A stretch of 64,000 nucleotides of DNA from Acidimicrobiales bacterium (GTDB lineage: Bacteria > Actinomycetota > Acidimicrobiia > Acidimicrobiales > Acidimicrobilacustridaceae), in NCBI GenBank assembly GCA_025455885.1, contig JALOLR010000001.1, forward strand, positions 195,441 to 259,440. Reading direction: 5' to 3'. Positions 1 through 64,000 of the stretch are shown here, piece by piece; the first letter of the stretch is position 1, and each line of letters opens with the position of its first letter. The notes beneath the pieces are model-generated. The model had not been told where the DNA came from, did not search any database, and was given only the letters and a program-made list of their open reading frames with translations. A program made the translations under genes and the position numbers.

Positions 1-705
1 CGCGACGTCAGCTTCGAACGCGACTTCACCGACGCCGCCTCCGGTTCGGTGCTCGTGCAGGCCGGCCGGACGATGGTGCTGTGCACGGCGTACGTCGACG
101 ACGACGTGCCCCGCTGGATGCGGGGCAGCGGCAAGGGTTGGGTGACCGCCGAGTACTCGATGCTGCCGGGCGCGTCGCCCGAGCGGATCCGTCGCGAGGT
201 GGCGTCGGGCAAGCCGTCGGGTCGCACCCAGGAGATCCAGCGCCTCATCGGCCGGTCGTTGCGCGGCGTGTGCGACATGGAGCTGCTCGGCGAGCGCCAG
301 GTGATCGTCGACTGCGACGTGCTCCAGGCCGACGGTGGCACCCGCACCGCGTCGATCAACGGTGGCTACCTGGCGTTGCACGACGCCCTCACCCGTCTCG
401 TGGCCGACGGCGTCATCGGCGCCCATCCCCTCACCGAGCCGTGCGCAGCCGTCTCGGTCGGCATCGTGGGAGGCGTGCCGATGCTCGACCTGCCCTACGT
501 CGAGGACGCCGCCGCCGAGGTCGACATGAACGTGGTGATGGCCGGCGGTGGTCGCTTCCTCGAGGTGCAGGGCACCGCCGAGGGCATGAGCTTCTCGCGT
601 GACGAGCTCGACGAGCTGCTGGGACTGGCCGAGCTGGGCATCGGCGAGATCATGGCGCTGCAGCGCCTGTTGATCGCCGACGCCCCGGCGCCCCGCCCCG
701 GCTGA
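1..705 (+). CDS. rph: Ribonuclease PH, 5'-truncated by the window edge
   Basis: Phosphorolytic 3'-5' exoribonuclease that trims the 3' ends of tRNA precursors, using phosphate as co-substrate. The reading frame is open from base 1, with a [16 protein letters not shown] core typical of the N-terminal RNase PH fold, so only about ten to fifteen residues are missing upstream. Further family motifs are the [24 protein letters not shown] stretch (positions 181-264), the [14 protein letters not shown] segment and the C-terminal EVQGTAEG. rdgB follows after 10 bases, the common rph-rdgB pairing. The family call is firm; the true start lies outside the window. Confidence 0.95.
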
Positions 706-715
706 GGGGCCTGCG

Positions 716-1324
716 GTGCGCCTGGTGGTGGCCTCGGCCAACCCGGACAAGGTCGCCGAGATCGCCGCGGTGCTCGACGCCCTCGGCGTCGAGGTCGTGC
801 CCCGCCCCGTCGGCCTCCCCGACGTGGTCGAGGACGCCGACACCCTCGAGGGCAACGCCCGTCTGAAGGCCGTCGCCGTCGCCGCAGGGGCGGGCGAGCC
901 GGCCGTGGCCGACGACACGGGCCTCGAGGTCGACGCCCTCGACGGCGCACCGGGGGTGTGGTCGGCGCGCTTCGCCGGTCCCTCCGCGACCTACGCCGAC
1001 AACGTCGCGAAGCTCCTCGCCGACCTGCGGGCGGCGGGGGCCACGACCCGGAGCGCCCGGACGGCGCGCTTTCGCACCGTGGCCATGGCGCGCTGGCCCG
1101 ACGGGGGCGAGCTCGTCGCGGTCGGAACGGTCGAGGGCCGCATCGCCGACGAGCCGCGCGGGTCGGGCGGCTTCGGCTACGACAGCGTGTTCGTGCCCGC
1201 CGAGGGCGACGGGCGCACCTTCGCCGAGATGACCGCCGACGAGAAGCACGCCGTCAGCCACCGGGGCCGGGCGTTGCGGGCCCTGGCCGCCCTGCTCGTC
1301 GAGGGCCCGGGGCCGTCGCCCTGA
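716..1324 (+). CDS. rdgB: XTP/dITP diphosphatase (Ham1/RdgB family)
   Basis: Hydrolyses non-canonical purine triphosphates (XTP, dITP, ITP) to monophosphates and pyrophosphate, keeping them out of DNA and RNA; cytosolic. The 202-aa protein has the family landmarks in order: SANPDKVAEI near the N-terminus (phosphate binding), ADDTGLEVDALDGAPGVWSARFAG in the first third, GFGYDSVF near residue 160 and the SHRGRAL tail motif. It starts with GTG ten bases after rph, so the two are probably cotranscribed. Length matches the usual 190-205 aa. Confidence 0.95.
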   Translation: MRLVVASANPDKVAEIAAVLDALGVEVVPRPVGLPDVVEDADTLEGNARLKAVAVAAGAGEPAVADDTGLEVDALDGAPGVWSARFAGPSATYADNVAKLLADLRAAGATTRSARTARFRTVAMARWPDGGELVAVGTVEGRIADEPRGSGGFGYDSVFVPAEGDGRTFAEMTADEKHAVSHRGRALRALAALLVEGPGPSP

Positions 1325-1328
1325 GTCG

Positions 1329-1344
1329 ATACCTCCCGGGGTAT
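1329..1344 (+). promoter_or_regulatory. CsoR/CstR-type operator overlapping a -10 box
   Basis: ATACCTCCCGGGGTAT is a 16-bp near-palindrome with ATACC and GGTAT arms. It matches the established ATACCC-centre-GGGTAT operator type of CsoR-family repressors. TATGAT at 1342-1347 is a good -10 hexamer overlapping the right arm, so repressor binding would block RNA polymerase. It lies 57 bases before the CsoR-family start, which fits autoregulation. A similar site occurs at 48075-48090. Confidence 0.7.
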
Positions 1345-1400
1345 GATGGGGCCGTCCCCCGGCGCTGCGACCGGGGGTGTCACGAGAGAGGACCAGTCCG

Positions 1401-1670
1401 ATGGAGCTTCCCGAGGACGTCGTCGCCGACGTGCGCACCCGGCTGCGTCGCGTCGCCGGTCAGGTGCAGGGCATCGAGCGGATGCTCGAAGAAGGTCGTG
1501 ACTGCCGTGACGTGGTCACGCAGCTCTCGGCGGCCAACCGGGCCCTCGAACAGGCCGGCTTCCGCCTCGTCGCTGCGGGGCTCTCGTACTGCGTGAGCGA
1601 GCCCGAGAAGGCCGAGGCCGACGGCTACCCGATGGCCGAGGTCGAGAAGATGTTCCTCAAGCTGGCCTGA
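1401..1670 (+). CDS. CsoR/FrmR-family repressor, possibly persulfide-sensing (CstR-like)
   Basis: All-helical DUF156 repressor of 89 aa; family members bind GC-rich palindromes and release DNA on binding Cu(I), Ni/Co, formaldehyde or persulfides. The start chosen is ATG at 1401, preceded by GAGAGAGGA; a GTG at 1377 would extend the frame but has poorer context. The RLRRVAGQVQGIERMLEEGRDC core is typical. Counting from this ATG, the sensor cysteines are Cys35 and Cys64, but the position that holds His in copper-sensing CsoR (the second ligand, near residue 60) is Gly. A Cys pair without that His resembles the persulfide sensor CstR more than a copper sensor; this specificity is inference. No sulfurtransferase or copper ATPase is adjacent. 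Confidence 0.85.
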   Translation: MELPEDVVADVRTRLRRVAGQVQGIERMLEEGRDCRDVVTQLSAANRALEQAGFRLVAAGLSYCVSEPEKAEADGYPMAEVEKMFLKLA

Positions 1671-1694
1671 CCTCGCGTCCCACCCGGCCGCGCC

Positions 1695-1716
1695 CGCCCC
1701 GGTGTCACCGCGGGGC
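1695..1716. terminator. Shared hairpin between convergent genes
   Basis: CGCCCC at 1695-1700 and GGTG at 1701-1704 can pair with CACC and GGGGCG just downstream, leaving a small bulge. The structure overlaps the stop codon of the allophanate hydrolase (minus strand) and lies 25 bases after the CsoR-type gene, so it could terminate both. There is no U-tract. Confidence 0.4.
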
Positions 1717-3492
1717 GCCTTCGGCCAGCCAGGCGCGCCAACCCCCGAAGCGGGTCAGGTCGACGGCCCCCTCCGCGGCGATGCCCTCGCACACGAAGCC
1801 GAGCACCGTCGAGCCGTCGGCCAGGCGGGTCGTGCCGATGGCCAACGGTGCCGGCACCCCGGTCGTGAACGCGCCGAGTCCGGCCACGGGGAGCCGCCAG
1901 AGCTCGACGGCGATGCGTCCTCCGTGCCCCTCGGGCACCCGGATGAGCCCGGGGCGGGGTGGGCCGGAGCAGGGCGGCAGCGAGTCGGCCAGGGCGATCA
2001 GCCGGTAGTCGGCGGCGGTGGTGGTGGCCCGCACGAACGTGGCGCCGTTCGTCGTGAGCTGGTGGTTGAGCGGGAGCCCCGCCAGGTGCGCCCCGACGAC
2101 CGCGAGGTCGACGTGACCCGGCGGCGGTGCGGTGCGCACCGGGAGGCGGCTGGTGACGCGCCCCTCGCGCCCGGCGGTGGCGCACAGCTCGGCGCCGAAC
2201 GCCGCGAGGAGGGCGTCGCGGCCGGCCGGGCCGACCGCCATGGCGCCGGCCGGCAGCCCCCACGCCCGCTCGCCCATCGGTACCGATGCCGCGGCGAGAC
2301 CGAACAGGTTCACGAAGTTGGTGAACGTGCCCAGCATCCGGCTGGTCCCGACCGGATCGGCGATCGCCGAGACGACGGTGGGCATCGTCGGGGTGACCGG
2401 GAGCAGCACCAGGTCGCCGGCCGCCAGCACGGCCCGGACCGCGGGGCGCAGGTCGTCGAGCGCCGCTCGGGCGGCGGCGTCGACCGCCGTGGGGTCCACG
2501 GTCGGGTCGACGGCGTCGCCCACGATGGCCGCCACGGTCGGGTCGGCCGTCTCGGGGTGGGCGGCCAGGTGGGCGCCGAAGGCCCGGTGGCGGGCCCGGA
2601 GCCACGGGCCAGGGGCGTAGAGGAGCCGCCCGACGGCCAGCAGCGCTTCGATGTCGACCTCCACCACCCGGTGGCCGAGGGCCGCCACGAGTTCCACGGC
2701 GGCGTGGTGGGCGGCCAGGGTGCCCGGGTCGCAGCTCGTCAGGCCGTCGCCAGTGGGCACCACGACGTCGAGCGCCCGTGGGTCGGGGAGGGGTGAGCCC
2801 CCCTCGACCCCGGCCGTGATCTCCGTCGCCAGCCAGGCCCCGGCGACGTCGGGGGCCAGCACCGACACGCAGTCGAGCTCCTCGACCGCCGGGACGACGC
2901 CCGTGGTGGGCACCCGGCCCACCGTGGGCTTGAGGCCCACGATCCCCGTGAACGACGCCGGCACCCGACCGGACCCGGCGGTGTCGGTGCCGAGGGCGAA
3001 CGGCACCACCCCGGCCGCGACGAGCGCCGCCGACCCCGAGCTCGACCCGCCGGGCACGAAGCCGGCGTCGACGGGGTTGCGGGGGGTCCCGAACGGCGAG
3101 CGGGTGCCGGCCAGCCCGGTGGCGAACTGGTCGAGGTTGGTCTTGGCGACGCAGGTCGCCCCGGCCCGTTCGAGGCGGGCCACCGCCTCGGCCGACGCGT
3201 CGGGTCGGTACCGGAACGAGGCGCACGCCGCGCTGGTGGGCAGCCCGGCGACGTCGATGTTGTCCTTCACCGCGAACGGGATCCCGGCGAGGGGGAGGTC
3301 CTCGACGTCGCGTCGGGTGAGGGCCGCCGCCCGCGCCCGGGCCTCGGCCTCGGGGAGCACGGCCAGCACCGCCGCCCGGTCGTCGAGGGCGTCGAGGCGC
3401 CGGTAGGCCTCCGCCACGACCTCGGTCGGGGTCACCTCTCCGGCGAGGAGCCGCCGCCGCAGCCCGCCGACGGTCCAGCCGTCGTCGGTCAC
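1705..3492 (-). CDS. atzF: Allophanate hydrolase (amidase-signature family)
   Basis: Hydrolyses allophanate to CO2 and two ammonia, the last step of guanidine or urea-carboxylase routes. The 595-aa protein has an N-terminal amidase-signature domain with Lys76 (FAVKDNIDVAG), the cis-Ser in GGSSSGS around residues 150-152 and the nucleophile Ser174 in GTDTAGSG. The C-terminal third (from about residue 470) matches the AtzF-type extension. GTG at 3492 is taken as the start because its bases overlap the TGA of the upstream carboxylase (GTGA, 4 bp), indicating translational coupling. Length equals the family norm of about 600 aa. Confidence 0.93.
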   Translation of the reverse strand: MTDDGWTVGGLRRRLLAGEVTPTEVVAEAYRRLDALDDRAAVLAVLPEAEARARAAALTRRDVEDLPLAGIPFAVKDNIDVAGLPTSAACASFRYRPDASAEAVARLERAGATCVAKTNLDQFATGLAGTRSPFGTPRNPVDAGFVPGGSSSGSAALVAAGVVPFALGTDTAGSGRVPASFTGIVGLKPTVGRVPTTGVVPAVEELDCVSVLAPDVAGAWLATEITAGVEGGSPLPDPRALDVVVPTGDGLTSCDPGTLAAHHAAVELVAALGHRVVEVDIEALLAVGRLLYAPGPWLRARHRAFGAHLAAHPETADPTVAAIVGDAVDPTVDPTAVDAAARAALDDLRPAVRAVLAAGDLVLLPVTPTMPTVVSAIADPVGTSRMLGTFTNFVNLFGLAAASVPMGERAWGLPAGAMAVGPAGRDALLAAFGAELCATAGREGRVTSRLPVRTAPPPGHVDLAVVGAHLAGLPLNHQLTTNGATFVRATTTAADYRLIALADSLPPCSGPPRPGLIRVPEGHGGRIAVELWRLPVAGLGAFTTGVPAPLAIGTTRLADGSTVLGFVCEGIAAEGAVDLTRFGGWRAWLAEGAPR

Positions 3493-6400
3493 GGCTCGAC
3501 GACCAGGATCACCTGGCCGGGCCGGACCTCCTGGCCCTCCCGGACCCGCACGTCGCTCACCCGTCCGGCCACGGGGCTCACCACCTTGGTCTCCATCTTC
3601 ATGGCCTCGAGGACGGCGACGGGCTCGTCGGCCGAGACCGTGTCGCCCGCGGCGACCAGCACCTTCCAGACGCTGCCGTGCAGCGGCGCGGCCACCCCGT
3701 GGTGCCCGTCGGGCAGGAGGTCGTCGTCGCGGACCACATCGGGCGGCAGCTCGGCGGAGAAGTTGGCCTGCCCCGTCGCCTCCCATCGGCGTCGCTCGGC
3801 GTCGAAGGCCGCCTGCTGGCGCGCCTTGGCCGTCTCGATGGCGTCGGTGTGCTCGCCGAGGAATCGGTGGTGGTCGCGCAGCGAGAACGTGCCGGGCTCG
3901 GTGTCGAGCGCGGTGCGGCCGGCCGCCATGTCGGCGCGGAGCTCGAGCAGCTCGTCGGCGCCGACGAGGTGGAAGGAGAGCCGGTCGAACAACCGCAGCC
4001 CCCAGGGCGGGCCGTCGGCCGGAGCGCGGAAGTGGTTCCAGACCGGGACGGTGCGCCCCACGAACTGGTAGCCACCGGGGCCCTCCATGCCGTAGACGCA
4101 CAGGTAGGCGCCGCCGATGCCGACCGCGTTCTCGGGGGTCCAGGTGCGCGCCGGGTTGTACTTGGTCGTCACCAGGCGGTGGCGCGGGTCGACGGGGGTG
4201 GCCACCGGCGCCCCGAGGTAGACGTCGCCCAGGCCGAGCACCAGGTACTCGGCGTCGAGCACGATCCGTTGGACGTCGTCGACCGAGTCGAGGCCGTTGA
4301 TGCGGCGGATGAACTCGATGTTGCTGGGGGCCCAGGGTGCGTCGGGGCGGACGATCTGGGTGTACTTCTCGATGGCGAGGCGGGTGGCGGGGTCGTCCCA
4401 CGACAGGGGGAGGTGCACGAGCCGGCTGGGCACCTCGACCTCCTCGAGGCCGGGGAGCAGGTCCTCGATCTCCACGAGCGCGTCGACGAGCGACGCGAGC
4501 GAGCGCCGGTGGGGGTCGAAGCGCACCTGGAGGGAGCGGATGCCGGGGGACAGCTCGACCACCCCCGCCGGGGGACGGGCGCGGAGGTGCTCCTGGAGGG
4601 CGTGGGCCCGCAGTCGCAGGTCGAGGTCGAGCACGTTCTCGCCGTACTCCACGAGCACGCACGAGGTGCCCGACCGCCGGTACGTGACCGCCGGGGCGGC
4701 GTCGCCGGCCGGGCGCCGGGCGAGGACCGCGGGGCTGGACGCGACCGTCGCACCGGTGACGGGCGCGGGCGCCGCGCCCGGGTCGGGGCCGGCCGTGGTC
4801 ACCAGGTCGAGGTCACGGCCGCCCCGGGCCTCGAGGGCCACTGCCTCGTCGTGGTCGAGGAGGTGGAAGCCGATGGTGTCGCCGGCCCGCACCTGCCCCA
4901 TCTTCCACAGCTCGGCGGGAGCGATCGTGACCGGGCAGACGAAGCCGCCGAGGCTGGGCCCGTCGGGACCGAGGACGACGGGCATGTCGCCGGTGAAGTC
5001 CACCGCCCCGACGGCGTACACGGTGTCGTGGATGTTCGAGGGGTGCAGGCCGGCCTCGCCGCCGTCGGGCCGGGCCCAGACCGGGGTGGGCCCGATGAGG
5101 CGCACGCCGGTGCGGTTGGAGTTGTAGTGCACCTGCCAGGTCGCGCCGAGGAACGCCTCGATGTCGTCGTCGGTGAAGAAGTCGGGGGCGCCGTGGGGGC
5201 CGTAGAGCACCCCGACCGACCAGGCGTCGGTCATCGTCGGCCGTCGGGCGGGGGCGACGTCGGCGCGCCCCGGTCCCGGCGCGGTGGGGTCGAGGAGGCG
5301 GATCACGTCGCCGGCCAGGAGCCCGCGACCACCGTGGCCCCCGAAGTGGCCGAGGTCGAACGTGGCCCGTGACCCGAGGAAGTGGTGGCCGTCGAACCCG
5401 CCGGCCACGGTGAGGTAGGCCCGACAGCCCGGGGCGCCGATGTCGCCGACCCGCAGGGTGGTGCCGGCCGCCACGGCGACCGCCGACCACGGGGCCAACG
5501 GCATCGGCTCACCCCCGTCGGGGGTGACGGTCGCGGCCGCCGGCGCCCCGGTGAGGCACACGGTGGTGGCGCTGCGGAAGCGCAGCGTGGGTCCGCGGAG
5601 GGTGAGCTCGAGGCCGGGTGCGCCCTCGTCGTTGCCGAGGAGACGGTTGCCCAGCCGGAACGACCGGTCGTCCATCGGACCCGACGGAGGGACCCCCACG
5701 TCCCAGTGCCCGATCCGGCCGGGGTGGTCCTGGACGGTGGTGTGCGTGCCCCCGTCGATCACGTCGACGGCGGCCGAGCTGAACGCCAGGCCGTCGAGCA
5801 GCCGCGTGGTGTGGGTGGCCTCGTCGAGCGCGGTGGACGCGACGACGGCGCGGAGCTGGTCGAGGTTGGTCTCGATGCCCGACACCCGGAAGCGCTCCAG
5901 GGCCCGCCCGAGCCGGGCGAGCGCCTCGGGGCGGGTGGGTGCCGACGCCACGACCTTGGCGAGCAACGGGTCGTAGTGGGGGCTGACCTCGGTGCCGGGG
6001 CGCACCCAGGTGTCGACCCGGACGTCACGGGGCGGGTCCCACTCCATCAGCCGGCCCGTCGACGGTCGGTAGCCGGCGGCGGGGTCCTCGGCGTAGACCC
6101 GGGCCTCGACGGACACCCCGCGTGGCGTGGGGCGCCGCGCCGCGAGGTCGCCGAGCTCACCGGCCGCGAGGAGCACCATCCACTCGACCAGGTCGACGCC
6201 CGTGGTGGCCTCGGTGACGGGGTGCTCGACCTGCAGGCGGGTGTTGACCTCGAGGAAGGCGGCCTCGGCGCGGTCGGCGTCGTAGACGAACTCCACCGTG
6301 CCCGCCGATCGGTAGTCGACCGAGCGTCCGAGGCGCACCGCGGCGTCGTGGAGGTCACGGCGGACCTCGTCGGGGAGCGCAGGTGCGGGAGCCTCCTCGA

Positions 6401-7112
6401 GGACCTTCTGGTTGCGGCGCTGCACGGTGCAGTCCCGGTCGCCGAGGGTGATCACCTCGCCCCGCCCGTCGCCGAAGAGCTGGACCTCGACGTGACGGGC
6501 CCGGCCGACGTAGCGCTCGACGAAGACCCCGCCCTCGGCGAAGTTGGCGGCGCCGAGGGCCTCGACCGAGGCGAACGTGGCGGCCAGCTCGTCGGCCGAG
6601 CGGCACAGGCCCATGCCGATCCCGCCGCCGCCGGCGGTGCTCTTCACCATCACCGGGAACCCGATGCGTTCGGCGGCGGCCACGGCGTCGTCGACGCCGT
6701 CGAGCAACCCCGACCCGGCGAGGACGGGGACGCCGTTGGCGACGGCCAGCTCCCGCGAGGTGTGCTTCAGACCGAAGCGGCGGAGCTGGTCGGGGGTGGG
6801 GCCGACGAACGCGATGCCGGCGTCCTCGCAGCGTTCGGCGAACGCGGCGTTCTCGGACAGGAAGCCGTACCCCGGGTGCACGGCCCCGGCGCCGGTGGCG
6901 GCCGCGGCGTCGAGGATGGCGTCCACCCGCAGGTAGCTGAGGGAAGGGGCGGCCGGCCCGATGGGGATCGCCTCGTCGGCGGCGTCGACGTGGGCGCTGT
7001 CGCGGTCGGCGTCGGAGTACACGGCGACGGACCGGATCCCCATGGCCCGCAGGGTGGCGATGATCCGACAGGCGATCTCCCCCCGGTTGGCCACCAGGAC
7101 GGCGTCGAACAT
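3489..7112 (-). CDS. Urea/guanidine carboxylase (biotin-dependent, single chain)
   Basis: ATP- and biotin-dependent carboxylation of guanidine (to carboxyguanidine) or urea (to allophanate). The 1207-aa order is: biotin carboxylase (1 to about 445, ATP-grasp glycine loop GGGGIGMG near 161, EVNTRLQVEHPVTE near 288); KipA-like AHS2 domain (about 453-750); KipI-like AHS1 domain (about 810-1015); a linker; and a biotinyl domain from about 1135 with EAMKMET, biotin-accepting Lys1172. Such proteins were long called urea carboxylase. When linked to two DUF1989 proteins and allophanate hydrolase, as here, characterised members prefer guanidine; I rely on this context and have not aligned the carboxyltransferase pocket. 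The ATG shares its A with the TGA of the preceding gene. Confidence 0.93.
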   Translation of the reverse strand: MFDAVLVANRGEIACRIIATLRAMGIRSVAVYSDADRDSAHVDAADEAIPIGPAAPSLSYLRVDAILDAAAATGAGAVHPGYGFLSENAAFAERCEDAGIAFVGPTPDQLRRFGLKHTSRELAVANGVPVLAGSGLLDGVDDAVAAAERIGFPVMVKSTAGGGGIGMGLCRSADELAATFASVEALGAANFAEGGVFVERYVGRARHVEVQLFGDGRGEVITLGDRDCTVQRRNQKVLEEAPAPALPDEVRRDLHDAAVRLGRSVDYRSAGTVEFVYDADRAEAAFLEVNTRLQVEHPVTEATTGVDLVEWMVLLAAGELGDLAARRPTPRGVSVEARVYAEDPAAGYRPSTGRLMEWDPPRDVRVDTWVRPGTEVSPHYDPLLAKVVASAPTRPEALARLGRALERFRVSGIETNLDQLRAVVASTALDEATHTTRLLDGLAFSSAAVDVIDGGTHTTVQDHPGRIGHWDVGVPPSGPMDDRSFRLGNRLLGNDEGAPGLELTLRGPTLRFRSATTVCLTGAPAAATVTPDGGEPMPLAPWSAVAVAAGTTLRVGDIGAPGCRAYLTVAGGFDGHHFLGSRATFDLGHFGGHGGRGLLAGDVIRLLDPTAPGPGRADVAPARRPTMTDAWSVGVLYGPHGAPDFFTDDDIEAFLGATWQVHYNSNRTGVRLIGPTPVWARPDGGEAGLHPSNIHDTVYAVGAVDFTGDMPVVLGPDGPSLGGFVCPVTIAPAELWKMGQVRAGDTIGFHLLDHDEAVALEARGGRDLDLVTTAGPDPGAAPAPVTGATVASSPAVLARRPAGDAAPAVTYRRSGTSCVLVEYGENVLDLDLRLRAHALQEHLRARPPAGVVELSPGIRSLQVRFDPHRRSLASLVDALVEIEDLLPGLEEVEVPSRLVHLPLSWDDPATRLAIEKYTQIVRPDAPWAPSNIEFIRRINGLDSVDDVQRIVLDAEYLVLGLGDVYLGAPVATPVDPRHRLVTTKYNPARTWTPENAVGIGGAYLCVYGMEGPGGYQFVGRTVPVWNHFRAPADGPPWGLRLFDRLSFHLVGADELLELRADMAAGRTALDTEPGTFSLRDHHRFLGEHTDAIETAKARQQAAFDAERRRWEATGQANFSAELPPDVVRDDDLLPDGHHGVAAPLHGSVWKVLVAAGDTVSADEPVAVLEAMKMETKVVSPVAGRVSDVRVREGQEVRPGQVILVVEP

Positions 7113-7762
7113 CAGGCGGCGGGAGTGTGCACGAGCACCTGCACCGGGGTCGGGTTCCAGCCGTTGCAGGGGTTGTTGAGCTGGGGGCAGTTGGAGATCA
7201 CCACGAGGATGTCGCGTTCGGCGCGCAGCTCGACGTGGGCGCCCGGCCGGGAGATCCCGTCGACGATGTCGAGGTGCCCGTCGGGGGTGACCGGGACGTT
7301 CATGAAGAAGTTGATGTTGGGGACCAGGTCACGCTTGCCGAGGCCGTGGCGGCTGAGGCCGAGGAGGAAGTTGTCCCGGCAGTTGTGCATGTGCCGGGTG
7401 TGGTGGCCGAAGCGGCACGTGTTGCTCTCGGCGCTGCAGGCGCCCCCCGAGGTGTCGTGGCGCCCGCAGGTGTCGTCGACGATGGTGGCGAGCGCGCCGC
7501 CCTCGCTCGAGCGCAGGACCGAGCCGGTGGTGAGGAAGATGCCGCCCTGGTCGCGCACCGTGGCCGCCGAGCTGTAGCGGTCGGTCGGGTCGTGCGCGTC
7601 GTACAGCAGGGTGTCGACGGCCTGGTTGCCCTCCAGGTCGACGATGCGCAGGAGGGCCCCGGCGGGCACCACACCCGTCCACGGCTCGCCGGGTCGCACG
7701 ATCTCGTCGACCACCACCGGGGTCGTACCGGTGTCGGCCGGGGGGGTGGAGAGGTTCGTCAC
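7112..7762 (-). CDS. DUF1989 protein, probable carboxyguanidine deiminase subunit
   Basis: The family was formerly named 'urea carboxylase-associated protein'; paired paralogues form carboxyguanidine deiminase (CgdAB), which converts carboxyguanidine to allophanate and ammonia. This 216-aa copy keeps a Cys/His-rich stretch around residues 97-122 (DDTCGRHDTSGGACSAESNTC) followed by NCRDNFLLGL and the RAERDILVVISNCPQLNNPCN tail, and is likely the metal-binding member. It starts with GTG, with GGGAG seven bases upstream, 19 bases after its paralogue. The family is clear; I cannot tell which one is CgdA or CgdB. Confidence 0.85.
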   Translation of the reverse strand: MTNLSTPPADTGTTPVVVDEIVRPGEPWTGVVPAGALLRIVDLEGNQAVDTLLYDAHDPTDRYSSAATVRDQGGIFLTTGSVLRSSEGGALATIVDDTCGRHDTSGGACSAESNTCRFGHHTRHMHNCRDNFLLGLSRHGLGKRDLVPNINFFMNVPVTPDGHLDIVDGISRPGAHVELRAERDILVVISNCPQLNNPCNGWNPTPVQVLVHTPAA

Positions 7763-7781
7763 GCAGGGCTCCCGTGGGGGG

Positions 7782-8522
7782 TCATCGGGTGAGGGAGAGG
7801 AGACGGTCGGTGTTCTCGAAGCCCCGGGCCCGTTCGGGGGTGGGGTCGATCCGTGGGTCGACGTCGACCGGGGCGTCGGCGAGGACGCTCACCCGGGTCG
7901 GGCCGGTCGCCCAGCCGGGTGACGGGTCGAGGGGATGCGGTGTGTTCGAGGCGACCACGAGGAGGTCCATCTCGGCGCGCAGGTCGATCAGGGCGCCCGG
8001 CCCACCGCCGGGGCCGACCCAGGTGAAGCGGCCGTCGGGGGCCACCTCCACCCGGTCGAAGAGGTTGAGGGTGGGGACGATGTCGCGACGGTCGAGGCCG
8101 TGGCGGCCGAGCGCGGCGATCAGGTTGTCGTGGGTGTTGACGTGGCGCTCGTTGCGGCGCTCGAGGTAGGTGCCCCCGTGGCTCGCGGCGTCGGTGGTGC
8201 CGGCGTCGGACGCGCCGCCGAGCGTGTCGTGGTGGCCGCCGGTGTCCCGCGTGATCGAGCACAGCACCCGACCCATGTCGGAGAAGAGCACCATGCCGGC
8301 GGTGAGGAAGATCTGGTTCTGGATCTTGACGGTGTCGGGGGCGTTGTAGCGCTCGCTCGGGTCGGCGGCGTTGCAGAGCAGGACCGCCGTGCCGCCCGAG
8401 CCCTCCACGTCGACGAAGCGGACGGTGCGGCCCCGGCGCACGACGCCGCTCCAGTACGCCCCGGGGGGGAGCAGGTCGTCGGTGACCGCCGCCGGCCCGG
8501 GCTCGTCGCCTGCCTCGTCCAC
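7782..8522 (-). CDS. DUF1989 protein, partner subunit (first gene of guanidine operon)
   Basis: Second DUF1989 paralogue, 246 aa, first gene of the operon. It retains the fold landmarks ERYNAPDTVK, THDNLIAALGRHGLDRRDIVPTLNLF and LRAEMDLLVVASNTPHPLDP. The cysteines of its neighbour's Cys/His cluster are replaced (GGHHDTLGGASDAG), so it may be a structural or altered-site subunit of a CgdAB-like heteromer. GTG at 8522 is chosen because GGGAG lies five bases upstream; an in-frame ATG at 8612 would add 30 residues but would place the operator inside the gene. The last 40 residues extend past the usual family end. Confidence 0.83.
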   Translation of the reverse strand: MDEAGDEPGPAAVTDDLLPPGAYWSGVVRRGRTVRFVDVEGSGGTAVLLCNAADPSERYNAPDTVKIQNQIFLTAGMVLFSDMGRVLCSITRDTGGHHDTLGGASDAGTTDAASHGGTYLERRNERHVNTHDNLIAALGRHGLDRRDIVPTLNLFDRVEVAPDGRFTWVGPGGGPGALIDLRAEMDLLVVASNTPHPLDPSPGWATGPTRVSVLADAPVDVDPRIDPTPERARGFENTDRLLSLTR

Positions 8523-8540
8523 TGGTGCTCCCACTGGGTC

Positions 8541-8559
8541 TTTCGATGAAACATTGAAA
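8541..8559. promoter_or_regulatory. Palindromic operator between TetR gene and guanidine operon
   Basis: TTTCGATGAAACATTGAAA is a 19-bp interrupted palindrome (TTTC, ATG, CAT, GAAA positions symmetrical). It sits 19 bases before the GTG of the DUF1989 gene and 122 bases before the divergent TetR start. The size and placement suit a TetR dimer. No guanidine riboswitch is recognisable in the 158-base gap. Confidence 0.6.
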
Positions 8560-8680
8560 CCGTCGGGTACCAGACTGTGGCCTGATCGGGCCGGAGTCAA
8601 CCGACTCGGCACAAGGACACGGAGCGTTCACAGAGCGGATCCCCCGGCCCGCGTGCCCGACGGCGCTACCTTGCTCGGCC

Positions 8681-9421
8681 ATGAGCACGCCACGGGCGCC
8701 GCGGTCCGTCCCCCGCTCGGCGGGACGACCCCGGTCCAACCCCCGTCCCCTCGACGGCACCGCTCACGACGAGATCCTGCGGGCGGCCACGAAGCTCTTC
8801 GCCGAGAAGGGGTTCGCCCGCACCACCATGAGCGAGATCGCCTCGGCCGCCGGTCTGAAGCAGTCGTCCCTCTACTACTACTTCAACCGCAAGGAGCAGA
8901 TCCTCCAGGCCACCTTCACCGTCAACCGGGCGCCCCTCGAGTTCATCGAGCGCATCGGCACCGGCGACGACTCGCCGGGCGTGAAGCTCTACCGGCTGTT
9001 GCGCTTCGACGCCGAGCAGCTGTGCACCGCCCCGTGCGACGTGAACGAGGTGGAGCGCCTGGCGTCCGTGCAGCCCGACCAGTTCGACGAGTTCTGGGCG
9101 GACCGGCAGGCCCTGCACGACTGGGTCGAGCGGCTGCTCGTCGAGGGGGTCGAGGCCGGCCAGTTCGTCGACCTCGTCGTGCCGCTCACCGCGCTGTCAC
9201 TGCTCTCCGGCGACGAGGGCCTGCAGAACTGGTTCCGCGACCAGCACAACCACCGCCCCGGCCGCGCCGTCTTCTCCTTCCCGGCCTTCGACGCCGTGAC
9301 CGTGGCCCGCCACTACGCCGGCGCGTCGCTGCGCTCGATCCTGCGCCGGCCCTCCGACCTCGCCCGCATCGAGAAGCGGGTCGCCGCGCTCGACGCGGAG
9401 GAGGCGGGCGAGGGCGCCTGA
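8681..9421 (+). CDS. TetR/AcrR-family transcriptional regulator
   Basis: 246-aa regulator. The N-terminal helix-turn-helix is canonical: DEILRAATKLFAEKGFARTTMSEIASAAGLKQSSLYYYF at about residues 28-66. The C-terminal ligand/dimer domain is not assigned to a ligand. It is divergent from the guanidine operon and upstream of the amine-type cluster, so it could control either. TACCTT at 8667-8672 lies eight bases before ATG with no Shine-Dalgarno, suggesting a leaderless transcript. The first 25 residues are Arg/Pro-rich and may be disordered. Confidence 0.9.
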   Translation: MSTPRAPRSVPRSAGRPRSNPRPLDGTAHDEILRAATKLFAEKGFARTTMSEIASAAGLKQSSLYYYFNRKEQILQATFTVNRAPLEFIERIGTGDDSPGVKLYRLLRFDAEQLCTAPCDVNEVERLASVQPDQFDEFWADRQALHDWVERLLVEGVEAGQFVDLVVPLTALSLLSGDEGLQNWFRDQHNHRPGRAVFSFPAFDAVTVARHYAGASLRSILRRPSDLARIEKRVAALDAEEAGEGA

Positions 9422-9508
9422 GGGCGGCTCGGGGCGACGACAGCTACCCGTCAGCACCCCTTCACCTCATCGTGACGCTGCGCACCCGAAGCGGCAACAG
9501 GAGGTCCG

Positions 9509-9524
9509 TACTCTCAATAGAGTA
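9509..9524. promoter_or_regulatory. Perfect inverted repeat overlapping the Rieske gene start
   Basis: TACTCT and AGAGTA are exact complements around CAAT, and the last base is the A of the ATG at 9524. TACTCT itself resembles a -10 box for a nearly leaderless mRNA, so a bound repressor would cover promoter and start codon. The binding protein is unknown; the TetR gene ending at 9421 is the nearest candidate. Confidence 0.55.
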
Positions 9525-10582
9525 TGGAAACCACCTACCTGCTCCCCCCTGACGCCTACTACAGCGACGAGTGGTTCGAACGGGAGCAGCGTCTCCTGTT
9601 CGGCGACACCTGGCACCTGGCCTGCAGCGCCCACGAGGTGGCCGAGCCCGGCGACTACACCACCATCGTGGCGGGCCATGACCCGCTCGTGGTCGTTCGA
9701 GGGCTCGACGGTCGCCTCGCCGCCTTCCACGACCTGTGCCCCCACCGGGGCATCCAGCTGCTCGACGGCTCCGGCAACACCCGGGCCGGCATCAGCTGCC
9801 CGTACCACGCGTGGAACTTCTCGCTCGACGGCGAGCTGCGCAACGTCCCCCAGCCCGAGCAGTTCCCCGACCTCGACCACCAGGCGTGCGCGCTGCCGCC
9901 CGCCGCCTTGGGGGAGTGGGGCGGCAACGTCTTCGTGCACCCCGATCCCTCCGCCACCCCCCTCGAGGAGTGGATGGGGGCGTTCCCCACCGGCATCGGC
10001 AGCTTCCGGCCCGAGGAGCTGACCCAGGTCCTGCACTTCCAGCTGCCCGCCGCCACCAACTGGAAGTTCTTCGTCGAGAACCACGTCGACGTCTACCACC
10101 TCTGGTACCTGCACAGCCGCACGCTGAGCGACTTCGACCACAATCGCTTCGAGTGGGACCAGGTCGGCCGGCACTGGGTCAGCCACGAGCCGTCGAAGGC
10201 CGGGCTCCGCACCCGCCGTCCGGCCGCCGGTTCCGGCGCGGTGAGCCACATCGACGAGCGTGACCGTGACGGCATCGGCGCCCACGCCCTCTTCCCGAAC
10301 ATCCTGATGGCCAGCGAGGCCGAGTACTTCATCACCTACGTGGCCGTGCCCCTCGGGCCCGAGCGCATGGAGGTCGACGTGCGGGTCCGCGCCGAGCCGG
10401 GCGCCGACCTCGATGCCATCCAGAAGGGCATCGAGGCGTTCGTCGTCGAGGACATCGCCGCCTGCGAGGGCATCCAGCGAGCCGTGCGGTCCTCGCGGTA
10501 CCGGGTCGGGCCCATGGCCCAGGAGCACGAGCGGCCGATCACCAACTTCCAGCGCCACCTGCTCGAGGTCCTCGGCGAGTGA
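9524..10582 (+). CDS. Rieske non-heme iron oxygenase, alpha subunit
   Basis: Oxygenase component that hydroxylates or demethylates a small substrate using electrons from a separate reductase. The 352-aa chain has the Rieske [2Fe-2S] ligands Cys72, His74 (CPHRG), Cys92 and His95 (CPYHAW). Its catalytic domain has the mononuclear iron ligands His192 and His197 (VDVYHLWYLH) and probably Asp310 (VVEDIAACEGIQ). The length suits alpha-only enzymes of the demethylase type. No small subunit, ferredoxin or reductase is encoded nearby. The stop overlaps the next start (TGATG). The substrate is unknown; the neighbours suggest a nitrogen compound. Confidence 0.9.
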   Translation: METTYLLPPDAYYSDEWFEREQRLLFGDTWHLACSAHEVAEPGDYTTIVAGHDPLVVVRGLDGRLAAFHDLCPHRGIQLLDGSGNTRAGISCPYHAWNFSLDGELRNVPQPEQFPDLDHQACALPPAALGEWGGNVFVHPDPSATPLEEWMGAFPTGIGSFRPEELTQVLHFQLPAATNWKFFVENHVDVYHLWYLHSRTLSDFDHNRFEWDQVGRHWVSHEPSKAGLRTRRPAAGSGAVSHIDERDRDGIGAHALFPNILMASEAEYFITYVAVPLGPERMEVDVRVRAEPGADLDAIQKGIEAFVVEDIAACEGIQRAVRSSRYRVGPMAQEHERPITNFQRHLLEVLGE

Positions 10583-11397
10583 TGACGGTCCCCGAGGCGT
10601 TCGTCGGCTGTTGGACCCGCGACGGGGTGTCGGTGGCGGGCGAGGAGCTCGCCGAACCGGCCGACGTGATGTGGCTCCAGGGCCGTGAGTGGTTCGCCGA
10701 CGTTCGCGTCCCCCGACCCGACGGCCGGGCCGGGCCCGCCACCACGGCCCTCGGGGCCCGCGCCGAGGCGTTCGGCGGACGGTGCGCCTGGACGACGCTG
10801 GAGGGCGTCGAGCCCGCCGTCGGGGGGGCGCTCTCCTGGTCCCACGAGGTCGACTGGACGGGCGGCTTCGCCGAGGGCGACGGCGCCGAGGCCCGGTGGG
10901 TGGCCGACGACTGCTTCGAGGAGCACGGCACCGTCGACGACGACGACCCCCCGACCCCGTTCCGCGAGGTGTGGCGACGGCAGCCCGCGGAGGCCGCGCC
11001 GCTGGTCGTCGTGGGCTTCGACGGCGAGAGTCGCACGACGGCGATGTCGGTCGCGGTGGGCGGTCGCCGCCTCGTGCTCGTCGACCGACGGTCCACGGGG
11101 GGAGCGTTCGCCTGGTCCCAGGCCCTGCGGGACGAGGACGGCGGGTGGCGGGTCGTCCGACGCCAGGTGGACCCGCCCGTCACGGTCGCGTCGGCCGACG
11201 TGGACGCCACGCCGGCGCTCGCCGACGCCGAGGCCACTGCCGACTGGCTGGACGCCCACCCCGCCTCGGAGGCCGGCATGAAGTTTGCCGGCTCAGATAC
11301 GACGTGGGTCGTCGTCGAGGCCGGTGGCCTGGTTCACGACCGGTTGGCGCTGTCGAAACAGTATCGAAACAGTCCGTCCGTACGGTGCGGCCCATGA
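10582..11397 (+). CDS. Unrecognised 271-aa protein of the amine-type cluster
   Basis: I do not recognise this family with confidence. The protein is acidic and Trp-rich, with a repeated pattern of short beta-rich segments (GCWTRDGVSVAGEEL, VMWLQGREWFADVRVPRP, AFGGRCAWTTLEG, ALSWSHEVDWTGGF). These are reminiscent of lipocalin- or HRI1-like ligand-binding barrels, but that is a visual impression only. It has no signal peptide or membrane segment. The start ATG shares a base with the Rieske stop, so it is cotranslated. The last 35 residues may be frame run-on: they span the direct repeat and promoter-like box at 11353-11386 and end in an ATGA overlap with the next gene. Confidence 0.6.
   Translation: MTVPEAFVGCWTRDGVSVAGEELAEPADVMWLQGREWFADVRVPRPDGRAGPATTALGARAEAFGGRCAWTTLEGVEPAVGGALSWSHEVDWTGGFAEGDGAEARWVADDCFEEHGTVDDDDPPTPFREVWRRQPAEAAPLVVVGFDGESRTTAMSVAVGGRRLVLVDRRSTGGAFAWSQALRDEDGGWRVVRRQVDPPVTVASADVDATPALADAEATADWLDAHPASEAGMKFAGSDTTWVVVEAGGLVHDRLALSKQYRNSPSVRCGP
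11353..11386 (+). promoter_or_regulatory. Direct repeat and -10-like box before the creatininase-family gene
   Basis: TCGAAACAGT occurs at 11353-11362 and again at 11364-11373, an 11-bp period (one helical turn). TACGGT at 11381-11386 follows, seven bases before the ATG at 11394. This could be an internal, separately regulated promoter inside the cluster, even though it lies in the 3' end of the preceding reading frame. Confidence 0.4.
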
Positions 11398-12221
11398 GGT
11401 CCAATCGCTGGGAGGAGCTGTCGGCCGACGAGCTGAGCGTGCGGCTGACCGCCCTCGACGGCCACGAGGTCGGCCTCGTCCCGGTGGGCGCCACCGAGCA
11501 GCACGGCCCCCACCTGCCGTCGGGCACGGACACCATCATCGCCACCCGCCTGTGCGAGCTGGTCGCCGAGCGGACCGGCTGCCTGGTGCTCCCGGCCATC
11601 TCCGTGGCCTGCAGCTTCGGGCACGGGCGGGTGCTGGCCGGCACGCTCTCCTCCACCCCCGAGCTCGTCGCGTCGACCGTGCGGGAGTACGCCGACTGGG
11701 CGGCCTGCTCCGGTCTCACCCGGCTGCTGTTCGTCAACGCCCACTTCGGCAACGGCGCCGCCCTGTCGGTGGCCACCGACCACCTCCGCCTGCACCGACC
11801 CGACCTCCGGGCGGCCTACGTCGACTGGTACTCCGCCACCCCCGAGATCCTCGCCGAGGTCACCGCCGACGGCGACGACATCCACGCCAACCGCGCCGAG
11901 ACCTCGGTGATGCTGGCGCTCGCCCCCCACCTCGTCGACACGACCGCCATGGCCGGCGCCGACGACGCCGACCGCACCGAAGGGCTCGTGTTCCGCTACA
12001 CCGCCGAGGCGCTCTCGACGAACGGTGTGACCGGCAACCCGTCGCAGGCCTCCGTCGCCCTCGGCGAGCACCTGGTCGGCCTCGCCGTCACCGCCCTGGG
12101 CGAGCTCGTCGAGCGGGGCCGCGTCGAGGAACCCCCGCTCGTCGCGCACCGGCCCGCCACCGTCTCCCCCCGACCCCGCCCCGTGGCCGCATCGTCGGCC
12201 GCCGCGAAAGGACCGACCTGA
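11394..12221 (+). CDS. Creatininase-superfamily amidohydrolase
   Basis: Metal-dependent cyclic-amide or amide hydrolase of the creatininase/ArfB/MftE superfamily. The 275-aa protein carries the hallmark GATEQHGPHLPSGTDT (residues about 32-47, Glu and His metal ligands), SFGHGRV, NAHFGNG and HANRAETSVML, the last supplying the Glu ligand. The substrate is not predictable from sequence. The context with a glutamine-synthetase-like ligase and an amidotransferase-like hydrolase suggests it opens or cleaves an amide intermediate. It overlaps the upstream gene (ATGA) and its TGA shares a base with the next ATG. The C-terminal 25 residues are low-complexity. Confidence 0.88.
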   Translation: MRSNRWEELSADELSVRLTALDGHEVGLVPVGATEQHGPHLPSGTDTIIATRLCELVAERTGCLVLPAISVACSFGHGRVLAGTLSSTPELVASTVREYADWAACSGLTRLLFVNAHFGNGAALSVATDHLRLHRPDLRAAYVDWYSATPEILAEVTADGDDIHANRAETSVMLALAPHLVDTTAMAGADDADRTEGLVFRYTAEALSTNGVTGNPSQASVALGEHLVGLAVTALGELVERGRVEEPPLVAHRPATVSPRPRPVAASSAAAKGPT

Positions 12222-13600
12222 TGGACACCACGAACCCGATCGACGCAGCCCACACCGAGCTCGTCGCCTCGTTGCAGCAGAAGGGGGTCGAGTTCGCCAT
12301 GGGTGCCTGGGTCGACGTCCTGGGGAGGGCGAAGGCCAAGGTCGTCCCCATCGACCACCTGCCGAACCTGCTGGCCGGCTCGGAGCGCTACACGCCGAGG
12401 GGGATGGGAGGCCTCGGGATGATGGACCCGGTCGAGTCCGAGTCGGTGGCCATGCCCGACCTCTCGACGCTGCAGATCCTGCCGTGGGACCGACGCTTCG
12501 CCTTCATGAACGCCGACCTGCTCGCCGACGGGTCGGAGCCGTTCTCGAACTGCCCGCGGAGCATCCTGAAGCGCCAGGTCGACCTGGCCGCCGAGCAGGG
12601 GTTCGGGATGTGCCTCGGGGTGGAGCCCGAGCTCTACGTCTTCCACCCCGACAGCCTCGAGCGAGGCGACGGCTACCTGGCCCCCGGCTACCGCTCGGGC
12701 AGCCTCACCCCGACCCAGGCCTACGACGTGTCGTCGGCCATCGACGCCATGTCCTTCCTCGAGCCGATGTCGCGCTACCTCACCGAGACCGGCTTCGGGC
12801 TCTTCAGCTTCGACACCGAAGGCGGCGACGGGCAGTACGAGTTCGACTTCGGCTACTTCAGTGCCCTCGAGATGTCGGACCGCATGACGCTGTTCAAGCT
12901 CATGGTGCGCGCCGCCGCCCAGGAGGCGGGCCTCTTGGCCACCTTCATGCCGAAGCCGTACACCGCGGGGTGGGGCTCGGGCCAGCACTTCAACATGAGC
13001 CTCGTCGACGTCGAGACCGGCGAGAACGCTTTCCGGGACAAGGAGGACGCCCGGGGGAAGGGGTGGAGCAAGACCGCCTACGGCTTCGTGGCCGGCATCC
13101 TGCGCCACGCGCCGGCGCTGGCCGCCATCGCCACCCCCACGGTGAACTCCTACAAGCGCCTCCAGCCCCGTCTGGCCGACGGCAACATCTCCTGGGCGCC
13201 GGTGTGGGCGGCCTACGGCGACAACAACCGGTCGTGCATGCTGCGGCTCCCGCACAACCGCCCGGCCGTCGAGAACCGCGGGGTCGACTCGGCGGTCAAC
13301 ACGTACCTGTGCTCGGCGTTCATGTTCGCCGCCGGCCTCGAGGGGATCCGCGAGAACCTCGACCCGGGCGAGGCGATCGACAGCCTGACCTACACCTGGT
13401 CCGAGCCGCCGCCCGGCGCCGTCCGGCTGCCCCGCACGCTGCTCGAGGCCGTCGACGCCTTCGAGGCCGACCCGCTCACCCACGACGTCTTCCCGGCCCG
13501 CTTCGTCAGCGACTACGTCGACATGAAGCGCGGCGAGTGGGACGACTACCACAGCACCGTCTCCGCCTGGGAGCTCGACCGCTACCTGCTGGAGCTCTGA
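12221..13600 (+). CDS. Glutamine-synthetase-like ligase (gamma-glutamylamine synthetase type)
   Basis: Probably condenses glutamate with an amine using ATP, as PuuA, IpuC or TdnQ do, rather than making glutamine. The 459-aa chain has GS landmarks: EPELYVF (Glu metal ligands), a YEFDFGYFSALEMSDRMT helix, KPYTAGWGSGQHFNMSL (ATP/glutamate loop), NSYKRLQP and NNRSCMLRLP. The N-terminal beta-grasp region is divergent. The adenylylation-loop Tyr motif of GlnA-I is not evident. It is followed directly by a PuuD-like hydrolase, the standard partner in gamma-glutamylation pathways. The preceding stop overlaps its start. Confidence 0.88.
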   Translation: MDTTNPIDAAHTELVASLQQKGVEFAMGAWVDVLGRAKAKVVPIDHLPNLLAGSERYTPRGMGGLGMMDPVESESVAMPDLSTLQILPWDRRFAFMNADLLADGSEPFSNCPRSILKRQVDLAAEQGFGMCLGVEPELYVFHPDSLERGDGYLAPGYRSGSLTPTQAYDVSSAIDAMSFLEPMSRYLTETGFGLFSFDTEGGDGQYEFDFGYFSALEMSDRMTLFKLMVRAAAQEAGLLATFMPKPYTAGWGSGQHFNMSLVDVETGENAFRDKEDARGKGWSKTAYGFVAGILRHAPALAAIATPTVNSYKRLQPRLADGNISWAPVWAAYGDNNRSCMLRLPHNRPAVENRGVDSAVNTYLCSAFMFAAGLEGIRENLDPGEAIDSLTYTWSEPPPGAVRLPRTLLEAVDAFEADPLTHDVFPARFVSDYVDMKRGEWDDYHSTVSAWELDRYLLEL

Positions 13601-13602
13601 GC

Positions 13603-14313
13603 ATGGCGACCACGTCCTCGCCGACCGCGGTCCAGAGGGTCGCCGTGCTGCTCGGACGCGAGCCCGAGGAGCGGTTCTCGATCCACCGCGGCTACATCGA
13701 CGGCGTCGTCGCCGCCGGAGCGCTGCCGGTGCTGCTCGTGCCCGGTCCCGCCGGCGCCGACGAGGCGGTGCTGGCCGCGGTCGCCGAGTGCGACGCCGTG
13801 CTCGTCACCGGCGGCCACGACGTCGACCCGACCCTCTACGGGGAGGCGGACGGCGGCCTGGTGAAGGGCATCGACGCCGACCGCGACCGCCTCGAGGTGG
13901 AGGTGGTGCGCCGGACGGTGGCGAGCGGTCGGCGGCTCCTCGGGATCTGCAGGGGCATCCAGATCCTCAACGTCGCCCTCGGGGGCTCGTTGCACCAGGA
14001 CCTCGTCACCGACGGGCTCGACCAGCACTCGGTGGAGGACCGGCCCCACGAGCCGGTGCACGACCTCGAGGTGGTGCCCGGTTCGCTGATCGAGGGCCTG
14101 CTCGCCGGGCGGACCAAGGTCAACTCGCTGCACCACCAGGGCGTGAAGGTGCTCGGCGAGGGCCTCGAGGCCACGGCGTTCGCCCCCGACGGCCTGATCG
14201 AGGCCTTCGAGGCCCCCGGGGTGCTGGGGATCCAGTGGCACCCCGAGCGCATGCTCGGCTTCGACGACGTGTTCCACGCCCCGTTCCGCTGGCTGGTGGG
14301 GTCGGGGTCGTGA
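13603..14313 (+). CDS. Class-I glutamine-amidotransferase-like hydrolase (PuuD family)
   Basis: Peptidase C26 family; PuuD-type enzymes release glutamate from gamma-glutamyl amides. The 236-aa protein has the nucleophile Cys116 in GICRGIQILNVALGGSL, the VTGGHDVDP oxyanion segment near residue 70 and the His-Glu pair in IQWHPERM. It lies two bases after the GS-like ligase, and its stop overlaps the next GTG (GTGA). It would reverse or complete the gamma-glutamylation cycle of this cluster. Confidence 0.9.
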   Translation: MATTSSPTAVQRVAVLLGREPEERFSIHRGYIDGVVAAGALPVLLVPGPAGADEAVLAAVAECDAVLVTGGHDVDPTLYGEADGGLVKGIDADRDRLEVEVVRRTVASGRRLLGICRGIQILNVALGGSLHQDLVTDGLDQHSVEDRPHEPVHDLEVVPGSLIEGLLAGRTKVNSLHHQGVKVLGEGLEATAFAPDGLIEAFEAPGVLGIQWHPERMLGFDDVFHAPFRWLVGSGS

Positions 14314-15083
14314 GGGACCGGGTGGCCGTGGTCACCGGCGGCGGCCGCGGCCTGGGCCGGGGCATCGCGTTGGCGTTGGCCCGGGCCGGGAACCACGTGG
14401 TCGTGAACTGGACCTCCGACGAGGCCGCCGCGGCCCGCACCGTGGCCGACGTGCAGGCCGCCGGCCGGCGGGCGACCCTCGTGCGCGGCGACGTGGTCGA
14501 CCCGGCCGCCTCCCAGGTGCTCGCCGAGGCGGCCGAGGACCTCGGCGACCTCGAGGTGTGGGTCAACAACGCCGGGGTGTCGGTCCTGGCCCCGGTGGTC
14601 GACACCGAACCGTGCGACCTCGAGCGCATGTTGGCCGTCAACGTCATGGGCACGTTCCACGGGATGCGGGCGGCGGCGCGCAGCATGTTGACCCACCGGC
14701 GCTGCGGTCGGATCGTCAACGTGGCCTCCGAGGCCGGCGTGCAGGGCTTCCCCTACCTCGGCGCCTACAGCGCCACGAAGTTCGCGGTCGTCGGTCTCAC
14801 CCAGGCGGCCGCCGTGGAGCTCGCCCCGGCGGGCATCACCGTGAACGCAGTGGGGCCGGGCACGGCCGAGACCGACATGGTGGCCGCCGAGCGGGTGGCC
14901 GAGTCGGGCTTCACGCACCGGTCGGTCGCCGAGGTCCGCCAGGACTACCTCGACGCCATCCCCGCCGGACGGTTCTGCCGCCCCGACGACGCCGGCGCCC
15001 TCGTCGCCTGGCTCGCCGGCCCCGACGCCGCGTTCCTCACCGGTCAGACCCTCCTCGTCAACGGGGGCGCCGTCCTGCACTGA
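14310..15083 (+). CDS. Short-chain dehydrogenase/reductase
   Basis: NAD(P)-dependent oxidoreductase of 257 aa, classical SDR. The TGGGRGLGRG cofactor loop is near residue 9, NNAG near residue 87, the catalytic Ser in NVASEAG, the Tyr-x3-Lys in YSATK and the C-terminal FLTGQTLLVNGG. The basic residues after the glycine loop do not settle NAD versus NADP. It may oxidise the carbonyl or alcohol intermediate released after deamination; substrate unknown. GTG start overlaps the upstream stop. Confidence 0.9.
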   Translation: MRDRVAVVTGGGRGLGRGIALALARAGNHVVVNWTSDEAAAARTVADVQAAGRRATLVRGDVVDPAASQVLAEAAEDLGDLEVWVNNAGVSVLAPVVDTEPCDLERMLAVNVMGTFHGMRAAARSMLTHRRCGRIVNVASEAGVQGFPYLGAYSATKFAVVGLTQAAAVELAPAGITVNAVGPGTAETDMVAAERVAESGFTHRSVAEVRQDYLDAIPAGRFCRPDDAGALVAWLAGPDAAFLTGQTLLVNGGAVLH

Positions 15084-15159
15084 CCCCGACCGTTCCCCAC
15101 CCCTCGACGACCGTTCCCACCCCATCCCCCCGAACCACCCCCACCCCCCCGGAGGCACC

Positions 15160-16749
15160 GTGACCCGACCATCCCGTCTGCGACTCTTCGCCGCACTGAC
15201 CGTCGTACTGGCCCTCGTGCTGGCGGCCTGCTCGTCGGGTTCGTCCGACTCGTCGTCGGAGGGCACCGGCGGCGGCAGCGAGGACACCACCCTCGACGTG
15301 GCCTTCGTCGCCGACATGCAGGTCCCCGACCCCGACATCTTCTACGAGATCGAGGGGAACCTCGTCGTGACCTCGGTGTACGAGGGACTCGTCCGCTACA
15401 AGCCCAGCTCCCCGGAGATCGAGCCGGCGCTGGCCGACTCCTGGACGGTCTCCCCGGACGGGCTGACGTACACGTTCAACCTGAAGCCGGACGTCAAGTT
15501 CGCGAGCGGCGCCCCCGCCGACGCCCAGGCCTGGGTGGAGAGCTTCCAGCGGCGCCTCGACGTCAACGCCGCACCGGCCTACATGTTGGCCGACGTCGTC
15601 TCGACCGCCGCCCCCGACCCGACGACCTTCGTGGTCACGCTCGCCAACCCGGTCAACCCCTTCCTCGACTACCTGGCCGCCGCCTACGGCCCGAAGGCCG
15701 TCGACCCGACCGTCCTGGCCGCCGAGGGCGGCGACGACTTCGCCCAGAGCTATCTGGCCACCAACTCCGCCGGCACCGGGCCGTACCAGATCTCGGAGTT
15801 CAACGTCGGTACCGGGTACCAGCTCACGCTGAACCCCAACTACTGGGGCCCGAAGCCGTACTTCGAGACGGTCAACATCTCGATCATCCCGGACATCGCC
15901 ACCCAGCGGCTGAAGCTCGAGAGCGGCGAGCTGGACATGATGACCCACGGCCTCCCCGTGGCCGACGTCGAGAGCTTCCGCGAGAACCCCGACTTCCAGG
16001 TCCAGACGTTCCCGGTGCTCATCAAGACGATGCTGTCGGCCAACCCCGACCAGGGTCCCTTCGCCGACGAAGCGGTGCGCAAGGGCCTCCAGCAGGCGTT
16101 CGACAAGGAGGCGCTCACCGAGGAGATCTACGCCACACAGGCAGAGCCGAGCACCCAGGTCTACCCGGCCACCGTCCTGCCGCCCACGCTGGCCCTCGAC
16201 GTCGACACCTACGACCCGGAGGCTCTCACCACGGCGGTGGCCGCGCTCCCCGCGGACCAGCGTTCGGTCGACATGGCGTACTCCGAGGACGAGGGCGGCA
16301 CCATCGGCCGGCTCGCCGAGACCGTCGCCACGACCCTGGAGCAGGCCGGGCTCGACGTCACCGTCCGGGGGCTCCCCATCGGCCAGGTGCTCGAGCTGCC
16401 CACCGCCGAGTCGGGCCGACCCGACCTGTTGCTGTTCAGCTTCAACCCGGATGCCGCCCACCCCGACACGTGGGCCCGCATCTTCTACTTCACCGGGGGC
16501 GGCCTGAACTTCCTCGGGTGCTCCGTCCCTGCCGCCGACGCCCTGATGGACCAGGGCCTCGTCCAGCTCGAGACGGCGCCCATGCAGCAGTTCTACGGCC
16601 AGGCCGGTGACGAGATCGTCGACTCGGGCTGCTACACCACCATCGCCGACAACCTCGAGGTGGTGGTGGCCCGCACCGGTATCACCGGGTTCGTGCATCA
16701 GATCGCGACGCCGTACACCGTGCGGCTGAAGGACCTGACCGCCGGATGA
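15160..16749 (+). CDS. ABC transporter solute-binding lipoprotein (peptide/nickel family, SBP_bac_5)
   Basis: Extracytoplasmic receptor for a peptide-like or cationic small molecule. The 529-aa protein begins with a lipoprotein signal (lipobox LAAC, Cys24) and a Ser/Gly-rich linker. The body is typical of DppA/OppA: SVYEGLVRY, LADSWTVSPDGLTYTFNLKPDVKF, GTGPYQ, NPNYWGPKPYF. GTG at 15160 has GGAGG six bases upstream. The following ATPase gene overlaps it by ATGA. It likely imports the compound broken down by the upstream enzymes. Confidence 0.93.
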   Translation: MTRPSRLRLFAALTVVLALVLAACSSGSSDSSSEGTGGGSEDTTLDVAFVADMQVPDPDIFYEIEGNLVVTSVYEGLVRYKPSSPEIEPALADSWTVSPDGLTYTFNLKPDVKFASGAPADAQAWVESFQRRLDVNAAPAYMLADVVSTAAPDPTTFVVTLANPVNPFLDYLAAAYGPKAVDPTVLAAEGGDDFAQSYLATNSAGTGPYQISEFNVGTGYQLTLNPNYWGPKPYFETVNISIIPDIATQRLKLESGELDMMTHGLPVADVESFRENPDFQVQTFPVLIKTMLSANPDQGPFADEAVRKGLQQAFDKEALTEEIYATQAEPSTQVYPATVLPPTLALDVDTYDPEALTTAVAALPADQRSVDMAYSEDEGGTIGRLAETVATTLEQAGLDVTVRGLPIGQVLELPTAESGRPDLLLFSFNPDAAHPDTWARIFYFTGGGLNFLGCSVPAADALMDQGLVQLETAPMQQFYGQAGDEIVDSGCYTTIADNLEVVVARTGITGFVHQIATPYTVRLKDLTAG

Positions 16750-18761
16750 CCGTTCCGGCCCCGACCGTCGTCGAGTCCCCGGTCACCGCTGACGCGGTGG
16801 CCGGGGGCCCGGTGGCGTCGGTTCGCGACCTCTCGGTCACCTTCCGGCGCGGGGGCCGGGAGGTCCGGGCCCTGCGGGGGGTGTCCCTCGACGTCGCTCC
16901 CGGGGAGATCGTCGGCCTCGTCGGCGAGTCCGGCTCGGGCAAGAGCGTGCTGGGGCTGAGCCTGCTCGGGCTCCTTCCGGCCACGCCGACACCCACCGTC
17001 GGAGGCTCGGCCGTCGTGGCCGGGGTCGACATGGTGTCGGCCCCGGCGGCCGAGCAGCGCCGGGTGCGCCGCCTGCACCTGGGAGCGGTGTTCCAGGACC
17101 CGATGACGTCGCTCGACCCCACGATGACGGTGGGCCGCCAGGTCGCGGAGGCGGCGGGGGACGACGAGGACCACCTCGAGTTGCTCGACGCGGTCGGCAT
17201 CCCCGACCCGGCCCCTCGGGCCCGCTCCTACCCCCACCAGCTCTCCGGTGGCCTGCGCCAGCGGGTCATGATCGCCATGGCCATCGCCGGGCGACCCCAG
17301 CTCGTCATCGCCGACGAGCCGACGACGGCCCTCGATGTCAGCGTGCAGGCCCAGATCCTCACCCTCATCCGTGATCTCTGCGACCGGACCGGGACGTCGT
17401 TCCTGTTCGTGACCCACGACCTGGGCGTCGCCGCACAGCTCGCCGACCGCATCGTCGTCATGTACGGCGGGCGGGTGGCCGAGACCGGCCCGGCTGCGGC
17501 GGTGCTCGGGGCGCCGGTCCACCCCTACACCACGGCGCTGCTGCGCAGCCGACTCACCCTGGCGAGCGACCGGACCAGGCCGCTGGCCACGCTGCCCGGC
17601 GAGCCCCCCGACCCGCGGGACCTGCCGCCGGGATGCGCCTTCGCGCCGCGGTGCGACTTCGCCGTCGACGCCTGCAACGACGCCCTGCCCGAGCTGACCT
17701 CCGCGCTCGTCGACGGCGACGGGCCCGGGGGCCACGAGGGCACCGTCGCGTGCATCCGGGCCGGCGACACGGTGGCCGCCGCGGCCGCCGAGCACGAGCC
17801 GTGGGGCCGGGTGTCCCTCACCCTCGCCGGGTACGGCACGCCGAGGGAGTCGCCGGTCCGCCTCGAGGGCGTCCACCGGTCCTTCGCGGTCCGCCAGGGG
17901 TTCCGCCGGTCCCGCACCCTTCACGCCCTGCGCGGTGTCGACCTCGAGGTCGGGGTCGGCCAGTCCGTCGCGCTGGTCGGAGAGAGCGGGAGCGGCAAGT
18001 CGACGTTGCTCCGGGTGGTCGCCGGGCTCCTCGGCCCGGACGCCGGACAGGTCACCCTCGGGGAGGGCGGGCAGCCCCAGATCGTCTTCCAGGACGCCGG
18101 TGCCTCCATGACCCCGTGGCTCACCGTCGGCGACCTGCTCGAGGAACGCGTCCTCGACCAGTCGAAGGCGGAGCGCCGCCGGCTGACCCGCGAGACGCTC
18201 GAGCTCGTCGGCCTCCCCGCCGAGGTGGCCGCCGCGAAACCCAAGCAGCTCTCCGGCGGGCAGCGTCAGCGCGCCGCGCTGGCCCGGGCGGTCATCCGGC
18301 CGCCGGCGTTGCTGTTGTGCGACGAGCCCACGAGCGCCCTCGACGTCTCCCTGGCGGCGACGGCGCTGAACCTGATCGGCCGCCTGCGCCGGGAGCTGGG
18401 CATGGCCGTGCTCTTCGTCACCCACGACCTGGCCGCCGCCCGCCTCGTCGCCGACCGGGTCGCCGTGATGTACCTCGGGCGCATCGTCGAGTCCGGTCCG
18501 GTCGACGACGTCATCGCCAACCCGCGCCACCCCTACACGCGGGCGCTGCTGGCCGCGGTCCCCGAACCGGGCGCGGTGCACGTGCCGCTCCCCGGCGACC
18601 CCCCCAGCGCCATCGACCCCCCGGCGGGGTGCGCCTTCCACCCCCGGTGCGCGCTGGCCACCGACGCCTGCCTCCAGGAGGACCCCGTGCTCGTCGTGTC
18701 GCCGTCGCTCGTCGCCGGCCCCGACCACCTCACCGCCTGCCACCACCAGGACCGCGACTGA
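16746..18761 (+). CDS. Fused two-domain ABC ATPase of peptide/nickel importer (DppD-DppF type)
   Basis: Energises the importer from the cytosolic side. The two nucleotide-binding domains are in one 671-aa chain. First: Walker A GESGSGKS 60-67, signature LSGGLRQR 167-173, Walker B ending Asp190-Glu191, and an oligopeptide-transporter tail ending near 340. Second: Walker A 413-420, LSGGQRQR 503-510, LLLCDEP 524-530. Each half ends with the Cys-containing PPGCAF-PRC/PAGCAFHPRC motif of this subfamily. Both domains look catalytically intact. It overlaps the receptor stop, and the next ATG shares a base with its TGA. Confidence 0.93.
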   Translation: MTVPAPTVVESPVTADAVAGGPVASVRDLSVTFRRGGREVRALRGVSLDVAPGEIVGLVGESGSGKSVLGLSLLGLLPATPTPTVGGSAVVAGVDMVSAPAAEQRRVRRLHLGAVFQDPMTSLDPTMTVGRQVAEAAGDDEDHLELLDAVGIPDPAPRARSYPHQLSGGLRQRVMIAMAIAGRPQLVIADEPTTALDVSVQAQILTLIRDLCDRTGTSFLFVTHDLGVAAQLADRIVVMYGGRVAETGPAAAVLGAPVHPYTTALLRSRLTLASDRTRPLATLPGEPPDPRDLPPGCAFAPRCDFAVDACNDALPELTSALVDGDGPGGHEGTVACIRAGDTVAAAAAEHEPWGRVSLTLAGYGTPRESPVRLEGVHRSFAVRQGFRRSRTLHALRGVDLEVGVGQSVALVGESGSGKSTLLRVVAGLLGPDAGQVTLGEGGQPQIVFQDAGASMTPWLTVGDLLEERVLDQSKAERRRLTRETLELVGLPAEVAAAKPKQLSGGQRQRAALARAVIRPPALLLCDEPTSALDVSLAATALNLIGRLRRELGMAVLFVTHDLAAARLVADRVAVMYLGRIVESGPVDDVIANPRHPYTRALLAAVPEPGAVHVPLPGDPPSAIDPPAGCAFHPRCALATDACLQEDPVLVVSPSLVAGPDHLTACHHQDRD

Positions 18762-19645
18762 TGGCCGTCGCCGAGCCGTACGTGGCGCCCCCCGTCCCGG
18801 GGCGGTTCGGCCGGGCCGCGCTGCGTCGACGCGGCGGGATGCTGGCTCTCGGCACGACCTTCGACAAGGTCGCGCTCGGTCTCCTCGGGTTCGTGACCCT
18901 CCTGGCCCTCGTCGGACCCCTGCTGGCCCCGAACCCGCCCGACGAGGCGGTCGGGGCGCCGTTCCAGGCGCCGTTCTCGCCCGGGTTCCTCCTCGGCACC
19001 GACGACATCGGCCGCGACATCCTGAGCCGGGTCCTCTACGGCATCCAGTCGAGCTGGTTCTCGGCGCTGGTCGTCATCCTCTCCGGGGTGATCATCGGCG
19101 GGATCGTCGGACTGCTCGCCGGCGCGGCGGGCGGCTGGGTCGACGCGGTGCTGATGCGCATCACCGACACCTTCCTCGCCCTCCCCGGCCCCGTGCTCGC
19201 CATCGCCGTGGTCGCCGCGCTCGGCCCCGGGCTGCGCAACACGCTCGTGGCGGTGGGGCTGGTCTGGTGGCCGTACTACGCCCGCATCGTGCGCGGCGAG
19301 GTGCGGGCGCTGGCGTCACGGCCCCACGTGGAGGCCGCCCGGCTGGCCGGGGCGGGCCGCACGCGGATCATGGTGCGCCACCTGCTCCCCGGCACGGTTG
19401 GCGTGACGGTGGTGGCGGCGTCGCTCGACGTCAGCGCGCTGCTGCTCACCCTGGCCAGCCTGTCGTTCCTGGGTCTCGGCGCCCCCGCCCCGGCGCCCGA
19501 GCTGGGCGCCATGACCGCCCGGGGACTCACCTACCTGCTCGAGTACGCATGGATCCCCCTGGTCCCCGCGGTGGCGGTGTTCCTCCTCGCGCTGGTGGCC
19601 AATCTCGCCGGCGACGGCATCCGAGACCTGATCGGGCGCCGGTGA
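18761..19645 (+). CDS. ABC transporter permease (DppC type)
   Basis: Inner-membrane subunit of 294 aa with about six transmembrane helices after a cytosolic N-terminal tail. The extracytoplasmic LLGTDDIGRDILSRVLYG segment (about residues 77-94) and the EAA loop around EAARLAGAGRTRIMVRHLLPG identify the DppC/OppC branch. In operon with the fused ATPase, whose stop overlaps its start, and the DppB-type permease 24 bases downstream. Confidence 0.92.
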   Translation: MAVAEPYVAPPVPGRFGRAALRRRGGMLALGTTFDKVALGLLGFVTLLALVGPLLAPNPPDEAVGAPFQAPFSPGFLLGTDDIGRDILSRVLYGIQSSWFSALVVILSGVIIGGIVGLLAGAAGGWVDAVLMRITDTFLALPGPVLAIAVVAALGPGLRNTLVAVGLVWWPYYARIVRGEVRALASRPHVEAARLAGAGRTRIMVRHLLPGTVGVTVVAASLDVSALLLTLASLSFLGLGAPAPAPELGAMTARGLTYLLEYAWIPLVPAVAVFLLALVANLAGDGIRDLIGRR

Positions 19646-19668
19646 CGGCCCCGGGGAGGACCTAGGCC

Positions 19669-20664
19669 ATGGCACGGTTCATCGTCGGGCGCATCGGCGC
19701 CATGATCGGCGTCATCCTCGTGTTGGTGCTGTTGTTGTTGGTGCTGCAGCGCTACACGCCGGCCGACCCGGTACGGGCCAAGCTGGGCGCCAGCGCCCGG
19801 CCCGAGATGGTCGAGGCCGAACGTGAGCGACTCGGCTACAACGATCCCCTCCCGGTGCAGTACCTCGACTACGTCACCGGCCTCGTGACGGGCGATCTGC
19901 AGGAGTCCCTGCGCACCCGTCGCCCGGTCGCCGAGGATCTCGGCGAGTTCCTGCCGGCCACCGCCGAGCTGGCCCTGTTCTCGCTCCTGCTCGCCATCGG
20001 GATCGGTGGGGCGCTCGGGATCGCCTCGGCGGCGCGCTGGCGGGGCTCGGGGGTCCTGCGGGTCGTGCTCGTCGGGGGCTCGTCGGCGCCGGTGTTCCTG
20101 TTGGTGCTGCTCGGGCTGTTGGTGTTCTACCGACAACTCGGCTGGCTCCCCGCCACCGGACGGACCGGGATCTCCGATGCGCCGGAGGGTCCCACCAACT
20201 TCCTCGTCCTCGACGGTCTCCTCGCGTTGCGCTTCGACGTGGTGGGCGACGCCTTCCGCCACCTGCTCCTGCCCGGGCTGTGCCTGGCCATCGGCCCTGC
20301 GGTGGCGATCGGCCGCACGCTGCGGGGCAGCATCATCGACACGATGGGCACCGACTTCGTGCGCACCGCCCGCAGCCTCGGCACGCCCGAGCGGACCGTG
20401 ATGCGCCGCCATGCCCTGCGCAACGGGATCGGTCCGGCCCTGTCGATGACCGGCCTGCAGGTGGGCCTGATGTTCGCCGGGGTGGTGGTCGTCGAGTCGA
20501 TCGTGGCCTGGCCGGGCATCGGCCTGTACACGGTGCAGAGCATTCCCCGGCTCGACTTCCCGGCCATCGCCGGGGTGACGCTCGTGCTCGGGGTGCTCTA
20601 CGTCGTGGTGAACACGATCGTCGACATCGCCCAGACCGCCGCCGATCCCCGGTTGCGGGTCTGA
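19669..20664 (+). CDS. ABC transporter permease (DppB type)
   Basis: Second inner-membrane subunit, 331 aa, about six helices. The N-terminus (FIVGRIGAMIGVILVLVLLLLVL, first helix), the ERERLGYNDPLPVQYLDYV periplasmic segment and the EAA-like loop FVRTARSLGTPERTVMRRHALRN are typical of DppB/OppB. The AGVVVVESIVAWPGIG motif ends the core. It closes the importer operon; unusually the DppC-type gene precedes the DppB-type gene. Confidence 0.92.
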   Translation: MARFIVGRIGAMIGVILVLVLLLLVLQRYTPADPVRAKLGASARPEMVEAERERLGYNDPLPVQYLDYVTGLVTGDLQESLRTRRPVAEDLGEFLPATAELALFSLLLAIGIGGALGIASAARWRGSGVLRVVLVGGSSAPVFLLVLLGLLVFYRQLGWLPATGRTGISDAPEGPTNFLVLDGLLALRFDVVGDAFRHLLLPGLCLAIGPAVAIGRTLRGSIIDTMGTDFVRTARSLGTPERTVMRRHALRNGIGPALSMTGLQVGLMFAGVVVVESIVAWPGIGLYTVQSIPRLDFPAIAGVTLVLGVLYVVVNTIVDIAQTAADPRLRV

Positions 20665-20715
20665 GCGCTCCTCGCTGACCGTGGGGGGCGGGGTCCCAGC
20701 AGGCAGACTGGGTCG

Positions 20716-21651
20716 GTGACCGATCCCGGCGTCCCGCCCCCGCCGCCACCTCCTCCTCCGCCCACTCCTCCGCCGGCGTCGCGGCCCGTCGACGGCCCGC
20801 CCGCCTGGGCGCCCCCCGCCGTCCCGCCGCCGGGGTACCCGGCCGCCCCGCCCACCCTCGGCACGACCCCGCAGCCGTACCCGGCGGTGCCACCGCCGTA
20901 CGGCCCCCCACCCGCCGCCCCGGCCGGGGCCCCGCCCCTCCCCGTCATCCGGTGGGGGATGGGCGACGTGGTCTACGGCCTCCTGCTGTGGGTGACCGGC
21001 GGGATCCTCGCCACCATCGCCCTGTTCGTGTTCGGGGCGATCGACGTCCAGGACGGCAGCATCGACGAGCTCGGCGTCGGCATGGTCGCCGTGGCGTTGA
21101 GCGCCGGGTGGATGGGCTTCGTCGGCTGGCCGATCGTGGCCACGATGCGCAAGGGCCAGCGCAGCCTGGTGAAGGACTTCGGTCTCGACATCCGTTGGAT
21201 CGACGTCGCCTGGGGCCTGCTCGGCGGGGTGGGGGCCATCGCCGTGTCGGTGGCCGGCGGTGTGCTGTGGACCGTCGTCTCGGGCGACGACCCGCCGTCG
21301 AACGGCGACTTCCTGCCCTCCTCGCCGGGGCTCGTCGGCGGGTTCGTGCTGTGGGTGCTCGTGGCGGTGCTCACGCCGATCGCCGAGGAGCTGTTCTTCC
21401 GGGGACTCATGCTGCGCGCCGTGGCCCGGCGCTTCGGCCTGCCGATCGGCATCGCCGCCAGCTCGATCGTCTTCGGGATGTTCCACGTCTCGGCCCTGAC
21501 GTTCTCGGGCCTGTTCATCGTCGTGGTGACCGGGGCCTACGGTGCGGTGTTCGCGCTGTTGGTGCTGCGGGCGAACGGCCGCCTGGGCCCGGCCATCGTG
21601 GCGCATTCGGTGGTCAACACGATCGGCGTCCTGGCCCTGCTGCTCACCTGA
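20716..21651 (+). CDS. CPBP-family intramembrane protease with proline-rich N-terminus
   Basis: CAAX/Abi-type intramembrane metalloprotease, 311 aa. Residues 1 to about 75 are a disordered Pro-rich tail (poly-Pro run and YPAVPPPYGPPP-type repeats). About eight membrane segments follow. The catalytic EELFFRG motif is near residue 223 and the second His motif FGMFHV about 30 residues later, so the site appears intact. GTG at 20716 is preceded by CAGACT six bases upstream and no Shine-Dalgarno, so it is probably leaderless. Substrate unknown. Confidence 0.88.
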   Translation: MTDPGVPPPPPPPPPPTPPPASRPVDGPPAWAPPAVPPPGYPAAPPTLGTTPQPYPAVPPPYGPPPAAPAGAPPLPVIRWGMGDVVYGLLLWVTGGILATIALFVFGAIDVQDGSIDELGVGMVAVALSAGWMGFVGWPIVATMRKGQRSLVKDFGLDIRWIDVAWGLLGGVGAIAVSVAGGVLWTVVSGDDPPSNGDFLPSSPGLVGGFVLWVLVAVLTPIAEELFFRGLMLRAVARRFGLPIGIAASSIVFGMFHVSALTFSGLFIVVVTGAYGAVFALLVLRANGRLGPAIVAHSVVNTIGVLALLLT

Positions 21652-21679
21652 TCGAGCGAGGGGAAGCGCCGGCGATCAG
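21648..21679. terminator. Shared hairpin overlapping two convergent stop codons
   Basis: CTGATCG (21648-21654) pairs with CGATCAG (21673-21679). The arms contain the stop codons of the CPBP gene and of the Coq4-like gene. The loop holds the 20-base motif GCGAGGGGAAGCGCCGGCGA, which recurs at the other end of the Coq4-like gene. Confidence 0.45.
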
Positions 21680-22605
21680 AGCTCGCGCGGGGGGACCCCG
21701 AACCGCTCGCGCACGAGCTCGAGCGGCTCGTCGACCATGGCGAGGTGATCGGCCGACGTGAAGTCGGCGCCGCAGCGCGCCCCCCGGTCGAAGGCGTGCG
21801 CCACGATCGCAGTGGCTCCGGGCCGGGACAGCACCGCGTGGCTCGCCCCCTTGTCGACGAAGCCCGCCTCGTGCACGCCCAGGTTGCCCATGAGCTGCAC
21901 CCAGTGCTCGTCGGTGTCGGCGATGCCGAGCTGCAGTGCGCCGAGGGCGATCTCGCCGATCCCGGTCGGCTCGTAGCCGGCGATGACATGGTTCATGTCG
22001 TGGGCGACGAACACGGCCGCCGACGAGGTGTCCTCGCCGGGGAGGGGGAATCCGTGGGTGTCGTAGAAGGCCACGTAGGCTCGGCCCAGCGAACCCTCTG
22101 GGCACGCCTGTAACCCACGTAGCCGGGCGGCGAGCGCCGGATCCCTCCGGATCGGGGCGCTCCCCGGGGGTCCCGCCAGCGAGGGCTCGCGCAGCCCCGG
22201 CTCGGCCGCACTGAGCCACCGGTAGTAGTCCTGGCTGGCTGCCGCCACTCCCGCCTGGACCAGGTCCCGGGCGATGGCCATGGCGTCGTCGTCGCCCCCG
22301 AGGTACCGGGCGTAGGTCGCGACTCGCTCCACCTGGTCCGCGATGAGCGGGTGCCGGCACATCTCGGCGAGGACGAGCAGGTGGCGCACCCGGCGTCGCT
22401 GCTCGTCGTCGGTGAAGGTCGCCGCCGCCTCCTCGGGTCTGAGGGCGGTGAGCTCGTCCACCGCCACGGGTACGTGGAAGTAGCCCCTCGCCAGCGCTCC
22501 GATGAGCGATCGCTGCTCCTCGGTGGGTCCGGCGCCGACGGAGCACACCCCCACCAGGATGGCCAGCGTCGGGACGGCATGGCGGTCATCGAGGATGCGA
22601 GGCAC
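21676..22605 (-). CDS. Coq4-like protein
   Basis: Contains the Coq4 hallmark H-D-x2-H-x11-E (HDMNHVIAGYEPTGIGE) followed by IALGALQLG. In Coq4 this binds a divalent metal and supports C1 decarboxylation/hydroxylation in ubiquinone biosynthesis. Actinobacteria normally use menaquinone, so the role here is unknown. The N-terminal half (TEEQRSLIGALARGYF through DQVERVATYARYLGG) is alpha-helical and not assigned. GTG at 22605 is a provisional start (309 aa): the frame remains open further upstream into repeats and tRNA-Leu, and no good ribosome site is seen. Repeat copies flank the gene. Confidence 0.7.
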   Translation of the reverse strand: MPRILDDRHAVPTLAILVGVCSVGAGPTEEQRSLIGALARGYFHVPVAVDELTALRPEEAAATFTDDEQRRRVRHLLVLAEMCRHPLIADQVERVATYARYLGGDDDAMAIARDLVQAGVAAASQDYYRWLSAAEPGLREPSLAGPPGSAPIRRDPALAARLRGLQACPEGSLGRAYVAFYDTHGFPLPGEDTSSAAVFVAHDMNHVIAGYEPTGIGEIALGALQLGIADTDEHWVQLMGNLGVHEAGFVDKGASHAVLSRPGATAIVAHAFDRGARCGADFTSADHLAMVDEPLELVRERFGVPPREL

Positions 22606-22707
22606 GCTGCACTCTGCCAGTTGCCCCGTGTGCCCGTCGCGGATCCCCAGGGCCAGCAGCGGCTCTTCGCGCCGCCGCCAGCGGAGGTGGAGTGCACGGT
22701 GTCGGGT

Positions 22708-22841
22708 GGCCGGGCGGCGAGGGGAAGCGCCAGCGACCGAGGCGCACCCGCGGCGCTCCGCGGGGCGTGAGGTGGTGGCGAGCCATGGCCGGGCGGCGAG
22801 GGGAAGCGCCGGCGACCGAGGCGCACCCGCGGCGCTCCGCG
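22708..22841. repeat. Two 55-bp direct repeats with internal hairpins
   Basis: Positions 22708-22762 and 22787-22841 are identical except for one base (A or G in GCGCCAGCGA/GCGCCGGCGA). Each copy has inverted arms (GCGCC with GGCGC; CGCGG with CCGCG). A 20-base piece recurs at 21656-21675, beyond the Coq4-like gene. They lie between that gene and tRNA-Leu, in a stretch where I see no other gene. Confidence 0.75.
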
Positions 22842-22856
22842 CCGCCATGGGTGCGG

Positions 22857-22938
22857 TGCGAGCGGGGGGACTCGAACCCCCACGTCCGAGGACACCGGGA
22901 CCTAAACCCGACGCGTCTGCCAGTTCCGCCACGCTCGC
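22857..22938 (-). tRNA. tRNA-Leu (TAG)
   Basis: Acceptor stem GCGAGCG/CGCTCGC, class-II long variable arm, GTTCGAGTC T-loop and anticodon loop TTTAGGT giving TAG. About 82 nt; the CCA end is not encoded. Confidence 0.95.
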
Positions 22939-23075
22939 TCGTGGTGGGCTCACCGTAGCGCCGCGGCCGGCAGGGAGGGCCGTGGGGGCGACGCCGGTAG
23001 TCTGCCCAGCGGGTCGCCGAGGGGCGGCCCACCCCAGCTCCGCCCGCCCGGGCGAGCCCGCACCCGAGGAGACCG

Positions 23076-23672
23076 ATGGATCACTCGCCGCTCGCACCCA
23101 CGGCCCAGACGATGGTCACGGAGCCGGGCTCGGAGATCTACCGCATGTTGCTCAAGGAGCGCATCGTGGTGCTCGGCAGCGATGTGAACGACACCGTCGC
23201 CAACCAGATCGTGGCCCAGCTGCTCTACCTCGAGGGCCAGGACCCCGACAAGGACATCTGGCTGTACATCAACTCCCCGGGCGGCGTCATCACCGCCGGC
23301 ATGGCCATCTACGACACCATGCAGTTCATCTCCCCGGACGTCGGCACCATCTGCATGGGGCTGGCCGCCTCGATGGGCCAGTTCCTCCTCACCGCCGGGG
23401 CCCCGGGGAAGCGCTTCACGCTGCCCCACGCCCGCATCCTGATGCACCAGCCCCTCGGCGGGGTGCAGGGTCAGGCGTCCGACATCGCGATCCAGGCCGA
23501 GCAGATGGCCTACATCAAGCGTCTCATGGCCGAGCGCATCGCCCACCACTCCGGCCAGCCGGTCGAGCAGATCGAGCTCGACTCCGAGCGTGACCGCTGG
23601 TTCACCGCCGAGCAGGCCAAGGAGTACGGCCTGGTCGACAAGGTCATCGAGGGCCGCGGCGAGCTGCGCTGA
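23076..23672 (+). CDS. clpP: ATP-dependent Clp protease proteolytic subunit
   Basis: Serine peptidase forming the tetradecameric ClpP barrel fed by ClpX/ClpC. The 198-aa protein has the catalytic Ser in ASMGQFLL, His in [10 protein letters not shown] and Asp in [12 protein letters not shown], plus the YINSPGG handle. The N-terminal [19 protein letters not shown] is a short propeptide-like leader. GAGGAG precedes ATG and TAGTCT at 22998-23003 is a possible -10 box. ClpX is not adjacent. Whether a second ClpP exists cannot be judged here. Confidence 0.96.
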
Positions 23673-23678
23673 CCGGAT

Positions 23679-23709
23679 CCGCCGACCCGTCTCCGGATCG
23701 GGTCGGCGG
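23679..23709. terminator. clpP terminator hairpin
   Basis: CCGCCGACCCG (23679-23689) and CGGGTCGGCGG (23699-23709) form a perfect 11-bp stem with a nine-base loop, seven bases after clpP and five before the end of the convergent lipoprotein gene. It could serve both directions. Confidence 0.8.
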
Positions 23710-23714
23710 CCCGC

Positions 23715-24218
23715 TCAGGGGGCGGGCGGTTCGGCGTCCGCCGTGGGCGGGGGTGGCGGTGTGGTCGGCACCAGGCCGCCGGTGGCGAGGTCGACCCCGC
23801 AGTTGGCGCCGGTCCACCTCGTCACCTCGTTGCCCGCTGCGCTCACCGTGTCGGCCTGGTCCTGACGGCCGCGCAGCACCTCCGACAGGGCGGTCCGGCG
23901 GTCGCCGCCGGCCGTGTCGACCGTGGCGACGAGCACGTCGAGGGTGTCGGCGAGCACCCGTACGGACGGCTCGATCTCGGGCGGGGCCACGTCGACCGCG
24001 GACCGCATGGCGTCGGCCTGGATCGAGAGGGCGACCGCGTCGGCGGTGGCCAGCGCCTCGTCGAGGCCCTCGGTGCGCAGGAGCTGCTCGCACAGCGCCT
24101 CCCGGGAGGGCTCGGGCTCGGCACTGCACGCTGCGCCGCCGCCGGCGAGGATCGCGGCGACGAGCACGGCCGGCACGGCACGGTGCGGGCGGCGGGCTCG
24201 GGAGGTGCGGGTCGTCAC
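23715..24218 (-). CDS. Small putative lipoprotein
   Basis: 167-aa protein, family not recognised. The N-terminus has Arg residues, a hydrophobic stretch (AVPAVLVAAILAGGG) and a lipobox-like GAAC, so it is probably a membrane-anchored lipoprotein. The mature part is helical, acidic, with two more cysteines (LCEQLL and ANCGVD) that could form a disulfide, and ends in a Pro-rich tail. Its GTG overlaps the rpe stop (GTGA), so it is cotranscribed with rpe, but no functional link is evident. Confidence 0.75.
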   Translation of the reverse strand: MTTRTSRARRPHRAVPAVLVAAILAGGGAACSAEPEPSREALCEQLLRTEGLDEALATADAVALSIQADAMRSAVDVAPPEIEPSVRVLADTLDVLVATVDTAGGDRRTALSEVLRGRQDQADTVSAAGNEVTRWTGANCGVDLATGGLVPTTPPPPPTADAEPPAP

Positions 24219-24907
24219 CCGCGTCGGGCCGCGACGGCCAGGGCGCGGAGCTCGCTGGTGGCGTGCTCGAGGCCCGACGGGTCGCGGAACAGGGCGCTGC
24301 CGGCGACCAGCACGTTGGCCCCCGCGGCGGCCGCCCCGCCGATCGTCGACGGGCCGATGCCGCCGTCGACCTCGATGTCGACGTCGAGGCCCCGGTCGAC
24401 GACCAGGGCCCGCACCTCGGCGATCTTCGGCTCCATCGTGGGGATGTAGCTCTGGCCCCCGAAGCCGGGGTTGACGGTCATGACCAGCACCATCTCCACG
24501 AGGTCGAGCACGTTGGCCACGGCGTCGACGGGGGTGGCGGGGTTGAGGGCCACCGCCGCCGAGGCCCCGAGGTCGCGGATGCGCCCGAGCGTGCGGTGCA
24601 GGTGGGTGCACGCCTCGGCGTGCACGATGAGCAGTCGGCAGCCCGCCTCGACCATCGTGTCGAGGATCCAGGTGGGCTCGTGGACCATCAGGTGGGCCTC
24701 GAAGGGCACGGTCACGTGCGGCCGGGCGGCGGCCACGACGTCGGCGCCGAAGGTCAGGTTCGGGACGAAGGTGCCGTCCATGACGTCCCACTGGATGCGA
24801 TCGACACCGGCCTTCTCGAGGGCGATGCAGGCGTCGCCGAGGTGGGCGAAGTCGGCGGGGAGCACCGACGGGACGATCTCGACGGCTCGGGGGCCGGTCT
24901 CGGGCAT
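24215..24907 (-). CDS. rpe: Ribulose-phosphate 3-epimerase
   Basis: Interconverts ribulose 5-phosphate and xylulose 5-phosphate in the pentose-phosphate pathway. The 230-aa TIM barrel has IVPSVLPADF (substrate Ser), WDVMDGTFVPNLTFG (Asp and metal His region, with Thr-Phe in place of the more usual His-Phe), AHLMV, VNPGFGGQSY and DGGIGPSTI. The metal-binding residue in MDG-H-FVPN is Thr here, which is worth noting. ATG at 24907 has GAGG upstream. Convergent context and the coupled lipoprotein gene downstream give no regulatory clue. Confidence 0.92.
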   Translation of the reverse strand: MPETGPRAVEIVPSVLPADFAHLGDACIALEKAGVDRIQWDVMDGTFVPNLTFGADVVAAARPHVTVPFEAHLMVHEPTWILDTMVEAGCRLLIVHAEACTHLHRTLGRIRDLGASAAVALNPATPVDAVANVLDLVEMVLVMTVNPGFGGQSYIPTMEPKIAEVRALVVDRGLDVDIEVDGGIGPSTIGGAAAAGANVLVAGSALFRDPSGLEHATSELRALAVAARRG

Positions 24908-24967
24908 GTGGGCCTCGGCGGGGACGGCGGGCACGGACGGCTGACGATACCTGCCTACGCTGCGCCG

Positions 24968-26236
24968 ATGATCGACGGCGAGGGAGCGGCTCAGGTCGTC
25001 GTGGACGCCGAGCGCCTCGTCGCCGGGGGAGAGGCGCTGGCCCGCCGCGACGACGGGCGGGTGGTGCTGGTCCGGGGGGCGCTGCCGGGGGAGCGGGTGC
25101 GGGTCCGACTGCTGGGCGCCCGCCGGGGCGTCGAGCGGGCCGTCGTCGACGCCGTCCTGGAGGCCTCGCCCGATCGCCGACCGGCCCACTGCGCCCACGT
25201 GGCCGACGGGTGCGGGGGCTGCGACCTCCCCGACCTCGCGGCGTCGGGGCAGGTGGCGGCCAAGGAGGCGATGGTGGTCGACGCGCTGCGGCGTCTCGGG
25301 CGGATCCCGGACCCGGTGGTCCGGGCCGGCCCGCCGCTGCCCACCGAGGGCTTCCGGACCACGCTGCGCCTGGCCGTCACCGGCGGGCGGGCGGGCCTGC
25401 GGGCGGCGGCCAGCCACGACGTCGTGGCGATCGACCACTGCGTGGTGGCCCATCCCCTCCTCGACGAGCTGGTCGCCGACGGGGAGTTCGGTGCCGCGAC
25501 GGAGGTGACGCTGCGGGTGGGCGCGGCGAGCGGCGAGCGGTTGGCCGTGGTGGCACCGACGACCGAGGGGGTCGTCCTGCCCGACGACGTCGTCGTGGTG
25601 GGCCGTGACGAGCTGGCCGCGGGGCGTCGGGCCTGGCTCCACGACGACGTGGCCGGGCGCCGGTTCCGGATCTCGGCCGACTCGTTCTTCCAGACCCGCG
25701 CCGACGGCGCCGAGGCGTTGGTCGCCGTGGTGCACGACGCCGTCGGCGACGTCCTGTCGGGGCCGGGGCCGGGGTCGGCGAGCGGCGGCCCCCGCACCCT
25801 GGTCGACGCGTACTGCGGCGTGGGGCTCTTCGCCGGGGCCCTGCTCGACCGGGTGGGGCCGGACGGCCCGGGGTGGCGGGCGGTGGCGGTCGAGCGGAGC
25901 CGCTCGTCGGTGGCCGACGCCCGTCACAACCTCGGTGACCTGGCGGTGCGGGTGGTCGGGGCGTCGGTGGAGCGCTTCCGGGCCCCGCGGGCCGACCTCG
26001 TGGTGGCCGACCCGTCGCGGGCCGGGCTCGGGCGGCGGGCGGTGGCGGTGCTGGCCGCCACCCGGGCGGCTCGGATCGTCCTGGTGAGCTGCGACGCCGC
26101 CTCCGCGGGCCGTGACGCCGCGCTGTTGGCCGCCGCGGGCTACCGCCTCGTCGAGTCCGTCGTGGTCGACCTCTTCCCCCACACCAGCCACGTCGAGGTG
26201 GTCACCCGGTTCGACCGGGAGGTGGACGGCGGGTGA
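24968..26236 (+). CDS. TrmA/RlmD-family RNA 5-methyluridine methyltransferase
   Basis: SAM-dependent methylation of a uridine in tRNA or rRNA. The 422-aa protein has an N-terminal TRAM-like domain, an iron-sulfur motif CAHVADGCGGC (Cys spacing x6, x2, with the fourth Cys in IDHCVVAHP), the FFQTR motif, a SAM-binding VDAYCGVGLFAG, ADPSRAGL and the catalytic Cys in LVSCDAASAGRD. The first Cys spacing is one residue longer than in RumA. TACGCT at 24956-24961 is six bases before ATG: probably leaderless. RNA target not deducible. Confidence 0.9.
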   Translation: MIDGEGAAQVVVDAERLVAGGEALARRDDGRVVLVRGALPGERVRVRLLGARRGVERAVVDAVLEASPDRRPAHCAHVADGCGGCDLPDLAASGQVAAKEAMVVDALRRLGRIPDPVVRAGPPLPTEGFRTTLRLAVTGGRAGLRAAASHDVVAIDHCVVAHPLLDELVADGEFGAATEVTLRVGAASGERLAVVAPTTEGVVLPDDVVVVGRDELAAGRRAWLHDDVAGRRFRISADSFFQTRADGAEALVAVVHDAVGDVLSGPGPGSASGGPRTLVDAYCGVGLFAGALLDRVGPDGPGWRAVAVERSRSSVADARHNLGDLAVRVVGASVERFRAPRADLVVADPSRAGLGRRAVAVLAATRAARIVLVSCDAASAGRDAALLAAAGYRLVESVVVDLFPHTSHVEVVTRFDREVDGG

Positions 26237-26272
26237 CCTGAACATGACGCGTCGGTGGGCGAGCATGGGGTC

Positions 26273-26914
26273 ATGAGCGAGGATTCCGGCACAGGTCATC
26301 CGGACGCGCCGTCGGCTCCGAACACCGGCAGATCCATGACGCCCTCCGACCTCCCCAACGCCAGCGACGCCGTCCTCGTCATCGCCATCAGCCGGTTCGA
26401 CGAGCGCGCCCTCGCCGAGGCCTACCGACGTCACGCCGGTGCGGTGTTCGCCCTGGCCCGGCGGTTGCTCAACGACGCCGCCCTGGCCGAAGAGGTCGTC
26501 CAGGAGGTGTTCCTGCGCCTCTGGAACGCCCCCGACAAGTTCGACCCCGAACGAGGGGCTCTCCGCTCCTACCTCCTGGCGCAGAGCCACGGCCGGTCCG
26601 TCGACCTGTTGCGCTCCGAAGGGGCCCGCCGCCGCCGTGAGGAGCGCGACGCGCAGCGCACCGCCGAAGCCGGCTACGACCTCGAGCACGAGGTGCTCGA
26701 CCTCGCCGAGGCCGAGCGGGTGAAGGTGGCCATGGCCCAGCTCCACGACAACGAGCGCCGGGCCATCCAGCTCGCCTACCTCGGGGGTCACACCTACCGC
26801 GAGGTCGCGGCCATCCTCGGCGAGCCCGAGGGTACGGTGAAGAGCCGGATCCGGACGGGCCTCAAGAAGATGCGGGGCCTGCTCGATGCGTCTGACGTGG
26901 AGGTGCTGCGATGA
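26273..26914 (+). CDS. ECF-type RNA polymerase sigma factor (SigK/SigL-like)
   Basis: 213-aa extracytoplasmic-function sigma factor. Region 2 spans AEAYRRHAGAVFALARRLLNDAALAEEVVQEVFLRLW. Region 4 has the helix-turn-helix ERRAIQLAYLGGHTYREVAAILGEPEGTVKSRIRTGLKKMR. An Arg-rich linker joins them. ATG at 26273 is preferred; GTG at 26255 and ATG at 26337 are alternatives and none has a clear ribosome site. Its last codons overlap the RskA-like anti-sigma gene (ATGA), the classic cognate pairing. Confidence 0.92.
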   Translation: MSEDSGTGHPDAPSAPNTGRSMTPSDLPNASDAVLVIAISRFDERALAEAYRRHAGAVFALARRLLNDAALAEEVVQEVFLRLWNAPDKFDPERGALRSYLLAQSHGRSVDLLRSEGARRRREERDAQRTAEAGYDLEHEVLDLAEAERVKVAMAQLHDNERRAIQLAYLGGHTYREVAAILGEPEGTVKSRIRTGLKKMRGLLDASDVEVLR

Positions 26915-27747
26915 GCGATCTCGACCTCTCGGTGCCGGAGATCGAGGAGCTGCTGGGCGCCTACGCCCTCGACGCCGTCGATCCCGACGAGCGGCGCGTC
27001 GTCGAACGCCACCTCCTCGACTGCCCGCGCTGTCGGGCCGAGCTGGCCGGTCACCTCGAGGTGGCCTCGTGGATGGCCGGTGGCGGTGCCGCTGCGCCCG
27101 ACGGGCTCTGGGACCGCATCGCCGGAGCGCTCGAGGAGCGTCCGCCCGAGATGCGCCTCACCGTCGCCGACCTCGACGTGGCCCGCCAGGCCCACGGTTC
27201 TGCGGCTGCGGCCCCGGCTGCGCCGGTGCCGGCCGCCGACCGACGGGGCGCCGAGGTGGTCTCGCTGTCGTCGCGTCGTCGGGTCACCCAGGTCCTCGTC
27301 GGTGCGGTGAGCGTGGCCGCCGCGGTGATCCTGGTGCTCGGCATCGTGGTGGCCCGCCAGGAGGACCGCATCGACGAGATCGGTCGCGAGGTGGCCTCGG
27401 TCGACATGCAGCGCGCCGCCGGCCAGGCCATGGCCGACCCGGCCGCCACCAAGGTCGCCCTCACCCCGCCGGCGGGCGGCGACGCCAAGGCCACCGTCGT
27501 GGTGCTCGGTGACGGGGCCGGGTTCGTGCTCGGCACCGACCTGCCGCCGCTCCTCGACGATCGCACCTACCAGCTGTGGGGCATCCAGGGCGACCGGGTG
27601 ATCTCCCTCGGCGTGCTGGGCAGCGCCCCCACCGTCTCGGCCATCTCGACGGGCGGGGTGGGCTTCACCACCTACGCCCTCACCGAGGAGGACCCGGGCG
27701 GGGTGCCCCAGTCCTCGAACGACCCGGTGGCTCTCGGGACGGTCTGA
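26911..27747 (+). CDS. Membrane anti-sigma factor (zinc-finger, RskA-like)
   Basis: Cognate regulator of the preceding sigma factor. The 278-aa protein has an N-terminal anti-sigma zinc motif H-x3-C-x2-C (ERHLLDCPRC, around residues 31-40), an Ala-rich linker, one transmembrane helix at about residues 130-150 (VLVGAVSVAAAVILVLGIVV) and an extracytoplasmic RskA domain (TYQLWGI, VISLGVLG). The sensing domain outside the membrane suggests response to envelope signals by regulated proteolysis, as for RskA; inferred from the family. Confidence 0.92.
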   Translation: MSDLDLSVPEIEELLGAYALDAVDPDERRVVERHLLDCPRCRAELAGHLEVASWMAGGGAAAPDGLWDRIAGALEERPPEMRLTVADLDVARQAHGSAAAAPAAPVPAADRRGAEVVSLSSRRRVTQVLVGAVSVAAAVILVLGIVVARQEDRIDEIGREVASVDMQRAAGQAMADPAATKVALTPPAGGDAKATVVVLGDGAGFVLGTDLPPLLDDRTYQLWGIQGDRVISLGVLGSAPTVSAISTGGVGFTTYALTEEDPGGVPQSSNDPVALGTV

Positions 27748-27770
27748 CGCCGACCACCCCGCCGGGGAGA

Positions 27771-27799
27771 TTGTCGATCGGATAGGTCGGGATTAGGCT
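27771..27799 (+). promoter_or_regulatory. Promoter for DUF4395-thioredoxin gene
   Basis: TTGTCG at 27771-27776 and TAGGCT at 27794-27799 are spaced by 17 bases, a standard vegetative promoter. The -10 box ends six bases before the ATG at 27806, so the transcript should start at or next to the start codon. Confidence 0.7.
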
Positions 27800-27805
27800 G
27801 CGGGC

Positions 27806-28603
27806 ATGTCCGCCTCCTCCACTCCCGCCCCGATCGACCCCCGGGGCCCCCGCACCAACCAGGCCGTGCTCGCCGTGGCGCTCGTCCTCGCCGCCGCCAC
27901 CGGCCAGGCGTGGGTGGTGCCCCTCTTCGCCGTGGTGTTGTTCCTGGGCGCCGCCTTCGGTCCCCGCTACGGGCCGGTGCTGCGGTTCTACCAGGCGGTC
28001 GTGAAGCCCCGGCTCGCACCGCCCGCCCACCTCGAAGACCCCCGGCCGCCGCGCTTCGCGGCCGCCGTGGGGGTGGTGTTCCTCGGGGCCGCCACCCTGG
28101 CCCTGGCGTTCGGCGCCTCCACGCTCGGGTGGGCCCTGGCCCTCGTGGTGGCCGCCCTCGCCGCTCTCGCGGCGATCACCGGGCTGTGCGTCGGGTGCGA
28201 GATGTACGTCTGGTACGTCCGCCTCCGGGGCGGCGTCCGGATCGTCACCGTCGACCGCACCGACGACGGGGGCGCCCATCCCGACCACGGCGCCCACGGC
28301 GGGCACCCGGCGTTGCCCGCCGGCCTCGTCGCCGACCGCGAGAGCTGGGTGGTGTTCACCACCGAGTACTGCGCGGTGTGCCCCGGTGTGGTGGCCACCA
28401 TCGAGGCGGCCCGCCCCGACGCGGTGGTGCACGTCGTCGACGTCGCCGCCGATCCCGGCCTCGCCGCCCGCTACCGCGTGCGCCGGGCACCGACGGTCCT
28501 GCGCGCCGAGCCCGGTGGCCGGGTGGTCGCGCGGGTGACGGGCGCCGACGGGGTGCGCGCCGAGCTGGCCGACCTCGTCGCCGCCGCCCCCGCCCCGAGC
28601 TGA
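27806..28603 (+). CDS. DUF4395 membrane protein fused to a thioredoxin-like domain
   Basis: 265 aa. The N-terminal half is a DUF4395 module: DPRGPRTNQAV start, four hydrophobic segments and a conserved GLCVGCEMY Cys pair near residues 132-135. After a His/Gly-rich linker, a thioredoxin fold begins at SWVVFTTEYCAVCPGV, with redox CAVC, and continues to the cis-proline in RRAPTVLRAEPGG. Membrane thiol-disulfide or sulfur-relay function is likely, but the partner is unknown. Leaderless promoter directly upstream. Confidence 0.82.
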   Translation: MSASSTPAPIDPRGPRTNQAVLAVALVLAAATGQAWVVPLFAVVLFLGAAFGPRYGPVLRFYQAVVKPRLAPPAHLEDPRPPRFAAAVGVVFLGAATLALAFGASTLGWALALVVAALAALAAITGLCVGCEMYVWYVRLRGGVRIVTVDRTDDGGAHPDHGAHGGHPALPAGLVADRESWVVFTTEYCAVCPGVVATIEAARPDAVVHVVDVAADPGLAARYRVRRAPTVLRAEPGGRVVARVTGADGVRAELADLVAAAPAPS

Positions 28604-28613
28604 GCCCGCCGTC

Positions 28614-29582
28614 GTGCTCGCCGTCACCGCCGCCCGGTTCGACCCGGACGATCCGCTCTCCGCCCTCGAGGTGGGGCCGCGTCCCGAGCCCGAGGTGCCC
28701 GACGGGTGGGTGCTCGTCGAGCTCGAGGCCGTCGCCGTGAACCACCACGACCTGTGGAGCCTGAAGGGGGTCGGCCTCACCGAGGCGCAGCTCCCGATGG
28801 TGCTCGGCTGCGACGGTGCCGGGCGCGACCCCGACGGCAACGAGGTCGTGGTGCACGCCGTGATCGGCGACCCCGACGCCGGCGGCGGCGACGAGACCCT
28901 CGACCCGCGCCGCAGCCTGTTGTCCGAGCGCCACCCGGGCACGCTGGCCGAGCGGGTGGCGGTGCCCCGCCGCAACCTCGTCCCCAAGCCGGCCGGGCTG
29001 AGCTGGGAGGAGGCGGCGTGCCTGCCGACCGCGTACCTGACCGCCTACCGGATGCTGTTCACCCGGGGTGGCCTGCGCCCCGGCGACACCGTGCTGGTGC
29101 AGGGGGCCGGCGGGGGAGTGGCCACCGCGCTCATCCTGTTGGCGAGGGCGGCGGGACTGCGGGTGTGGGCGACGGGGCGCCGGGCCGACCGGCGTGAGCA
29201 CGCCCTCGCCATCGGCGCCCACGCCGTCTTCGACAGCGGCGAGCGCCTGCCCGAGAAGGTCGACGCCGTCATGGAGACGGTGGGCGCGGCGACGTGGAGC
29301 CACTCGCAGCGCTCCCTGCGCCCCGGCGGGGTGCTCGTGGTGGCCGGCGCGACGAGCGGCAACGACCCGAGCGCCGACCTCGCCCAGGTGTTCTTCCTCC
29401 AGCGTTCGGTGATCGGTTCCACGATGGGGACCCGAGACGAGCTCGTGCGGCTCGTGCGGTTCTGCGAGGCCGTCGGCGTCCGGCCCCTCGTCGACTCCGT
29501 GCGACCCCTCGCCGAGGCGCGGGATGCGTTCGCCCTGATGGCCGAGGGCGACGTGTTCGGCAAGCTGGTGCTCACTCCCTGA
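28614..29582 (+). CDS. MDR-family zinc-type alcohol dehydrogenase / quinone oxidoreductase
   Basis: NAD(P)H-dependent medium-chain oxidoreductase of 322 aa. The GroES-like N-terminal domain has NHHDLWSLKGVG and VLGCDGAG; the Rossmann domain has VLVQGAGGGVATALILLARAAGLRV. No structural-zinc four-Cys lobe is present, and the catalytic-zinc Cys is absent at the expected position, so a quinone- or enal-reductase type is more likely than a zinc alcohol dehydrogenase. GTG start, ten bases after the DUF4395 gene; same operon likely. Confidence 0.85.
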   Translation: MLAVTAARFDPDDPLSALEVGPRPEPEVPDGWVLVELEAVAVNHHDLWSLKGVGLTEAQLPMVLGCDGAGRDPDGNEVVVHAVIGDPDAGGGDETLDPRRSLLSERHPGTLAERVAVPRRNLVPKPAGLSWEEAACLPTAYLTAYRMLFTRGGLRPGDTVLVQGAGGGVATALILLARAAGLRVWATGRRADRREHALAIGAHAVFDSGERLPEKVDAVMETVGAATWSHSQRSLRPGGVLVVAGATSGNDPSADLAQVFFLQRSVIGSTMGTRDELVRLVRFCEAVGVRPLVDSVRPLAEARDAFALMAEGDVFGKLVLTP

Positions 29583-29594
29583 GCCGGCTCAGGG
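29577..29594. terminator. Perfect palindrome over the stop codon
   Basis: CCCTGAGCCGGCTCAGGG is a perfect 18-bp palindrome able to form a seven-bp stem with a CCGG loop. It includes the TGA of the oxidoreductase gene, 128 bases before the HU gene. A terminator is likely; a protein site is possible. Confidence 0.6.
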
Positions 29595-29722
29595 ACGCCG
29601 GTCCGGGTGCGCCCGGGTCGGTGGCCGGGCGGTTGTTCGGGCTCCGGGGCGAATCTGCGTCATGCTGGAGGGGTTCACCCGCAGTGTCCTCGACCGAGGC
29701 GCAACACCCACAAGGAGCATCT

Positions 29723-30157
<435 letters not shown>

Positions 30158-30158
30158 C

Positions 30159-30203
30159 GTCGTCGGCACGCGGTCGAGCCCGCACCGGCCGCGTGCCGAC
30201 GAC
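30159..30203. terminator. HU gene terminator
   Basis: GTCGTCGGCACGCGG (30159-30173) and CCGCGTGCCGACGAC (30189-30203) form a perfect 15-bp stem with a 15-base loop, one base after the HU stop. There is no U-tract. The convergent GGDEF-EAL gene ends 95 bases away. Confidence 0.85.
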
Positions 30204-30298
30204 TCCTCCACGGCCGTTCTCTGGCGCCGACGCGACGCGCCCTGTCGGACCGCCGGGCAGTGGGGCGCCCGCCGTGGCTTGCGATGTCCGGACGGGGG

Positions 30299-32044
30299 TT
30301 ACCAGCGCGACGTGAGGTCGAGCTCGTCCGACGGCACGGGCCGCCCGAGCAGGTAGCCCTGGACGAGGTCGCAACCCATCGCCCGCACCCTGCGGAGCTG
30401 CTCCGCGGTCTCGACGCCCTCGGCGACCGTGGTCAGGTCGAGGGCGCCGCCGAGCCCGACGATGGCCTCGGCGAGGGCGCCGTCGTCGTCGCGACCCAGC
30501 CCCCGAACGAAGGTCCGGTCGATCTTGACCAGGTCGACGGGCAGGTCGCGCAGGTACTGCAGCGAGCTGTAGCCGGTGCCGAAGTCGTCGAGGGCCACCC
30601 CGACGCCCGTCTCGCGGAGGCGGCGCAGACGGTCGCCGGCGTTGCCCAGGGTCTCGATGAGGGCGTTCTCGGTGAGCTCGACGATCAACCCCTGCGGACG
30701 GGCCCCGGCGGCCCGGCACGCCTCGAGCACGATGTCGACCACCGCCCCGTCGAGGAGCTGGCGGGGCGACATGTTGATGCTCACCCGGAGGTCGGATCCG
30801 GTCCGTTGCCAGGCGGCCAGCTGGATGCAGGCCCGGGCGAGCACGTGGGTGCCCACCTCGGCGATCAGCCCGCTGCGCTCGGCGGCCGGGAGGAACTGGG
30901 CAGGGAGCAGCAGGCCCCGCTCGGGGTGGCGCCAGCGGACCAGCGCCTCGACGCCGTGGACGCGGCCATCGGTGCACGACACCACAGGCTGGTAGTGGAC
31001 CTCGAGCTGGCCTTCGCGCAGGGCCACCCGCAGGTCGGCCTCCTGTTCGAGGCGCTCGACGGCCTCGGCGCGGAGCCGGGCGGTGAAGAGCGTGGCCCGG
31101 CCGCGTCCGTCGGCCTTGGAGCGGTACATGGCCACGTCGGCGTCGCGAAGCAGCTCGGCGGGCTCGTGGAGGGCGTCGCCGACCACGACACCGATGCTGG
31201 CGCTCATGGTGAGCGACTTGCCGTCCACCTCGTAGGGCAGGGCCAACACGTCGGCGACCCGCTCGCACAGGGGGGCCACGTGGTCCATCGAGGCGACCTC
31301 GCACACCATCACGAACTCGTCGCCGCCGAGGCGGGCCACGGTGTCGGTGGGGCGCACGCACTCTCGCAGGCGTTGCCCGGCCTCGACGAGGAACTCGTCG
31401 CCGGCGGCGTGGCCGAGGGCGTCGTTGACGATCTTGAAGTCGTCGAGGTCGAGGAACAGCACCGCCACCTCGCCACCGCTGCGGTCACGGCGGTGCATGG
31501 CCTGGGCGAGGCGGTCGAGGAGCAGCAGGCGGTTGGGGAGGCCGGTGAGGACGTCGTGGCTGGCGAGGTAGGCCAGGCGGGCCTCGATCTCGCGGGCCTC
31601 GGTGATGTCGAGGACCTGGCCGAGCACGAGGGGTGGTTCGGCGTGGGCGGGGTCGGAGAGCACCGACATCGAGAGCCGGACGAGCACCGTCGACCCGTCG
31701 GGGCGGACGTGGCGCAGCTCGCACTCCGATCGGGTGGTCTCGCCGGCGATGAGCTGGGCCCGGATCCGCGCCGCCATGTCGAGGTCGTCGCGGTCGGTGA
31801 AGTCGTCGAGACGCCGCCCGACCACCTCGGCCCAGCTCCTCCCGAGCAGCTCGCAGAACGCGGTGTTGACCCAGAGGAGCCGGCCGTCGGCCGACGACAT
31901 GCTCATGCCGATCGGCGACTCGTCGAACGCCCGCCGGAACCGGGCCTCGCTGGTGGCCACCGCCTCCTCGGCGGCGCGCAGCCGCTCCTCGTGGCGTCCG
32001 GCGCGTTCGTCGGTGCTGGCACCGGGTGGGCTGGGGTGCGGCAC
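30299..32044 (-). CDS. PAS-GGDEF-EAL cyclic-di-GMP signalling protein
   Basis: 581-aa cytosolic protein. PAS at about 33-150 ([29 protein letters not shown]), with a short helical linker, GGDEF at about 160-320 with an intact GGDEF motif near residue 240, and EAL at about 335-575 with EALVRW near residue 366 and DDFGTGYSS further on. Both catalytic motifs look complete, so it could make and degrade c-di-GMP, tuned by the PAS sensor. It starts at GTG 32044 without a recognisable ribosome site. It stands alone; no c-di-GMP effector is evident nearby. The 218 bases between this gene and the next hold no gene I can support. Confidence 0.93.
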
Positions 32045-32262
32045 GGGAGGCGGTCTCCGCTCGATCGGGCGACGCCGGGCGGTCGCGTCCGGCGACCACG
32101 AAGCGTAGTGAGGGGTCGGGTGGCGGAGGGGGACGGCGCCGGTGCGACGCGGTCCGTGTCGCCCGCGACCGACGGCCTCCTCCCCGCCTCGCGGGTCGGC
32201 GGCGCCACTCGCTGGCGACGGCGCGCCACCGGGGCCGACCCGATCTGGGCTAAGGAGGTCAC

Positions 32263-33258
32263 GTGGCTCCGACGACCCCCATCGCCGAGACCGGCGCCGC
32301 GGCGCCCGGGCGGCCGGCGCGCCGGGCGTGGCTGGTGCTGGCCGGGCTGGTCGTCGTCGCGGTCGTCGTCACCGGCGCGGGGTGGGCACTCGATCGTGAC
32401 TCGGGACCGGCGGGGTCCGTCGCCGCACCCTGGACGCTCGAACCCCACCAGCGGTTGGGCGTCTGGGTCGACGCCTTCGACTGGTCGAACGCGCTGGGCG
32501 GGGAGACCCCCGCGGTCGGCGAGGACGACTTCGCCTCGATGGCCGACCTGGGGATCGAGACCGTGTACCTCCAGACCTCGCACCAGGGTGCGCCCGACCA
32601 GGTCGTGCTCGAACCCGACCGGCTGGAGGGCCTCATCGACGCGGCCCACGAGAGCGGCCTCTCGGTGGTGGCCTGGTACCTGCCGACGCTGGTCGACGTG
32701 GACACCGACCTCGAGCGCCTGCTGGCGTCGGCCGAGCTCGACGTCGACGGGCTGGCGGTCGACATCGAGTCGAGGGCCGTCGAGGACCCCGTGACGCGCA
32801 ATGCCCGGCTCCTCGAGCTCGGTGCGGCGCTTCGATCCGCGATCCCCGACCGGACCATCGGCGCCATCACGCTCTCGGCGGTGCACCTCCAGGAGGTGAA
32901 CCCCGCCTTCTGGCCGGACTTCCCGTGGGCGGAGGTGGCCGAGACCTACGACCTGCTCCTGCCGATGGCCTACTGGTCGATCCGCCTACCTGAGTGGCGA
33001 GACGGCAACCGCTACGTGGGCGAGAACATCGACCGGATCCGTGCCGCCGCCGGCGACCCCGACCTGCCCCTCCACGTCATCGGCGGCATCGCCGACGGAG
33101 CCACCGTCGAGCAGGTGGACGGCATGCGCCAGGCCATCGAGGCGCGCGACGGCATCCTCGGGGCCAGCCTCTACGACTGGGCCACGTCCTCACCCCAGCA
33201 GTGGGCGGCGTTGCGCGCGTTGCGCGATCGCGACCCCGGCGCGTCGAGCGGCGGCTGA
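32263..33258 (+). CDS. Membrane-anchored TIM-barrel, glycoside-hydrolase-like protein
   Basis: 331 aa. One N-terminal transmembrane or uncleaved signal segment (RAWLVLAGLVVVAVVVTGAGWAL, about residues 21-43), then an extracytoplasmic domain with beta/alpha-barrel features: LGVWVDAFDW, DLGIETVYLQTSH, SGLSVVAWYLPTLVDVD, DGLAVDIESR and LLLPMAYWSI. The DIES and MAYW elements resemble glycosidase-type barrels; the catalytic acids are not certain. AAGGAGG seven bases before GTG gives a strong ribosome site. Substrate unknown. Confidence 0.7.
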   Translation: MAPTTPIAETGAAAPGRPARRAWLVLAGLVVVAVVVTGAGWALDRDSGPAGSVAAPWTLEPHQRLGVWVDAFDWSNALGGETPAVGEDDFASMADLGIETVYLQTSHQGAPDQVVLEPDRLEGLIDAAHESGLSVVAWYLPTLVDVDTDLERLLASAELDVDGLAVDIESRAVEDPVTRNARLLELGAALRSAIPDRTIGAITLSAVHLQEVNPAFWPDFPWAEVAETYDLLLPMAYWSIRLPEWRDGNRYVGENIDRIRAAAGDPDLPLHVIGGIADGATVEQVDGMRQAIEARDGILGASLYDWATSSPQQWAALRALRDRDPGASSGG

Positions 33259-33423
33259 CACCCGGGTCTGCGACACGGCCGGCGTCGTGGTGCGCCGAGG
33301 ATCCGTCGGGCCGTCCGCCGTGCTCCGGGTACGGTTCGCGGCGCCGTGGGGGGTCGACGTCGTCGATCCGCGACCCACGGGCCGACCCACACCCGACCCG
33401 TAGTGCCAGGAGACCGACGAACC

Positions 33424-33708
33424 ATGATCCGCTTCAGCGTGCTGTACCCGAAGACCGAGGGCGCCACCTTCGACCACGACTACTACGCCAACAGCCACGT
33501 CCCGCTGGCGGTCAGCACCTGGGGCCTCGACGGCGCCGAGATCGACAAGGGGATCGACGGCCCCTACGAGGCGGTCGTGCACTTCACGTTCGAGTCGATG
33601 GACGCGCTGGGCGCGGCGTTGGGGGCCGAGGGGACCGGCGCGGTGATGGCCGACGTGGCGAACTACACCACCATCACCCCGGTGACCCAGACCAGCGAGA
33701 TCGTCTGA
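33424..33708 (+). CDS. EthD-family small protein
   Basis: 94-aa dimeric alpha/beta-barrel protein with IRFSVLYPKTEGATFDHDYYANSHVPLAV, the EthD signature. EthD-like proteins assist oxidation pathways, but their chemistry varies. AGGAG lies upstream of ATG. It is four bases before another protein with a similar WYDLEH motif, so the two probably act together. Confidence 0.82.
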   Translation: MIRFSVLYPKTEGATFDHDYYANSHVPLAVSTWGLDGAEIDKGIDGPYEAVVHFTFESMDALGAALGAEGTGAVMADVANYTTITPVTQTSEIV

Positions 33709-33712
33709 CGTC

Positions 33713-34417
33713 GTGAAGCCCTCGGGGATCGTGTTCGCGGCGCTCGACTGCGATGCCGACGCCATCGAGGCGTGGAACCGCTGGTACGACCTCGAGCACA
33801 CGCCGATGAACGTGAGCCTCGAGGGCATCATGCTCAGCCGTCGGTACGTGGCGACGCCCGACCTGCACGCCGTGCGCCTCTGCGAGGAGGGCTCGCCCTT
33901 CGCCGGCGGTCGGGCCACGTTCCTCACGACCTACGTGGTGAGCGGTGACCCCCAGGTGGCGTTCGACGACATGAGCGTCACGCTGCCGAACCTCTACGAG
34001 ACGGGGAGGATGACGTTCCCCGCCGACAAGAAGGCGGTGCGCGAGGGCGACGTGTTCGCGGGCACCGAGGCGTTCGGTCGTCCGGGCCTGCAGCTCGACG
34101 CCGCCGACGTGCCGTTCGTGGGTCACACCGGGGTGATCGTGATCCAACGTCGTGAGCCCGACGGGCGGGCGGCGCGTCTCGCCGAGCTCGACGGTGTGAC
34201 CGGCACGTGGACGATGGCGTCGCGTCGGCGCCCGGGCCTGTTCCTCGACCTGGTGTTCGTCGAGGACGACCCCGGCGGGCGGGCCGTCGCCATCCGCGAG
34301 GCCGTGCCCCACACCGCCGCCGTGGTGCTCGACGCCCCGTACCTGCTCATCGACCCGATGCGCTACCCCTGGGCCGAGTCGCTCCGCACCTCCGACCTCC
34401 CCGCGACGGTCGGCTGA
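33713..34417 (+). CDS. Uncharacterised protein with EthD-like WYDxEH motif
   Basis: 234 aa; family not firmly recognised. WNRWYDLEHTPMNVSLEGI near the N-terminus resembles the dimeric alpha/beta-barrel active segment, and VFVGHTGVIVIQRRE plus a later beta-rich half suggest two fused barrel units. It has no signal peptide. GTG at 33713 follows the EthD gene closely. With no flanking catabolic enzymes, its substrate remains open. Confidence 0.65.
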   Translation: MKPSGIVFAALDCDADAIEAWNRWYDLEHTPMNVSLEGIMLSRRYVATPDLHAVRLCEEGSPFAGGRATFLTTYVVSGDPQVAFDDMSVTLPNLYETGRMTFPADKKAVREGDVFAGTEAFGRPGLQLDAADVPFVGHTGVIVIQRREPDGRAARLAELDGVTGTWTMASRRRPGLFLDLVFVEDDPGGRAVAIREAVPHTAAVVLDAPYLLIDPMRYPWAESLRTSDLPATVG

Positions 34418-34436
34418 GCACCGCGGGTGCTCAGCC
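34412..34436. terminator. Shared perfect hairpin over two convergent stop codons
   Basis: GGCTGAGCACC (34412-34422) pairs with GGTGCTCAGCC (34426-34436) around a GCG loop: a perfect 11-bp stem. The left arm holds the TGA of the plus-strand gene and the right arm the stop of the minus-strand lipoprotein. Confidence 0.8.
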
Positions 34437-35579
34437 CGGGGTGGCTGCCAGGTCGCCGCACATCGCAGCGAACGAGTGGGGGTTCGCATCGTCGAGGGGC
34501 AGGGTGTCGGGCCCGCCGTCCGGGGGATCGGCCGGTGGTGCTTTTCCGATCGCCGAAGGATCCCAACCCGCGCAGAGCTCGGCACGGACGTCGGGCGGCA
34601 GCCCCGCGCTCGGGTCGGCAGCCCACGCGTCCAGGGATGTGACCTGGTCGGCCGGGGGGAGCTCGATGGCCACGGGCTGGCCGAGCTCGCTCAGCTCCAC
34701 GGAGATCTGCACGGTTCCCACAGTGCGCGGCGGTTGGCCGTCGATGGTGGCGGAGGTGTCCCATGGGACGAGCTGGCTGTCGACGCCGTCCATCGTCAGT
34801 TCGACCCGGGTGAGGTACCCCGCAGCGTCGACCCATGCGGTGAAGGGGACGTCGGGGGTGGTCCACCGCTCGCCTTCGCTGTAGCTGATGGGCTCCGGGT
34901 CGGGGAGTTCGGCGGTCCGGACGACGCCGTCGTACCGGGTGCGGTCCCCGTCGGCGCTGCTCTCCACGTCGGCTGCGGCGTTCAGGTAGGCGACGAAGGC
35001 CCGCCCGCCGTCGAGGTCGTCGAGACCTCGCGGTTCGATGACGTTGCTTCCCCACTCGTCCATAGGGGCGGACATCCAGACGCTGGGCCAATCCGGGACC
35101 ATTCCGGCGGCCTCGGAGTAGATCAGCCGGGCGGGGAGATCGACGACCGCTCGGGTGGCTGTTCCGTCTGGGCTGAGCAACCCGTTGAGGCTCTCGAGGT
35201 AGGCGGCCGTGGCCGGACCCATGGCGATGTCGGGCGTGGGGGGCGGCGTCGCGAGAGTGGGAAAGCGGATGAACTGGCTGAGGGCCGCCCGGCCGGTTCC
35301 GGTGTCGTATCGGCTGTCGGTCCGTAGCTCGACCGGCGCGCCGATGGTCTCGACCTCACCCGGTGCGGCCAGATCGAGGTCGATCTGGACGACGGAGCGG
35401 CCCGTCGGTTCGGCCAGCGTCGCTGCGACGGCGTCGGCGAGTGAGGCTGCGGCGTCGTTGTCGCCGGTGGATGTCGTGGTCGAAGCGGGGGTCCCGCATG
35501 CTGCAAGGGTCAGCGACGCGGCGGCGGTGAGCCCGCTGGCCCATCCCCAACGGCCAGTCGTGTGTGCGCGAAACCTCAT
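34431..35579 (-). CDS. Putative secreted lipoprotein (LppX/LprG-like appearance)
   Basis: 382 aa with a lipoprotein signal peptide: RFRAHTT, a hydrophobic core and lipobox LAAC, Cys28. The mature part is acidic and beta-rich, with a Ser/Thr linker, MDEWGSNVIEPRGLDDLDGG and a GYLTRVELTMDGVDSQLVPWDT stretch like the lipid-carrier LppX/LprG/LprF fold of actinobacteria. I infer a lipid- or glycolipid-binding envelope role; the similarity is visual. ATG at 35579 is chosen over an in-frame GTG-type start further upstream at 35606 because it begins the signal peptide. Confidence 0.75.
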   Translation of the reverse strand: MRFRAHTTGRWGWASGLTAAASLTLAACGTPASTTTSTGDNDAAASLADAVAATLAEPTGRSVVQIDLDLAAPGEVETIGAPVELRTDSRYDTGTGRAALSQFIRFPTLATPPPTPDIAMGPATAAYLESLNGLLSPDGTATRAVVDLPARLIYSEAAGMVPDWPSVWMSAPMDEWGSNVIEPRGLDDLDGGRAFVAYLNAAADVESSADGDRTRYDGVVRTAELPDPEPISYSEGERWTTPDVPFTAWVDAAGYLTRVELTMDGVDSQLVPWDTSATIDGQPPRTVGTVQISVELSELGQPVAIELPPADQVTSLDAWAADPSAGLPPDVRAELCAGWDPSAIGKAPPADPPDGGPDTLPLDDANPHSFAAMCGDLAATPG

Positions 35580-35669
35580 GTCGCCCCCGGGCGTCGGCGT
35601 GTGCACATGATGGCAGCCAAGGGGCCGATGCGGGCGGCGGTGGCGTGTGGCTCTCGAGCGGTCGACTCG

Positions 35670-35718
35670 TTGACGGGTCTGCCGGTCGCCAGTATCTTTA
35701 CTTCGATGGAAGAAGTAA
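35670..35718 (+). promoter_or_regulatory. vapBC promoter with operator centred on the start codon
   Basis: TTGACG (35670-35675), 17-base spacer, TATCTT (35693-35698): a consensus-like promoter with transcription predicted at or next to ATG 35706. TTACTTC (35698-35704) and GAAGTAA (35712-35718) form a perfect 7-bp inverted repeat around the ATG, a natural site for autoregulation by VapB. Confidence 0.72.
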
Positions 35719-35951
35719 GGAAACGGCCTCGGGGTACGACGCGGATCAGCGCCAAGAACCAGATCACCATTCCGGCCGCCGCCCTTCGGGCGGCCGGTCT
35801 CGAGCGCGGCGAGCGGGTCGTCGCCCGGGCCGACGGGCCGGGTCGCGTCGTGCTCGAGCGCGAGGACGACGTCCTCGGGGCGTTCGCCGGCACCATGACC
35901 GGCGCCTACCGACGCGACGAGCTCGACGAGCTGCGTGCCGAGTGGGACTGA
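35706..35951 (+). CDS. vapB: AbrB/VapB-type antitoxin
   Basis: 81-aa swapped-hairpin AbrB-domain protein: RISAKNQITIPAAALRAAGLERGERVVARADGPGRVVLERED (about 13-54), followed by a short C-terminal toxin-binding tail (FAGTMTGAYRRDELDELRAEWD). It binds DNA and neutralises the PIN toxin. The next gene's GTG lies ten bases inside its end. Leaderless promoter and operator upstream. Confidence 0.88.
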   Translation: MEEVRKRPRGTTRISAKNQITIPAAALRAAGLERGERVVARADGPGRVVLEREDDVLGAFAGTMTGAYRRDELDELRAEWD

Positions 35952-36355
35952 CCCACCTCGACGCCGGGGTGCTCATCGGGTTCCTCGACGGCGATGATGC
36001 CCATCACGGGTCCGCCCGGGCGTTCCTGGACGAGGCCGTTCGCGACGGGGACCGCCTGGCGATGGCTGCCTCGGCGGTGGCGGAGTGCCTCGTCGGCCCG
36101 GCGAGGCGTGGGTCGGAGGCGGTGCAGGTCGTGCTCGACCTGTTCGACCGCCTCCCGATCGTCGTCGTCCCCCTCCGCGTCGAGATCGCGGTGACGGCGG
36201 CTGAGCTGCGGGCCCGCCATCGTCCGTTCCGGCTCCCCGACGCGCTCGTCATCGCCACCGCCGTCGCCGAGGGTGCCGACCGCCTCGTCACCACCGACCG
36301 CCGCTGGCCGTCGGCACGGCGCCTCGGTCTTCCTGCGACGGTGATCCGCCTCTAG
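35942..36355 (+). CDS. vapC: VapC-type PIN-domain ribonuclease toxin
   Basis: 137-aa PIN-domain toxin, Mg2+-dependent RNase that typically cleaves tRNA or rRNA. The acidic triad/tetrad is present: Asp in THLDAGVLIGFLDGDD, Glu in SAVAECLVGP, Asp in RLPDALVIATA, Asp in VTTDRRW. GTG at 35942 overlaps the antitoxin end, which couples their translation. It looks intact. Confidence 0.9.
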   Translation: MGLTHLDAGVLIGFLDGDDAHHGSARAFLDEAVRDGDRLAMAASAVAECLVGPARRGSEAVQVVLDLFDRLPIVVVPLRVEIAVTAAELRARHRPFRLPDALVIATAVAEGADRLVTTDRRWPSARRLGLPATVIRL

Positions 36356-36407
36356 CGCTTCCGCCGTCGCGACGGTCGGCTGAGCGGGCTGTCACCGCAA
36401 CGACGGC

Positions 36408-36430
36408 GGCCCGGGTGCGGGACCCGGGCC
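36408..36430. terminator. Hairpin between vapC and the tRNA group
   Basis: GGCCCGGGT (36408-36416) pairs with ACCCGGGCC (36422-36430) around GCGGG. It lies 52 bases after vapC and 16 bases from the 3' end of tRNA-Lys, so it can end both units. Confidence 0.7.
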
Positions 36431-36445
36431 GGCCTGGTGTTCACC

Positions 36446-36520
36446 TGGTACGCCCCCTGGGATTCGAACCCAGAACCTGCGGATTAAGAGTCCGTTGCTC
36501 TGCCATTGAGCTAGAGGCGC
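36446..36520 (-). tRNA. tRNA-Lys (CTT)
   Basis: Acceptor GCGCCTC with GGGGCGT, T-loop GGTTCGAATCC, anticodon loop CTCTTAA giving CTT. The CCA end is encoded at 36446-36448. Confidence 0.95.
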
Positions 36521-36596
36521 GTGTGGGGACTGACGAGTGTACGGCGCTGCGGTGGGGGCGGTGGCCACCCGCCGGGGCGGGCCGCCACCACCACCG

Positions 36597-36675
36597 TGGG
36601 GTGACCGAGGGGACTTGAACCCCCGACCTCCAGGGCCACAACCTGGCGCTCTAACCGAGCTGAGCTACGGCCACC
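36597..36675 (-). tRNA. tRNA-His (GTG)
   Basis: Acceptor GTGGCCG with CGGTCAC plus the extra G-1 opposite C73 characteristic of tRNA-His; anticodon loop TTGTGGC giving GTG; encoded CCA at 36597-36599. Confidence 0.95.
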
Positions 36676-36736
36676 ATGGGATTGGCCAGCATAGGCGGCG
36701 GGTCGGCGACCGACGAAACCGGTCCCGTGCGTCGTG

Positions 36737-36810
36737 TGCCCCCGCCAGGAGTCGAACCCGGAACCTGCCGGGTAGAAACCGGCTGCTCTGTCCAGTTGAG
36801 CTACAGGGGC
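36737..36810 (-). tRNA. tRNA-Arg (TCT)
   Basis: Acceptor GCCCCTG with CGGGGGC, anticodon loop TTTCTAC giving TCT, T-loop GGTTCGACTCC. No encoded CCA, unlike the Lys and His genes beside it. Confidence 0.95.
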
Positions 36811-36939
36811 GCGTCGCGAGGCTAACGGCCCGGCCGGTCGGACCCCTTCCCATCTGCGCGGGTGATCATCCTCATCTCCGCGGGCGGCGGGCACTACGTT
36901 GCGTCGCGCACCCAACCAACGACCAGGGAGCAGGACACG

Positions 36940-37353
36940 ATGAACCTCTTGGCCCAGGTGGAGACCTCCACCAGTTCCGACGGGGGTGGCGCGGGGACCG
37001 TCGTCCTGCTCGTCGTCTACCTCGTCGTCGCCCTCGTCGCCCTCGCCGGCATCTGGAAGACCATCGACAAGACCGGTCAGCCCGGCGCCTGGGCGCTGCT
37101 GTGGCTGATCTGCTTCCCGATCGGCACGATCCCGTTCCTGAAGGCCACCGGCCGGCCCACGTGGTGGGTCGTGCTCTTCTTCATCCCCTTCGTGAACATC
37201 ATCATGTGGCTGATCCTGTGCATGGACATCGCCAAGAGCTTCGGCAAGGGCGCCGGGTACGGCGTCGGCCTGTGGCTCCTGCCGTTCATCTTCTTCATCC
37301 TGTTGGGCTTCGGCACCGACCAGTACCGCGGGCCGGTCGTCCAGACCGCCTGA
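36940..37353 (+). CDS. Small membrane protein, DUF5684-like
   Basis: 137 aa with about four hydrophobic helices and the motif WKTIDKTGQPGAWALLWLICFPIGTIPFLKATGRPTWWVVLFFIPFVNIIMWLI, close to the DUF5684 signature. Function unknown; the family often appears beside signal peptidases. GGGAG 12 bases before ATG is a plausible ribosome site. Confidence 0.75.
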   Translation: MNLLAQVETSTSSDGGGAGTVVLLVVYLVVALVALAGIWKTIDKTGQPGAWALLWLICFPIGTIPFLKATGRPTWWVVLFFIPFVNIIMWLILCMDIAKSFGKGAGYGVGLWLLPFIFFILLGFGTDQYRGPVVQTA

Positions 37354-37398
37354 GGCCGGCCCTGCAGCACGCCGCCGGCGCGGCTCTACCCTGAGCCG

Positions 37399-38808
37399 GT
37401 GAGCGACCTGCACCCCGATGACGTGCCCCTCGCCCCCGTGGCGGGGGGCACGGTCGCGCCCGGGGTGTGGCGCCCCGGGCGGCGCCTCCTCACCGCCGGG
37501 CTGATCGCCGTGGTCACGGCGGTGGCCTTCGAGTCGCTGGCCGTGTCGACGGTGATGCCTCTCGTCGAGACCGACCTCGGCGACCTGTGGCTGTACGGGT
37601 GGGTGTTCAGCGGCTTCTTCCTCGGCAACCTGGTCGGCCTCGTGGTGGCCGGGCGGGCCGCCGACCGCACGGTGCCGGCCGTGCCGTTCACGGTGGGGTT
37701 GGTGCTGTTCCTCGTCGGGCTGGTGGTCGGGGGCCTGGCGCCGGGCATGGCGGTGCTCGTCGTGGGGCGGGTCCTGCAGGGCCTCGGCGGCGGGGCGATG
37801 GTGGCCATGGCCTACGTGTGCATCGCCCGCGGCTACCCGCCTCGAGAGCGCCCGCGGATGTTCGCCCTGCTCTCCACGGCGTGGGTCGTGCCGGGGCTGC
37901 TCGGCCCGGCGGCGGCGGGGTTGGTGGGCGACGCGCTCGGGTGGCGGTGGGTGTTCCTCGGCCTGGCACCGATCACCCTGGCCATCGGGGTCATGGCCCT
38001 CGGCGGGGTGCGGGCGCTGCCGGCCAGCGCCGCCGCGGCGTCCGGGCCGACGCCGGTGCTGCGGGCGCTGGCCGTGGCGGTGGGCGCCGCGCTGGTGCTG
38101 GCCGGGTTGGGCGCGGGCTCGGTCTGGTTGGCGGTGCCGATGGTGGTCGTGGGCGCGGTGCTGGCCGTCCCCGCCTTCCTCGCCCTCACACCTCCCGGCA
38201 CGGCCCGGGCCCGGGCCGGTCTGCCCGGCATCGTGGCCACCCGCGGGGTGCTGACGTTCGCGTTCTTCACGAGCAACGCCTTCGTGCCGCTGGCCCTGAC
38301 CGCGGTGAAGGGGGCGAGCGCCGTCGTGGGCGGCCTGGCCCTCACCGCCGCGGCGGTCGTCTGGACCGCCGGTTCGTGGGTGCAGGACCGCTACGTGTAC
38401 CGGGTGGGGCCGCGCCGGTTGGTGCGCGTCGGCATGCTGGTGCTGGCCGGCGGGGCGGCCGCCACCCTGGCGGCGATGCTCCCGGGTGTGCCGGTGGCGG
38501 TGTCGCTGGCGGCCTGGGGGGTCGCCGGGTTGGGCATCGGCCTGGCCTACTCGCCGCTGTCGGTGTCGGCGCTGTCGGCGGCCGAGTCGGGTCGCGAGGG
38601 TGCCGCCACGTCGTCGCTCCAGCTCTCCGACGGGTTGGGCACCGCGCTCGGCACGGGGGTGGCCGGGGTGTTGGTGGCCGCCGGGGTGGCCGTCGCCGGC
38701 ACGGAGGGCCCGGGGCTGGTGGCGGTGTTCGGCCTCACCATCGTGGTGTCGGGCCTGGGCGCGGTGCTCGCCGAACGGGTGCCCGACCGCCTCGCCACCC
38801 ACGCCTGA
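37399..38808 (+). CDS. MFS transporter (drug-export-like)
   Basis: 469 aa, at least twelve hydrophobic helices. The first helix and AVSTVMPLVETDLGDLWLYGWVFSGFFLGNLVGLVVAGRAADR carry the MFS antiporter signature, and GRVLQGLGGGAMVAMAYVCIARGYPPRERPRMFALLSTAW includes the conserved A- and C-type motifs. Probably a proton-driven exporter; cargo unknown. GTG at 37399 follows TACCCT at 37387-37392 by six bases, so leaderless. The convergent nifJ ends 28 bases downstream. Confidence 0.88.
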   Translation: MSDLHPDDVPLAPVAGGTVAPGVWRPGRRLLTAGLIAVVTAVAFESLAVSTVMPLVETDLGDLWLYGWVFSGFFLGNLVGLVVAGRAADRTVPAVPFTVGLVLFLVGLVVGGLAPGMAVLVVGRVLQGLGGGAMVAMAYVCIARGYPPRERPRMFALLSTAWVVPGLLGPAAAGLVGDALGWRWVFLGLAPITLAIGVMALGGVRALPASAAAASGPTPVLRALAVAVGAALVLAGLGAGSVWLAVPMVVVGAVLAVPAFLALTPPGTARARAGLPGIVATRGVLTFAFFTSNAFVPLALTAVKGASAVVGGLALTAAAVVWTAGSWVQDRYVYRVGPRRLVRVGMLVLAGGAAATLAAMLPGVPVAVSLAAWGVAGLGIGLAYSPLSVSALSAAESGREGAATSSLQLSDGLGTALGTGVAGVLVAAGVAVAGTEGPGLVAVFGLTIVVSGLGAVLAERVPDRLATHA

Positions 38809-38836
38809 CCGCCGCGCCGGTCGGCCGATCAGCCGA

Positions 38837-41800
38837 TCAGCGGTGGGGCAGCTCCACGGGGCTGCCGTCCCCGTCGTCGCCGTCCTCCCGGTCGCCGCCG
38901 TCCTCGGCGTCCGCGCCCGGGGCGGTGCGCTCCATCTCGGCGAGCTGGTGGTAGAGCCGCCAGCGTTCGGCCACGTCCTCGCCCTCGAGGGCCAGCAGGC
39001 GCCGTGAGCGCTCCGGGTCGCTGCGGGCCAGCCCGGCGAAGCGGCCGTCGGTGGAGGTGAACTCGGCGAGGTCGATGGTGGGGTCGTGGGCGTCGAGGCG
39101 GAACGGGTGCTCGTGCTCGCCCGCCCCGGGGTGGTAGCGGAACAGGGGCCAGTACCCGCTGCGCACGGCGTCCTTCTGGTGGGTCATCGACGTCGACATG
39201 TCGATGCCGTGGGCGATGCACGTCGAGTAGGCGATGACGAGCGACGGCCCGGGCCACGCCTCGGCCTCGGTGAGGGCCTTCACCGTCTGGAGGTCGTTGG
39301 CGCCCATGGCGATCTGGGCGACGTAGACGTTGCCGTAGCTCATGGCCACGAGCCCGAGGTCCTTCTTGGCGGTGGGCTTGCCGCCGGTGGCGAACTTGGC
39401 GACGGCGCCGCGGGGGGTGGCCTTGGAGGACTGCCCGCCGGTGTTGGAGTACACCTCGGTGTCGAGGACGAGGACGTTGACGTCGGCGCCCGACGCCAGC
39501 ACGTGGTCGAGTCCGCCCGAGCCGATGTCGTAGGCCCAGCCGTCGCCGCCGACGATCCAGACGCTGCGCCGCACGAGGTGCTCGGCCACGCCGGCCAGCA
39601 TGCGGGCCCGGCGGGCGGTCTCGCTGCCCGCCCGGGTGCGTTGCAGCTCGTCGAGGCGGGTGGCGAGCTCGGCCACCGCGGCGCGTTGGGTGGCGATGCC
39701 GGTCTCGTCGTGCTGGTCGGCGGTCAGGAGCCGCTCGACGAGCTCGGGGTCGAGGTCGTCGGCGAGGGCGGCCAGCTCGGAGCGGGCCAGGTCGGCGGCG
39801 GCGTCGACGGCGACGCGCAGGCCGAGGCCGAACTCGGCGTTGTCCTCGAACAGGGAGTTGGCCCACGCCGGGCCGTGGCCCTCCCCGTCGCTGGCCCACG
39901 GCGTGGTGGGCAGGTTGCCGCCGTAGATCGACGAGCACCCGGTGGCGTTGGCGACCATCGCCCGGTCGCCGAAGAGCTGGGTGAGCAGGCGCAGGTAGGG
40001 CGTCTCGCCGCACCCGGCGCAGGCTCCGGAGAACTCGAAGAGCGGCCGCAGGACCGCCGCGCCCTTCACGGTGTCGTGGGCCAGCGCCGTGCGGGGCAGC
40101 TCGGGCAGGTCGAGGAACGCCTCCCACCGGGGTCGTTCGAGGTCGCGGCGCGTCTCGGCGTCGACCATGGTGAGCGACCGGTGGGCGGGGTCGTCCTTGG
40201 CGTGGCCGGGGCACACGTCGACGCACACCGCGCACCCGGTGCAGTCGTCGGGGGCGATCTGGATGGTGAGGAGGTGGCCGTCGAGGCCCCGGGCCCGGAA
40301 CGGCTTGGTGTCGAGGGCGTCGGCGCCGGGGGTCGCCGCGAACACCTCGGGCGGCTCGGCCTTCATGCGGATGGCGGCATGGGGGCAGACCATCACGCAG
40401 CGCCCGCAGTCGACGCACAGGTCGGGCTCCCACATCGGCAGCTCGTGGGCGAGGCGGCGCTGCTCGTAGCGGGCGGTGCCCACCGGGAACGTGCCGTCGA
40501 CGGGCAGGGCGCTCACCGGGAGGCGGTCGCCCTCGCCGGCGAGCATCACCGCGGTGACGCGGGCGACGAACTCGGGGACGTGGTCGGGTACCGGGGGCCG
40601 GCGGTGCCGGGTGGTGGTGACGGCGTCGGGCACGGGCACCTCGTGGAGGGCGCCGAGGGCGAGGTCGACGGCGGCGTCGTTGCGGGCGGCCACGTCGCCG
40701 CCGCGGCCCCCGTAGGCCTTGGCGAACCCGGCCTTGAGCTCGGCGAGGGCGCGATCGAGGGGGAGCACCCCGGAGAGGGCGAAGAACGCCGGGAGCATGA
40801 CGGCGTTCACCCGGCCGGGCAGCCCGGCCTGCCGGGCCACCTGGTGGGCGTCGACCACCCAGAGGCGCAGGTCCCGCTCGACGACCTCGGCCTGCACCTC
40901 GGCGGGCAGGTGGTCCCACACCTCGTCGGGGGCCCACGGGGCGTTGACCAGCACGGTGGCGCCGGGCTCGGCCACCGCCAGGACGTCGAGGCGCTCGAGG
41001 AGGTCGGTGTGGTGGCAGGCCACGAATCCGGCCCGGCTGATGAGGTACGTGGAGCGGATCGGGCGGTCGGAGACCCGGAGGTGCGACACGGTCACCGACC
41101 CCGACTTCTTCGAGTCGTAGACGAAGTAGCCCTGCACGTGGCGGTCGGTGTCCTCCCCGATGAGCTTGGCGGCGGTCTTGTTGGCGCTCACGGTGCCGTC
41201 GCTGCCGAGGCCGTAGAACACGGCGCGCAGGTCGGCGGCGTCGGTGTCGAAGGTGGGGTCGACGCGCAGGCTGGTGTGGGAGACGTCGTCGACGATGCCG
41301 ACGGTGAAGTGGTTGCGGGGCCGCTCGGCGTCGAGCTCGGCGAACACCGCGGCGGCCATGGCCGGGGTGAACTCCTTCGACGACAACCCGTAGCGCCCGC
41401 CGATGACGCGGGGCACGTCGGCCAGGCGGCCGTCGGCCCGGGCCTCGGCGAGGGCGGCCACGACGTCGGTGTAGAGCGGCTCGCCCACCGCGCCGGGCTC
41501 CTTGGTGCGGTCGAGCACGGCCACGGACGTGACCGACGGCGGGAGGGCGGCGACGAGGGCGTCGGCGGGGAACGGCCGGTAGAGGCGCACGGTGAGCACG
41601 CCGACGTCCTCGCCCCGGGCCCGCAGCGCGTCGACGGCTTCGCTCACCGCCCCGGTGGCCGAGCCCATCACCACGATCACCCGGTCGGCGTCGGGAGCGC
41701 CCTCGTAGTCGACGAGGCCGTAGCGCCGACCGGTGCGCTCGGCGAGCACCGCGAACAGCTCGGCGACGGTGTCGGGGACGGCCCGGTGGAAAGGGTTGGA

Positions 41801-42550
41801 GGCCTCGCGGGCCTGGAAGAACACGTCGGGGTTCTGGGCCGACCCGCGCAGCACGGGGTGGTCGGGGGAGAGGCCCCGGGCCCGGTGGGCGGCGAGGGCG
41901 TCGTCGTCGAGCATCGCGTCGAGGTCGTCGGTGTCGAGCAGGTCGACGGGGCCGAGCTCGTGGCTGGTGCGGAACCCGTCGAAGAAGTGCAGGAACGGCA
42001 CCCGGCTGCGCAGGCTGGCCCCGTGGGCGACGGCCGCGAAGTCGTGGGCCTCCTGCACCGACGACGCGCACAGCAGGGCCATGCCGGTGGTGCGGGCGGC
42101 CATCACGTCGCTGTGGTCGCCGAAGATGGACAGGGCGTGGGTGGCGACGGTGCGGGCCGCGACGTGGATGACGGTGGGGGTGAGCTCACCGGCCACCTTG
42201 AACAGGTTGGGCAGCATCAACAACAGGCCCTGGGAGGCGGTGAAGGTGGTGGTGAGCGCCCCGGTGGTGGCCGCCCCGTGGAGGGTGCCGGCTGCGCCGG
42301 CCTCGCTCTGCATCTCCACCACCCGGGGCACCGCCCCCCAGTGGTTGGGGCGCTCGTCGTTGCTCCACGCGTCGGCGTGCTCGCCCATGGCCGAGGCGGG
42401 GGTGATCGGGTAGATGGCCACGACCTCGGACAGCGCGTAGGCCACGCGGGCGGCGGCCTCGTTGCCGTCCATCACGACGCGCTCGGGTCGACCGTGCCCG
42501 GTGGGGGGCGTCTCGGTGGTCGGGTGGGCTCTCGTCACTGGGTCCATCAT
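38837..42550 (-). CDS. nifJ: Single-chain pyruvate:ferredoxin (flavodoxin) oxidoreductase
   Basis: TPP- and iron-sulfur-dependent oxidation of pyruvate to acetyl-CoA and CO2, reducing ferredoxin. The 1237-aa chain has the PFOR domains in order: pyrimidine-binding (YPITPASAMGEHADAW, 20-60), the gamma domain near 430-590, a diferredoxin region with two CxxCxxCxxxCP clusters (CVDCGRCVMVCP; CTGCAVCVDVCP), then the TPP-binding domain (CAGCGETPY, GGDGWAYDIGSGGLDHV, NVLVLDTEVYSNTGGQSSKATP). ATG 42550 is taken as start. The C-terminus has an acidic tail beyond the usual end. All cofactor motifs look intact. Confidence 0.94.
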   Translation of the reverse strand: MMDPVTRAHPTTETPPTGHGRPERVVMDGNEAAARVAYALSEVVAIYPITPASAMGEHADAWSNDERPNHWGAVPRVVEMQSEAGAAGTLHGAATTGALTTTFTASQGLLLMLPNLFKVAGELTPTVIHVAARTVATHALSIFGDHSDVMAARTTGMALLCASSVQEAHDFAAVAHGASLRSRVPFLHFFDGFRTSHELGPVDLLDTDDLDAMLDDDALAAHRARGLSPDHPVLRGSAQNPDVFFQAREASNPFHRAVPDTVAELFAVLAERTGRRYGLVDYEGAPDADRVIVVMGSATGAVSEAVDALRARGEDVGVLTVRLYRPFPADALVAALPPSVTSVAVLDRTKEPGAVGEPLYTDVVAALAEARADGRLADVPRVIGGRYGLSSKEFTPAMAAAVFAELDAERPRNHFTVGIVDDVSHTSLRVDPTFDTDAADLRAVFYGLGSDGTVSANKTAAKLIGEDTDRHVQGYFVYDSKKSGSVTVSHLRVSDRPIRSTYLISRAGFVACHHTDLLERLDVLAVAEPGATVLVNAPWAPDEVWDHLPAEVQAEVVERDLRLWVVDAHQVARQAGLPGRVNAVMLPAFFALSGVLPLDRALAELKAGFAKAYGGRGGDVAARNDAAVDLALGALHEVPVPDAVTTTRHRRPPVPDHVPEFVARVTAVMLAGEGDRLPVSALPVDGTFPVGTARYEQRRLAHELPMWEPDLCVDCGRCVMVCPHAAIRMKAEPPEVFAATPGADALDTKPFRARGLDGHLLTIQIAPDDCTGCAVCVDVCPGHAKDDPAHRSLTMVDAETRRDLERPRWEAFLDLPELPRTALAHDTVKGAAVLRPLFEFSGACAGCGETPYLRLLTQLFGDRAMVANATGCSSIYGGNLPTTPWASDGEGHGPAWANSLFEDNAEFGLGLRVAVDAAADLARSELAALADDLDPELVERLLTADQHDETGIATQRAAVAELATRLDELQRTRAGSETARRARMLAGVAEHLVRRSVWIVGGDGWAYDIGSGGLDHVLASGADVNVLVLDTEVYSNTGGQSSKATPRGAVAKFATGGKPTAKKDLGLVAMSYGNVYVAQIAMGANDLQTVKALTEAEAWPGPSLVIAYSTCIAHGIDMSTSMTHQKDAVRSGYWPLFRYHPGAGEHEHPFRLDAHDPTIDLAEFTSTDGRFAGLARSDPERSRRLLALEGEDVAERWRLYHQLAEMERTAPGADAEDGGDREDGDDGDGSPVELPHR

Positions 42551-42614
42551 GGGCCGCGGCGGCCGGTCCGGGAAGGGGAGAAGGTCACGCGGGTGCTGCG
42601 CGAGACTCGCCGCC

Positions 42615-43667
42615 ATGAAGCTCGCCCTCGGTCTCGACCTCTACCGCGGCGCCACCATGGACGTGCCCGTCGACGACGTGCGCCGTGCCGAGGCGCTCGG
42701 CTACCACTCGGTGTGGACCGCCGAGGCGTACGGCTCCGACGCCCTGTCGCCCCTCGCGTACCTCGCCGCGGTCACCGACCGCATCAAGCTGGCCACCGGG
42801 GTCGTGCAGATCGCCGCCCGCACGCCGGCGGCGACGGCCATGCACGCCCTCACCATCGACGCCCTCGCCGGTGGCGACCGGGTCATCATCGGCCTCGGGG
42901 TGTCGGGCCCGCAGATCGTGGAGGGCTGGTACGGCCAGCCGTGGGGCAACCCGAACCGGCGTCTGCGCGAGTACGTGGCCATCATGCGCAAGGTCATCGC
43001 CCGCGAGCCGCTCACCAACGAGGGCCCCGAGTTCCCGTTGCCCTACGACGGGCCCCGCACCCTGGGTCAGGGCAAGGCGCTGAAGTCGATCCTGCACCCG
43101 GCGGGGGAGATCGAGATCTGGCTGGCCGCCGGCGGGCCCCGCAACACCGAGCTCTCCGCGGAGGTGGCCGACGGGATGCTGCCGATGGGGTGGGGGTTCG
43201 ACGGCCCCCAGGTGTACGGGCCCGCTCTCGAAGCCGGGTTCGCGCGGCGGGGCGAGCGGCCCGACGGCTTCGAGGTGTTCGGCGGGGTGAGCGTGGTGTT
43301 CACCGACGACGTGCAGGCCGCCCTCGACGCCATGAAGCCGCTGACCGCCATGTACGTGGGCGGCATGGGCAGCGAGACGCACAACTACCACCGTGAGGCC
43401 ATGGCCCGCCGGGGGTTCCCGGACGAGGCGGCCCGCATCCAGGAGCTGTGGCGGGCCGGCCGCCGCGAGGAGGCGGTGGCGGCCGTGCCCGACGAGTACC
43501 ACGACGACGGGGCGCTGATCGGGTCCGAGCAGCGCATCCGGGCCCGCTGGGAGCCGTGGACCCGTTCCGGGCTGACCGGGCTCATCGTGCGCGCCGAGCA
43601 GCCCGAGGGTCTCGACCTGCTCGCCGAGCTGGCCGGCACCCGCGACCAGATGGAGGTGGGATCGTGA
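42615..43667 (+). CDS. LLM-class F420-dependent oxidoreductase
   Basis: 350-aa TIM-barrel flavin/F420 oxidoreductase of the luciferase-like monooxygenase family: YHSVWTAEAYGSDALSPLAYLAAVTDRIKLATGV and RVIIGLGVSGPQIVEGWYG. Cofactor F420 is the usual one in actinobacteria; this is family-based. ATG at 42615, with GAGACT seven bases earlier, may be leaderless. Divergent from nifJ across 64 bases; translationally coupled to a crotonase gene, pointing to acyl-CoA chemistry. Confidence 0.9.
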   Translation: MKLALGLDLYRGATMDVPVDDVRRAEALGYHSVWTAEAYGSDALSPLAYLAAVTDRIKLATGVVQIAARTPAATAMHALTIDALAGGDRVIIGLGVSGPQIVEGWYGQPWGNPNRRLREYVAIMRKVIAREPLTNEGPEFPLPYDGPRTLGQGKALKSILHPAGEIEIWLAAGGPRNTELSAEVADGMLPMGWGFDGPQVYGPALEAGFARRGERPDGFEVFGGVSVVFTDDVQAALDAMKPLTAMYVGGMGSETHNYHREAMARRGFPDEAARIQELWRAGRREEAVAAVPDEYHDDGALIGSEQRIRARWEPWTRSGLTGLIVRAEQPEGLDLLAELAGTRDQMEVGS

Positions 43668-44500
43668 CCTACGAGCTGATCGAGGTCGACCGGCCGGCGC
43701 AGTTCGTGGCCCGGGTCACCCTGAACCGCCCCGACAAGCGCAACGCCATCTCCACGCCGATGCGCGCCGAGCTGCTCGACGCGCTGGCCGCCCACGACCT
43801 CGACCCCGAGGTGCGGGTCACGGTGCTGCGGGGGTCGGGGCCGTGCTTCTCGGCGGGCTACGACCTGGGTGGCGACCTGATGGCCGAGCCGCCGTTCCAC
43901 ACGTCGCCCGGTGACGGCAACTGGTCGCGCCACGTCACGGAGAACTGGTTCGCGTTCTGGGACATGGCCAAGCCGGTCATCGCCCAGGTGCACGGCTACG
44001 CCATCGCCGGGGCCACCGAGCTGGCCCAGGCGTGCGACCTGGTCTACGTGGCCGAGGACGCCCGCATCGGCTACCCCATCGTGCGGGTGGCCTCGCCGCC
44101 GGACTGGCAGTACCACACGCCCCTGCTGGGCATGCGCCGGGCGATGGAGATCATGTTGCTCGGCGACGACCTCACCGGGGCCGAGGCGGTGGCCCTCGGG
44201 TGGGCCAACCGGGCCTTCCCGGCCGCCGACCTCGACGACGCGGTGCTCGACATCGCCGAGCGGGTGGCGGGCGTGGAGACCGACCTGGCCCAGATCAACA
44301 AGCGCCTCGTGCACCGCCAGGCCGACATCATGGGGGTGCGCTCGGCCATCCGGGCGGGGTCGGAGTTCCAGGCCCTCGCCGGGCACCAGCGCTCGGTCGA
44401 GGCGTTCAAGGCCGATCCGCTCGGCACCATGAAGCGGGTCAACGCCGCCGACGCCGCCCGGCGGGCGGCCCGCGAGGGGGCCTCGACGCCCGAGGCCTGA
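43664..44500 (+). CDS. Crotonase-fold enoyl-CoA hydratase/isomerase family protein
   Basis: 278 aa. The oxyanion-hole motifs GPCFSAGYDLGG and VHGYAIAGATELAQACDLVYVAEDARIGYP are intact. The two catalytic glutamates of classical hydratases are not obvious (the second region reads VASPPDWQYHTPLLG), so it may be an isomerase, hydrolase or decarboxylase type. GTGA overlap with the LLM gene indicates joint function. Substrate open. Confidence 0.85.
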   Translation: MTYELIEVDRPAQFVARVTLNRPDKRNAISTPMRAELLDALAAHDLDPEVRVTVLRGSGPCFSAGYDLGGDLMAEPPFHTSPGDGNWSRHVTENWFAFWDMAKPVIAQVHGYAIAGATELAQACDLVYVAEDARIGYPIVRVASPPDWQYHTPLLGMRRAMEIMLLGDDLTGAEAVALGWANRAFPAADLDDAVLDIAERVAGVETDLAQINKRLVHRQADIMGVRSAIRAGSEFQALAGHQRSVEAFKADPLGTMKRVNAADAARRAAREGASTPEA

Positions 44501-44510
44501 GCTCAGGCCT
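44493..44510. terminator. Shared palindrome over two convergent stop codons
   Basis: AGGCCTGAGCTCAGGCCT is a perfect 18-bp palindrome containing the TGA of the crotonase gene and the complement stop of the TauD-like gene. CGCCC and GGGCG on either side extend the stem imperfectly. Confidence 0.75.
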
Positions 44511-45468
44511 GGGGGCGTCCGCCCTGGATGCTGGCCCGCTCCATGACCCGGCGGGCCGGCCAGTAGTCGCTGGCCGCGTAGTGCTGCACGGCCCGGTTGT
44601 CCCAGAACGCCACCGAGTCGTCCTCCCAGTGGAACCGCACCTGGTGCTCGACGGTCTCGGCTTCGCGGTAGAGGCGTTCGAGGAGGGCGGCGCTCTCGTC
44701 GGGGTCCATGCCCACGATGCCGTCGGTGAACACGCGGTTGACGTAGAGGAGCTTTCGGCCGGTGCCCTCGTGGGTGATCGTGACGGGGTGCTCGACCACC
44801 GGGTAGGTGGCGCGCATCTCGGCCTTGCGGTCGTCGGGGACGTTGTGGCCGAACGCCTTCATGAAGTCGTGGCGGGCGTGGAGGGTGTCGACGAGGGCCC
44901 GGGTCTCGTCGTCGAGCGATTCGTAGGCGGCGTACATGTCGCTGAAGAGGGTGTCGCCCCCTGAGGGCGGCACCTCGACGGCGTGGAGGACGGCGCCCAT
45001 CGACGGGCGTTCGCGCCACGTGACGTCGTGGTGCCAGCTGTTCTCGTAGCCGCCCACCTCGGCGGTCTTCTCGAAGCGGACCAGCTCGGGACGTCCCGGG
45101 TTGCCGGGGATGAAGGGGTGGATCTCGAGCTCGCCGAACCGGGCCGCGAAGGCGACGTGGCGTTCGGCGGTGAGGGGCTGGTCGCGGAAGAACAGGACCT
45201 TGTAGTCGTAGAGGGCCTGGCGGATCTCGGCGATGGCCTCGTCGCTCAGCTCGGTGGTGAGGTCGATGCCGTGGAGCTCGGCGCCGAGGGTGGCGCCGAG
45301 GGGGCGGGCCTCGAAGTGCTGCCAGGTGAGCCCGGCGAGGCGCTCGCGTTCGGCGGCGAGGTGGGTGGCGGGGCCCATGCGGATGCCGGGGACGACCTCG
45401 CGGCGGATGGCCCCGAGGCGTTCGCTGGGGTCCTTCTCGGCGACGACGTCGGTGTGGGTGGTGGTCAT
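44503..45468 (-). CDS. TauD/TfdA-family 2-oxoglutarate-dependent dioxygenase
   Basis: Fe(II)/2-oxoglutarate oxygenase of 321 aa. The iron ligands are His146-x-Asp148 (SWHHDVTW) and a distal His in AVQHYAASDYWPARRVM, with the Arg that holds 2-oxoglutarate in the same segment. N-terminal LGAELHGIDLTTELSDEAIAEI is typical of TauD. Substrate could be an organosulfonate, an aryloxy acid or other. GGAGGGGG precedes ATG. A cluster of GGACGC half-sites lies just upstream. Confidence 0.92.
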   Translation of the reverse strand: MTTTHTDVVAEKDPSERLGAIRREVVPGIRMGPATHLAAERERLAGLTWQHFEARPLGATLGAELHGIDLTTELSDEAIAEIRQALYDYKVLFFRDQPLTAERHVAFAARFGELEIHPFIPGNPGRPELVRFEKTAEVGGYENSWHHDVTWRERPSMGAVLHAVEVPPSGGDTLFSDMYAAYESLDDETRALVDTLHARHDFMKAFGHNVPDDRKAEMRATYPVVEHPVTITHEGTGRKLLYVNRVFTDGIVGMDPDESAALLERLYREAETVEHQVRFHWEDDSVAFWDNRAVQHYAASDYWPARRVMERASIQGGRPQA

Positions 45469-45484
45469 GGGTCCCCCTCCGGAC

Positions 45485-45508
45485 GGACGCGATTGCGTCC
45501 CAGGACGC
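45485..45508. promoter_or_regulatory. Triple half-site operator upstream of the TauD-like gene
   Basis: GGACGC (45485-45490), GCGTCC (45495-45500) and GGACGC (45503-45508) give two interleaved perfect inverted repeats with four- and two-base spacers. CAGAAT on the minus strand just beyond is a possible -10 box. The transcription factor is not in the window's vicinity. Confidence 0.55.
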
Positions 45509-45524
45509 TAATTCTGCCACGGCG

Positions 45525-45547
45525 GGGGTCCGCTGTCGAGGGACCCC
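45525..45547. terminator. Hairpin after the second LLM gene
   Basis: GGGGTCC (45525-45531) and GGACCCC (45541-45547) form a seven-bp stem with a nine-base loop, four bases beyond the minus-strand LLM stop, separating it from the TauD-like gene's promoter. Confidence 0.6.
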
Positions 45548-45551
45548 GTGG

Positions 45552-46526
45552 TCAGAGGCGGGGGAGCACCTCGTGCTCGAGCAGGTGCAGGCTCTCCCAG
45601 GCCGTCTCGGGCGGCAGCCCGCCGAGGAGGGGGTGCAGCACGAAGAAGCCCAGGTCGCCGGCCTCGGTCAGCTCGGCCACCAGCTCGTCGGGGGTGGCCA
45701 CCCGGTAGCGGCCGTCGGCGCGCAGGGCGTCGGGGTCGTCGAAGGTCTCGTAGCCGGTGTCGAGGCCGGCCGCCTCGGCCCAGGCGCCGTAGGCGTTCAC
45801 CTCGTGCATGGCGTAGGGGGCGAGGGTCGCCCAGCCCTCGTCGTGGTCGGCGGCCACGAACACCGTGGCGGTGCTGCCGCCCATGTGGGGTCCCGGGTCG
45901 GGGCGGCCGAGGGCGATCACCTCGTCGCGGTACGCCGGCCACGAGTCGGGGGTGGAGGGCTGGTAGCCGTCGGCGATGCGGGCGGCGCGCCGGGCCGCGG
46001 CGTCGGACGAACCGCCGAGGATGACCGCCGGGCCCCCGGGGTTGGTGGGCCTCGGGAGGACCTGCACCGTGCGCCCCCGGTGCTCGAAGGGCTCGCCGGT
46101 CCACGCCTGCTTGAGCACCTTCACCGTCTCGGTGGTGCGCGCCGCCCGCTCGGACATGGGCACGTCGAACATGTCGAACTCGCTGCGCACGTAGCCGTTG
46201 GCCACGATCACGCTCAGCCGGCCGCCGCTGAGCAGGTCGACGACGGCGATGTCCTCGGCGAGGCGGAGGGGGTCGTGGAGGGGGGCGATGATGGCCGCGA
46301 CGCTGAGGGCGATGGTGCTGGTGCGCGCCGCCATCGCCGCCGCCACCGGCAGCGGGCTCGGCAGGTAGCCGTCGGCGGAGCCGTGGTGTTCGGACACGCC
46401 GACGAACAGCGCCCCGTTGCGCTCCGCCCACTCGGCCATGTCCACCGCGGCCCGGTAGCGCTCGGCCACGGTGCCGGGCGCGAAGTCCGGCACGCGCAGG
46501 TCGAATCGGAGCCCGAACATCGCCAT
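45552..46526 (-). CDS. LLM-class flavin/F420-dependent oxidoreductase
   Basis: 324-aa luciferase-like monooxygenase fold: AEWAERNGALFVGVSEHHGSADGYLPSPLPVAAAMAARTSTIALSVAAIIAPLHDPLRLAEDIAVVDLLSGGRLSVIVANGYV. The EHHG and LAEDIAVVDLLSGGR motifs are hallmarks. GAGGGGG six bases before ATG supports the start. The C-terminal half (DPDALRADGRYRVATPDELVAELTE) matches the family's end. Substrate unknown; it shares direction with the TauD-like gene, but terminator and promoter separate them. Confidence 0.9.
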   Translation of the reverse strand: MAMFGLRFDLRVPDFAPGTVAERYRAAVDMAEWAERNGALFVGVSEHHGSADGYLPSPLPVAAAMAARTSTIALSVAAIIAPLHDPLRLAEDIAVVDLLSGGRLSVIVANGYVRSEFDMFDVPMSERAARTTETVKVLKQAWTGEPFEHRGRTVQVLPRPTNPGGPAVILGGSSDAAARRAARIADGYQPSTPDSWPAYRDEVIALGRPDPGPHMGGSTATVFVAADHDEGWATLAPYAMHEVNAYGAWAEAAGLDTGYETFDDPDALRADGRYRVATPDELVAELTEAGDLGFFVLHPLLGGLPPETAWESLHLLEHEVLPRL

Positions 46527-46639
46527 GGTGTCCCCCTCGTCGGATCCGGTCGGATCGTCGCCGGGGATCGTAGGCACGCCCGCCGTGGCGGGTGGTCAGG
46601 ACCCGGTGGCCGGCGTCGCCGCGCTCAGCGGACGGGGTC

Positions 46640-47269
46640 TCAGCCGACCGGGCACTGGTTGACCTGGGCCTCCACGATCTCGGCCATGACCACGGAGCCG
46701 AAGGCGTTGGGGTGCACCCCGTCGACGGTCATGGAGGTCCAGCCGCCGAAGTAGGCGATGGTGAGGTTCCAGTCGGCCAGGCGGTACCGGTCGGGCCAGT
46801 AGAGGGCGTGGGTCCGCCACCAGTCGTTGAGCGTCTTGTTGACCCCTGGGCGGATGCCGGGCATCTGCTCGTCGAGGGTGAGGAAGACCATGCAGGAGGC
46901 GTTCGAGAACGCGTCGCGGATCGGCGTGTAGCCGTTGTCGTAGGTGTTGGCGACGGTCTGGCCGGCGTTGGTGATCGCGCAGGCGTCGTTCGTGCCGAGG
47001 CTGATGACCGCGATGTCGACGGCGTTGTTCCAGTCGCGCGCCGCCTGCACCATCTCGTAGGACTTGGCCCCGCAGACGGCCAGCCGACTCGTCTGGTGGG
47101 TGTCGCCGAGGAAGAACTCGAGATGCGCACCGGTCGGGTCGTAGAGCAGCGAGTCACTGAGGATCGCCACCCTGGGCCCGGAGAGGTTGCCCTGGAACGG
47201 GCTCATGCACGCCGACGCCAGCAGGGTCAGCACGACCAGCACCACCGCTGCGGTGACCGGGCGCTTCAT
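46640..47269 (-). CDS. Secreted SGNH-hydrolase-like lipoprotein
   Basis: 209 aa. N-terminal hydrophobic segment followed by LLASAC suggests lipoprotein export. The body has SGNH blocks: AILSDSL (nucleophile Ser in a GDS-like motif), SLGTNDA (Asn) and DGVHPNAFG (Asp-His). An esterase or acyl-transfer role on a surface polymer is plausible. GGAGG precedes ATG. The DUF11-like secreted protein lies upstream on the same strand, separated by a terminator hairpin. Confidence 0.8.
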   Translation of the reverse strand: MKRPVTAAVVLVVLTLLASACMSPFQGNLSGPRVAILSDSLLYDPTGAHLEFFLGDTHQTSRLAVCGAKSYEMVQAARDWNNAVDIAVISLGTNDACAITNAGQTVANTYDNGYTPIRDAFSNASCMVFLTLDEQMPGIRPGVNKTLNDWWRTHALYWPDRYRLADWNLTIAYFGGWTSMTVDGVHPNAFGSVVMAEIVEAQVNQCPVG

Positions 47270-47400
47270 CGTGCCTCCGTCTCCGCGGCCGCTGTGCCGA
47301 GAGCGACCGCTCGTCGGCGAACCTTCCTTCTCGGTTCGAGCGTGGACGCACGGGGCGGCGGTGCCCAGAGGCCTTCGTCACGATGGCTGCCGACGCGACG

Positions 47401-47424
47401 GTGCCCGCCCCGGAGGGCGGGCAC
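47401..47424. terminator. Terminator of the secreted DUF11-like gene
   Basis: GTGCCCGCCC and GGGCGGGCAC pair perfectly over ten bases around CGGA, 32 bases after the minus-strand stop at 47456. The 186-base gap to the SGNH gene holds nothing else I recognise. Confidence 0.8.
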
Positions 47425-47455
47425 CGGTCGTCGAGCGGGTCGTGCGGGGAGTGCG

Positions 47456-48043
47456 TCAGCCGGTGAAGCGGGGGGTGCCGACGGCGGCGACCGCCGGGGA
47501 GGCGGTGGCGGCCGCCGCTTCGGGCTCGGGCTCGGGCTCCGGCGGCGTGACGGCGACGGTGACCTGGGCGGTGGCGGTGGCCGTGGCGGTGAGCACCTCG
47601 ACGCAGGCGGGGCTCGCCTGCTGGGGTGCGGACGCGTCCTCGACCGGCACCTGCTGCTCCGGCGCGTTGCAGGCCGTCCAGGTGCCCACGTTGACGGTGT
47701 CCTCGGTGATGGTGGCCTCGACGGTGAGGCCGGCGGCGACGGTGCTCACCGAGGCGCCGGGCTGGAGGTCGTACTCGAGGTCCGAGAAGAGCGGGCCGAG
47801 CTGATCGTCGGTGAGGGAGTGGAAGCCGAAGGGCACGTTGCCGGTGTTGGTGACCGTGTAGCAGTAGTAGACGGTCGTGCCGGCCTCGACCTCGATCGAG
47901 CTCTCGGAGCCGCAGACACCGGCTTCGGTGGTGACGGTCTTGGTCAACGAGATCTGCGGGTTGGCCGGCGCCGCACCGGCGGGTGCGGCGCTCAGGCCGA
48001 GCAGGGCCGCGGCGGCGAGGGCGACTGCGAGCTTGCGGATCAT
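47456..48043 (-). CDS. Secreted DUF11-like repeat-domain protein
   Basis: 195 aa. Cleavable signal peptide (MIRKLAVALAAAALLGLSAAPAGA). One DUF11-like domain: ISLTKTVTTEAGVCGSESSIEVEAGTTVYYCYTVTNTGNVPFGFHSLTDDQLGPLFSDLEYDLQPGASVSTV, with four cysteines that could form disulfides. After an acidic Pro-Glu repeat (PEPEPEPE) it ends in TPRFTG without an anchor or sortase motif. GGAGAG precedes ATG. Its promoter carries a CsoR-type site. Function unknown; envelope or S-layer-like display is possible. Confidence 0.75.
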   Translation of the reverse strand: MIRKLAVALAAAALLGLSAAPAGAAPANPQISLTKTVTTEAGVCGSESSIEVEAGTTVYYCYTVTNTGNVPFGFHSLTDDQLGPLFSDLEYDLQPGASVSTVAAGLTVEATITEDTVNVGTWTACNAPEQQVPVEDASAPQQASPACVEVLTATATATAQVTVAVTPPEPEPEPEAAAATASPAVAAVGTPRFTG

Positions 48044-48074
48044 GGTGCTCTCCTTCGATGGGGTCCTCGGCACC

Positions 48075-48090
48075 ATACCCCCTGGGGCAT
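48075..48090 (-). promoter_or_regulatory. Second CsoR/CstR-type operator
   Basis: ATACCCCCTGGGGCAT (plus strand) has the same length and design as the site at 1329-1344. On the minus strand the right half runs into GTATGGT, mirroring GTATGAT of the first site, so the operator again overlaps a -10 box, here 30-odd bases before the secreted gene's ATG. Confidence 0.55.
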
Positions 48091-48165
48091 ATGCCGGTCG
48101 ACATTCCGATGGTGGCGCGCCCGACGCTGACGGGCAGGTGGGACCGGACGGCTCGCGACCGTGGG

Positions 48166-48240
48166 TGGAGCGGGTGACGGGAATCGAACCCGCATAGCCT
48201 GCTTGGAAGGCAGGGGCTCTAGCCATTGAGCTACACCCGC
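48166..48240 (-). tRNA. tRNA-Gly (TCC)
   Basis: Acceptor GCGGGTG with CACCCGC, anticodon loop CTTCCAA giving TCC, T-loop GGTTCGATTCC, encoded CCA at 48166-48168. Confidence 0.96.
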
Positions 48241-48256
48241 GACGACCGGCGACGGT

Positions 48257-48285
48257 AGCAGCCCGGTCGTGGCGACCGGGCTGCT
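48257..48285. terminator. Glycosyltransferase terminator before tRNA-Gly
   Basis: AGCAGCCCGGTCG (48257-48269) and CGACCGGGCTGCT (48273-48285) make a perfect 13-bp stem with a three-base loop, directly at the end of the minus-strand glycosyltransferase gene, insulating tRNA-Gly from it. Confidence 0.85.
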
Positions 48286-49403
48286 CAGGGGCGCGTGGCG
48301 GAGGCCAGCGCGTCGACGTGGCCGCGGATGCGTTCGGTGAAGACGGCCTCGGAGAACGGTTCGGCCGAGGCGGTGACGGTCGCCTCGTCGAGGGTGAGGG
48401 ACCGCAGTCGGTCGACGGCGGTGACGAGCGCGTCCGGGGTGCGTCCGGTGAGGTGCACCCCGTTGACGGCGTCGGCGACGGTGTCGAGGTAGCCGCCGAA
48501 GGGCACGACGATCGAGGGCGTGCCGAACACCGCCGCCTCCACCGGGGTGAGGCCGAAGTCCTCGACGCCGAGGGCGACGAGCGCCTCGGCCTCGGCGTAG
48601 AGCCAGCGCAGCTCGGTGTCGCTCACCCGTCCGAGGAAGGTGACGTTGGGTCCGGCCATGGCTCGGAGGCGGGCGTCGTCGGGCCCTTCGCCGACGACCA
48701 CCAGGCGCTCGGCGGGAAGGGCGGCGAACGCCGCCACCGCCACGTCGACGTGCTTGTAGGGCAACAGGCGTGACACGCACAGGAAGAAGCCCGGGTCGAG
48801 GCCGGGCACGGGGGTGCGTTCGCCGTCGACGTCGATGCTGTGGGGCGGGTGCACGATGTCGGCGTCGATGCCGTAGGCGTCGCGCACGAGCTGGCGGGCG
48901 CGTGAGGAGTTGGCCAGGTACAGGTCGGCGCTGCGAGCTGCCCGTTGGTCCCAGCGCCGCAGCGGTGGCCCGAGCACCGCCAGCATGGCCTTCGTGGCCG
49001 CCGACGACTCCGCCGTGTAGGCGTCGGTCTGGTACAGCCATCGGGCCGGGGCGTGGCACATCACCACCTTGGCGCCGGTGGTGCGCACCCCGTGGGCCCA
49101 CCCGCTGGTGTTGCACACCACCACCTCGGCGTCGATCGTCGTGGTCGACCACGTGGGGGCCAGGACGGGCAGGGCGAGGCGGTGGTGCCGGCGCAGGAGG
49201 CCGATGCGGTCGATCGGCGCGGTGCGCACGGTCACGTCGGCCAGTTCGGGGAACGTGCCGGCGGGGTCGTGGAGGGCGGTGTGGACTTCGGCGTCGGGGA
49301 AGGCGCGGGTGAGCGAGAGCACCACCCGTTCGGCGCCCCCGCGCTGGGTGAGGTAGTCGTGGGCGATGGCGACGGCCGGGGTCGGTCGGTGGGCGGCGGT
49401 CAC
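48285..49403 (-). CDS. GT4-family glycosyltransferase
   Basis: Retaining GT-B glycosyltransferase of 372 aa. N-terminal AIAHDYLTQRGGAERVVLSLTRAFP, central HAPARWLYQTDAYTAE and C-terminal FFLCVSRLLPYKHVDVAVAAFAALP followed by EDFGLTPVEAAVFGTPSIV (the E-x7-E nucleotide-sugar motif). Its GTG is preceded by CAGACT (minus strand, 49415 to 49410) six bases away, so leaderless. First member of the polysaccharide region; sugar unknown. Confidence 0.9.
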   Translation of the reverse strand: MTAAHRPTPAVAIAHDYLTQRGGAERVVLSLTRAFPDAEVHTALHDPAGTFPELADVTVRTAPIDRIGLLRRHHRLALPVLAPTWSTTTIDAEVVVCNTSGWAHGVRTTGAKVVMCHAPARWLYQTDAYTAESSAATKAMLAVLGPPLRRWDQRAARSADLYLANSSRARQLVRDAYGIDADIVHPPHSIDVDGERTPVPGLDPGFFLCVSRLLPYKHVDVAVAAFAALPAERLVVVGEGPDDARLRAMAGPNVTFLGRVSDTELRWLYAEAEALVALGVEDFGLTPVEAAVFGTPSIVVPFGGYLDTVADAVNGVHLTGRTPDALVTAVDRLRSLTLDEATVTASAEPFSEAVFTERIRGHVDALASATRP

Positions 49404-49487
49404 GGCATCAGTCTGGCGCCGCTCTCCGGCACGGCGGGGCGATGGCCAGACGCCGCCGGATTCCTCAATGAATTTCTGTGGTTCTCG

Positions 49488-49516
49488 TTGACGTGCGTAC
49501 TGGTGTTCGATATACT
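49488..49516 (+). promoter_or_regulatory. Consensus promoter for the DUF222-HNH gene
   Basis: TTGACG (49488-49493), 17-base spacer, TATACT (49511-49516), six bases, then ATG 49523. This is the closest to consensus in the window and predicts a leaderless message. The local sequence is AT-richer than its surroundings. Confidence 0.8.
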
Positions 49517-49522
49517 TCAGCC

Positions 49523-51184
49523 ATGGGAATCGAGGCCGATCGCAGCGGGTGCGACGAGTGGCACGAGTTGCACCACGCCATCGAGGCGGTCGAGCCCGAC
49601 CCCACCGCGGTGGCGGTCGGCGAGCTGCTGGTGGCGCGTGAGCGGCTCGAGGCCCGGTTGTGCGCGGCGTTGTCGGGCTTCCTGAGCCGGGGCCTGCACC
49701 GGGTGGAGGGGTGGGGCTCGCCGGTCGGCTGGCTGAAGGCCCAGGGCGTGTCCGACGCCGACGCGAAGCGCCTGGCCGTCCGGGCCGCTCGCCTGGCGGC
49801 GTGGCCGGCGCTCGCCGCCTCGTGGTTCGACGGGGAGGTGTCCGCCGCCCAGGTCGAGGTCGTCGTCCGTCGGGTGCCCGCCCCGCTGGTCGACCTCTAC
49901 GGCGCCCACGACGCCGAGGTCTCGCCGTACCTCGTGGCCCTGTCGGTGGCCGACACCGCCCGGGCCGTGCGCGACTGGGTGGTCCGGGCCGAGGCCGTCG
50001 TCGACGGCCACGGGGCCGGGGCCGCCCGCTCGGGCCTGTCGGTCTCGCGCACCCTCGACGGGCGGGCCGTGCTCGACGGCGAGCTCGACCCCGACACCGC
50101 GGCCCTCACCGAGACGGCGCTGCGGGTGGCCGAGCGCCCCGACGAGCCGGGCGAGATCCGCACCGCCCGCGAGCGCTGCGGTGAGGCGTTCACCACGGTG
50201 GTGCGCTTCTTCTGCGACCACTTCGCGGCGCCCGGTGCCCGCCCCGCCCGCCAGCACCCCCACGTGGCGGTCACGATCGATCCCGACGACCTGATCGCCG
50301 GGTCGCTGCGCGGCCTCGGCATCGCCACCGCCGACGACCTCGAGCGCTTCCTCGCCGCCCGGTCGGTCACGGTGGTCGAGGAGGGCCTCTTCCGCGACGC
50401 CCTGGCGCATGCCGCCGGCGTCCCGGTCGACCACGACGGTCATCCGCTGCGTGCCGCCAGCCTGGCCACCCTCTTCACCGAGGGCACGCTGGTGCACCGG
50501 TTGCTCGTCGCCGACGGGCAGGTGATCGACCGGGGTCGAGACGTCCGGCTCGCCTCACCGGACCTGCGCGACGCCATGGTGGCCCGCGACCGGGGCTGTC
50601 GGTTCCCGCGCTGCGACGCGCCCACCGCCTGGGTCCACGCCCACCACCTCCGCCACTGGGAGCACGGTGGGGCCACCGACCTCGCCAACCTCGCCGGGCT
50701 GTGTGCCGCCCACCACGGGGTGGTCCACCGCCAGGGGTGGGACCTCACCCTCGAGCCCGACGCCACGTTGGTGTTCCGACGACCCGACGGCACGACCCTC
50801 GCCAGCCCACCGCCGCGACGGCGTCGACCGTCGCCCCTGCCGCTGCACCACCCCCGTCGTCGCGGCCTGATCCCCGAGCTCCCCGTGTTCCCCGTGCTCC
50901 CCGAGACCGGGGTGTCCGGCCCGGCGGCGGTCGCGCCCGGCGTGGATGCGGCGACCCCTGTCCCCGGTGAGGGCGAGCGGGTCGTCGGGCCCGGTGAGCA
51001 CGAGCACGAACACGAGGTCGAGGGCGAGCACGAGCACGATGCCGGGAGCGGGGAGCCGGAGCCCTCCGTCGACGAGCTCGATCGGATGGTGCGGGCCCGG
51101 GTGGTCGACCTGGTCGTCCGTCATCATCGCCGGCGCCCTCCACCGTCGGCGCCCGACCCGTGGGTCTGGCCCGAGGCCGGCTGA
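49523..51184 (+). CDS. DUF222 / 13E12-type HNH endonuclease-domain protein
   Basis: 553 aa. DUF222 domain at about 15-330 with the ERLEARLCAALSGF, GWGSPVGWLKAQGVSDADAKRL and EVSAAQVEVVV blocks. HNH nuclease at about 357-405: CRFPRCDAPTAWVHAHHLRHWEHGGATDLANLAGLCAAHHGVVH, with all Cys/His/Asn positions. A disordered tail (His-Glu repeats near 495-520) ends the protein. In actinobacteria these occur in many copies and have been described as mobile or restriction-like; role unproven. Confidence 0.9.
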   Translation: MGIEADRSGCDEWHELHHAIEAVEPDPTAVAVGELLVARERLEARLCAALSGFLSRGLHRVEGWGSPVGWLKAQGVSDADAKRLAVRAARLAAWPALAASWFDGEVSAAQVEVVVRRVPAPLVDLYGAHDAEVSPYLVALSVADTARAVRDWVVRAEAVVDGHGAGAARSGLSVSRTLDGRAVLDGELDPDTAALTETALRVAERPDEPGEIRTARERCGEAFTTVVRFFCDHFAAPGARPARQHPHVAVTIDPDDLIAGSLRGLGIATADDLERFLAARSVTVVEEGLFRDALAHAAGVPVDHDGHPLRAASLATLFTEGTLVHRLLVADGQVIDRGRDVRLASPDLRDAMVARDRGCRFPRCDAPTAWVHAHHLRHWEHGGATDLANLAGLCAAHHGVVHRQGWDLTLEPDATLVFRRPDGTTLASPPPRRRRPSPLPLHHPRRRGLIPELPVFPVLPETGVSGPAAVAPGVDAATPVPGEGERVVGPGEHEHEHEVEGEHEHDAGSGEPEPSVDELDRMVRARVVDLVVRHHRRRPPPSAPDPWVWPEAG

Positions 51185-51270
51185 TCGGCCCGCCGCATCA
51201 CCACCCCTCCCGGCGAGTCCGCCCTGACGGTTCCTCGGGACCCACGTGGGACTGGCGGTACCGTGGTCCG

Positions 51271-52005
51271 GTGGACGCGAGCCCGATGGCCGACGGGGAC
51301 CGGGGCCCGAGGCTGCTCGAGCCGGTCACGCTCGGATCACGCGTGGTGCCGTGCCCGGGCGTGCGCTACAGCGAGGTGGCCGGCATCCCGGTGCTGTGGG
51401 AGCCGGTCGGTCGGGTCCTCCACGAGCTGACTCCCGCCGGGGCGGCGCTGTGGGCGGCCCTCGACGGTCGCTCGGTCGGTGAGGTGGTGGTGGCCGCCGT
51501 GGGGCCCGCCGACCCGGCCCGGGGGGCGCTGGAGCGCGACACCGTCGACGTGGTGCGCCGCCTGCGGGCTCTTGGCCTGGCCGAGGATCGCGGCGACGCC
51601 GCCGCCCCGCCCGCGGACGCCGCCGCCGGGGTTCTGTTCGTGTCGGTCACGCTGGCCGGGCGGGTGGTGCGTGACGGCGCCGGGGCGGTGGTGGTGGTCG
51701 GCGGCGACCCGGGTGGCTGTTCGGCGGTCGAGCTCGACGTCGCCCATCGGCGTCTGGTGGCGGTGGCACCCCCGGGGGGCCGGCCGGTGGCGGCCGCCGT
51801 CGACCTCGTGGGCCTCGGCGTGCTCGACGACGATCCTGTGCTCGCCGACGGGGCCGCACCGGGCGCGGTCGGCCCGGTCGAGGCGCTGGCCGCGGTGATG
51901 GCCGCCACGCCCGTCGACCCCGATCCGCCGGCAGGCCTGCTCGACGCCATGGCCGCGTTGGTCGAGGCGGTGCCGGTCGAGGTCCGGGCCGCGGCGTCGG
52001 TCTGA
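51271..52005 (+). CDS. PqqD-like protein with an uncharacterised C-terminal domain
   Basis: 244 aa. Residues about 25-95 fit a PqqD/RRE winged-helix fold (VPCPGVRYSEVAGIPVLWEPVGRVLHELTPAGAALWAALDGRSVGEVV through VVRRLRALGLAEDR). The rest (from 110) is a beta-rich unit where VVVVGGDPGGCS aligns loosely with a P-loop but lacks the Lys, suggesting a decayed HprK-like kinase; inference. GTG at 51271 follows TACCGT (51259-51264) by six bases; CCCACGTGGG (51241-51250) is a perfect palindrome further up. PqqD-like, HprK-like and nucleotidyltransferase genes often accompany polysaccharide loci. Confidence 0.65.
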   Translation: MDASPMADGDRGPRLLEPVTLGSRVVPCPGVRYSEVAGIPVLWEPVGRVLHELTPAGAALWAALDGRSVGEVVVAAVGPADPARGALERDTVDVVRRLRALGLAEDRGDAAAPPADAAAGVLFVSVTLAGRVVRDGAGAVVVVGGDPGGCSAVELDVAHRRLVAVAPPGGRPVAAAVDLVGLGVLDDDPVLADGAAPGAVGPVEALAAVMAATPVDPDPPAGLLDAMAALVEAVPVEVRAAASV

Positions 52006-52118
52006 AGCGGTCGACGGCTCCGGCCGCGGCCCGCGGTCGGGCCCGGGGTCGGCGGCGAGGGTGCGGGGGGTCGCCCGGGCGGCGGGTGACGGAGCAGCGC
52101 CGGGCGGACTGCGCCTCG

Positions 52119-53279
52119 TCAGACCGCGGCTCGCGTCCCGGGGCGGGGTAGGCGATCGAGGGTGCGCCGGGCCACGCGGGCGGCCCGGGCGGCGGGCGAG
52201 GGGTAGGTGCCGGGCGCGGGGGTGAGGGTGGCGCGGCGCAGGACGGCCCGTTCGGCGGGGGTGCGCAGCTCGAGGTAGGTGGCCACCGCCTCGAGGGCGC
52301 CGATCGGGTCGTCGGGTCGTTCGACGCGCAGCCACAGCCGGTCACGCCACCGGGGGACGAACCCGTGAGCCCAGCCGAGCACCGTGGCCGCGGCCCCGCC
52401 CGGGCCCACCGACGCCGGGTCGAGGCGCAGCTCCCGGGCCGCCATGAGCACCCCGACGGCGAGCAGCGCTTCGGAGCCCCACCGCCGGGACAGCACCACG
52501 AGGCGGTCGGGGTCGAGGTCGGGTGACACCAGCACCTGGGCGACGTCGCGCAGGGTGAGCGCTCGTCGCCAGCCGAGCACGAGGAGGTGGGCGCAGGCGT
52601 GCAGGAGGGTGGCCTCCGCCGACAGCGTGGTGTGGTCGGCCCGGCCGTAGGTGAAGGGACGGGGGCGCTCCCACAGCTCGTCGGGGGGCACCCGCACGCC
52701 GAGGGGGCCCCACACCAGGGTCCGGTGGACGTCGACCTCGAGGCCGCCGGGGAGGGCGACGGTGATCCCCCGCCCGACGGTGGCCGCGTAGCCGGGCGCC
52801 GGGTCGGGGTCGAGGCGCACGCCGCCCATCGCGGCGAGGAGCCGGTCGGTGGCGTCGATGTCGGCGCCGTGCACCAACAGGTCGAGGTCGCGGGTGGGGC
52901 GCATCTGGGGGTCGGGGTAGTCGAGGGCGCCGAGGGCCGGGCCCTTCAACAGGCGCACGGCCACCCCGCCGTGGGCGAGGTGGTCGACGATGTCGGCGCT
53001 GCGCTGCTCGTGCCACATGCGGTTGCGGGTCAGCTCCACCTCGAGCTCGGCGACCTCGGCGCGCTGCGCGGCGGTGGCGGGCAGGGCGTCGTCGGCGACC
53101 GCCGCCACCAGCAGTCCGTCGAGGCGGTGGTGGCCGACCTCGGCCCGCAGCGCCGTCCAGGCGCCGTCGGTGAGCGGCCGGGTGCTGAGCGGCCGGGCCG
53201 GGTCGTCGGTCAGGCCGTGGGCCAGGACCGCCCGGGTGGTGTCGGCGAGGTCGAACCCCCACGCCGGGGCCGTGGCCAC
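52119..53279 (-). CDS. Nucleotidyltransferase-family protein of polysaccharide loci
   Basis: 386 aa, PF14907-like uncharacterised nucleotidyltransferase. The core is LLKGPALGALDYPDPQMRPTRDLDLLV (about 110-136) with the catalytic Asp-x-Asp, and HACAHLLVLGWRRALTLRDV further on. Family members appear in exopolysaccharide and RiPP gene clusters and have no settled substrate. GTG start; four bases after the Wzc-like stop, so it is the last gene of that minus-strand operon. Confidence 0.78.
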   Translation of the reverse strand: MATAPAWGFDLADTTRAVLAHGLTDDPARPLSTRPLTDGAWTALRAEVGHHRLDGLLVAAVADDALPATAAQRAEVAELEVELTRNRMWHEQRSADIVDHLAHGGVAVRLLKGPALGALDYPDPQMRPTRDLDLLVHGADIDATDRLLAAMGGVRLDPDPAPGYAATVGRGITVALPGGLEVDVHRTLVWGPLGVRVPPDELWERPRPFTYGRADHTTLSAEATLLHACAHLLVLGWRRALTLRDVAQVLVSPDLDPDRLVVLSRRWGSEALLAVGVLMAARELRLDPASVGPGGAAATVLGWAHGFVPRWRDRLWLRVERPDDPIGALEAVATYLELRTPAERAVLRRATLTPAPGTYPSPAARAARVARRTLDRLPRPGTRAAV

Positions 53280-53283
53280 GGGC

Positions 53284-55128
53284 TCAGCGGGCGGTGCTGG
53301 GGTCGACCGGCCGGTCCTCGGCCACGGCCGACGGGGCCGGCTCGGGGGCGGCGTCCTTCGCCGGAGTGGCCGGAGTGGCCGGTGCGACGGTGCCCTTGCC
53401 GTTCTTGGCGGCCCCCCGCCGGGACGACTCCTCGTTGTAGTAGTAGTCGTAGTAGGGGTCGGCGTCGTTGTTGTTGCTGGCGTTGAACACCACGCCGAGC
53501 ACGTCGGCCCGGTAGCGCAGCAACACGTTGGCGGCCCGTTCGGCCAGCCCGGTGCGGGTCTGGCCGGAGCGCAGCACCAGCACCACGGTGTCGGCGGCGG
53601 CCAGCAGGTCGGTGGTGTCGTTGGTGGTGAGCATGGGGGGCGTGTCGAGCAGGACCATGTCGAACCTCGGTCGCCACGTCTCGATGGTGCGCCGGAGCTG
53701 CATCACCATGTCGGCCGGGGTGTTCTGGCCCCGCGGCGCGGGGATGAACCACACGCCGTCGAGGCGGGTGACGGCCGGCTGGTCGGGGTGGTCGAGGTCG
53801 GGCACGGGGGCCAGGTACTTGGCGATGGCGGGCTTGCGGTAGTCGCAGTCGATGACGAGGGTGCGCATGCCGCTCGAGCCGAACACGCCGGCCAGGTTGG
53901 CGACGGTGGTGGTCTTGCCCTCCCCGGGGTTGGGCGAAGTGATCATCACCACCGGGGCGTGGCTCGGTGCCTGGGTGAAGTCGCCCGAGGTGCCGACGAT
54001 GCTCGGCAGGTGCTCGCGCAGCACGAACATGACCGCGGTGCGCACCTCCCGGTAGCGCTCGGCGACCCGGGAGCGGGGGGCGTCGACGGAGGCCACGTCG
54101 GTGGACTGGCGCTGGCTCTTGGCCAGCACGGGCACCTCGGCGATGACGGGGAACCCGGTGACGGCCTCCACCCGGTCGCGGCGGCGCAGGCGGTCGTCCC
54201 ACGCCTCGACGATGAAGGCGGTGACGATGCCCATCACCAGCCCGGCGGCGGCGCCGATGCCCATCCGGGTGGTGCGTGACACCGGGGTGGCGGTGGCCAG
54301 GTTCGTCTCGGAGAGGTTGTCGGTCGGCGCGGCGACCACCCCGGGGTTGATGGACCCGCGGGCGTTGCGGTTGGCGTCGAGGCGGGTGTTGTAGGCCGTG
54401 GCGTTGATCTGCACCGGGGTGGCCGACTGGAGGGTGGACAGCCCGCCCGACGGCCCGCCCTGGGTGGCGAGCAGCGTGAGCTGTTCGTTGGTGAGGCGGT
54501 ACTGGTTGATGATCGAGTCCTGCTCGGCGCGCAGGAGGTCGGCGTCGTCGGGGTTGTCGCGGATCTGCTGTTCGAGCTCTTCGCGCTGGGCCTTGAGGGC
54601 GTCGAGCTCGGCGAGCACCTCGTCGCGTTGGGCGGCGAACTGGCGTTGGGCGTCGTCGGCGACGAAGGCGTTGAGGTCGGCGGCGGTGGTGTCGGCCAGG
54701 GTGACGGCCTGGGCGGGGTCGGTGGAGATGGCGGTGACGTCGATGGCCAGCACGTCGCTGCGGGCGGTGGCGGTGACGAGGTCGTTGAAGGTGTCGGCGC
54801 TGATGCCGAGCTGGCCGGTGACCGACTCGACGACGTCGGCGGAGCGCACCAGGAAGGCGGTCTGTTGCAGGTTGGGGACGTTGAGGCTGCCGTCGCCGCC
54901 GTTGACGATGAGGGTGTTGGTGGCCCTGAAGTAGCTGGTGGGGTCGCGCACCTCCTTCACCAGCATGGCCGACACCAGCCCGCCGAGCAGGCCGACGACG
55001 AGGCCGAGCACCACCCACTTCCAGCGGCGTTGCAGCACGCCCACGTAGGAGCGCAGGAGGTTCTGGTCGTCGCCGTACGCGACCGGTCCGGGTCGGGGAG
55101 GGCCGGTGGGGGGATCGGTGAGCGTCAA
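53284..55128 (-). CDS. Wzc-like polysaccharide co-polymerase / BY-kinase
   Basis: 614 aa with Wzz-type membrane domain plus cytosolic tyrosine autokinase. Transmembrane helices at about 38-58 and 287-305 enclose a coiled-coil periplasmic region (QRDEVLAELDALKAQREELEQQIRDN). The kinase has Walker A SPNPGEGKTTT near 400, Walker A' LVIDCDYRKP and Walker B MVLLDTPP. A C-terminal Tyr cluster (DPYYDYYYNEE, near 555-566) is the autophosphorylation site. It controls polymer length and export. TTG at 55128 is chosen because it overlaps the wzy-like stop (TTGA); no ATG or GTG precedes the first helix. Confidence 0.92.
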   Translation of the reverse strand: MTLTDPPTGPPRPGPVAYGDDQNLLRSYVGVLQRRWKWVVLGLVVGLLGGLVSAMLVKEVRDPTSYFRATNTLIVNGGDGSLNVPNLQQTAFLVRSADVVESVTGQLGISADTFNDLVTATARSDVLAIDVTAISTDPAQAVTLADTTAADLNAFVADDAQRQFAAQRDEVLAELDALKAQREELEQQIRDNPDDADLLRAEQDSIINQYRLTNEQLTLLATQGGPSGGLSTLQSATPVQINATAYNTRLDANRNARGSINPGVVAAPTDNLSETNLATATPVSRTTRMGIGAAAGLVMGIVTAFIVEAWDDRLRRRDRVEAVTGFPVIAEVPVLAKSQRQSTDVASVDAPRSRVAERYREVRTAVMFVLREHLPSIVGTSGDFTQAPSHAPVVMITSPNPGEGKTTTVANLAGVFGSSGMRTLVIDCDYRKPAIAKYLAPVPDLDHPDQPAVTRLDGVWFIPAPRGQNTPADMVMQLRRTIETWRPRFDMVLLDTPPMLTTNDTTDLLAAADTVVLVLRSGQTRTGLAERAANVLLRYRADVLGVVFNASNNNDADPYYDYYYNEESSRRGAAKNGKGTVAPATPATPAKDAAPEPAPSAVAEDRPVDPSTAR

Positions 55129-56501
55129 GGGGGTGGTGGTCCTGGCCGGGCGACGGGGGAGAGGCCGATGCTACCGGTCGTGCCCGGGGCGATCAGCGCG
55201 CGCTCGTCGTCGTCGTCCTCGGTGCCGGGGTCGGCGGTGAGGCCCAGCCCGGTGAGGATGAGCGCCGCGGTGAGGGGGCCGGCCACCCAGAAGATGTCGG
55301 CGAAGCCCTGGGTGACGCGCAGCACGAAGGCCAGCATGGCCAGCTCGGCGAGCAGGGCGGGGGAGCGGCGCAGGGCGAGGGCGGTGGCGCCGAGTAGCAC
55401 GAGGACGCCGGCGAGGCCGATGACGCCGGCCTCGCCGAGCTCGCCGATCACCCAGTTGTGAGGGGTGGGTCGGGGCTCGGCGGGGTCGGTCCAGAACCGC
55501 AGGCCGGCACCCACGAGGCGGTTCTCGACGATGACCTCGCTCCACGTGCTGCGCAGCACGTCGGTGCGGGTGTTGATGGCGTTGAACTTGAGCTCGTTGC
55601 TGGGGCGGGAGAGGTCGCGCTCGTTGATGGAGACGGCGGTGACGGTGATGAGCGCCGCGCAGGCCACCAGCAGGGCGATGGACACCTGGCGGCGACGGCC
55701 CCGGTTGCCCTGGAGCAGGGGGCGCACGGCGAGGGCGACGACCAGGCCGATGGCCGCGGCCCTCGACTGGGTGGCGGCGAGACCCACGATCATCACGACG
55801 CGCAGGCCGACGACCACCTCGCGGCGCCAGGCCAGGCTCGGGGCGGCCGCCCAGAGGACGAGGAAGGCGGCGGCCAGCACCAGCCCGGCGTGGTTCTTGT
55901 TGATGAAGGCGAGGTCGGCGGGGGCGAAGCCCTGGCGGAGAGTGCTGAGGGTGGCCAGCACGGCCACCACGCTGCACCCGAGGACGAACAGCCGCAGGGC
56001 GGGGCGCACCACGCCGCTGTGCACGATGGCCACGCCGATGAGGATCGAGCCGCCGAACAACAGGCCCCGGTGGCCCCACTCGAGCACGGAGCGCAGCTCG
56101 TTGTTCGGCACCAGGGTGACGGCCAGGAAGCCGAGGTAGGCGGCCAGCGCGCCGAGCACGAGGCGGAGGCGACGGTCGCGCCACGGCACGAAGCGCAGGG
56201 CGGCGACGACGCCGAGGACGGTGACGGCGTCGGAGACGCTGAGGTCGAACCGGGCGGGCCCCACCCGGATGGCGATCAGTGTGGCGGGTAGGGCGAGGAC
56301 GAGGACGAGGCGGGGGAAGGCCACCGCGCAGGCCAGGAGGACGAGGGCCCCGACGACCTGGAGGGCGTTGCCGGGGTCGCGGGCGGCGACGAGGGCGACG
56401 GCGAACTGGGCGACGGCGACCCCGATCACCAGGAGGGCCAGACCGACCCGGTTGCCGCTCGAACCCGACGAGCGTGCCGGGGGGGCGATCACGCTGCTCA
56501 C
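55125..56501 (-). CDS. O-antigen-polymerase/ligase-like membrane protein (Wzy-like)
   Basis: 458 aa, about twelve helices. The large extracytoplasmic loop holds NINTRTDVLRSTWSEVIVENRLVGAGLRFWTDPAEPRPTPHNWVIGELGEAGVIG, the RSxxW...G.G...HN...E.G pattern of the Wzy_C superfamily. It would polymerise or ligate surface glycans. TACCGT (minus strand, 56515 to 56510) lies eight bases before the GTG, so it probably starts the operon with Wzc and the nucleotidyltransferase. The C-terminal tail is acidic and then Pro-rich. Confidence 0.88.
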   Translation of the reverse strand: MSSVIAPPARSSGSSGNRVGLALLVIGVAVAQFAVALVAARDPGNALQVVGALVLLACAVAFPRLVLVLALPATLIAIRVGPARFDLSVSDAVTVLGVVAALRFVPWRDRRLRLVLGALAAYLGFLAVTLVPNNELRSVLEWGHRGLLFGGSILIGVAIVHSGVVRPALRLFVLGCSVVAVLATLSTLRQGFAPADLAFINKNHAGLVLAAAFLVLWAAAPSLAWRREVVVGLRVVMIVGLAATQSRAAAIGLVVALAVRPLLQGNRGRRRQVSIALLVACAALITVTAVSINERDLSRPSNELKFNAINTRTDVLRSTWSEVIVENRLVGAGLRFWTDPAEPRPTPHNWVIGELGEAGVIGLAGVLVLLGATALALRRSPALLAELAMLAFVLRVTQGFADIFWVAGPLTAALILTGLGLTADPGTEDDDDERALIAPGTTGSIGLSPVARPGPPPP

Positions 56502-56565
56502 CCGGGGAGACGGTAGCAGCGGGGGTGCGACATCCCGGGGCGCTCGGGCAGGGCTGGGACAGGGC

Positions 56566-57621
56566 TCAGGCGCCGACCCGCCGGTACACGGCGGCCACCG
56601 CGGCGGCGTGACGGGCCGGCGTCAGGTGCTCGGCCCAGTGGGCGTGCAGGGCGGCGCCGTGGGCCGCCCGCGCCTCGGGGTCGTGGGCCAGGCGGCGCAG
56701 CTCGGCGCCGGCCGCGTCGGCGTCGCCGGGGGCGAAGAGGTGCCCGAGGCCCGCCGCGCCCGCCGTCTCGAGGTGCCCGCCTGCGGCGGTGGCCACCACG
56801 GGGGTGGCGGCGGCCATGGCCTCGATGACGGCCAGGCCGAGCGGTTCGGCGGTGGCGGTGGCCAGGAAGATGCCGGCGCGGGCCAGCCGGGCGGGGACGT
56901 CGTCGACGGCGCCGACGAACGTGACCGACCCGGTGGGGCCGAGGGCGGCGGCCTGGGCTTCGAGGTCGGTGCGCTGCGCGCCGTCGCCGGCCACCACCAT
57001 CCGCCAGCCGTCGGCGGCCAGGCCGCTCGCCGCCCAGGCCCGCAGGGCGGTGGCGGTGTCCTTCTCGGCCTCCAGGCGCTGGGCGACGAGTACCACCTGT
57101 TCGCGGGGCGCGTCCGGCTCCGTCCACGGCACGCCGCTGATCAGCACCTCCGCCCCGGGCTGGCCGGCGTGTCCGGCCACGAACCGGCTGATGGCGATCT
57201 GGGCGTCGAGCCGTCGGGGCAGCGGGGCCCACAGCGTCCTGCGGAGGGCGTCGCGTCCCCGGGGTCGGGCGAAGTGGAGGGTGGCCACCACCGGCACCCG
57301 TCGGCGGGCGGTGGCGGCCACCGCCGCCACCTCGGCGTCGGTCATGTGGGCGTGGACCACGTCGGGGCGGGCGTCGAGGAGGGCCCGGACGTCGTGGGCG
57401 AACGACCCGGAGGGCTGGTGGGCCACGCCGGTGCCGGCCAGGGCGGCCCGCATGCGGGCCGGGTCGCCGCCGATCACGGTCACGTCGTGGCCGAGGCGCA
57501 CCAGCTCGGGCGCCAGGTAGGTGACGTAGCGCTCCACGCCGGCGAAGGCGTCGGTGCGTACGAGGTGGACGACGTGGCGCGGCGTCCCGCCCGGTGTGGC
57601 CGGGGACGGGGGGGCGCTCAC
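56566..57621 (-). CDS. GT4-family glycosyltransferase
   Basis: 351 aa GT-B fold. N-terminal HVVHLVRTDAFAGVERYVTYLAPELVRLGHDVTVIGGD, central PDVVHAHMTDAEVAAVAA, C-terminal QVVLVAQRLEAEKDTATALRAWA and AEPLGLAVIEAMAAATPVVATAAGG with the family Glu pair. Two in-frame starts are close; GTG 57621 is preceded by TACGTT (57635 to 57630) and is favoured. It is divergent from the plus-strand glycosyltransferase operon beginning at 57745. Confidence 0.9.
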   Translation of the reverse strand: MSAPPSPATPGGTPRHVVHLVRTDAFAGVERYVTYLAPELVRLGHDVTVIGGDPARMRAALAGTGVAHQPSGSFAHDVRALLDARPDVVHAHMTDAEVAAVAATARRRVPVVATLHFARPRGRDALRRTLWAPLPRRLDAQIAISRFVAGHAGQPGAEVLISGVPWTEPDAPREQVVLVAQRLEAEKDTATALRAWAASGLAADGWRMVVAGDGAQRTDLEAQAAALGPTGSVTFVGAVDDVPARLARAGIFLATATAEPLGLAVIEAMAAATPVVATAAGGHLETAGAAGLGHLFAPGDADAAGAELRRLAHDPEARAAHGAALHAHWAEHLTPARHAAAVAAVYRRVGA

Positions 57622-57744
57622 CGGGCCGGAACGTAGCAGTGGCACGACGGGCCGCCGGTAGTGTTCGCCGCTCGGGCCGTGCCGATCCGGTGGGTCCGTG
57701 GTGCTCCCCGCGGCCGCCGGTCGCGGCCCTCCCCGAGGCGGCCC

Positions 57745-58836
57745 GTGAAGGTTCTGCGCATCTACCACTCCGGGGTCGTGGCGGCGTGGCGGCGGCGCGA
57801 CGCCGAGCTCGCCGCCCGGGGGATGGACGTGACGCTGGTGTCGGCGCGGCGCTGGGACGAGGGCGGGGAGGTCGTCGAGCTCGGCGACGCCGATGCGCAC
57901 GTGGTGGGCGCCCGCACGTGGGGGACGCACCCGTTCACGTTCGTGTACGACCCCCGTCCGCTGTGGCGGGCGTTGCGCTCGTCGGGCGCCGAGGTGATCG
58001 ACGTCCACGAGGAGCCGGCCAGCCTGGCGGTGGCCGAGGTGCTGGTGCTGGCCCGTCTGGCCGGCCACGGCCGCACGCCGGTGTGCCTGTACTGCGCGGA
58101 GAACACCGAGAAGCGCTACCCGTGGCCGTTCCGGTGGTTCGAGCGCCGGGCGTTGCGGCGGGCGGTGGCGGTGCACACGTGCAACGACGAGGCGGGCCGC
58201 ATCCTGCGGCGCAAGGGGTTCAGCGGGGAGGTGGTGAACCTGGGCCTCGGCGTCGACGTCGAGCGGTTCGCGCCCACCGCCCCGCCTCGTGACGGCGCGC
58301 CGATGGTGGTCGGCTACGTGGGCCGGCTCACCGAGCGCAAGGGGGTGGGCGTCCTGGTCGACGCGGTGGCGGCCGTCGAGGGGGTGGAGCTGGTGGTGGT
58401 GGGCGACGGCCCCGATCGGGCGGCGGTCGAGGCCCGGGTGGCGCGGCTCGGCCTGGGCGACCGGGTGCGCGTCGTCGGCTACGCCGACCACGACGCCCTC
58501 CCCGGGGTGTACGGCGGGTTCGACGTGGTGGTGGTGCCGTCGCTGGCCACCCCGGGGTGGGTGGAGCAGTTCGGGCGGGTGGCGGTGGAGGCCATGGCCG
58601 CCGGGGTGGCGGTGGTGGCCTCCGACGTCGGGTCGCTGCCCGAGGTGCTGGGCGATGCCGGGGTGCTGGTGGCCCCGGGCGACGTGGAGGTGCTGGCCGG
58701 GGCCCTCGCCGAGCTGCGTGACGACCCGGGCCTGCGGGCGGCCCTCGCCGCGGCGGGCCGCGAGCGGGCCCGGCACTACTCGTGGGCGGCCGTCGCCGGG
58801 CGCCAGGCCGAGCTGTACGCGGGGATGGCGCGGTGA
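57745..58836 (+). CDS. GT4-family glycosyltransferase
   Basis: 363 aa. LRIYHSGVVAAWRRRDAELAARGMDVTLVSARRW start, IDVHEEPASLAVAEVL, then VVGYVGRLTERKGVGVLVDAVA and WVEQFGRVAVEAMAAGVAVVASDVGSLPEVLGDAGVLVAPGD. A frame extension to 57661 exists, but GTG 57745 starts the fold and has GAGG six bases upstream. Its stop overlaps the giant glycosyltransferase (GTGA). Donor and acceptor unknown. Confidence 0.9.
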   Translation: MKVLRIYHSGVVAAWRRRDAELAARGMDVTLVSARRWDEGGEVVELGDADAHVVGARTWGTHPFTFVYDPRPLWRALRSSGAEVIDVHEEPASLAVAEVLVLARLAGHGRTPVCLYCAENTEKRYPWPFRWFERRALRRAVAVHTCNDEAGRILRRKGFSGEVVNLGLGVDVERFAPTAPPRDGAPMVVGYVGRLTERKGVGVLVDAVAAVEGVELVVVGDGPDRAAVEARVARLGLGDRVRVVGYADHDALPGVYGGFDVVVVPSLATPGWVEQFGRVAVEAMAAGVAVVASDVGSLPEVLGDAGVLVAPGDVEVLAGALAELRDDPGLRAALAAAGRERARHYSWAAVAGRQAELYAGMAR

Positions 58837-61800
58837 GCGTCGACGTGGTGGTCGTGACGTTCAACTCGGCGGAGCTGCTGCCGGCCGCGCTGGGGGGCCT
58901 GCCGTCCGATGCCCGGGTGGTGGTGGTCGACAACGCCTCGGACGACGACTCGGCGGCGGTGGCCCGCGGCTGTGGCGCCCACGTGGTGGCCGGGGCCGTG
59001 AACGCCGGCTTCGCGGCCGGCGCGAACCGGGGGGCGGCCCTCGGTGACGGTGAGGTGATCCTGTTCCTCAACCCCGACGCGGTGGTCGAGCCGGCGACGG
59101 TCGACGCGTTGGCCGCCCGGTTCGCGGCGGATCCGTCGTTGGGGGTCCTGTCGCCCCGGCTGGTGCGCCCCGACGGCTCCGAGCAGCGGGTGCGCTGGCC
59201 GTTCCCGTCGGCGGTGGGGGCGTGGGCCGAGGCGCTGGGCCTGCGCCGTCTGGGCGGCGCGGGTCGCCGTGAGGGGGCGGGCGGGTTCGTGATCGGCGCC
59301 TGTCTGATGGTGCGCCGTTCGGTGTTCGAGGCCGTGGGCGGTTTCGACACGCGGTTCTGGCTGTACAGCGAGGAGGCCGACCTGTGCCGGCGGGTGCTCG
59401 ACGCCGGGTGGCGGGTGGAGGTGGCGGAGGAGATGTCGGCCCGCCACGTCGGGCGGGCCAGCGAGCGGGGGGTCGAGGCGCTGGTCTTCGAGCACTTCGA
59501 GCGGGGCGGCGAGCACTTCGTCGCCAAGCACGCCGGACGGCGTTCGTTGGTCGTCTACCGGTTGGGCAACCTGAAGGGCGCCGCCCTCCGGGCGGTGATG
59601 GCGCGCTCCGGGGTGCGGCGCGCCCTGCACCGGGCCCGGGTGGCCCGCCTGTTGGGGGTGTTGGGCCGCCATCCGGGCACCGTCGGGCTCGACAGCCCGG
59701 CGACCGCCGCGCCGGGGGTGGGGCTGGTGGTGTGCTCGTTGGAGCCGTGGGACGAGGTGTGGCGGCGCAACCAGTTCCTGGTGCGCGAGCTGCTGGCCCT
59801 CGACCCCGATCGCCGGGTGCTGTTCGTCGAGCCGCCGTTCGACCGGGTGCACGAGCTGCGCCGGGGGAGCGGCCGGCGCCATCACCGGGGGTTGCGCCCG
59901 GTGGACGGTGAGGGCCGGGTGGTGCGCGTCGAGCCCGTGAAGGTGTGGCCTCGGGCGGCGGGCCCGTTCGCCACCCGGTCGCTGCGCCGCCAGGTGCGCG
60001 CCGCGGCGCGGTCGCTCGGGTTCGTGGCCCCCACGCTGTGGGTGAACGACCCCGCGTACGCCGGTCTGGCCTCGGCGACGGGGTGGCCGGCGGTCTACGA
60101 CGTGACCGACGACTGGACCGAGGCCGGTGACGGCGAGCGGGCCACGGCCCGGGTGCGGGCCGACGAGGCGGTGCTGGCCGGCGAGGTGGGGGCGGTGGTG
60201 GTGTGCTCGGAGGGGTTGGCGGCGTCGCACGCCGGGGCCCCGGGGTTGGAGCTGATCCCCAACGCCGTCGACGCCGAGCACCTCACCGCCCCGGTGCCGC
60301 GCCCTCGCGACCTGCCCGCCGGGCCGGTGGCGGTGTACGTGGGCACGCTGCACGAGGACCGCCTCGACGTCGACCTGGTGGTGTCGCTGGCCGGGGCGGT
60401 GCCCGGGCTGGCGGTGGCGCTGGTGGGCCCCGACGCCCTGGGCGAGGCCGCCCGGGCGCGTCTGGTGTCGGCCGGGGTGGCGCTGCTCGGGTCGCGTTCG
60501 TACGCCGACGTGCCCGGGTACCTCCAGCACGCCGACGTGGTGGTGGTGCCCCACGTGGTGTCGCCGTTCACCGAGAGCCTCGACCCGATCAAGGCCTACG
60601 AGTGCCTGGCCGTGGGGCGCCCGACGGTGGCCACCCCGGTGGCCGGCTTCCGGGGGCTCGGCGGGCCGGTGCGGGTCGCCGAGCGCGACGAGTTCGTCCT
60701 GGCCGTGTCGCGTGTGCTGGGCGAGGGCCGGGTGGACGCCGATCCGCGGCCGGTGCCCACCTGGGCCGAGCGGGGCGCGGCGTTCGACGCGGTGCTGCGC
60801 CGGGTGGCGGGGGGCGAGCGGCGCCTGCGGGTGGTGTACGTGGATCACTGCGCCCAGCTGTCCGGCGGTGAGCTGGCGCTGGCCCGGTTGCTGCCCGCCC
60901 TGGAGGGGGTGGACGCCCACGTGATCCTGGGCGAGCGCGGCCCCTTGGAGTCGCGCCTGCGCGATGTCGGGGCGACGGTGGAGGTGTTGGCTCTCGACGA
61001 GGGGGTGGCCACCACCCGGCGGGCGGAGGTGGGCGCGGCGCTGGGGGCCCGCCGGGCGCTCGCCGCGGCGCGTGACACGTGGGTGCTGGCGCGCCGCCTT
61101 CGGGAGCTGCGCCCGGACCTGGTGCACACCAACTCGTTGAAGGCCGCGCTGTACGGCGGGGTGGCCGCCCGGCTGGCCGGGGTGCCGGTGGTGTGGCACG
61201 TGCGTGACCGGATCGCCGCCGACTACCTGCCGGCCCCGGCGCGGGTGGTGGTGCAGTCCCTGGCGAGGGTGGTGCCGTCCGCGGTGATCGCCAACTCGGC
61301 GGCGACGCGGGAGACCCTCGCTCTCCATCGGGGGGTGGCGGTGGTGCCGAGCCCGGTGGTGTTCGACGCCGCGGAACCGGTGGGCGACGGCGGGCCGGGC
61401 GGGTCGGCGCCGGTCCGCCCGTTCACGGTGGCGATGGTCGGCCGGCTGGCGCCCTGGAAGGGCCAGGACGTGTTCGTGCGGGCGTTCGCACGGGCGTTCC
61501 CCGACGGCGACGAACGGGCGGTGTTGGCCGGGTCGGCGATGTTCGGCGAGGACGCCTTCGCCGCTGAGCTGGGGGGGCTGGTCGAGGAGCTCGGCCTGGG
61601 GGAGCGGGTGACGTTCCTGGGCTTCGTCGACGACGTGGGCGCGGTGCTGCGCGGGGTGGACTGCCTGGTGCACGCGTCGGTGATCCCCGAGCCGTTCGGG
61701 CAGGTGGTGGTGGAGGGGATGGCGGCCGGTTTGGCGGTCGTGGCCGCGGACGCCGGCGGGCCGGCCGAGGTGGTGACCCACGGGGTGGACGGGCTGTTGT

Positions 61801-61991
61801 GCCCGCCGGGCGACGTTGGGGCGCTGGCGGCGGTGCTGCGCCGGTTGGCCGACGACCCCGGGTTGCGGGTGCGCCTGGGAGCCGCCGGCCTGGTGCGGGC
61901 GGCCGACTTCTCTCCGGATGCCGTCGCGGACCAGGTCCGTGCCGTCTATGGCGGGGTGCTCAGCAATGAATCGCAGCAACCTGGCATCTAG
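58833..61991 (+). CDS. Three-domain glycosyltransferase fusion (GT2-GT4-GT4 type)
   Basis: 1052 aa in one frame. Domain 1 (1 to about 270): GT2, VDVVVVTFNSAELLPAAL, VVVVDNASDD, FLNPDAVVEP (Asp-x-Asp region) and GGFDTRFWLYSEEADLCRR. Domain 2 (about 294-655): GT-B, LVVCSLEPWDEVWRRNQFL, VYDVTDDWTEAGDGERA and YVGTLHEDRLDVDL, with the SFTESLDPIKAYECLAVGRPTVA-type end. Domain 3 (about 663-1045): GT4, VVYVDHCAQLSGGELALARLLPAL, VAMVGRLAPWKGQDVFVRAFARAF, EPFGQVVVEGMAAGLAVVAADAGGPAEVV. Three successive transfers by one polypeptide are likely. No frameshift is seen; the linkers are short. Confidence 0.9.
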   Translation: MSVDVVVVTFNSAELLPAALGGLPSDARVVVVDNASDDDSAAVARGCGAHVVAGAVNAGFAAGANRGAALGDGEVILFLNPDAVVEPATVDALAARFAADPSLGVLSPRLVRPDGSEQRVRWPFPSAVGAWAEALGLRRLGGAGRREGAGGFVIGACLMVRRSVFEAVGGFDTRFWLYSEEADLCRRVLDAGWRVEVAEEMSARHVGRASERGVEALVFEHFERGGEHFVAKHAGRRSLVVYRLGNLKGAALRAVMARSGVRRALHRARVARLLGVLGRHPGTVGLDSPATAAPGVGLVVCSLEPWDEVWRRNQFLVRELLALDPDRRVLFVEPPFDRVHELRRGSGRRHHRGLRPVDGEGRVVRVEPVKVWPRAAGPFATRSLRRQVRAAARSLGFVAPTLWVNDPAYAGLASATGWPAVYDVTDDWTEAGDGERATARVRADEAVLAGEVGAVVVCSEGLAASHAGAPGLELIPNAVDAEHLTAPVPRPRDLPAGPVAVYVGTLHEDRLDVDLVVSLAGAVPGLAVALVGPDALGEAARARLVSAGVALLGSRSYADVPGYLQHADVVVVPHVVSPFTESLDPIKAYECLAVGRPTVATPVAGFRGLGGPVRVAERDEFVLAVSRVLGEGRVDADPRPVPTWAERGAAFDAVLRRVAGGERRLRVVYVDHCAQLSGGELALARLLPALEGVDAHVILGERGPLESRLRDVGATVEVLALDEGVATTRRAEVGAALGARRALAAARDTWVLARRLRELRPDLVHTNSLKAALYGGVAARLAGVPVVWHVRDRIAADYLPAPARVVVQSLARVVPSAVIANSAATRETLALHRGVAVVPSPVVFDAAEPVGDGGPGGSAPVRPFTVAMVGRLAPWKGQDVFVRAFARAFPDGDERAVLAGSAMFGEDAFAAELGGLVEELGLGERVTFLGFVDDVGAVLRGVDCLVHASVIPEPFGQVVVEGMAAGLAVVAADAGGPAEVVTHGVDGLLCPPGDVGALAAVLRRLADDPGLRVRLGAAGLVRAADFSPDAVADQVRAVYGGVLSNESQQPGI

Positions 61992-62069
61992 AGCAGCTCA
62001 TTCGCTGGACGGATCGGGGTTACGGTCTTGTCGCTAGAGCCATGCCGGCCGAGTGACTCGGGGCGCAGA

Positions 62070-62792
62070 GTGGGACAGCGGGTGAAACAGGTGGTTCGGC
62101 CGACCATCGAGCGCGTCGCCCGCCTGGCTCGAGTGCGGGTCGAGCCTGCGTATCACGGTCTCGATCAGCATCGTCTGAGGGTTCTTCGAGCGAAGGGCGT
62201 GGAGCTCGTGCTCGACGTCGGCGCCAACGTCGGCCAGTACGCCCAATCGCTTCGTCGAGATGGCTACTCGGGTCGGATCGTCTCGTTCGAGCCCCAACCC
62301 GAGGCGGCGGGGGTCCTCGAGTCCAGGTCGCTGGATGACCCCCTCTGGTCGGTCGAGCCATACGCGCTTGGAGCCGAGGCATCGGAACTCCCGATCTATA
62401 GAACGTCTGATTCCGTGAGCTCGTCGCTTCTCGCACCGAGGAACGATGCGCTCGGGCATGGCTTCCTGGCCGGAGAATGGCGGGGTGCAACGGAAGTCCG
62501 TCGCCTGGACGACGTCATCCTTCCCGTGGAGGCCGACTCCACGGTGTATCTGAAGCTCGACGTGCAGGGCTATGAGCTGAACGTTCTCGCCGGGGCTACC
62601 GCAACGCTTGCTGGCGTCGCCGCAGTGGAGTGCGAGCTGACGGTTCAGCCCCTTTACGAGGGACAGGTGCTGATCGAGGAGATCGTCGGCCATCTGCGCG
62701 CCCTCGGTTTCACGCCGACCTGCCTGACGCGTGGCTACACCGACCCGGTGTCGCACGAGGTGGTCCAGATGGATGGGATCTTTGTCCGCTAG
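62070..62792 (+). CDS. FkbM-family methyltransferase
   Basis: SAM-dependent O-methyltransferase, about 240 aa: VLDVGANVGQYAQSLRRDGYSGRIVSFEPQPEAAGVL, LKLDVQGYELNVLAGA and VECELTVQPLYEGQVLIEEIVGHLRALGF. Often modifies glycan sugars. The start is uncertain: GTG 62070 is used; TTG 62028 would extend it but sits almost on TACGGT (62021-62026), a probable -10 box. From here GC content drops relative to the rest of the window. Confidence 0.85.
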   Translation: MGQRVKQVVRPTIERVARLARVRVEPAYHGLDQHRLRVLRAKGVELVLDVGANVGQYAQSLRRDGYSGRIVSFEPQPEAAGVLESRSLDDPLWSVEPYALGAEASELPIYRTSDSVSSSLLAPRNDALGHGFLAGEWRGATEVRRLDDVILPVEADSTVYLKLDVQGYELNVLAGATATLAGVAAVECELTVQPLYEGQVLIEEIVGHLRALGFTPTCLTRGYTDPVSHEVVQMDGIFVR

Positions 62793-62846
62793 CGGGGTTC
62801 AGTGGGGCGATCTGCAGCAGTTCTGCACGACGGCATCGGCTTTGCT

Positions 62847-63938
62847 ATGAGCAGTCGACTCTGCGTCGTTCACAACAACGTCGACGGGGAGTCGAGTATC
62901 GGGAAGATCGCCCGATGGGCCGTACGCACCGCACTGGCGGACGGCTGGGAGGTGACGGTGGTCGCGCGTGACCTCGACCCCGAGCTGCGCGACCGCGTGG
63001 ACTGGCGGCGGCTCTACGTCCCACCGCGCATCCATCTCGTGCAGTGGGCAGCGGCTCGGGCGACCGTGAAACGGGCCATGGCCGGTCGTTCTCATGATGT
63101 CGTGCACGTCTTCCAGGCGCAGGTCGCCGCGCTGGCGGACGTGTACCACGTCCAGTACCTCTCGAAGCCTGCGCAGGATGCGGGCAGCTTCCCGTTGGGT
63201 CCGGGACTGCGGTCCGCAGCTGCGGGCGCTCAGCTGCGTGCGGTCGCTGCTCTGGAAGGCGGGTACCTGCGCCACCTTGGCGAGCGCCCCGGCCTCCTCT
63301 TCTGCAGCGAGTTGCTGCGCGGAGAGTTCCGGTCGCGGTACCCCGAGCCCCGAGAGACGTGGGTGCTCCCCAACCCGAATCCCGAGCCGATCGAACTGTC
63401 CCACGAAGAGAGGGACGCAGCCCGGGCAGGTTTCGTGAAGGATTCGACGGCTCCGGTCTGGGGCTACCTCGGTGGGTGGGACGAGCGGAAAGGCTTTCGT
63501 GAGCTGTTCGATGCGCTGCGACTCGAGCCGACAGCGCACCTGCTCTTTGCTGGCCCGGGTGGGCCCGGCGATGTCCCGGTTGACCTGCTTGGTCGGGTCA
63601 CCGTGCTTGGTCGGCTCCAGGACCTGCGGGCGTTCTTCGCTGCCATCGACGTGTTGGCGGTGCCGAGCCGTTTCGAGCCCTACGGCCTGGTCGTCGGCGA
63701 GGCGGCTGCGTTCGGGGTTCCCGTCGTCACAAGCCCGGCGGTCGGGGCAGCCCCGCTCGTCGAGCGCCACCACGCCGGTGAGGTCGCGAGCGGATCGGCC
63801 GCCTTGGCCGCGGCGTTGTCACGATGGTCGGCGGGTTCCCGCTCCTCGCGAGCCGCCTGCGATCGGTTGGCGGCCGCCACCAGTGAATCGGCGCTGGGTC
63901 CCGAGCTCCTCGAGGTCTACGGACGTGCCGCTCGCTGA
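62847..63938 (+). CDS. GT4-family glycosyltransferase
   Basis: 363 aa. SSRLCVVHNNVDGESSIGKIARWAV start, HDVVHVFQAQVAALADVYHVQYLSKPAQD, and C-terminal WGYLGGWDERKGFRELFDALRL and EPYGLVVGEAAAFGVPVVTSPAVGAAPLVERHHAGEV. The EPYGLVVGEA element carries the donor-binding glutamates. ATG 62847 lies close after the FkbM gene; same unit likely. Codon usage is less GC-biased than that of the upstream genes. Confidence 0.9.
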   Translation: MSSRLCVVHNNVDGESSIGKIARWAVRTALADGWEVTVVARDLDPELRDRVDWRRLYVPPRIHLVQWAAARATVKRAMAGRSHDVVHVFQAQVAALADVYHVQYLSKPAQDAGSFPLGPGLRSAAAGAQLRAVAALEGGYLRHLGERPGLLFCSELLRGEFRSRYPEPRETWVLPNPNPEPIELSHEERDAARAGFVKDSTAPVWGYLGGWDERKGFRELFDALRLEPTAHLLFAGPGGPGDVPVDLLGRVTVLGRLQDLRAFFAAIDVLAVPSRFEPYGLVVGEAAAFGVPVVTSPAVGAAPLVERHHAGEVASGSAALAAALSRWSAGSRSSRAACDRLAAATSESALGPELLEVYGRAAR

Positions 63939-64000
63939 TGACTCGATTGGCCCGATCAGCTCGGCGAGGCGGCGGGCATCCACAACCACTGGTTCGCATC
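63938..64000 (+). CDS. Possible start of the next gene (cut by window end)
   Basis: ATG at 63938 overlaps the glycosyltransferase stop (TGATG) and stays open for 21 codons to the window edge, beginning MTRLARSARRGG. This is the usual operon junction here, but the stretch is too short to name, and an antisense frame is also open. Confidence 0.3.
   Translation, partial: MTRLARSARRGGGHPQPLVRI

Follow-up and report, generated by a model that had tools for sequence, protein, structure and literature searches.

A probable guanidine-assimilation locus with a candidate TetR-type guanidine-responsive repressor in an Acidimicrobiales genome

We describe here a locus, within an analysed window of 64,000 nucleotides of an Acidimicrobiales genome, that we read, with a probability of roughly 0.7, as a guanidine-assimilation regulon under the control of a TetR-type repressor. 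This reading is supported at the level of sequence by the gene content, the specificity residues of the carboxylase, a TetR gene and operator conserved among relatives, the absence of a riboswitch, and the presence in relatives of a riboswitch on the second operon of the locus. A more far-reaching proposal would make the TetR protein a guanidinium sensor that, at homologous operons of a single order, has replaced the guanidine-I riboswitch, and would add to its regulon a guanidine-linked pathway not described before, with a Rieske oxygenase, a creatininase-family hydrolase and a type III glutamine synthetase (GS-III)-like ligase. This proposal we regard as evenly poised between right and wrong.

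The carboxylase operon and its probable substrate

The operon consists of four genes, all on the minus strand and coupled, as outlined in the preliminary description, by a 4-base overlap, a 1-base overlap and a 19-base gap:

1705-3492, minus strand: allophanate hydrolase (atzF type), 595 aa; TIGR02713 563 bits (cut-off 511), PF01425 and AH_C PF21986
3489-7112, minus strand: putative guanidine carboxylase (gca), 1207 aa, annotated urea carboxylase; TIGR02712 1735 bits; Asp705, Asp963
7112-7762, minus strand: cgdB, DUF1989 (UAAP2), predicted carboxyguanidine deiminase subunit; TIGR03424 324 bits (cut-off 285), PF09347
7782-8522, minus strand: cgdA, DUF1989 (UAAP1), predicted carboxyguanidine deiminase subunit; TIGR03425 256 bits (cut-off 206), PF09347

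The genes lie within the span of 1705-8559 originally given, but its upper end is the outer edge of a palindrome (8541-8559) and not a start codon; cgdA likely starts at the GTG at 8522, with a GGGAG motif a few bases upstream. The allophanate hydrolase scores above the TIGR02713 cut-off and has the C-terminal domain, and both DUF1989 genes, named UAAP2 and UAAP1 by NCBIfam, adjoin the carboxylase gene with matches above the cut-offs of TIGR03424 and TIGR03425. The carboxylase itself, as had been anticipated of annotation pipelines, receives the NCBIfam label of urea carboxylase from its above-cut-off match to TIGR02712.

The published sequence criterion that separates guanidine from urea carboxylase is an Asp at K. 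lactis position 1330 (PMC11410670). Asp705 of the window carboxylase aligns with K. lactis Asn1330, and Asp963, within the LGLGDV motif, aligns with K. lactis Asp1584. Because the specificity residue is Asp, the comparison supports the enzyme being a guanidine and not a urea carboxylase, as initially suggested. In a survey of 103 homologues whose residue 705 is Asp or Asn, cgdB was found nearby in 94 of 99 Asp-type loci, four of the five exceptions being cut by a contig end, and in one of four Asn-type loci (P=0.001 for Asp versus Asn). A urea carboxylase in a urea-assimilating operon, for which the database name and the overall similarity to yeast urea amidolyase would speak, is barely credible and was rejected on the Asp found where urea enzymes have Asn and on the presence of cgdA and cgdB, which Asn homologues mostly lack. 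Urease searches gave nothing beyond weak, partial hits to the urease alpha model.

The TetR gene and its predicted operator

The preliminary description saw no guanidine riboswitch and no nitrogen-regulator site at the locus, and both absences are borne out. Rfam returned no family match over positions 7000-10000, even at E<=5, and no guanidine riboswitch in the 64-kb window; no class I guanidine riboswitch was found in the host genome. As a positive control, the search recovered the guanidine-I and guanidine-II riboswitches of Vreelandella boliviensis, and the permissive threshold led us to reject a known riboswitch overlooked by eye. The intergenic region contains no AmtR box (5 of 14 mismatches at best) and no GlnR box (3 of 9 at best), AmtR boxes being found at AmtR-type loci. 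What the region and its surroundings do contain is a genuine TetR gene, as judged by its domain match, and a set of palindromic sites:

8541-8559, no strand assigned: predicted operator TTTCGATGAAACATTGAAA, upstream of cgdA; 27.9 bits with a matrix from which this site was left out
8681-9421, plus strand: TetR-family repressor, 246 aa; PF00440 63.6 bits (cut-off 24)
9512-9530, no strand assigned: weak operator-like site at the Rieske gene start; 16.8 bits, 3 mismatches
11351-11369, no strand assigned: predicted operator TGTCGAAACAGTATCGAAA, 24 bases upstream of the creatininase-family gene; 25.3 bits

The palindrome, TTTCGAT-N5-ATCGAAA, recurs at related guanidine loci. In the 3.29-Mb genome the site upstream of cgdA is the only one with at most one mismatch, and that at 11351-11369 is one of five with at most two; six Mb of random sequence gave no site above 17 bits. 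Four relatives (G160, G185, G188 and G140) carry two exact or one-mismatch operators each, all within the guanidine locus, and in G178 one lies upstream of cgdA and another, on a separate contig, at the Rieske gene. Less favourably for the main reading, G030, G071, G143 and G520 have weak operators, those of G520 being three sites (3 mismatches) before its three transcription units. TetR homologues occur together with guanidine carboxylase in 10 of 11 genomes of the order (P=1.5e-14, kinship ignored) and in 12 of 16 in the phylum sample (P=8e-10, again ignoring kinship), and adjoin the guanidine operon in 8 of 10 relatives; in G004 the operon is present without this TetR. Co-occurrence and operator together led us to reject the TetR gene as a random neighbour and, with the missing riboswitch, support the earlier view of a TetR gene and operator in the riboswitch's place. 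These data suggest that the TetR protein binds the palindrome and probably runs a small guanidine regulon. To call it dedicated to the carboxylase operon, as was first done, is too strong, because its gene stands at the head of a second, divergent operon, which likewise bears an operator and is under guanidine-I riboswitch control in relatives.

The divergent operon and the nature of the inducer

The second operon comprises the following genes:

9524-10582, plus strand: single-subunit Rieske oxygenase, nearest carnitine/glycine-betaine monooxygenases; PF00355 and PF00848, CntA 6y8j
10579-11397, plus strand: 272-aa protein, overlapping both neighbours by 4 bases
11394-12221, plus strand: creatininase-family amidohydrolase; PF02633 197 bits
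12221-13600, plus strand: GS-III-like ligase, near glutamate-methylamine ligase; PF00120, best PDB match 9qur
13603-14313, plus strand: peptidase C26, gamma-glutamyl hydrolase-like; PF07722
14310-15083, plus strand: short-chain dehydrogenase (SDR); PF00106
15160-16749, plus strand: family-5 solute-binding protein (SBP5) of an ABC importer; PF00496
16746-18761, plus strand: two-domain ABC ATPase, from its translation
18761-19645, plus strand: ABC permease, from its translation
19669-20664, plus strand: ABC permease, from its translation

The 272-aa protein has no Pfam or NCBIfam match, and the creatininase-family and GS-III-like proteins score below the cut-offs of the creatininase model TIGR04448 (110.6 versus 235 bits) and the type III glutamine synthetase model TIGR03105 (430.4 versus 469.6 bits). 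Three further genomes of this order (G069, G189 and G078) have a guanidine-I riboswitch directly upstream of a GS-III-creatininase-C26-SDR-SBP5 operon; the window ligase is 64-66% identical to genes behind this riboswitch, and homologues of the solute-binding protein sit directly behind such riboswitches. Because of this arrangement, protein seems to have taken the place of RNA at the second operon, a replacement that we infer, since riboswitch and TetR state were nowhere found at one and the same locus. Within the order, riboswitch and carboxylase appear mutually exclusive (0 of 11 versus 22 of 248), a pattern with a chance probability of 0.35 and not significant alone. No SsuA-type binding protein was found in the host genome, and the family-5 ABC importer is therefore the candidate guanidine importer. 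A literature search found no paper joining guanidine riboswitches with creatininase. We take the divergent operon as a presumptive second guanidine-linked operon.

On the mechanism that we infer for repressor binding, inducer, pocket and second-operon chemistry, a TetR dimer would, without inducer, occupy TTTCGAT-N5-ATCGAAA upstream of cgdA and of the creatininase/GS-III genes and block both, until guanidine or a close guanidino compound, probably bound near the conserved acidic/amide residues Asp120, Asn122/Glu123 and Asp178/Glu179 of a putative pocket, makes the repressor leave the DNA. The carboxylase would convert guanidine to carboxyguanidine using ATP and biotin, CgdA and CgdB would deiminate carboxyguanidine to allophanate, and allophanate hydrolase would free the remaining ammonia, with the divergent operon possibly importing guanidine or freeing it from substituted guanidines. 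The single-sequence AlphaFold model of the TetR protein (pLDDT 53) is too poor for pocket placement.

The inducer could also be another guanidino compound, or a protein signal as for AmtR. Possible, though unlikely, is that both inducer and true substrate are a substituted guanidine or creatinine-like compound handled by the divergent operon, guanidine being only a downstream product. The creatininase-family gene and the N-dealkylase-type Rieske enzyme fit this reading, as does the TetR tree, in which the window protein is placed loosely (88/85) among TetRs associated with creatininase/GS-III clusters and not among guanidine-operon neighbours, a placement that also weighs against the main reading. 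In G585, two guanidino-ureohydrolase-like genes and a true creatininase neighbour a TetR of the same subfamily with an exact operator, and G284 has a similar arrangement. The window creatininase homologue, however, falls below the creatininase cut-off. In eight relatives the stretches read contain no creatininase and show such TetRs beside just the guanidine operon and an importer of the SsuA type. The riboswitch class that governs the second operon in relatives is guanidine-I, which in the example from V. boliviensis discriminates against methylguanidine.

Decidedly unlikely is an AmtR-like nitrogen-status repressor that senses a general shortage of nitrogen, via GlnK or some other protein, and not guanidine. 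Of the characterised TetR repressors, AmtR comes closest in function, and it is one of the leading PDB matches. It represses 'urea carboxylase' operons in Mycobacterium smegmatis and has no known small effector, adenylylated GlnK being proposed for C. glutamicum. In other actinobacteria, guanidine loci have TetRs of the AmtR type at their flanks. The window TetR nevertheless falls outside the AmtR-type grouping, lacks the AmtR ligand-domain segment NLGALYLLPE and has conserved motifs of its own (PxDxNE and [ND]E..Q); its operator differs, AmtR boxes being absent, its sites are limited to a few guanidine-linked operons instead of a global nitrogen regulon, and the second operon is under a guanidine riboswitch in relatives. 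It is highly improbable that the TetR serves the Rieske/creatininase operon only, with the guanidine operon adjacent by chance: the gene is co-directional with the former, and in G125 the creatininase/GS-III cluster co-occurs with this TetR, though with no clear operator, in a genome where neither cgd nor carboxylase was found, but the best operator of the host genome sits upstream of cgdA, G178 has operators at both clusters on different contigs, and in 8 of 10 relatives the TetR adjoins the guanidine operon.

Significance and comparison with known systems

Guanidine-degradation genes are usually under riboswitch control. A 2025 review knows of no guanidine receptors beyond riboswitches, transporters and enzymes, and holds that guanidine-binding transcription factors are still to be found (PMC12186494). 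The locus offers a candidate guanidine-sensing repressor with a short defined operator; if the proposal is true, protein and RNA sensors have been swapped over homologous operons inside one order. The locus also points to an unstudied guanidine-linked operon.

AmtR, of the TetR family, controls 'urea carboxylase' operons in actinobacteria (PMC4222082), and because of this precedent TetR control alone is not new. The AmtR operons of M. smegmatis and other actinobacteria, annotated as urea operons, place a TetR-family repressor over a carboxylase, two small unknown genes, an amidase and a transporter, much as at the present locus, whereas AmtR belongs to another subfamily with other ligand-domain motifs, and its operator is TATCTGTC-N4-GACAGATA. 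AmtR binding was unaffected by urea and amino acids, and the effectors named as tested do not include guanidine (PMC4222082). The resemblance of AmtR targets to guanidine operons by content suggests guanidine as a candidate AmtR effector.

The gca-cgdAB-atzF operons of Pseudomonas syringae and V. boliviensis share the four enzymes and the specificity residues of the present operon; that of V. boliviensis has guanidine-I and -II riboswitches and an ABC importer inside, whereas the window has no riboswitch and an SsuA-type importer was not found in the genome. AtdA/TdnQ-type amine degradation uses the enzyme classes of the divergent operon (GS-like ligase, C26 hydrolase and Rieske oxygenase) but differs in its aromatic amines and its two-subunit oxygenases and is not known to be linked to guanidine. 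Finally, the riboswitch operons of G069, G189 and G078 have orthologous GS-III, creatininase, C26, SDR and SBP5 genes (46-66% identity) under RNA control, unlike the window, in genomes where no guanidine carboxylase was found; in G069 and G189, guanidinase-like ureohydrolases lie nearby.

Predicted substrate of the carboxylase operon

The four coupled genes reported in the preliminary description are present at 1705-8522, with junctions, in gene order, of a 4-base overlap, a 1-base overlap and a 19-base gap, and are followed by the regulator and a second operon:

1705-3492, minus strand: allophanate hydrolase, at the left end of the window
3489-7112, minus strand: biotin-dependent carboxylase, 1207 aa (urea carboxylase by NCBIfam)
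7112-7762, minus strand: cgdB, DUF1989 protein (UAAP2 by NCBIfam)
7782-8522, minus strand: cgdA, DUF1989 protein (UAAP1 by NCBIfam)
8681-9421, plus strand: TetR-family gene, divergent from the carboxylase operon
9524-20664: divergent operon (Rieske oxygenase, unknown protein, creatininase-family hydrolase, GS-III-like ligase, peptidase C26-family hydrolase, short-chain dehydrogenase (SDR), family-5 ABC importer)

The NCBIfam label is the one that description had expected from annotation pipelines while proposing guanidine as substrate. By published criteria a guanidine carboxylase, an enzyme whose pathway is itself already known, should have Asp at the residue numbered 1330 in K. lactis, where urea carboxylases have Asn, and a second Asp at residue 1584 (PMC11410670). 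In an alignment with two K. lactis structures (3va7, 5i8i), Asp705 and Asp963 of the window enzyme fall at these positions, which supports a predicted preference for guanidine. As an internal control for position 705 we used 106 homologous loci from many phyla: cgdB lies near 94 of 99 Asp705 loci, a contig end cutting four of the remaining five, but near only one of four Asn705 loci (Fisher P=0.001), and the Asn homologues L202 and L203 consist of carboxylase and allophanate hydrolase only. One genome, G296, holds both a guanidine-type Asp705 locus (L200) and a urea-type Asn705 locus (L203). Two further loci (L205, 7166-12149; L206, 3816-8812) contain cgdA, cgdB and allophanate hydrolase together with a carboxyltransferase in which Ile replaces Asp705 and in-frame stops interrupt the match; the enzyme may be split and differ in specificity. 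The window carboxylase groups with other acidimicrobial enzymes (support 92) while close relatives of the same genus and family are without the operon, so that gain by transfer is possible.

A TetR subfamily and its putative operator

A search that recovered both V. boliviensis guanidine riboswitches found none in the window, nor at guanidine loci of acidimicrobial genomes or at the loci scanned from other actinobacteria, and the cgdA-tetR intergenic region holds no good match to an AmtR or GlnR site, in agreement with the earlier reading. The Rfam family 5' ureB sRNA has matches near guanidine-linked loci (L141, 9588-9873; L142, 6058-6356). The TetR gene and operator previously placed where a riboswitch would be are likewise supported by conservation and co-occurrence: the palindrome TTTCGAT-N5-ATCGAAA, at 8541-8559 in the window, is common to intergenic regions of several TetR-bearing loci. 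Its outer edge, and not a codon, accounts for the operon end given as 8559. Two genomes (G160, G185) have two exact copies each and two others (G188, G140) two one-mismatch copies each, all within the guanidine locus, where one copy adjoins cgdA and the other the importer; no copies were found in control genomes without a window-type TetR. In the window genome 8541-8559 is the sole site with at most one mismatch, and one of four two-mismatch sites, 11351-11369, lies just upstream of the creatininase gene. A matrix built excluding the window site scores these at 27.9 and 25.3 bits. Above 17 bits it finds four sites in G+C-rich loci totalling 843 kb, the window among them, and no site when run on 6 Mb of random sequence. 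Weaker copies stand at all three transcription units of G520, and in G030, G071, G143 and G125 the matrix scan found operators weak or not at all; some genomes compared are fragmented.

Among 248 genomes of the order Acidimicrobiales, the guanidine carboxylase occurs in 11, a TetR homologue in 13 and both in 10 (P=1.5e-14, computed without correction for relatedness), the commonest layout being TetR, an SsuA-type ABC importer and cgdA-cgdB-carboxylase-hydrolase. In the sample of the phylum Actinomycetota, a profile detects a homologue in 12/16 carboxylase genomes (P=8e-10); those adjoining the operon belong mostly to a second subfamily with an NLGALYLLPE segment that matches AmtR structures. 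In place of this segment, the window subfamily has invariant or nearly invariant Asp120, Asn122, Glu123, Arg126, Asp178, Glu179 and Gln182, residues that would plausibly fit a cationic ligand.

A probable small guanidine regulon

The TetR had been described as dedicated to the carboxylase operon, a reading that is too strong, as the divergent operon also bears a putative operator (11351-11369) and the TetR groups, loosely, with creatininase-linked TetRs (88/85). The Rieske oxygenase and GS-III-like ligase of that operon are nearest to carnitine monooxygenase and glutamate-methylamine ligase, respectively. In three genomes (G069, G189, G078), a guanidine-I riboswitch stands immediately upstream of orthologous genes for GS-III, creatininase, C26 hydrolase, SDR and the family-5 solute-binding protein (46-66% identity), and elsewhere in the order upstream of family-5 importers and ureohydrolases. 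Because of the riboswitches upstream of its orthologues, this type of operon appears to respond to guanidine through RNA in relatives and has a putative TetR operator instead in the window. Moreover, in G585 a same-subfamily TetR with an exact operator adjoins a true creatininase and a pair of genes resembling guanidino-ureohydrolases, and G125 carries a TetR of the creatininase-linked type with no guanidine carboxylase found. Given these contexts, the creatininase-linked grouping, the operator on the divergent operon and the riboswitch on its orthologues, the TetR is better read as the candidate switch of a small guanidine regulon. In G178 the guanidine operon and a TetR plus Rieske cluster lie on separate contigs with an operator on each, which suggests that the TetR could act in trans. 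TetR binding, inducer and direction of control, like the substrate preference of the carboxylase, are predictions from sequence.

Several related arrangements were also observed. A 272-aa protein without family match (10579-11397) is translationally coupled to the Rieske gene and has a weak homologue in G178. Rieske oxygenase genes adjoin guanidinase-like ureohydrolases at L142 (7957-10163) and L144 (3869-8437), in the latter downstream of a guanidine-I riboswitch. At L208 and L210 the exact operator lies upstream of a true creatininase gene, neighboured by an arginase-family pair related to guanidinopropionase/guanidinobutyrase and agmatinase 2.

Comparison with AmtR

In M. smegmatis a 'urea carboxylase' operon is repressed by AmtR, whose binding is unaffected by urea or amino acids (PMC4222082). 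Both AmtR and the window protein are TetR-type regulators at carboxylase operons, but the AmtR box differs from the window operator (PMC8864220) and the NLGALYLLPE segment is AmtR's, not the window protein's. AmtR-type TetRs with TTCTGTC-N4-GACAGAA-like boxes adjoin Asp705 guanidine loci of other actinobacteria (L192-L200, L091). The 'urea carboxylase' targets of AmtR may be guanidine operons, and TetR control of such operons has a precedent under another name. A 2025 review knows of no guanidine-binding regulatory protein (PMC12186494). The new elements are that the TetR belongs to a distinct subfamily, that this subfamily has a putative operator of its own, that a second operon is linked to it, and that relatives carry a riboswitch on this second operon.

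Follow-up and report, generated by a model that had tools for sequence, protein, structure and literature searches.

A conserved fusion of three glycosyltransferase modules in a probable surface-polysaccharide locus

Results and Discussion

We found that a single gene in the 64-kb stretch of DNA analysed here (hereafter, the window) encodes three glycosyltransferase modules in one chain. The gene (58833-61991, +) starts with GTG and specifies a protein of 1052 amino acids that comprises a GT2 module of the GT-A fold (D1; 58833-59708, +), a middle GT-B module with weak similarity to TuaH (D2; 59709-60806, +), and a C-terminal GT4 module closest to HepE/Alr3699 (D3; 60807-61991, +). The fusion is genuine and conserved. 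It is probably the trimodular glycosyltransferase of a surface-polysaccharide locus, in which it would take part in building a lipid-linked oligosaccharide.

The fusion gene is unbroken and recurs in other assemblies

In the ORF lists, an open frame spans 58782-61991 (+), and it gives 1052 amino acids when read from the GTG at 58833; the translation of 58833-61991 contains no internal stops. Pfam placed a GT2 domain at residues 5-168, Glyco_transf_4 at 708-839, and Glycos_transf_1 at 862-1019, and the Glycos_transf_1 and Glyco_trans_1_4 families each matched two stretches of the protein. The domain layout is a GT2 domain at about 1-280, a GT-B domain at about 296-643, and a second GT-B domain, of the GT4 type, at about 664-1047. 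The GC3 of the gene stayed between 0.92 and 0.99 in windows of 75 codons (start codons 1-951) that cover both joints, with a drop to 0.83 confined to the final 53 codons. The unbroken frame, flat GC3, and domain matches bear out the original prediction of a GT2 and two GT-B domains joined in one 1052-aa chain without a frameshift.

Complete D1-D2-D3 proteins occur in five assemblies: that of the window (G000), that of a congener (G001), and G138, G204, and L039, where G204 and L040 are counted as one. The order of the modules is unbroken in the four other assemblies, with 51-64% identity to the window copy across the whole protein (64% for G001, 59% for L039, 57% for G138, and 51% for G204/L040). 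We give practically no credence to the idea that three genes were merged by an assembly or frameshift artefact. Because four other assemblies have the identical domain order, assembly error is excluded; five distinct assemblies carry the same fusion, the 64-kb window has no N bases, and codon bias shows no break at the joints. We also looked for a hidden stop between the domains and found none, and the independent assemblies, the stop-free frame, and the steady GC3 together rule out both kinds of error. An open frame of 1067 amino acids on the opposite strand (58776-61979, -) mirrors the whole fusion gene and is presumably a by-product of the kind often seen opposite genes of very high GC and GC3.

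Properties of the three modules

Module D1 matched PF00535 with 58.3 bits (cut-off 23.3) and contains the motifs VVDNAS, NPD (residues 80-82), and EEADLCRR (180-187). The eight motif positions that we counted, including N80, D82, E180, E181, D183, and R187, are invariant in all 24 rows of alignment A4. We used A4 for the D1 comparisons (its split rows are 35-42% identical) and set aside alignment A1, in which single-domain GT2 rows were misplaced (15-24%). A GT-A domain, a D/NXD motif, and predicted catalytic acidic residues mark D1 as a GT2 module. Its NXD motif resembles that of a known rhamnosyltransferase module. We considered dTDP-rhamnose as the donor and rejected it as an assignment; RmlC-like genes were present in all four genomes searched, and since none reached the TIGR01221 cut-off we leave the D1 sugar unnamed. 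Fusions of a D1-type GT2 with a GT4 also exist in both orders, with the GT4 first, for example, in a Luteimicrobium contig (L116:4837-6846) and the GT2 first, for example, in an Acidimicrobiaceae MAG (L058:8761-10752).

Module D2 is without a solved relative by sequence: our search of the PDB returned no matches at E<=1. Residues 399-601 matched the NCBIfam TuaH family (NF047676) with 45.9 bits; D2 is like TuaH in giving this match and unlike it in scoring far below the equivalog cut-off of 550. When modelled alone, D2 gave a pLDDT of 95.3 and a pTM of 0.93, and the model superposed on MshA (3c4q; Z 31.0, rmsd 3.0, 335 residues), sucrose-phosphate synthase (6kih; Z 30.8), and GumK (3cv3; Z 28.3, rmsd 4.0). 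As regards its CAZy family, D2 combines a GT-B fold and a weak TuaH match with a glutamate spacing of E-x8-E, not EX7E. One could suppose that one module, most likely D2, is catalytically dead and serves as a scaffold or acceptor-binding part, a notion to which the missing PDB relative and the variability of position 581 among 43 family rows (29 with E, 10 with D, three with L, and one with H) lend something. Yet the window protein keeps E581, and all 43 rows share H574, K587, and E590, as expected of a GT-B donor site that is active. D2 is also the module in which the two congeners agree most (68%, vs 61 and 57% for the other modules). We therefore regard a dead D2 as improbable.

Module D3 superposed on HepE/Alr3699 (4xsp) with a Z of 43.8 and an rmsd of 2.6 over 350 aligned residues at 29% identity, and both glutamates of its EX7E motif (953/961) are invariant in the seven rows of alignment A2. 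The GT-B fold and the EX7E motif are those expected of a GT4 enzyme, which D3 is predicted to be. A family of GT4-GT4 fusions has a C-terminal half of the D3 type (L161:5103-9581, L165:5428-7647, L166:515-2827).

Arrangement of the modules in the whole chain

We ran AlphaFold2 on the whole chain with an alignment of 51 rows, only three of which covered D1. The resulting model had a mean pLDDT of 87.0 and a pTM of 0.63, and pLDDT fell below 50 at residues 120-153, 212-225, and 232-234, all within D1, and at 286-293 and 1048-1052. The GT-A domain is followed by helices to about residue 279 and by a poorly predicted linker at about 286-293; the first GT-B domain then begins at about 296. Just three helices of 20-26 residues lie beyond the GT-A core. 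Neither Pfam nor the model showed a terminator module in the chain, be it a methyltransferase, a kinase, or a Kdo transferase; three glycosyltransferase domains with short linkers fill it, without space for a fourth domain. Structural superposition rows for the whole-chain model cover D3 only and say nothing on matches of D1 or D2.

The joints bear on whether the modules work as a processive three-step line, as the original prediction suggested, in which the acceptor would move from D1 to D2 to D3 without leaving the enzyme. This would be a narrower form of the role that we favour. Two observations speak for it: the module order is constant in the five full proteins, and D2 and D3 are almost directly joined, with the C-terminal helix of D2 (644-660) leading into the first strand of D3 at 665. 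However, the D1-D2 linker (286-293) has low confidence in the model, the D2-D3 joint differs in length among relatives when the full proteins are aligned, and the pTM of the whole chain is just 0.63. A rigid channel is not evident, given the low-confidence linker and the variable joint, and we consider processive transfer possible but doubtful.

Genes surrounding the fusion

The fusion follows GTb, a GT4 gene (57661-58836, +), with a 4-bp overlap (GTGA), and the GTG start of the fusion sits in the stop codon of GTb. A relative of GTb adjoins the fusion in all five loci, at 48-59% identity to the window copy and on the opposite strand in L039. The 4-bp overlap is present in all four same-strand loci (the window, G001, G138, and G204), where the start in G001 is our own reading of the junction. 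GTa (56566-57633, -), a divergent GT4 gene, shares 52% identity with the N-terminal half of a GTa-GTb protein in G204. There, GTa and GTb form one fusion of 763 amino acids (L169:10905-13196, -), the halves of which match the separate, divergent GTa and GTb of the window, and five glycosyltransferase modules are encoded in two adjacent overlapping genes.

Beyond GTa lies a gene for a membrane protein of the Wzy_C/O-antigen ligase family (55125-56501, -; Pfam PF04932). We treat it as a candidate polymerase, a role assigned with reserve because PF04932 also includes ligases. In each of the five loci, a Wzy_C gene lies no more than 16 kb from the fusion (3.0 kb in G000, 15.3 kb in G001, 3.0 kb in G138, 2.3 kb in G204, and 1.4 kb in L039), and in G000 and G001 the copy at the locus is the sole Wzy_C match of the genome. 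A Bac_transf gene, for a predicted sugar-phosphate transferase acting on a lipid carrier, is likewise found within 14 kb (G000, 13.9 kb; G001, 9.6 kb; G138, 11.2 kb; G204, 11.6 kb; L039, 1.2 kb). All five loci thus have both an initiating Bac_transf gene and a Wzy-family gene, two features of a Wzx/Wzy-dependent locus. Some of the genomes carry further copies of the Bac_transf, Wzy_C, and ABC genes away from the locus.

A plain Wzx/Wzy pathway is nonetheless weakened by the search for a flippase of the Polysacc_synt family (PF01943), which found nothing close to the fusion in the four G genomes searched. ABC2_membrane genes stand there instead, at 13.1 kb (G000), 8.8 kb (G001), and 0.1 kb (G204) from the fusion, that is, in three of the four genomes. 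In G000, Wzy_C and the ATPase gene lie upstream of the fusion and ABC-2, ABC_tran, and Bac_transf downstream. In G138, the fusion is flanked by genes for a chain-length/ATPase protein on the upstream side and for an ABC exporter-like protein on the downstream side. The G204 locus runs on one strand as NTP_transf_5, Wzy_C, GTa-GTb, the triple gene, ABC2_membrane, and ABC_tran, and L039 has Wzy_C, the triple gene, and Bac_transf.

The ATPase gene of the window encodes a ParA-type protein by Pfam (53284-55128, -), which by analogy may be a chain-length/tyrosine-kinase-like protein; Pfam gave no Wzz match for it, and the counterpart in L168 scored 21.6 bits against a cut-off of 25.5. Next to it is a gene for an NTP_transf_5 protein (52119-53279, -), also present in the G204 locus. 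Downstream of the fusion are an FkbM-family methyltransferase (62028-62792, +; Pfam, NCBIfam), which may O-methylate a sugar, and a further GT4 gene (62802-63938, +; Pfam). A group of PqqD-like, NTP_transf_5, and (weakly) HPr-kinase-like proteins recurs near these polysaccharide loci, in the window (51160-52005, 52119-53279) and elsewhere (L119:15088-16584, 17454-18725; L169:14319-16919), and is joined by radical SAM/SPASM proteins in G204.

Distribution and history of the modules

We searched 397 genomes of the order and 396 of the phylum. In the order set, 11 genomes had D2 (E<=1e-50) and 24 had a close D3 (E<=1e-60); in the phylum set, four had D2 (E<=1e-50), including the window's own genome and its congener. 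With D2 alone as the query, the 11 genomes divided into four with the triple gene, one with D2-D3, and six with a split D2. In the 4 to 33 kb read around each of these six, a D1 relative was near in two (G065, G365) and a close D3 was on the same contig in one (G065).

We also examined 80 loci, the best 80 found with the whole fusion as the query, a choice that favours multi-module loci. D2 is present in 67 of these loci; in four it is joined to D3, with or without D1, and in 63 it is split, and a D1 and/or D3 relative was present in the same stretch for 50 of the 63 (D1 only in 20, D3 only in 13, both in 17). The cut-offs in these counts were of our choosing (200 and 300 profile bits for D1 and D2, and 140 BLAST bits for D3), as were those that separate module rows from general GT2 and GT4 proteins (270, 300, and 335 profile bits for D1, D2, and D3). 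Rows with internal stops or fewer than 200 amino acids were left out of the module row sets. The original prediction had asked whether homologues are split in other genomes; split relatives of the modules do exist, often near one another.

Two further cases are of note. In L041, a D2-D3 protein is truncated by the contig end, and because it aligns to the window protein only from residue 276, inside the D1-D2 linker, it may be a triple that was cut. In L042 (G331), D2-D3 is accompanied by a D1 relative in a nearby gene of its own, and this relative belongs to the other D1 clade. Distinct D2 rows comprise 63 that stand alone (three cut at the contig end), five in triples, two before D3, and two behind a GT4.

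In the trees, the fused D1s group together as a single clade (SH-aLRT 96), far from every split D1 found, and the split D1s are therefore relatives, not orthologues. One clade of fused D2s was not rejected (p-AU 0.64, with 11 distant rows left out), while an unconstrained quick tree scattered them, weakly. For D3, one clade of the seven fused modules was rejected in the careful tree of all 40 rows (p-AU 0.0004), and the rejection was gone when eight rows were removed and a quick tree was used (p-AU 0.095 to 0.345). The eight were four distant rows (one also cut), three more cut at the contig end, and one near-copy. A dropped row, the D3 of L136, which is cut at the contig end and may or may not be fused, is the neighbour of the window's D3 in the tree.

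A single origin of the fusion fits the D1 and D2 results and is possible on these trees. D3-type modules occur alone, behind different GT4 modules, behind D2 only, and behind D1-D2. We do not take swapping of D3 as established, since the AU result depended on the choice of rows and the two trees were made by different methods. An account in which the five coupled transferases of two overlapping genes (GTa-GTb, then D1-D2-D3) form a modular assembly line, the D1-D2 core was inherited as a unit, the C-terminal module was exchanged between fused and stand-alone forms, and swapping rewrites the repeat unit seems to us unlikely.

Downstream of the window (L119:6080-10344, -; G000:C1:263080-267344), four neighbouring genes encode individually a D3-like GT4, a D1-like GT2, a methyltransferase, and a D2-like GT-B enzyme, an arrangement that looks like a distant version of the trio without the fusion. 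Adjoining D2 and D1 relatives, distant from the actinobacterial ones, are also found in two MAG contigs titled Akkermansia muciniphila (L106, L112).

Proposed role of the fusion

We propose that synthesis would begin with a Bac_transf enzyme, which would attach the first sugar phosphate to a lipid carrier, and that GTa, GTb, D1, D2, and D3 would then extend the lipid-linked glycan at the cytoplasmic face. The lipid-linked unit would cross the membrane, more likely via the ABC transporter of the locus because the search around the fusion found no flippase of the Polysacc_synt family; after export, polymerisation or ligation of the unit would fall to a Wzy-family enzyme. The fusion and the overlap of start and stop codons may hold consecutive enzymes close together and at equal amounts. 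The conserved fusion, the motifs, and the context of the locus support the predicted placing of three transferases in one chain and strongly suggest that they share one glycan pathway; the activity of each module, the sugars, consecutive action on one glycan, and the order of action are inferred. The further claim that the fusion sets the repeat unit was too strong. A GTb relative adjoins the fusion in every locus, GTa and GTb are themselves fused in G204, and Bac_transf is always within 14 kb. The unit thus includes two or more transferases beyond the three modules, and the fusion would not fix the repeat by itself.

Fusion may serve stoichiometry and co-location only, with three distributive enzymes of one pathway tethered together, which is again a narrower form of the proposed role. 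The modules occur in many settings, as seen from the contexts of distinct rows. Among 40 D3 rows, 23 stand alone (four cut at the contig end), 10 are behind another GT4, five are in triples behind D1-D2, and two are behind D2; the 47 D1 rows divide into 20 behind a GT4, 16 alone (two cut at the contig end), six before a GT4, and five in triples. Nothing speaks directly against such tethering, which is hard to separate by sequence from processive transfer, and we put its chances at about even.

To our knowledge, the surface polysaccharides of this bacterial group have been little studied. If the modules act on one glycan, as we propose, the order of the modules and the neighbouring genes would predict part of the repeat unit. 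The split, doubly fused, and triply fused relatives would also provide a natural series in which to ask whether fusing changes fidelity or only stoichiometry.

Comparison with known multimodular glycosyltransferases

The fusion has at least two glycosyltransferase domains in one uninterrupted chain, an arrangement already known from WbdA, WbbB, O7 ORF6, WsaE, and Cps3D. It is a modular variant of this known type, given that relatives of its modules occur split or in other fusions. No description of a GT2/GT-B/GT-B fusion was present among the literature matches listed, a set that mostly stops short of subscription papers.

WbdA of K. pneumoniae O3 and O5 (O5 being the same as E. coli O8) has a glycosyltransferase module for each linkage, two or three of them in a single chain (PMC11231755). 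The fusion is like WbdA in having several glycosyltransferase modules in a single polypeptide; however, all WbdA modules are mannosyltransferases that use GDP-mannose, and the protein is a polymerase of an ABC-transporter pathway (PMC11231755). The fusion, in contrast, joins a GT2 to two different GT-B modules in a locus with a Wzy-family gene. WbbB of K. pneumoniae O12 and ORF6 of O7 also have several modules per chain, and O7 ORF6 includes a GT2 module with an NXD motif (N1230, D1232) comparable to the NPD of D1 (PMC11231755). Unlike the fusion, in which a terminator was not found, they carry a terminator module and a coiled-coil ruler (PMC11231755).

WsaE of Geobacillus stearothermophilus is a trifunctional surface-glycan enzyme, the gene of which has stop and start codons that overlap with those of a neighbour (PMC2943079). 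A multifunctional surface-glycan chain with an overlapping neighbour is also what we see for the fusion and GTb, although WsaE combines two glycosyltransferases with a methyltransferase (PMC2943079), whereas the fusion has three glycosyltransferases.

Cps3D (PDB 8qoy) was ranked seventh by Foldseek with the whole model (967 columns) and resembles the fusion in being a large chain with adjacent GT-B-type catalytic domains; overall superposition of the whole-chain model was poor (TM 0.27/0.28). The CgoT activity of Cps3D is one that we take to be glycerol-phosphate transfer. Cps3D differs in having a TPR domain together with glycerol-phosphate and galactose transferases (PMC11666461). HepE/Alr3699 (4xso, 4xsp, 4xsr, 4xsu) is like D3 in both fold and sequence but is a chain of a single GT-B unit. 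What is distinct here is the combination of one GT2 with two dissimilar GT-B modules, in an actinobacterial locus with Wzy-family and ABC genes, and the many alternative fusions in which these modules are found.
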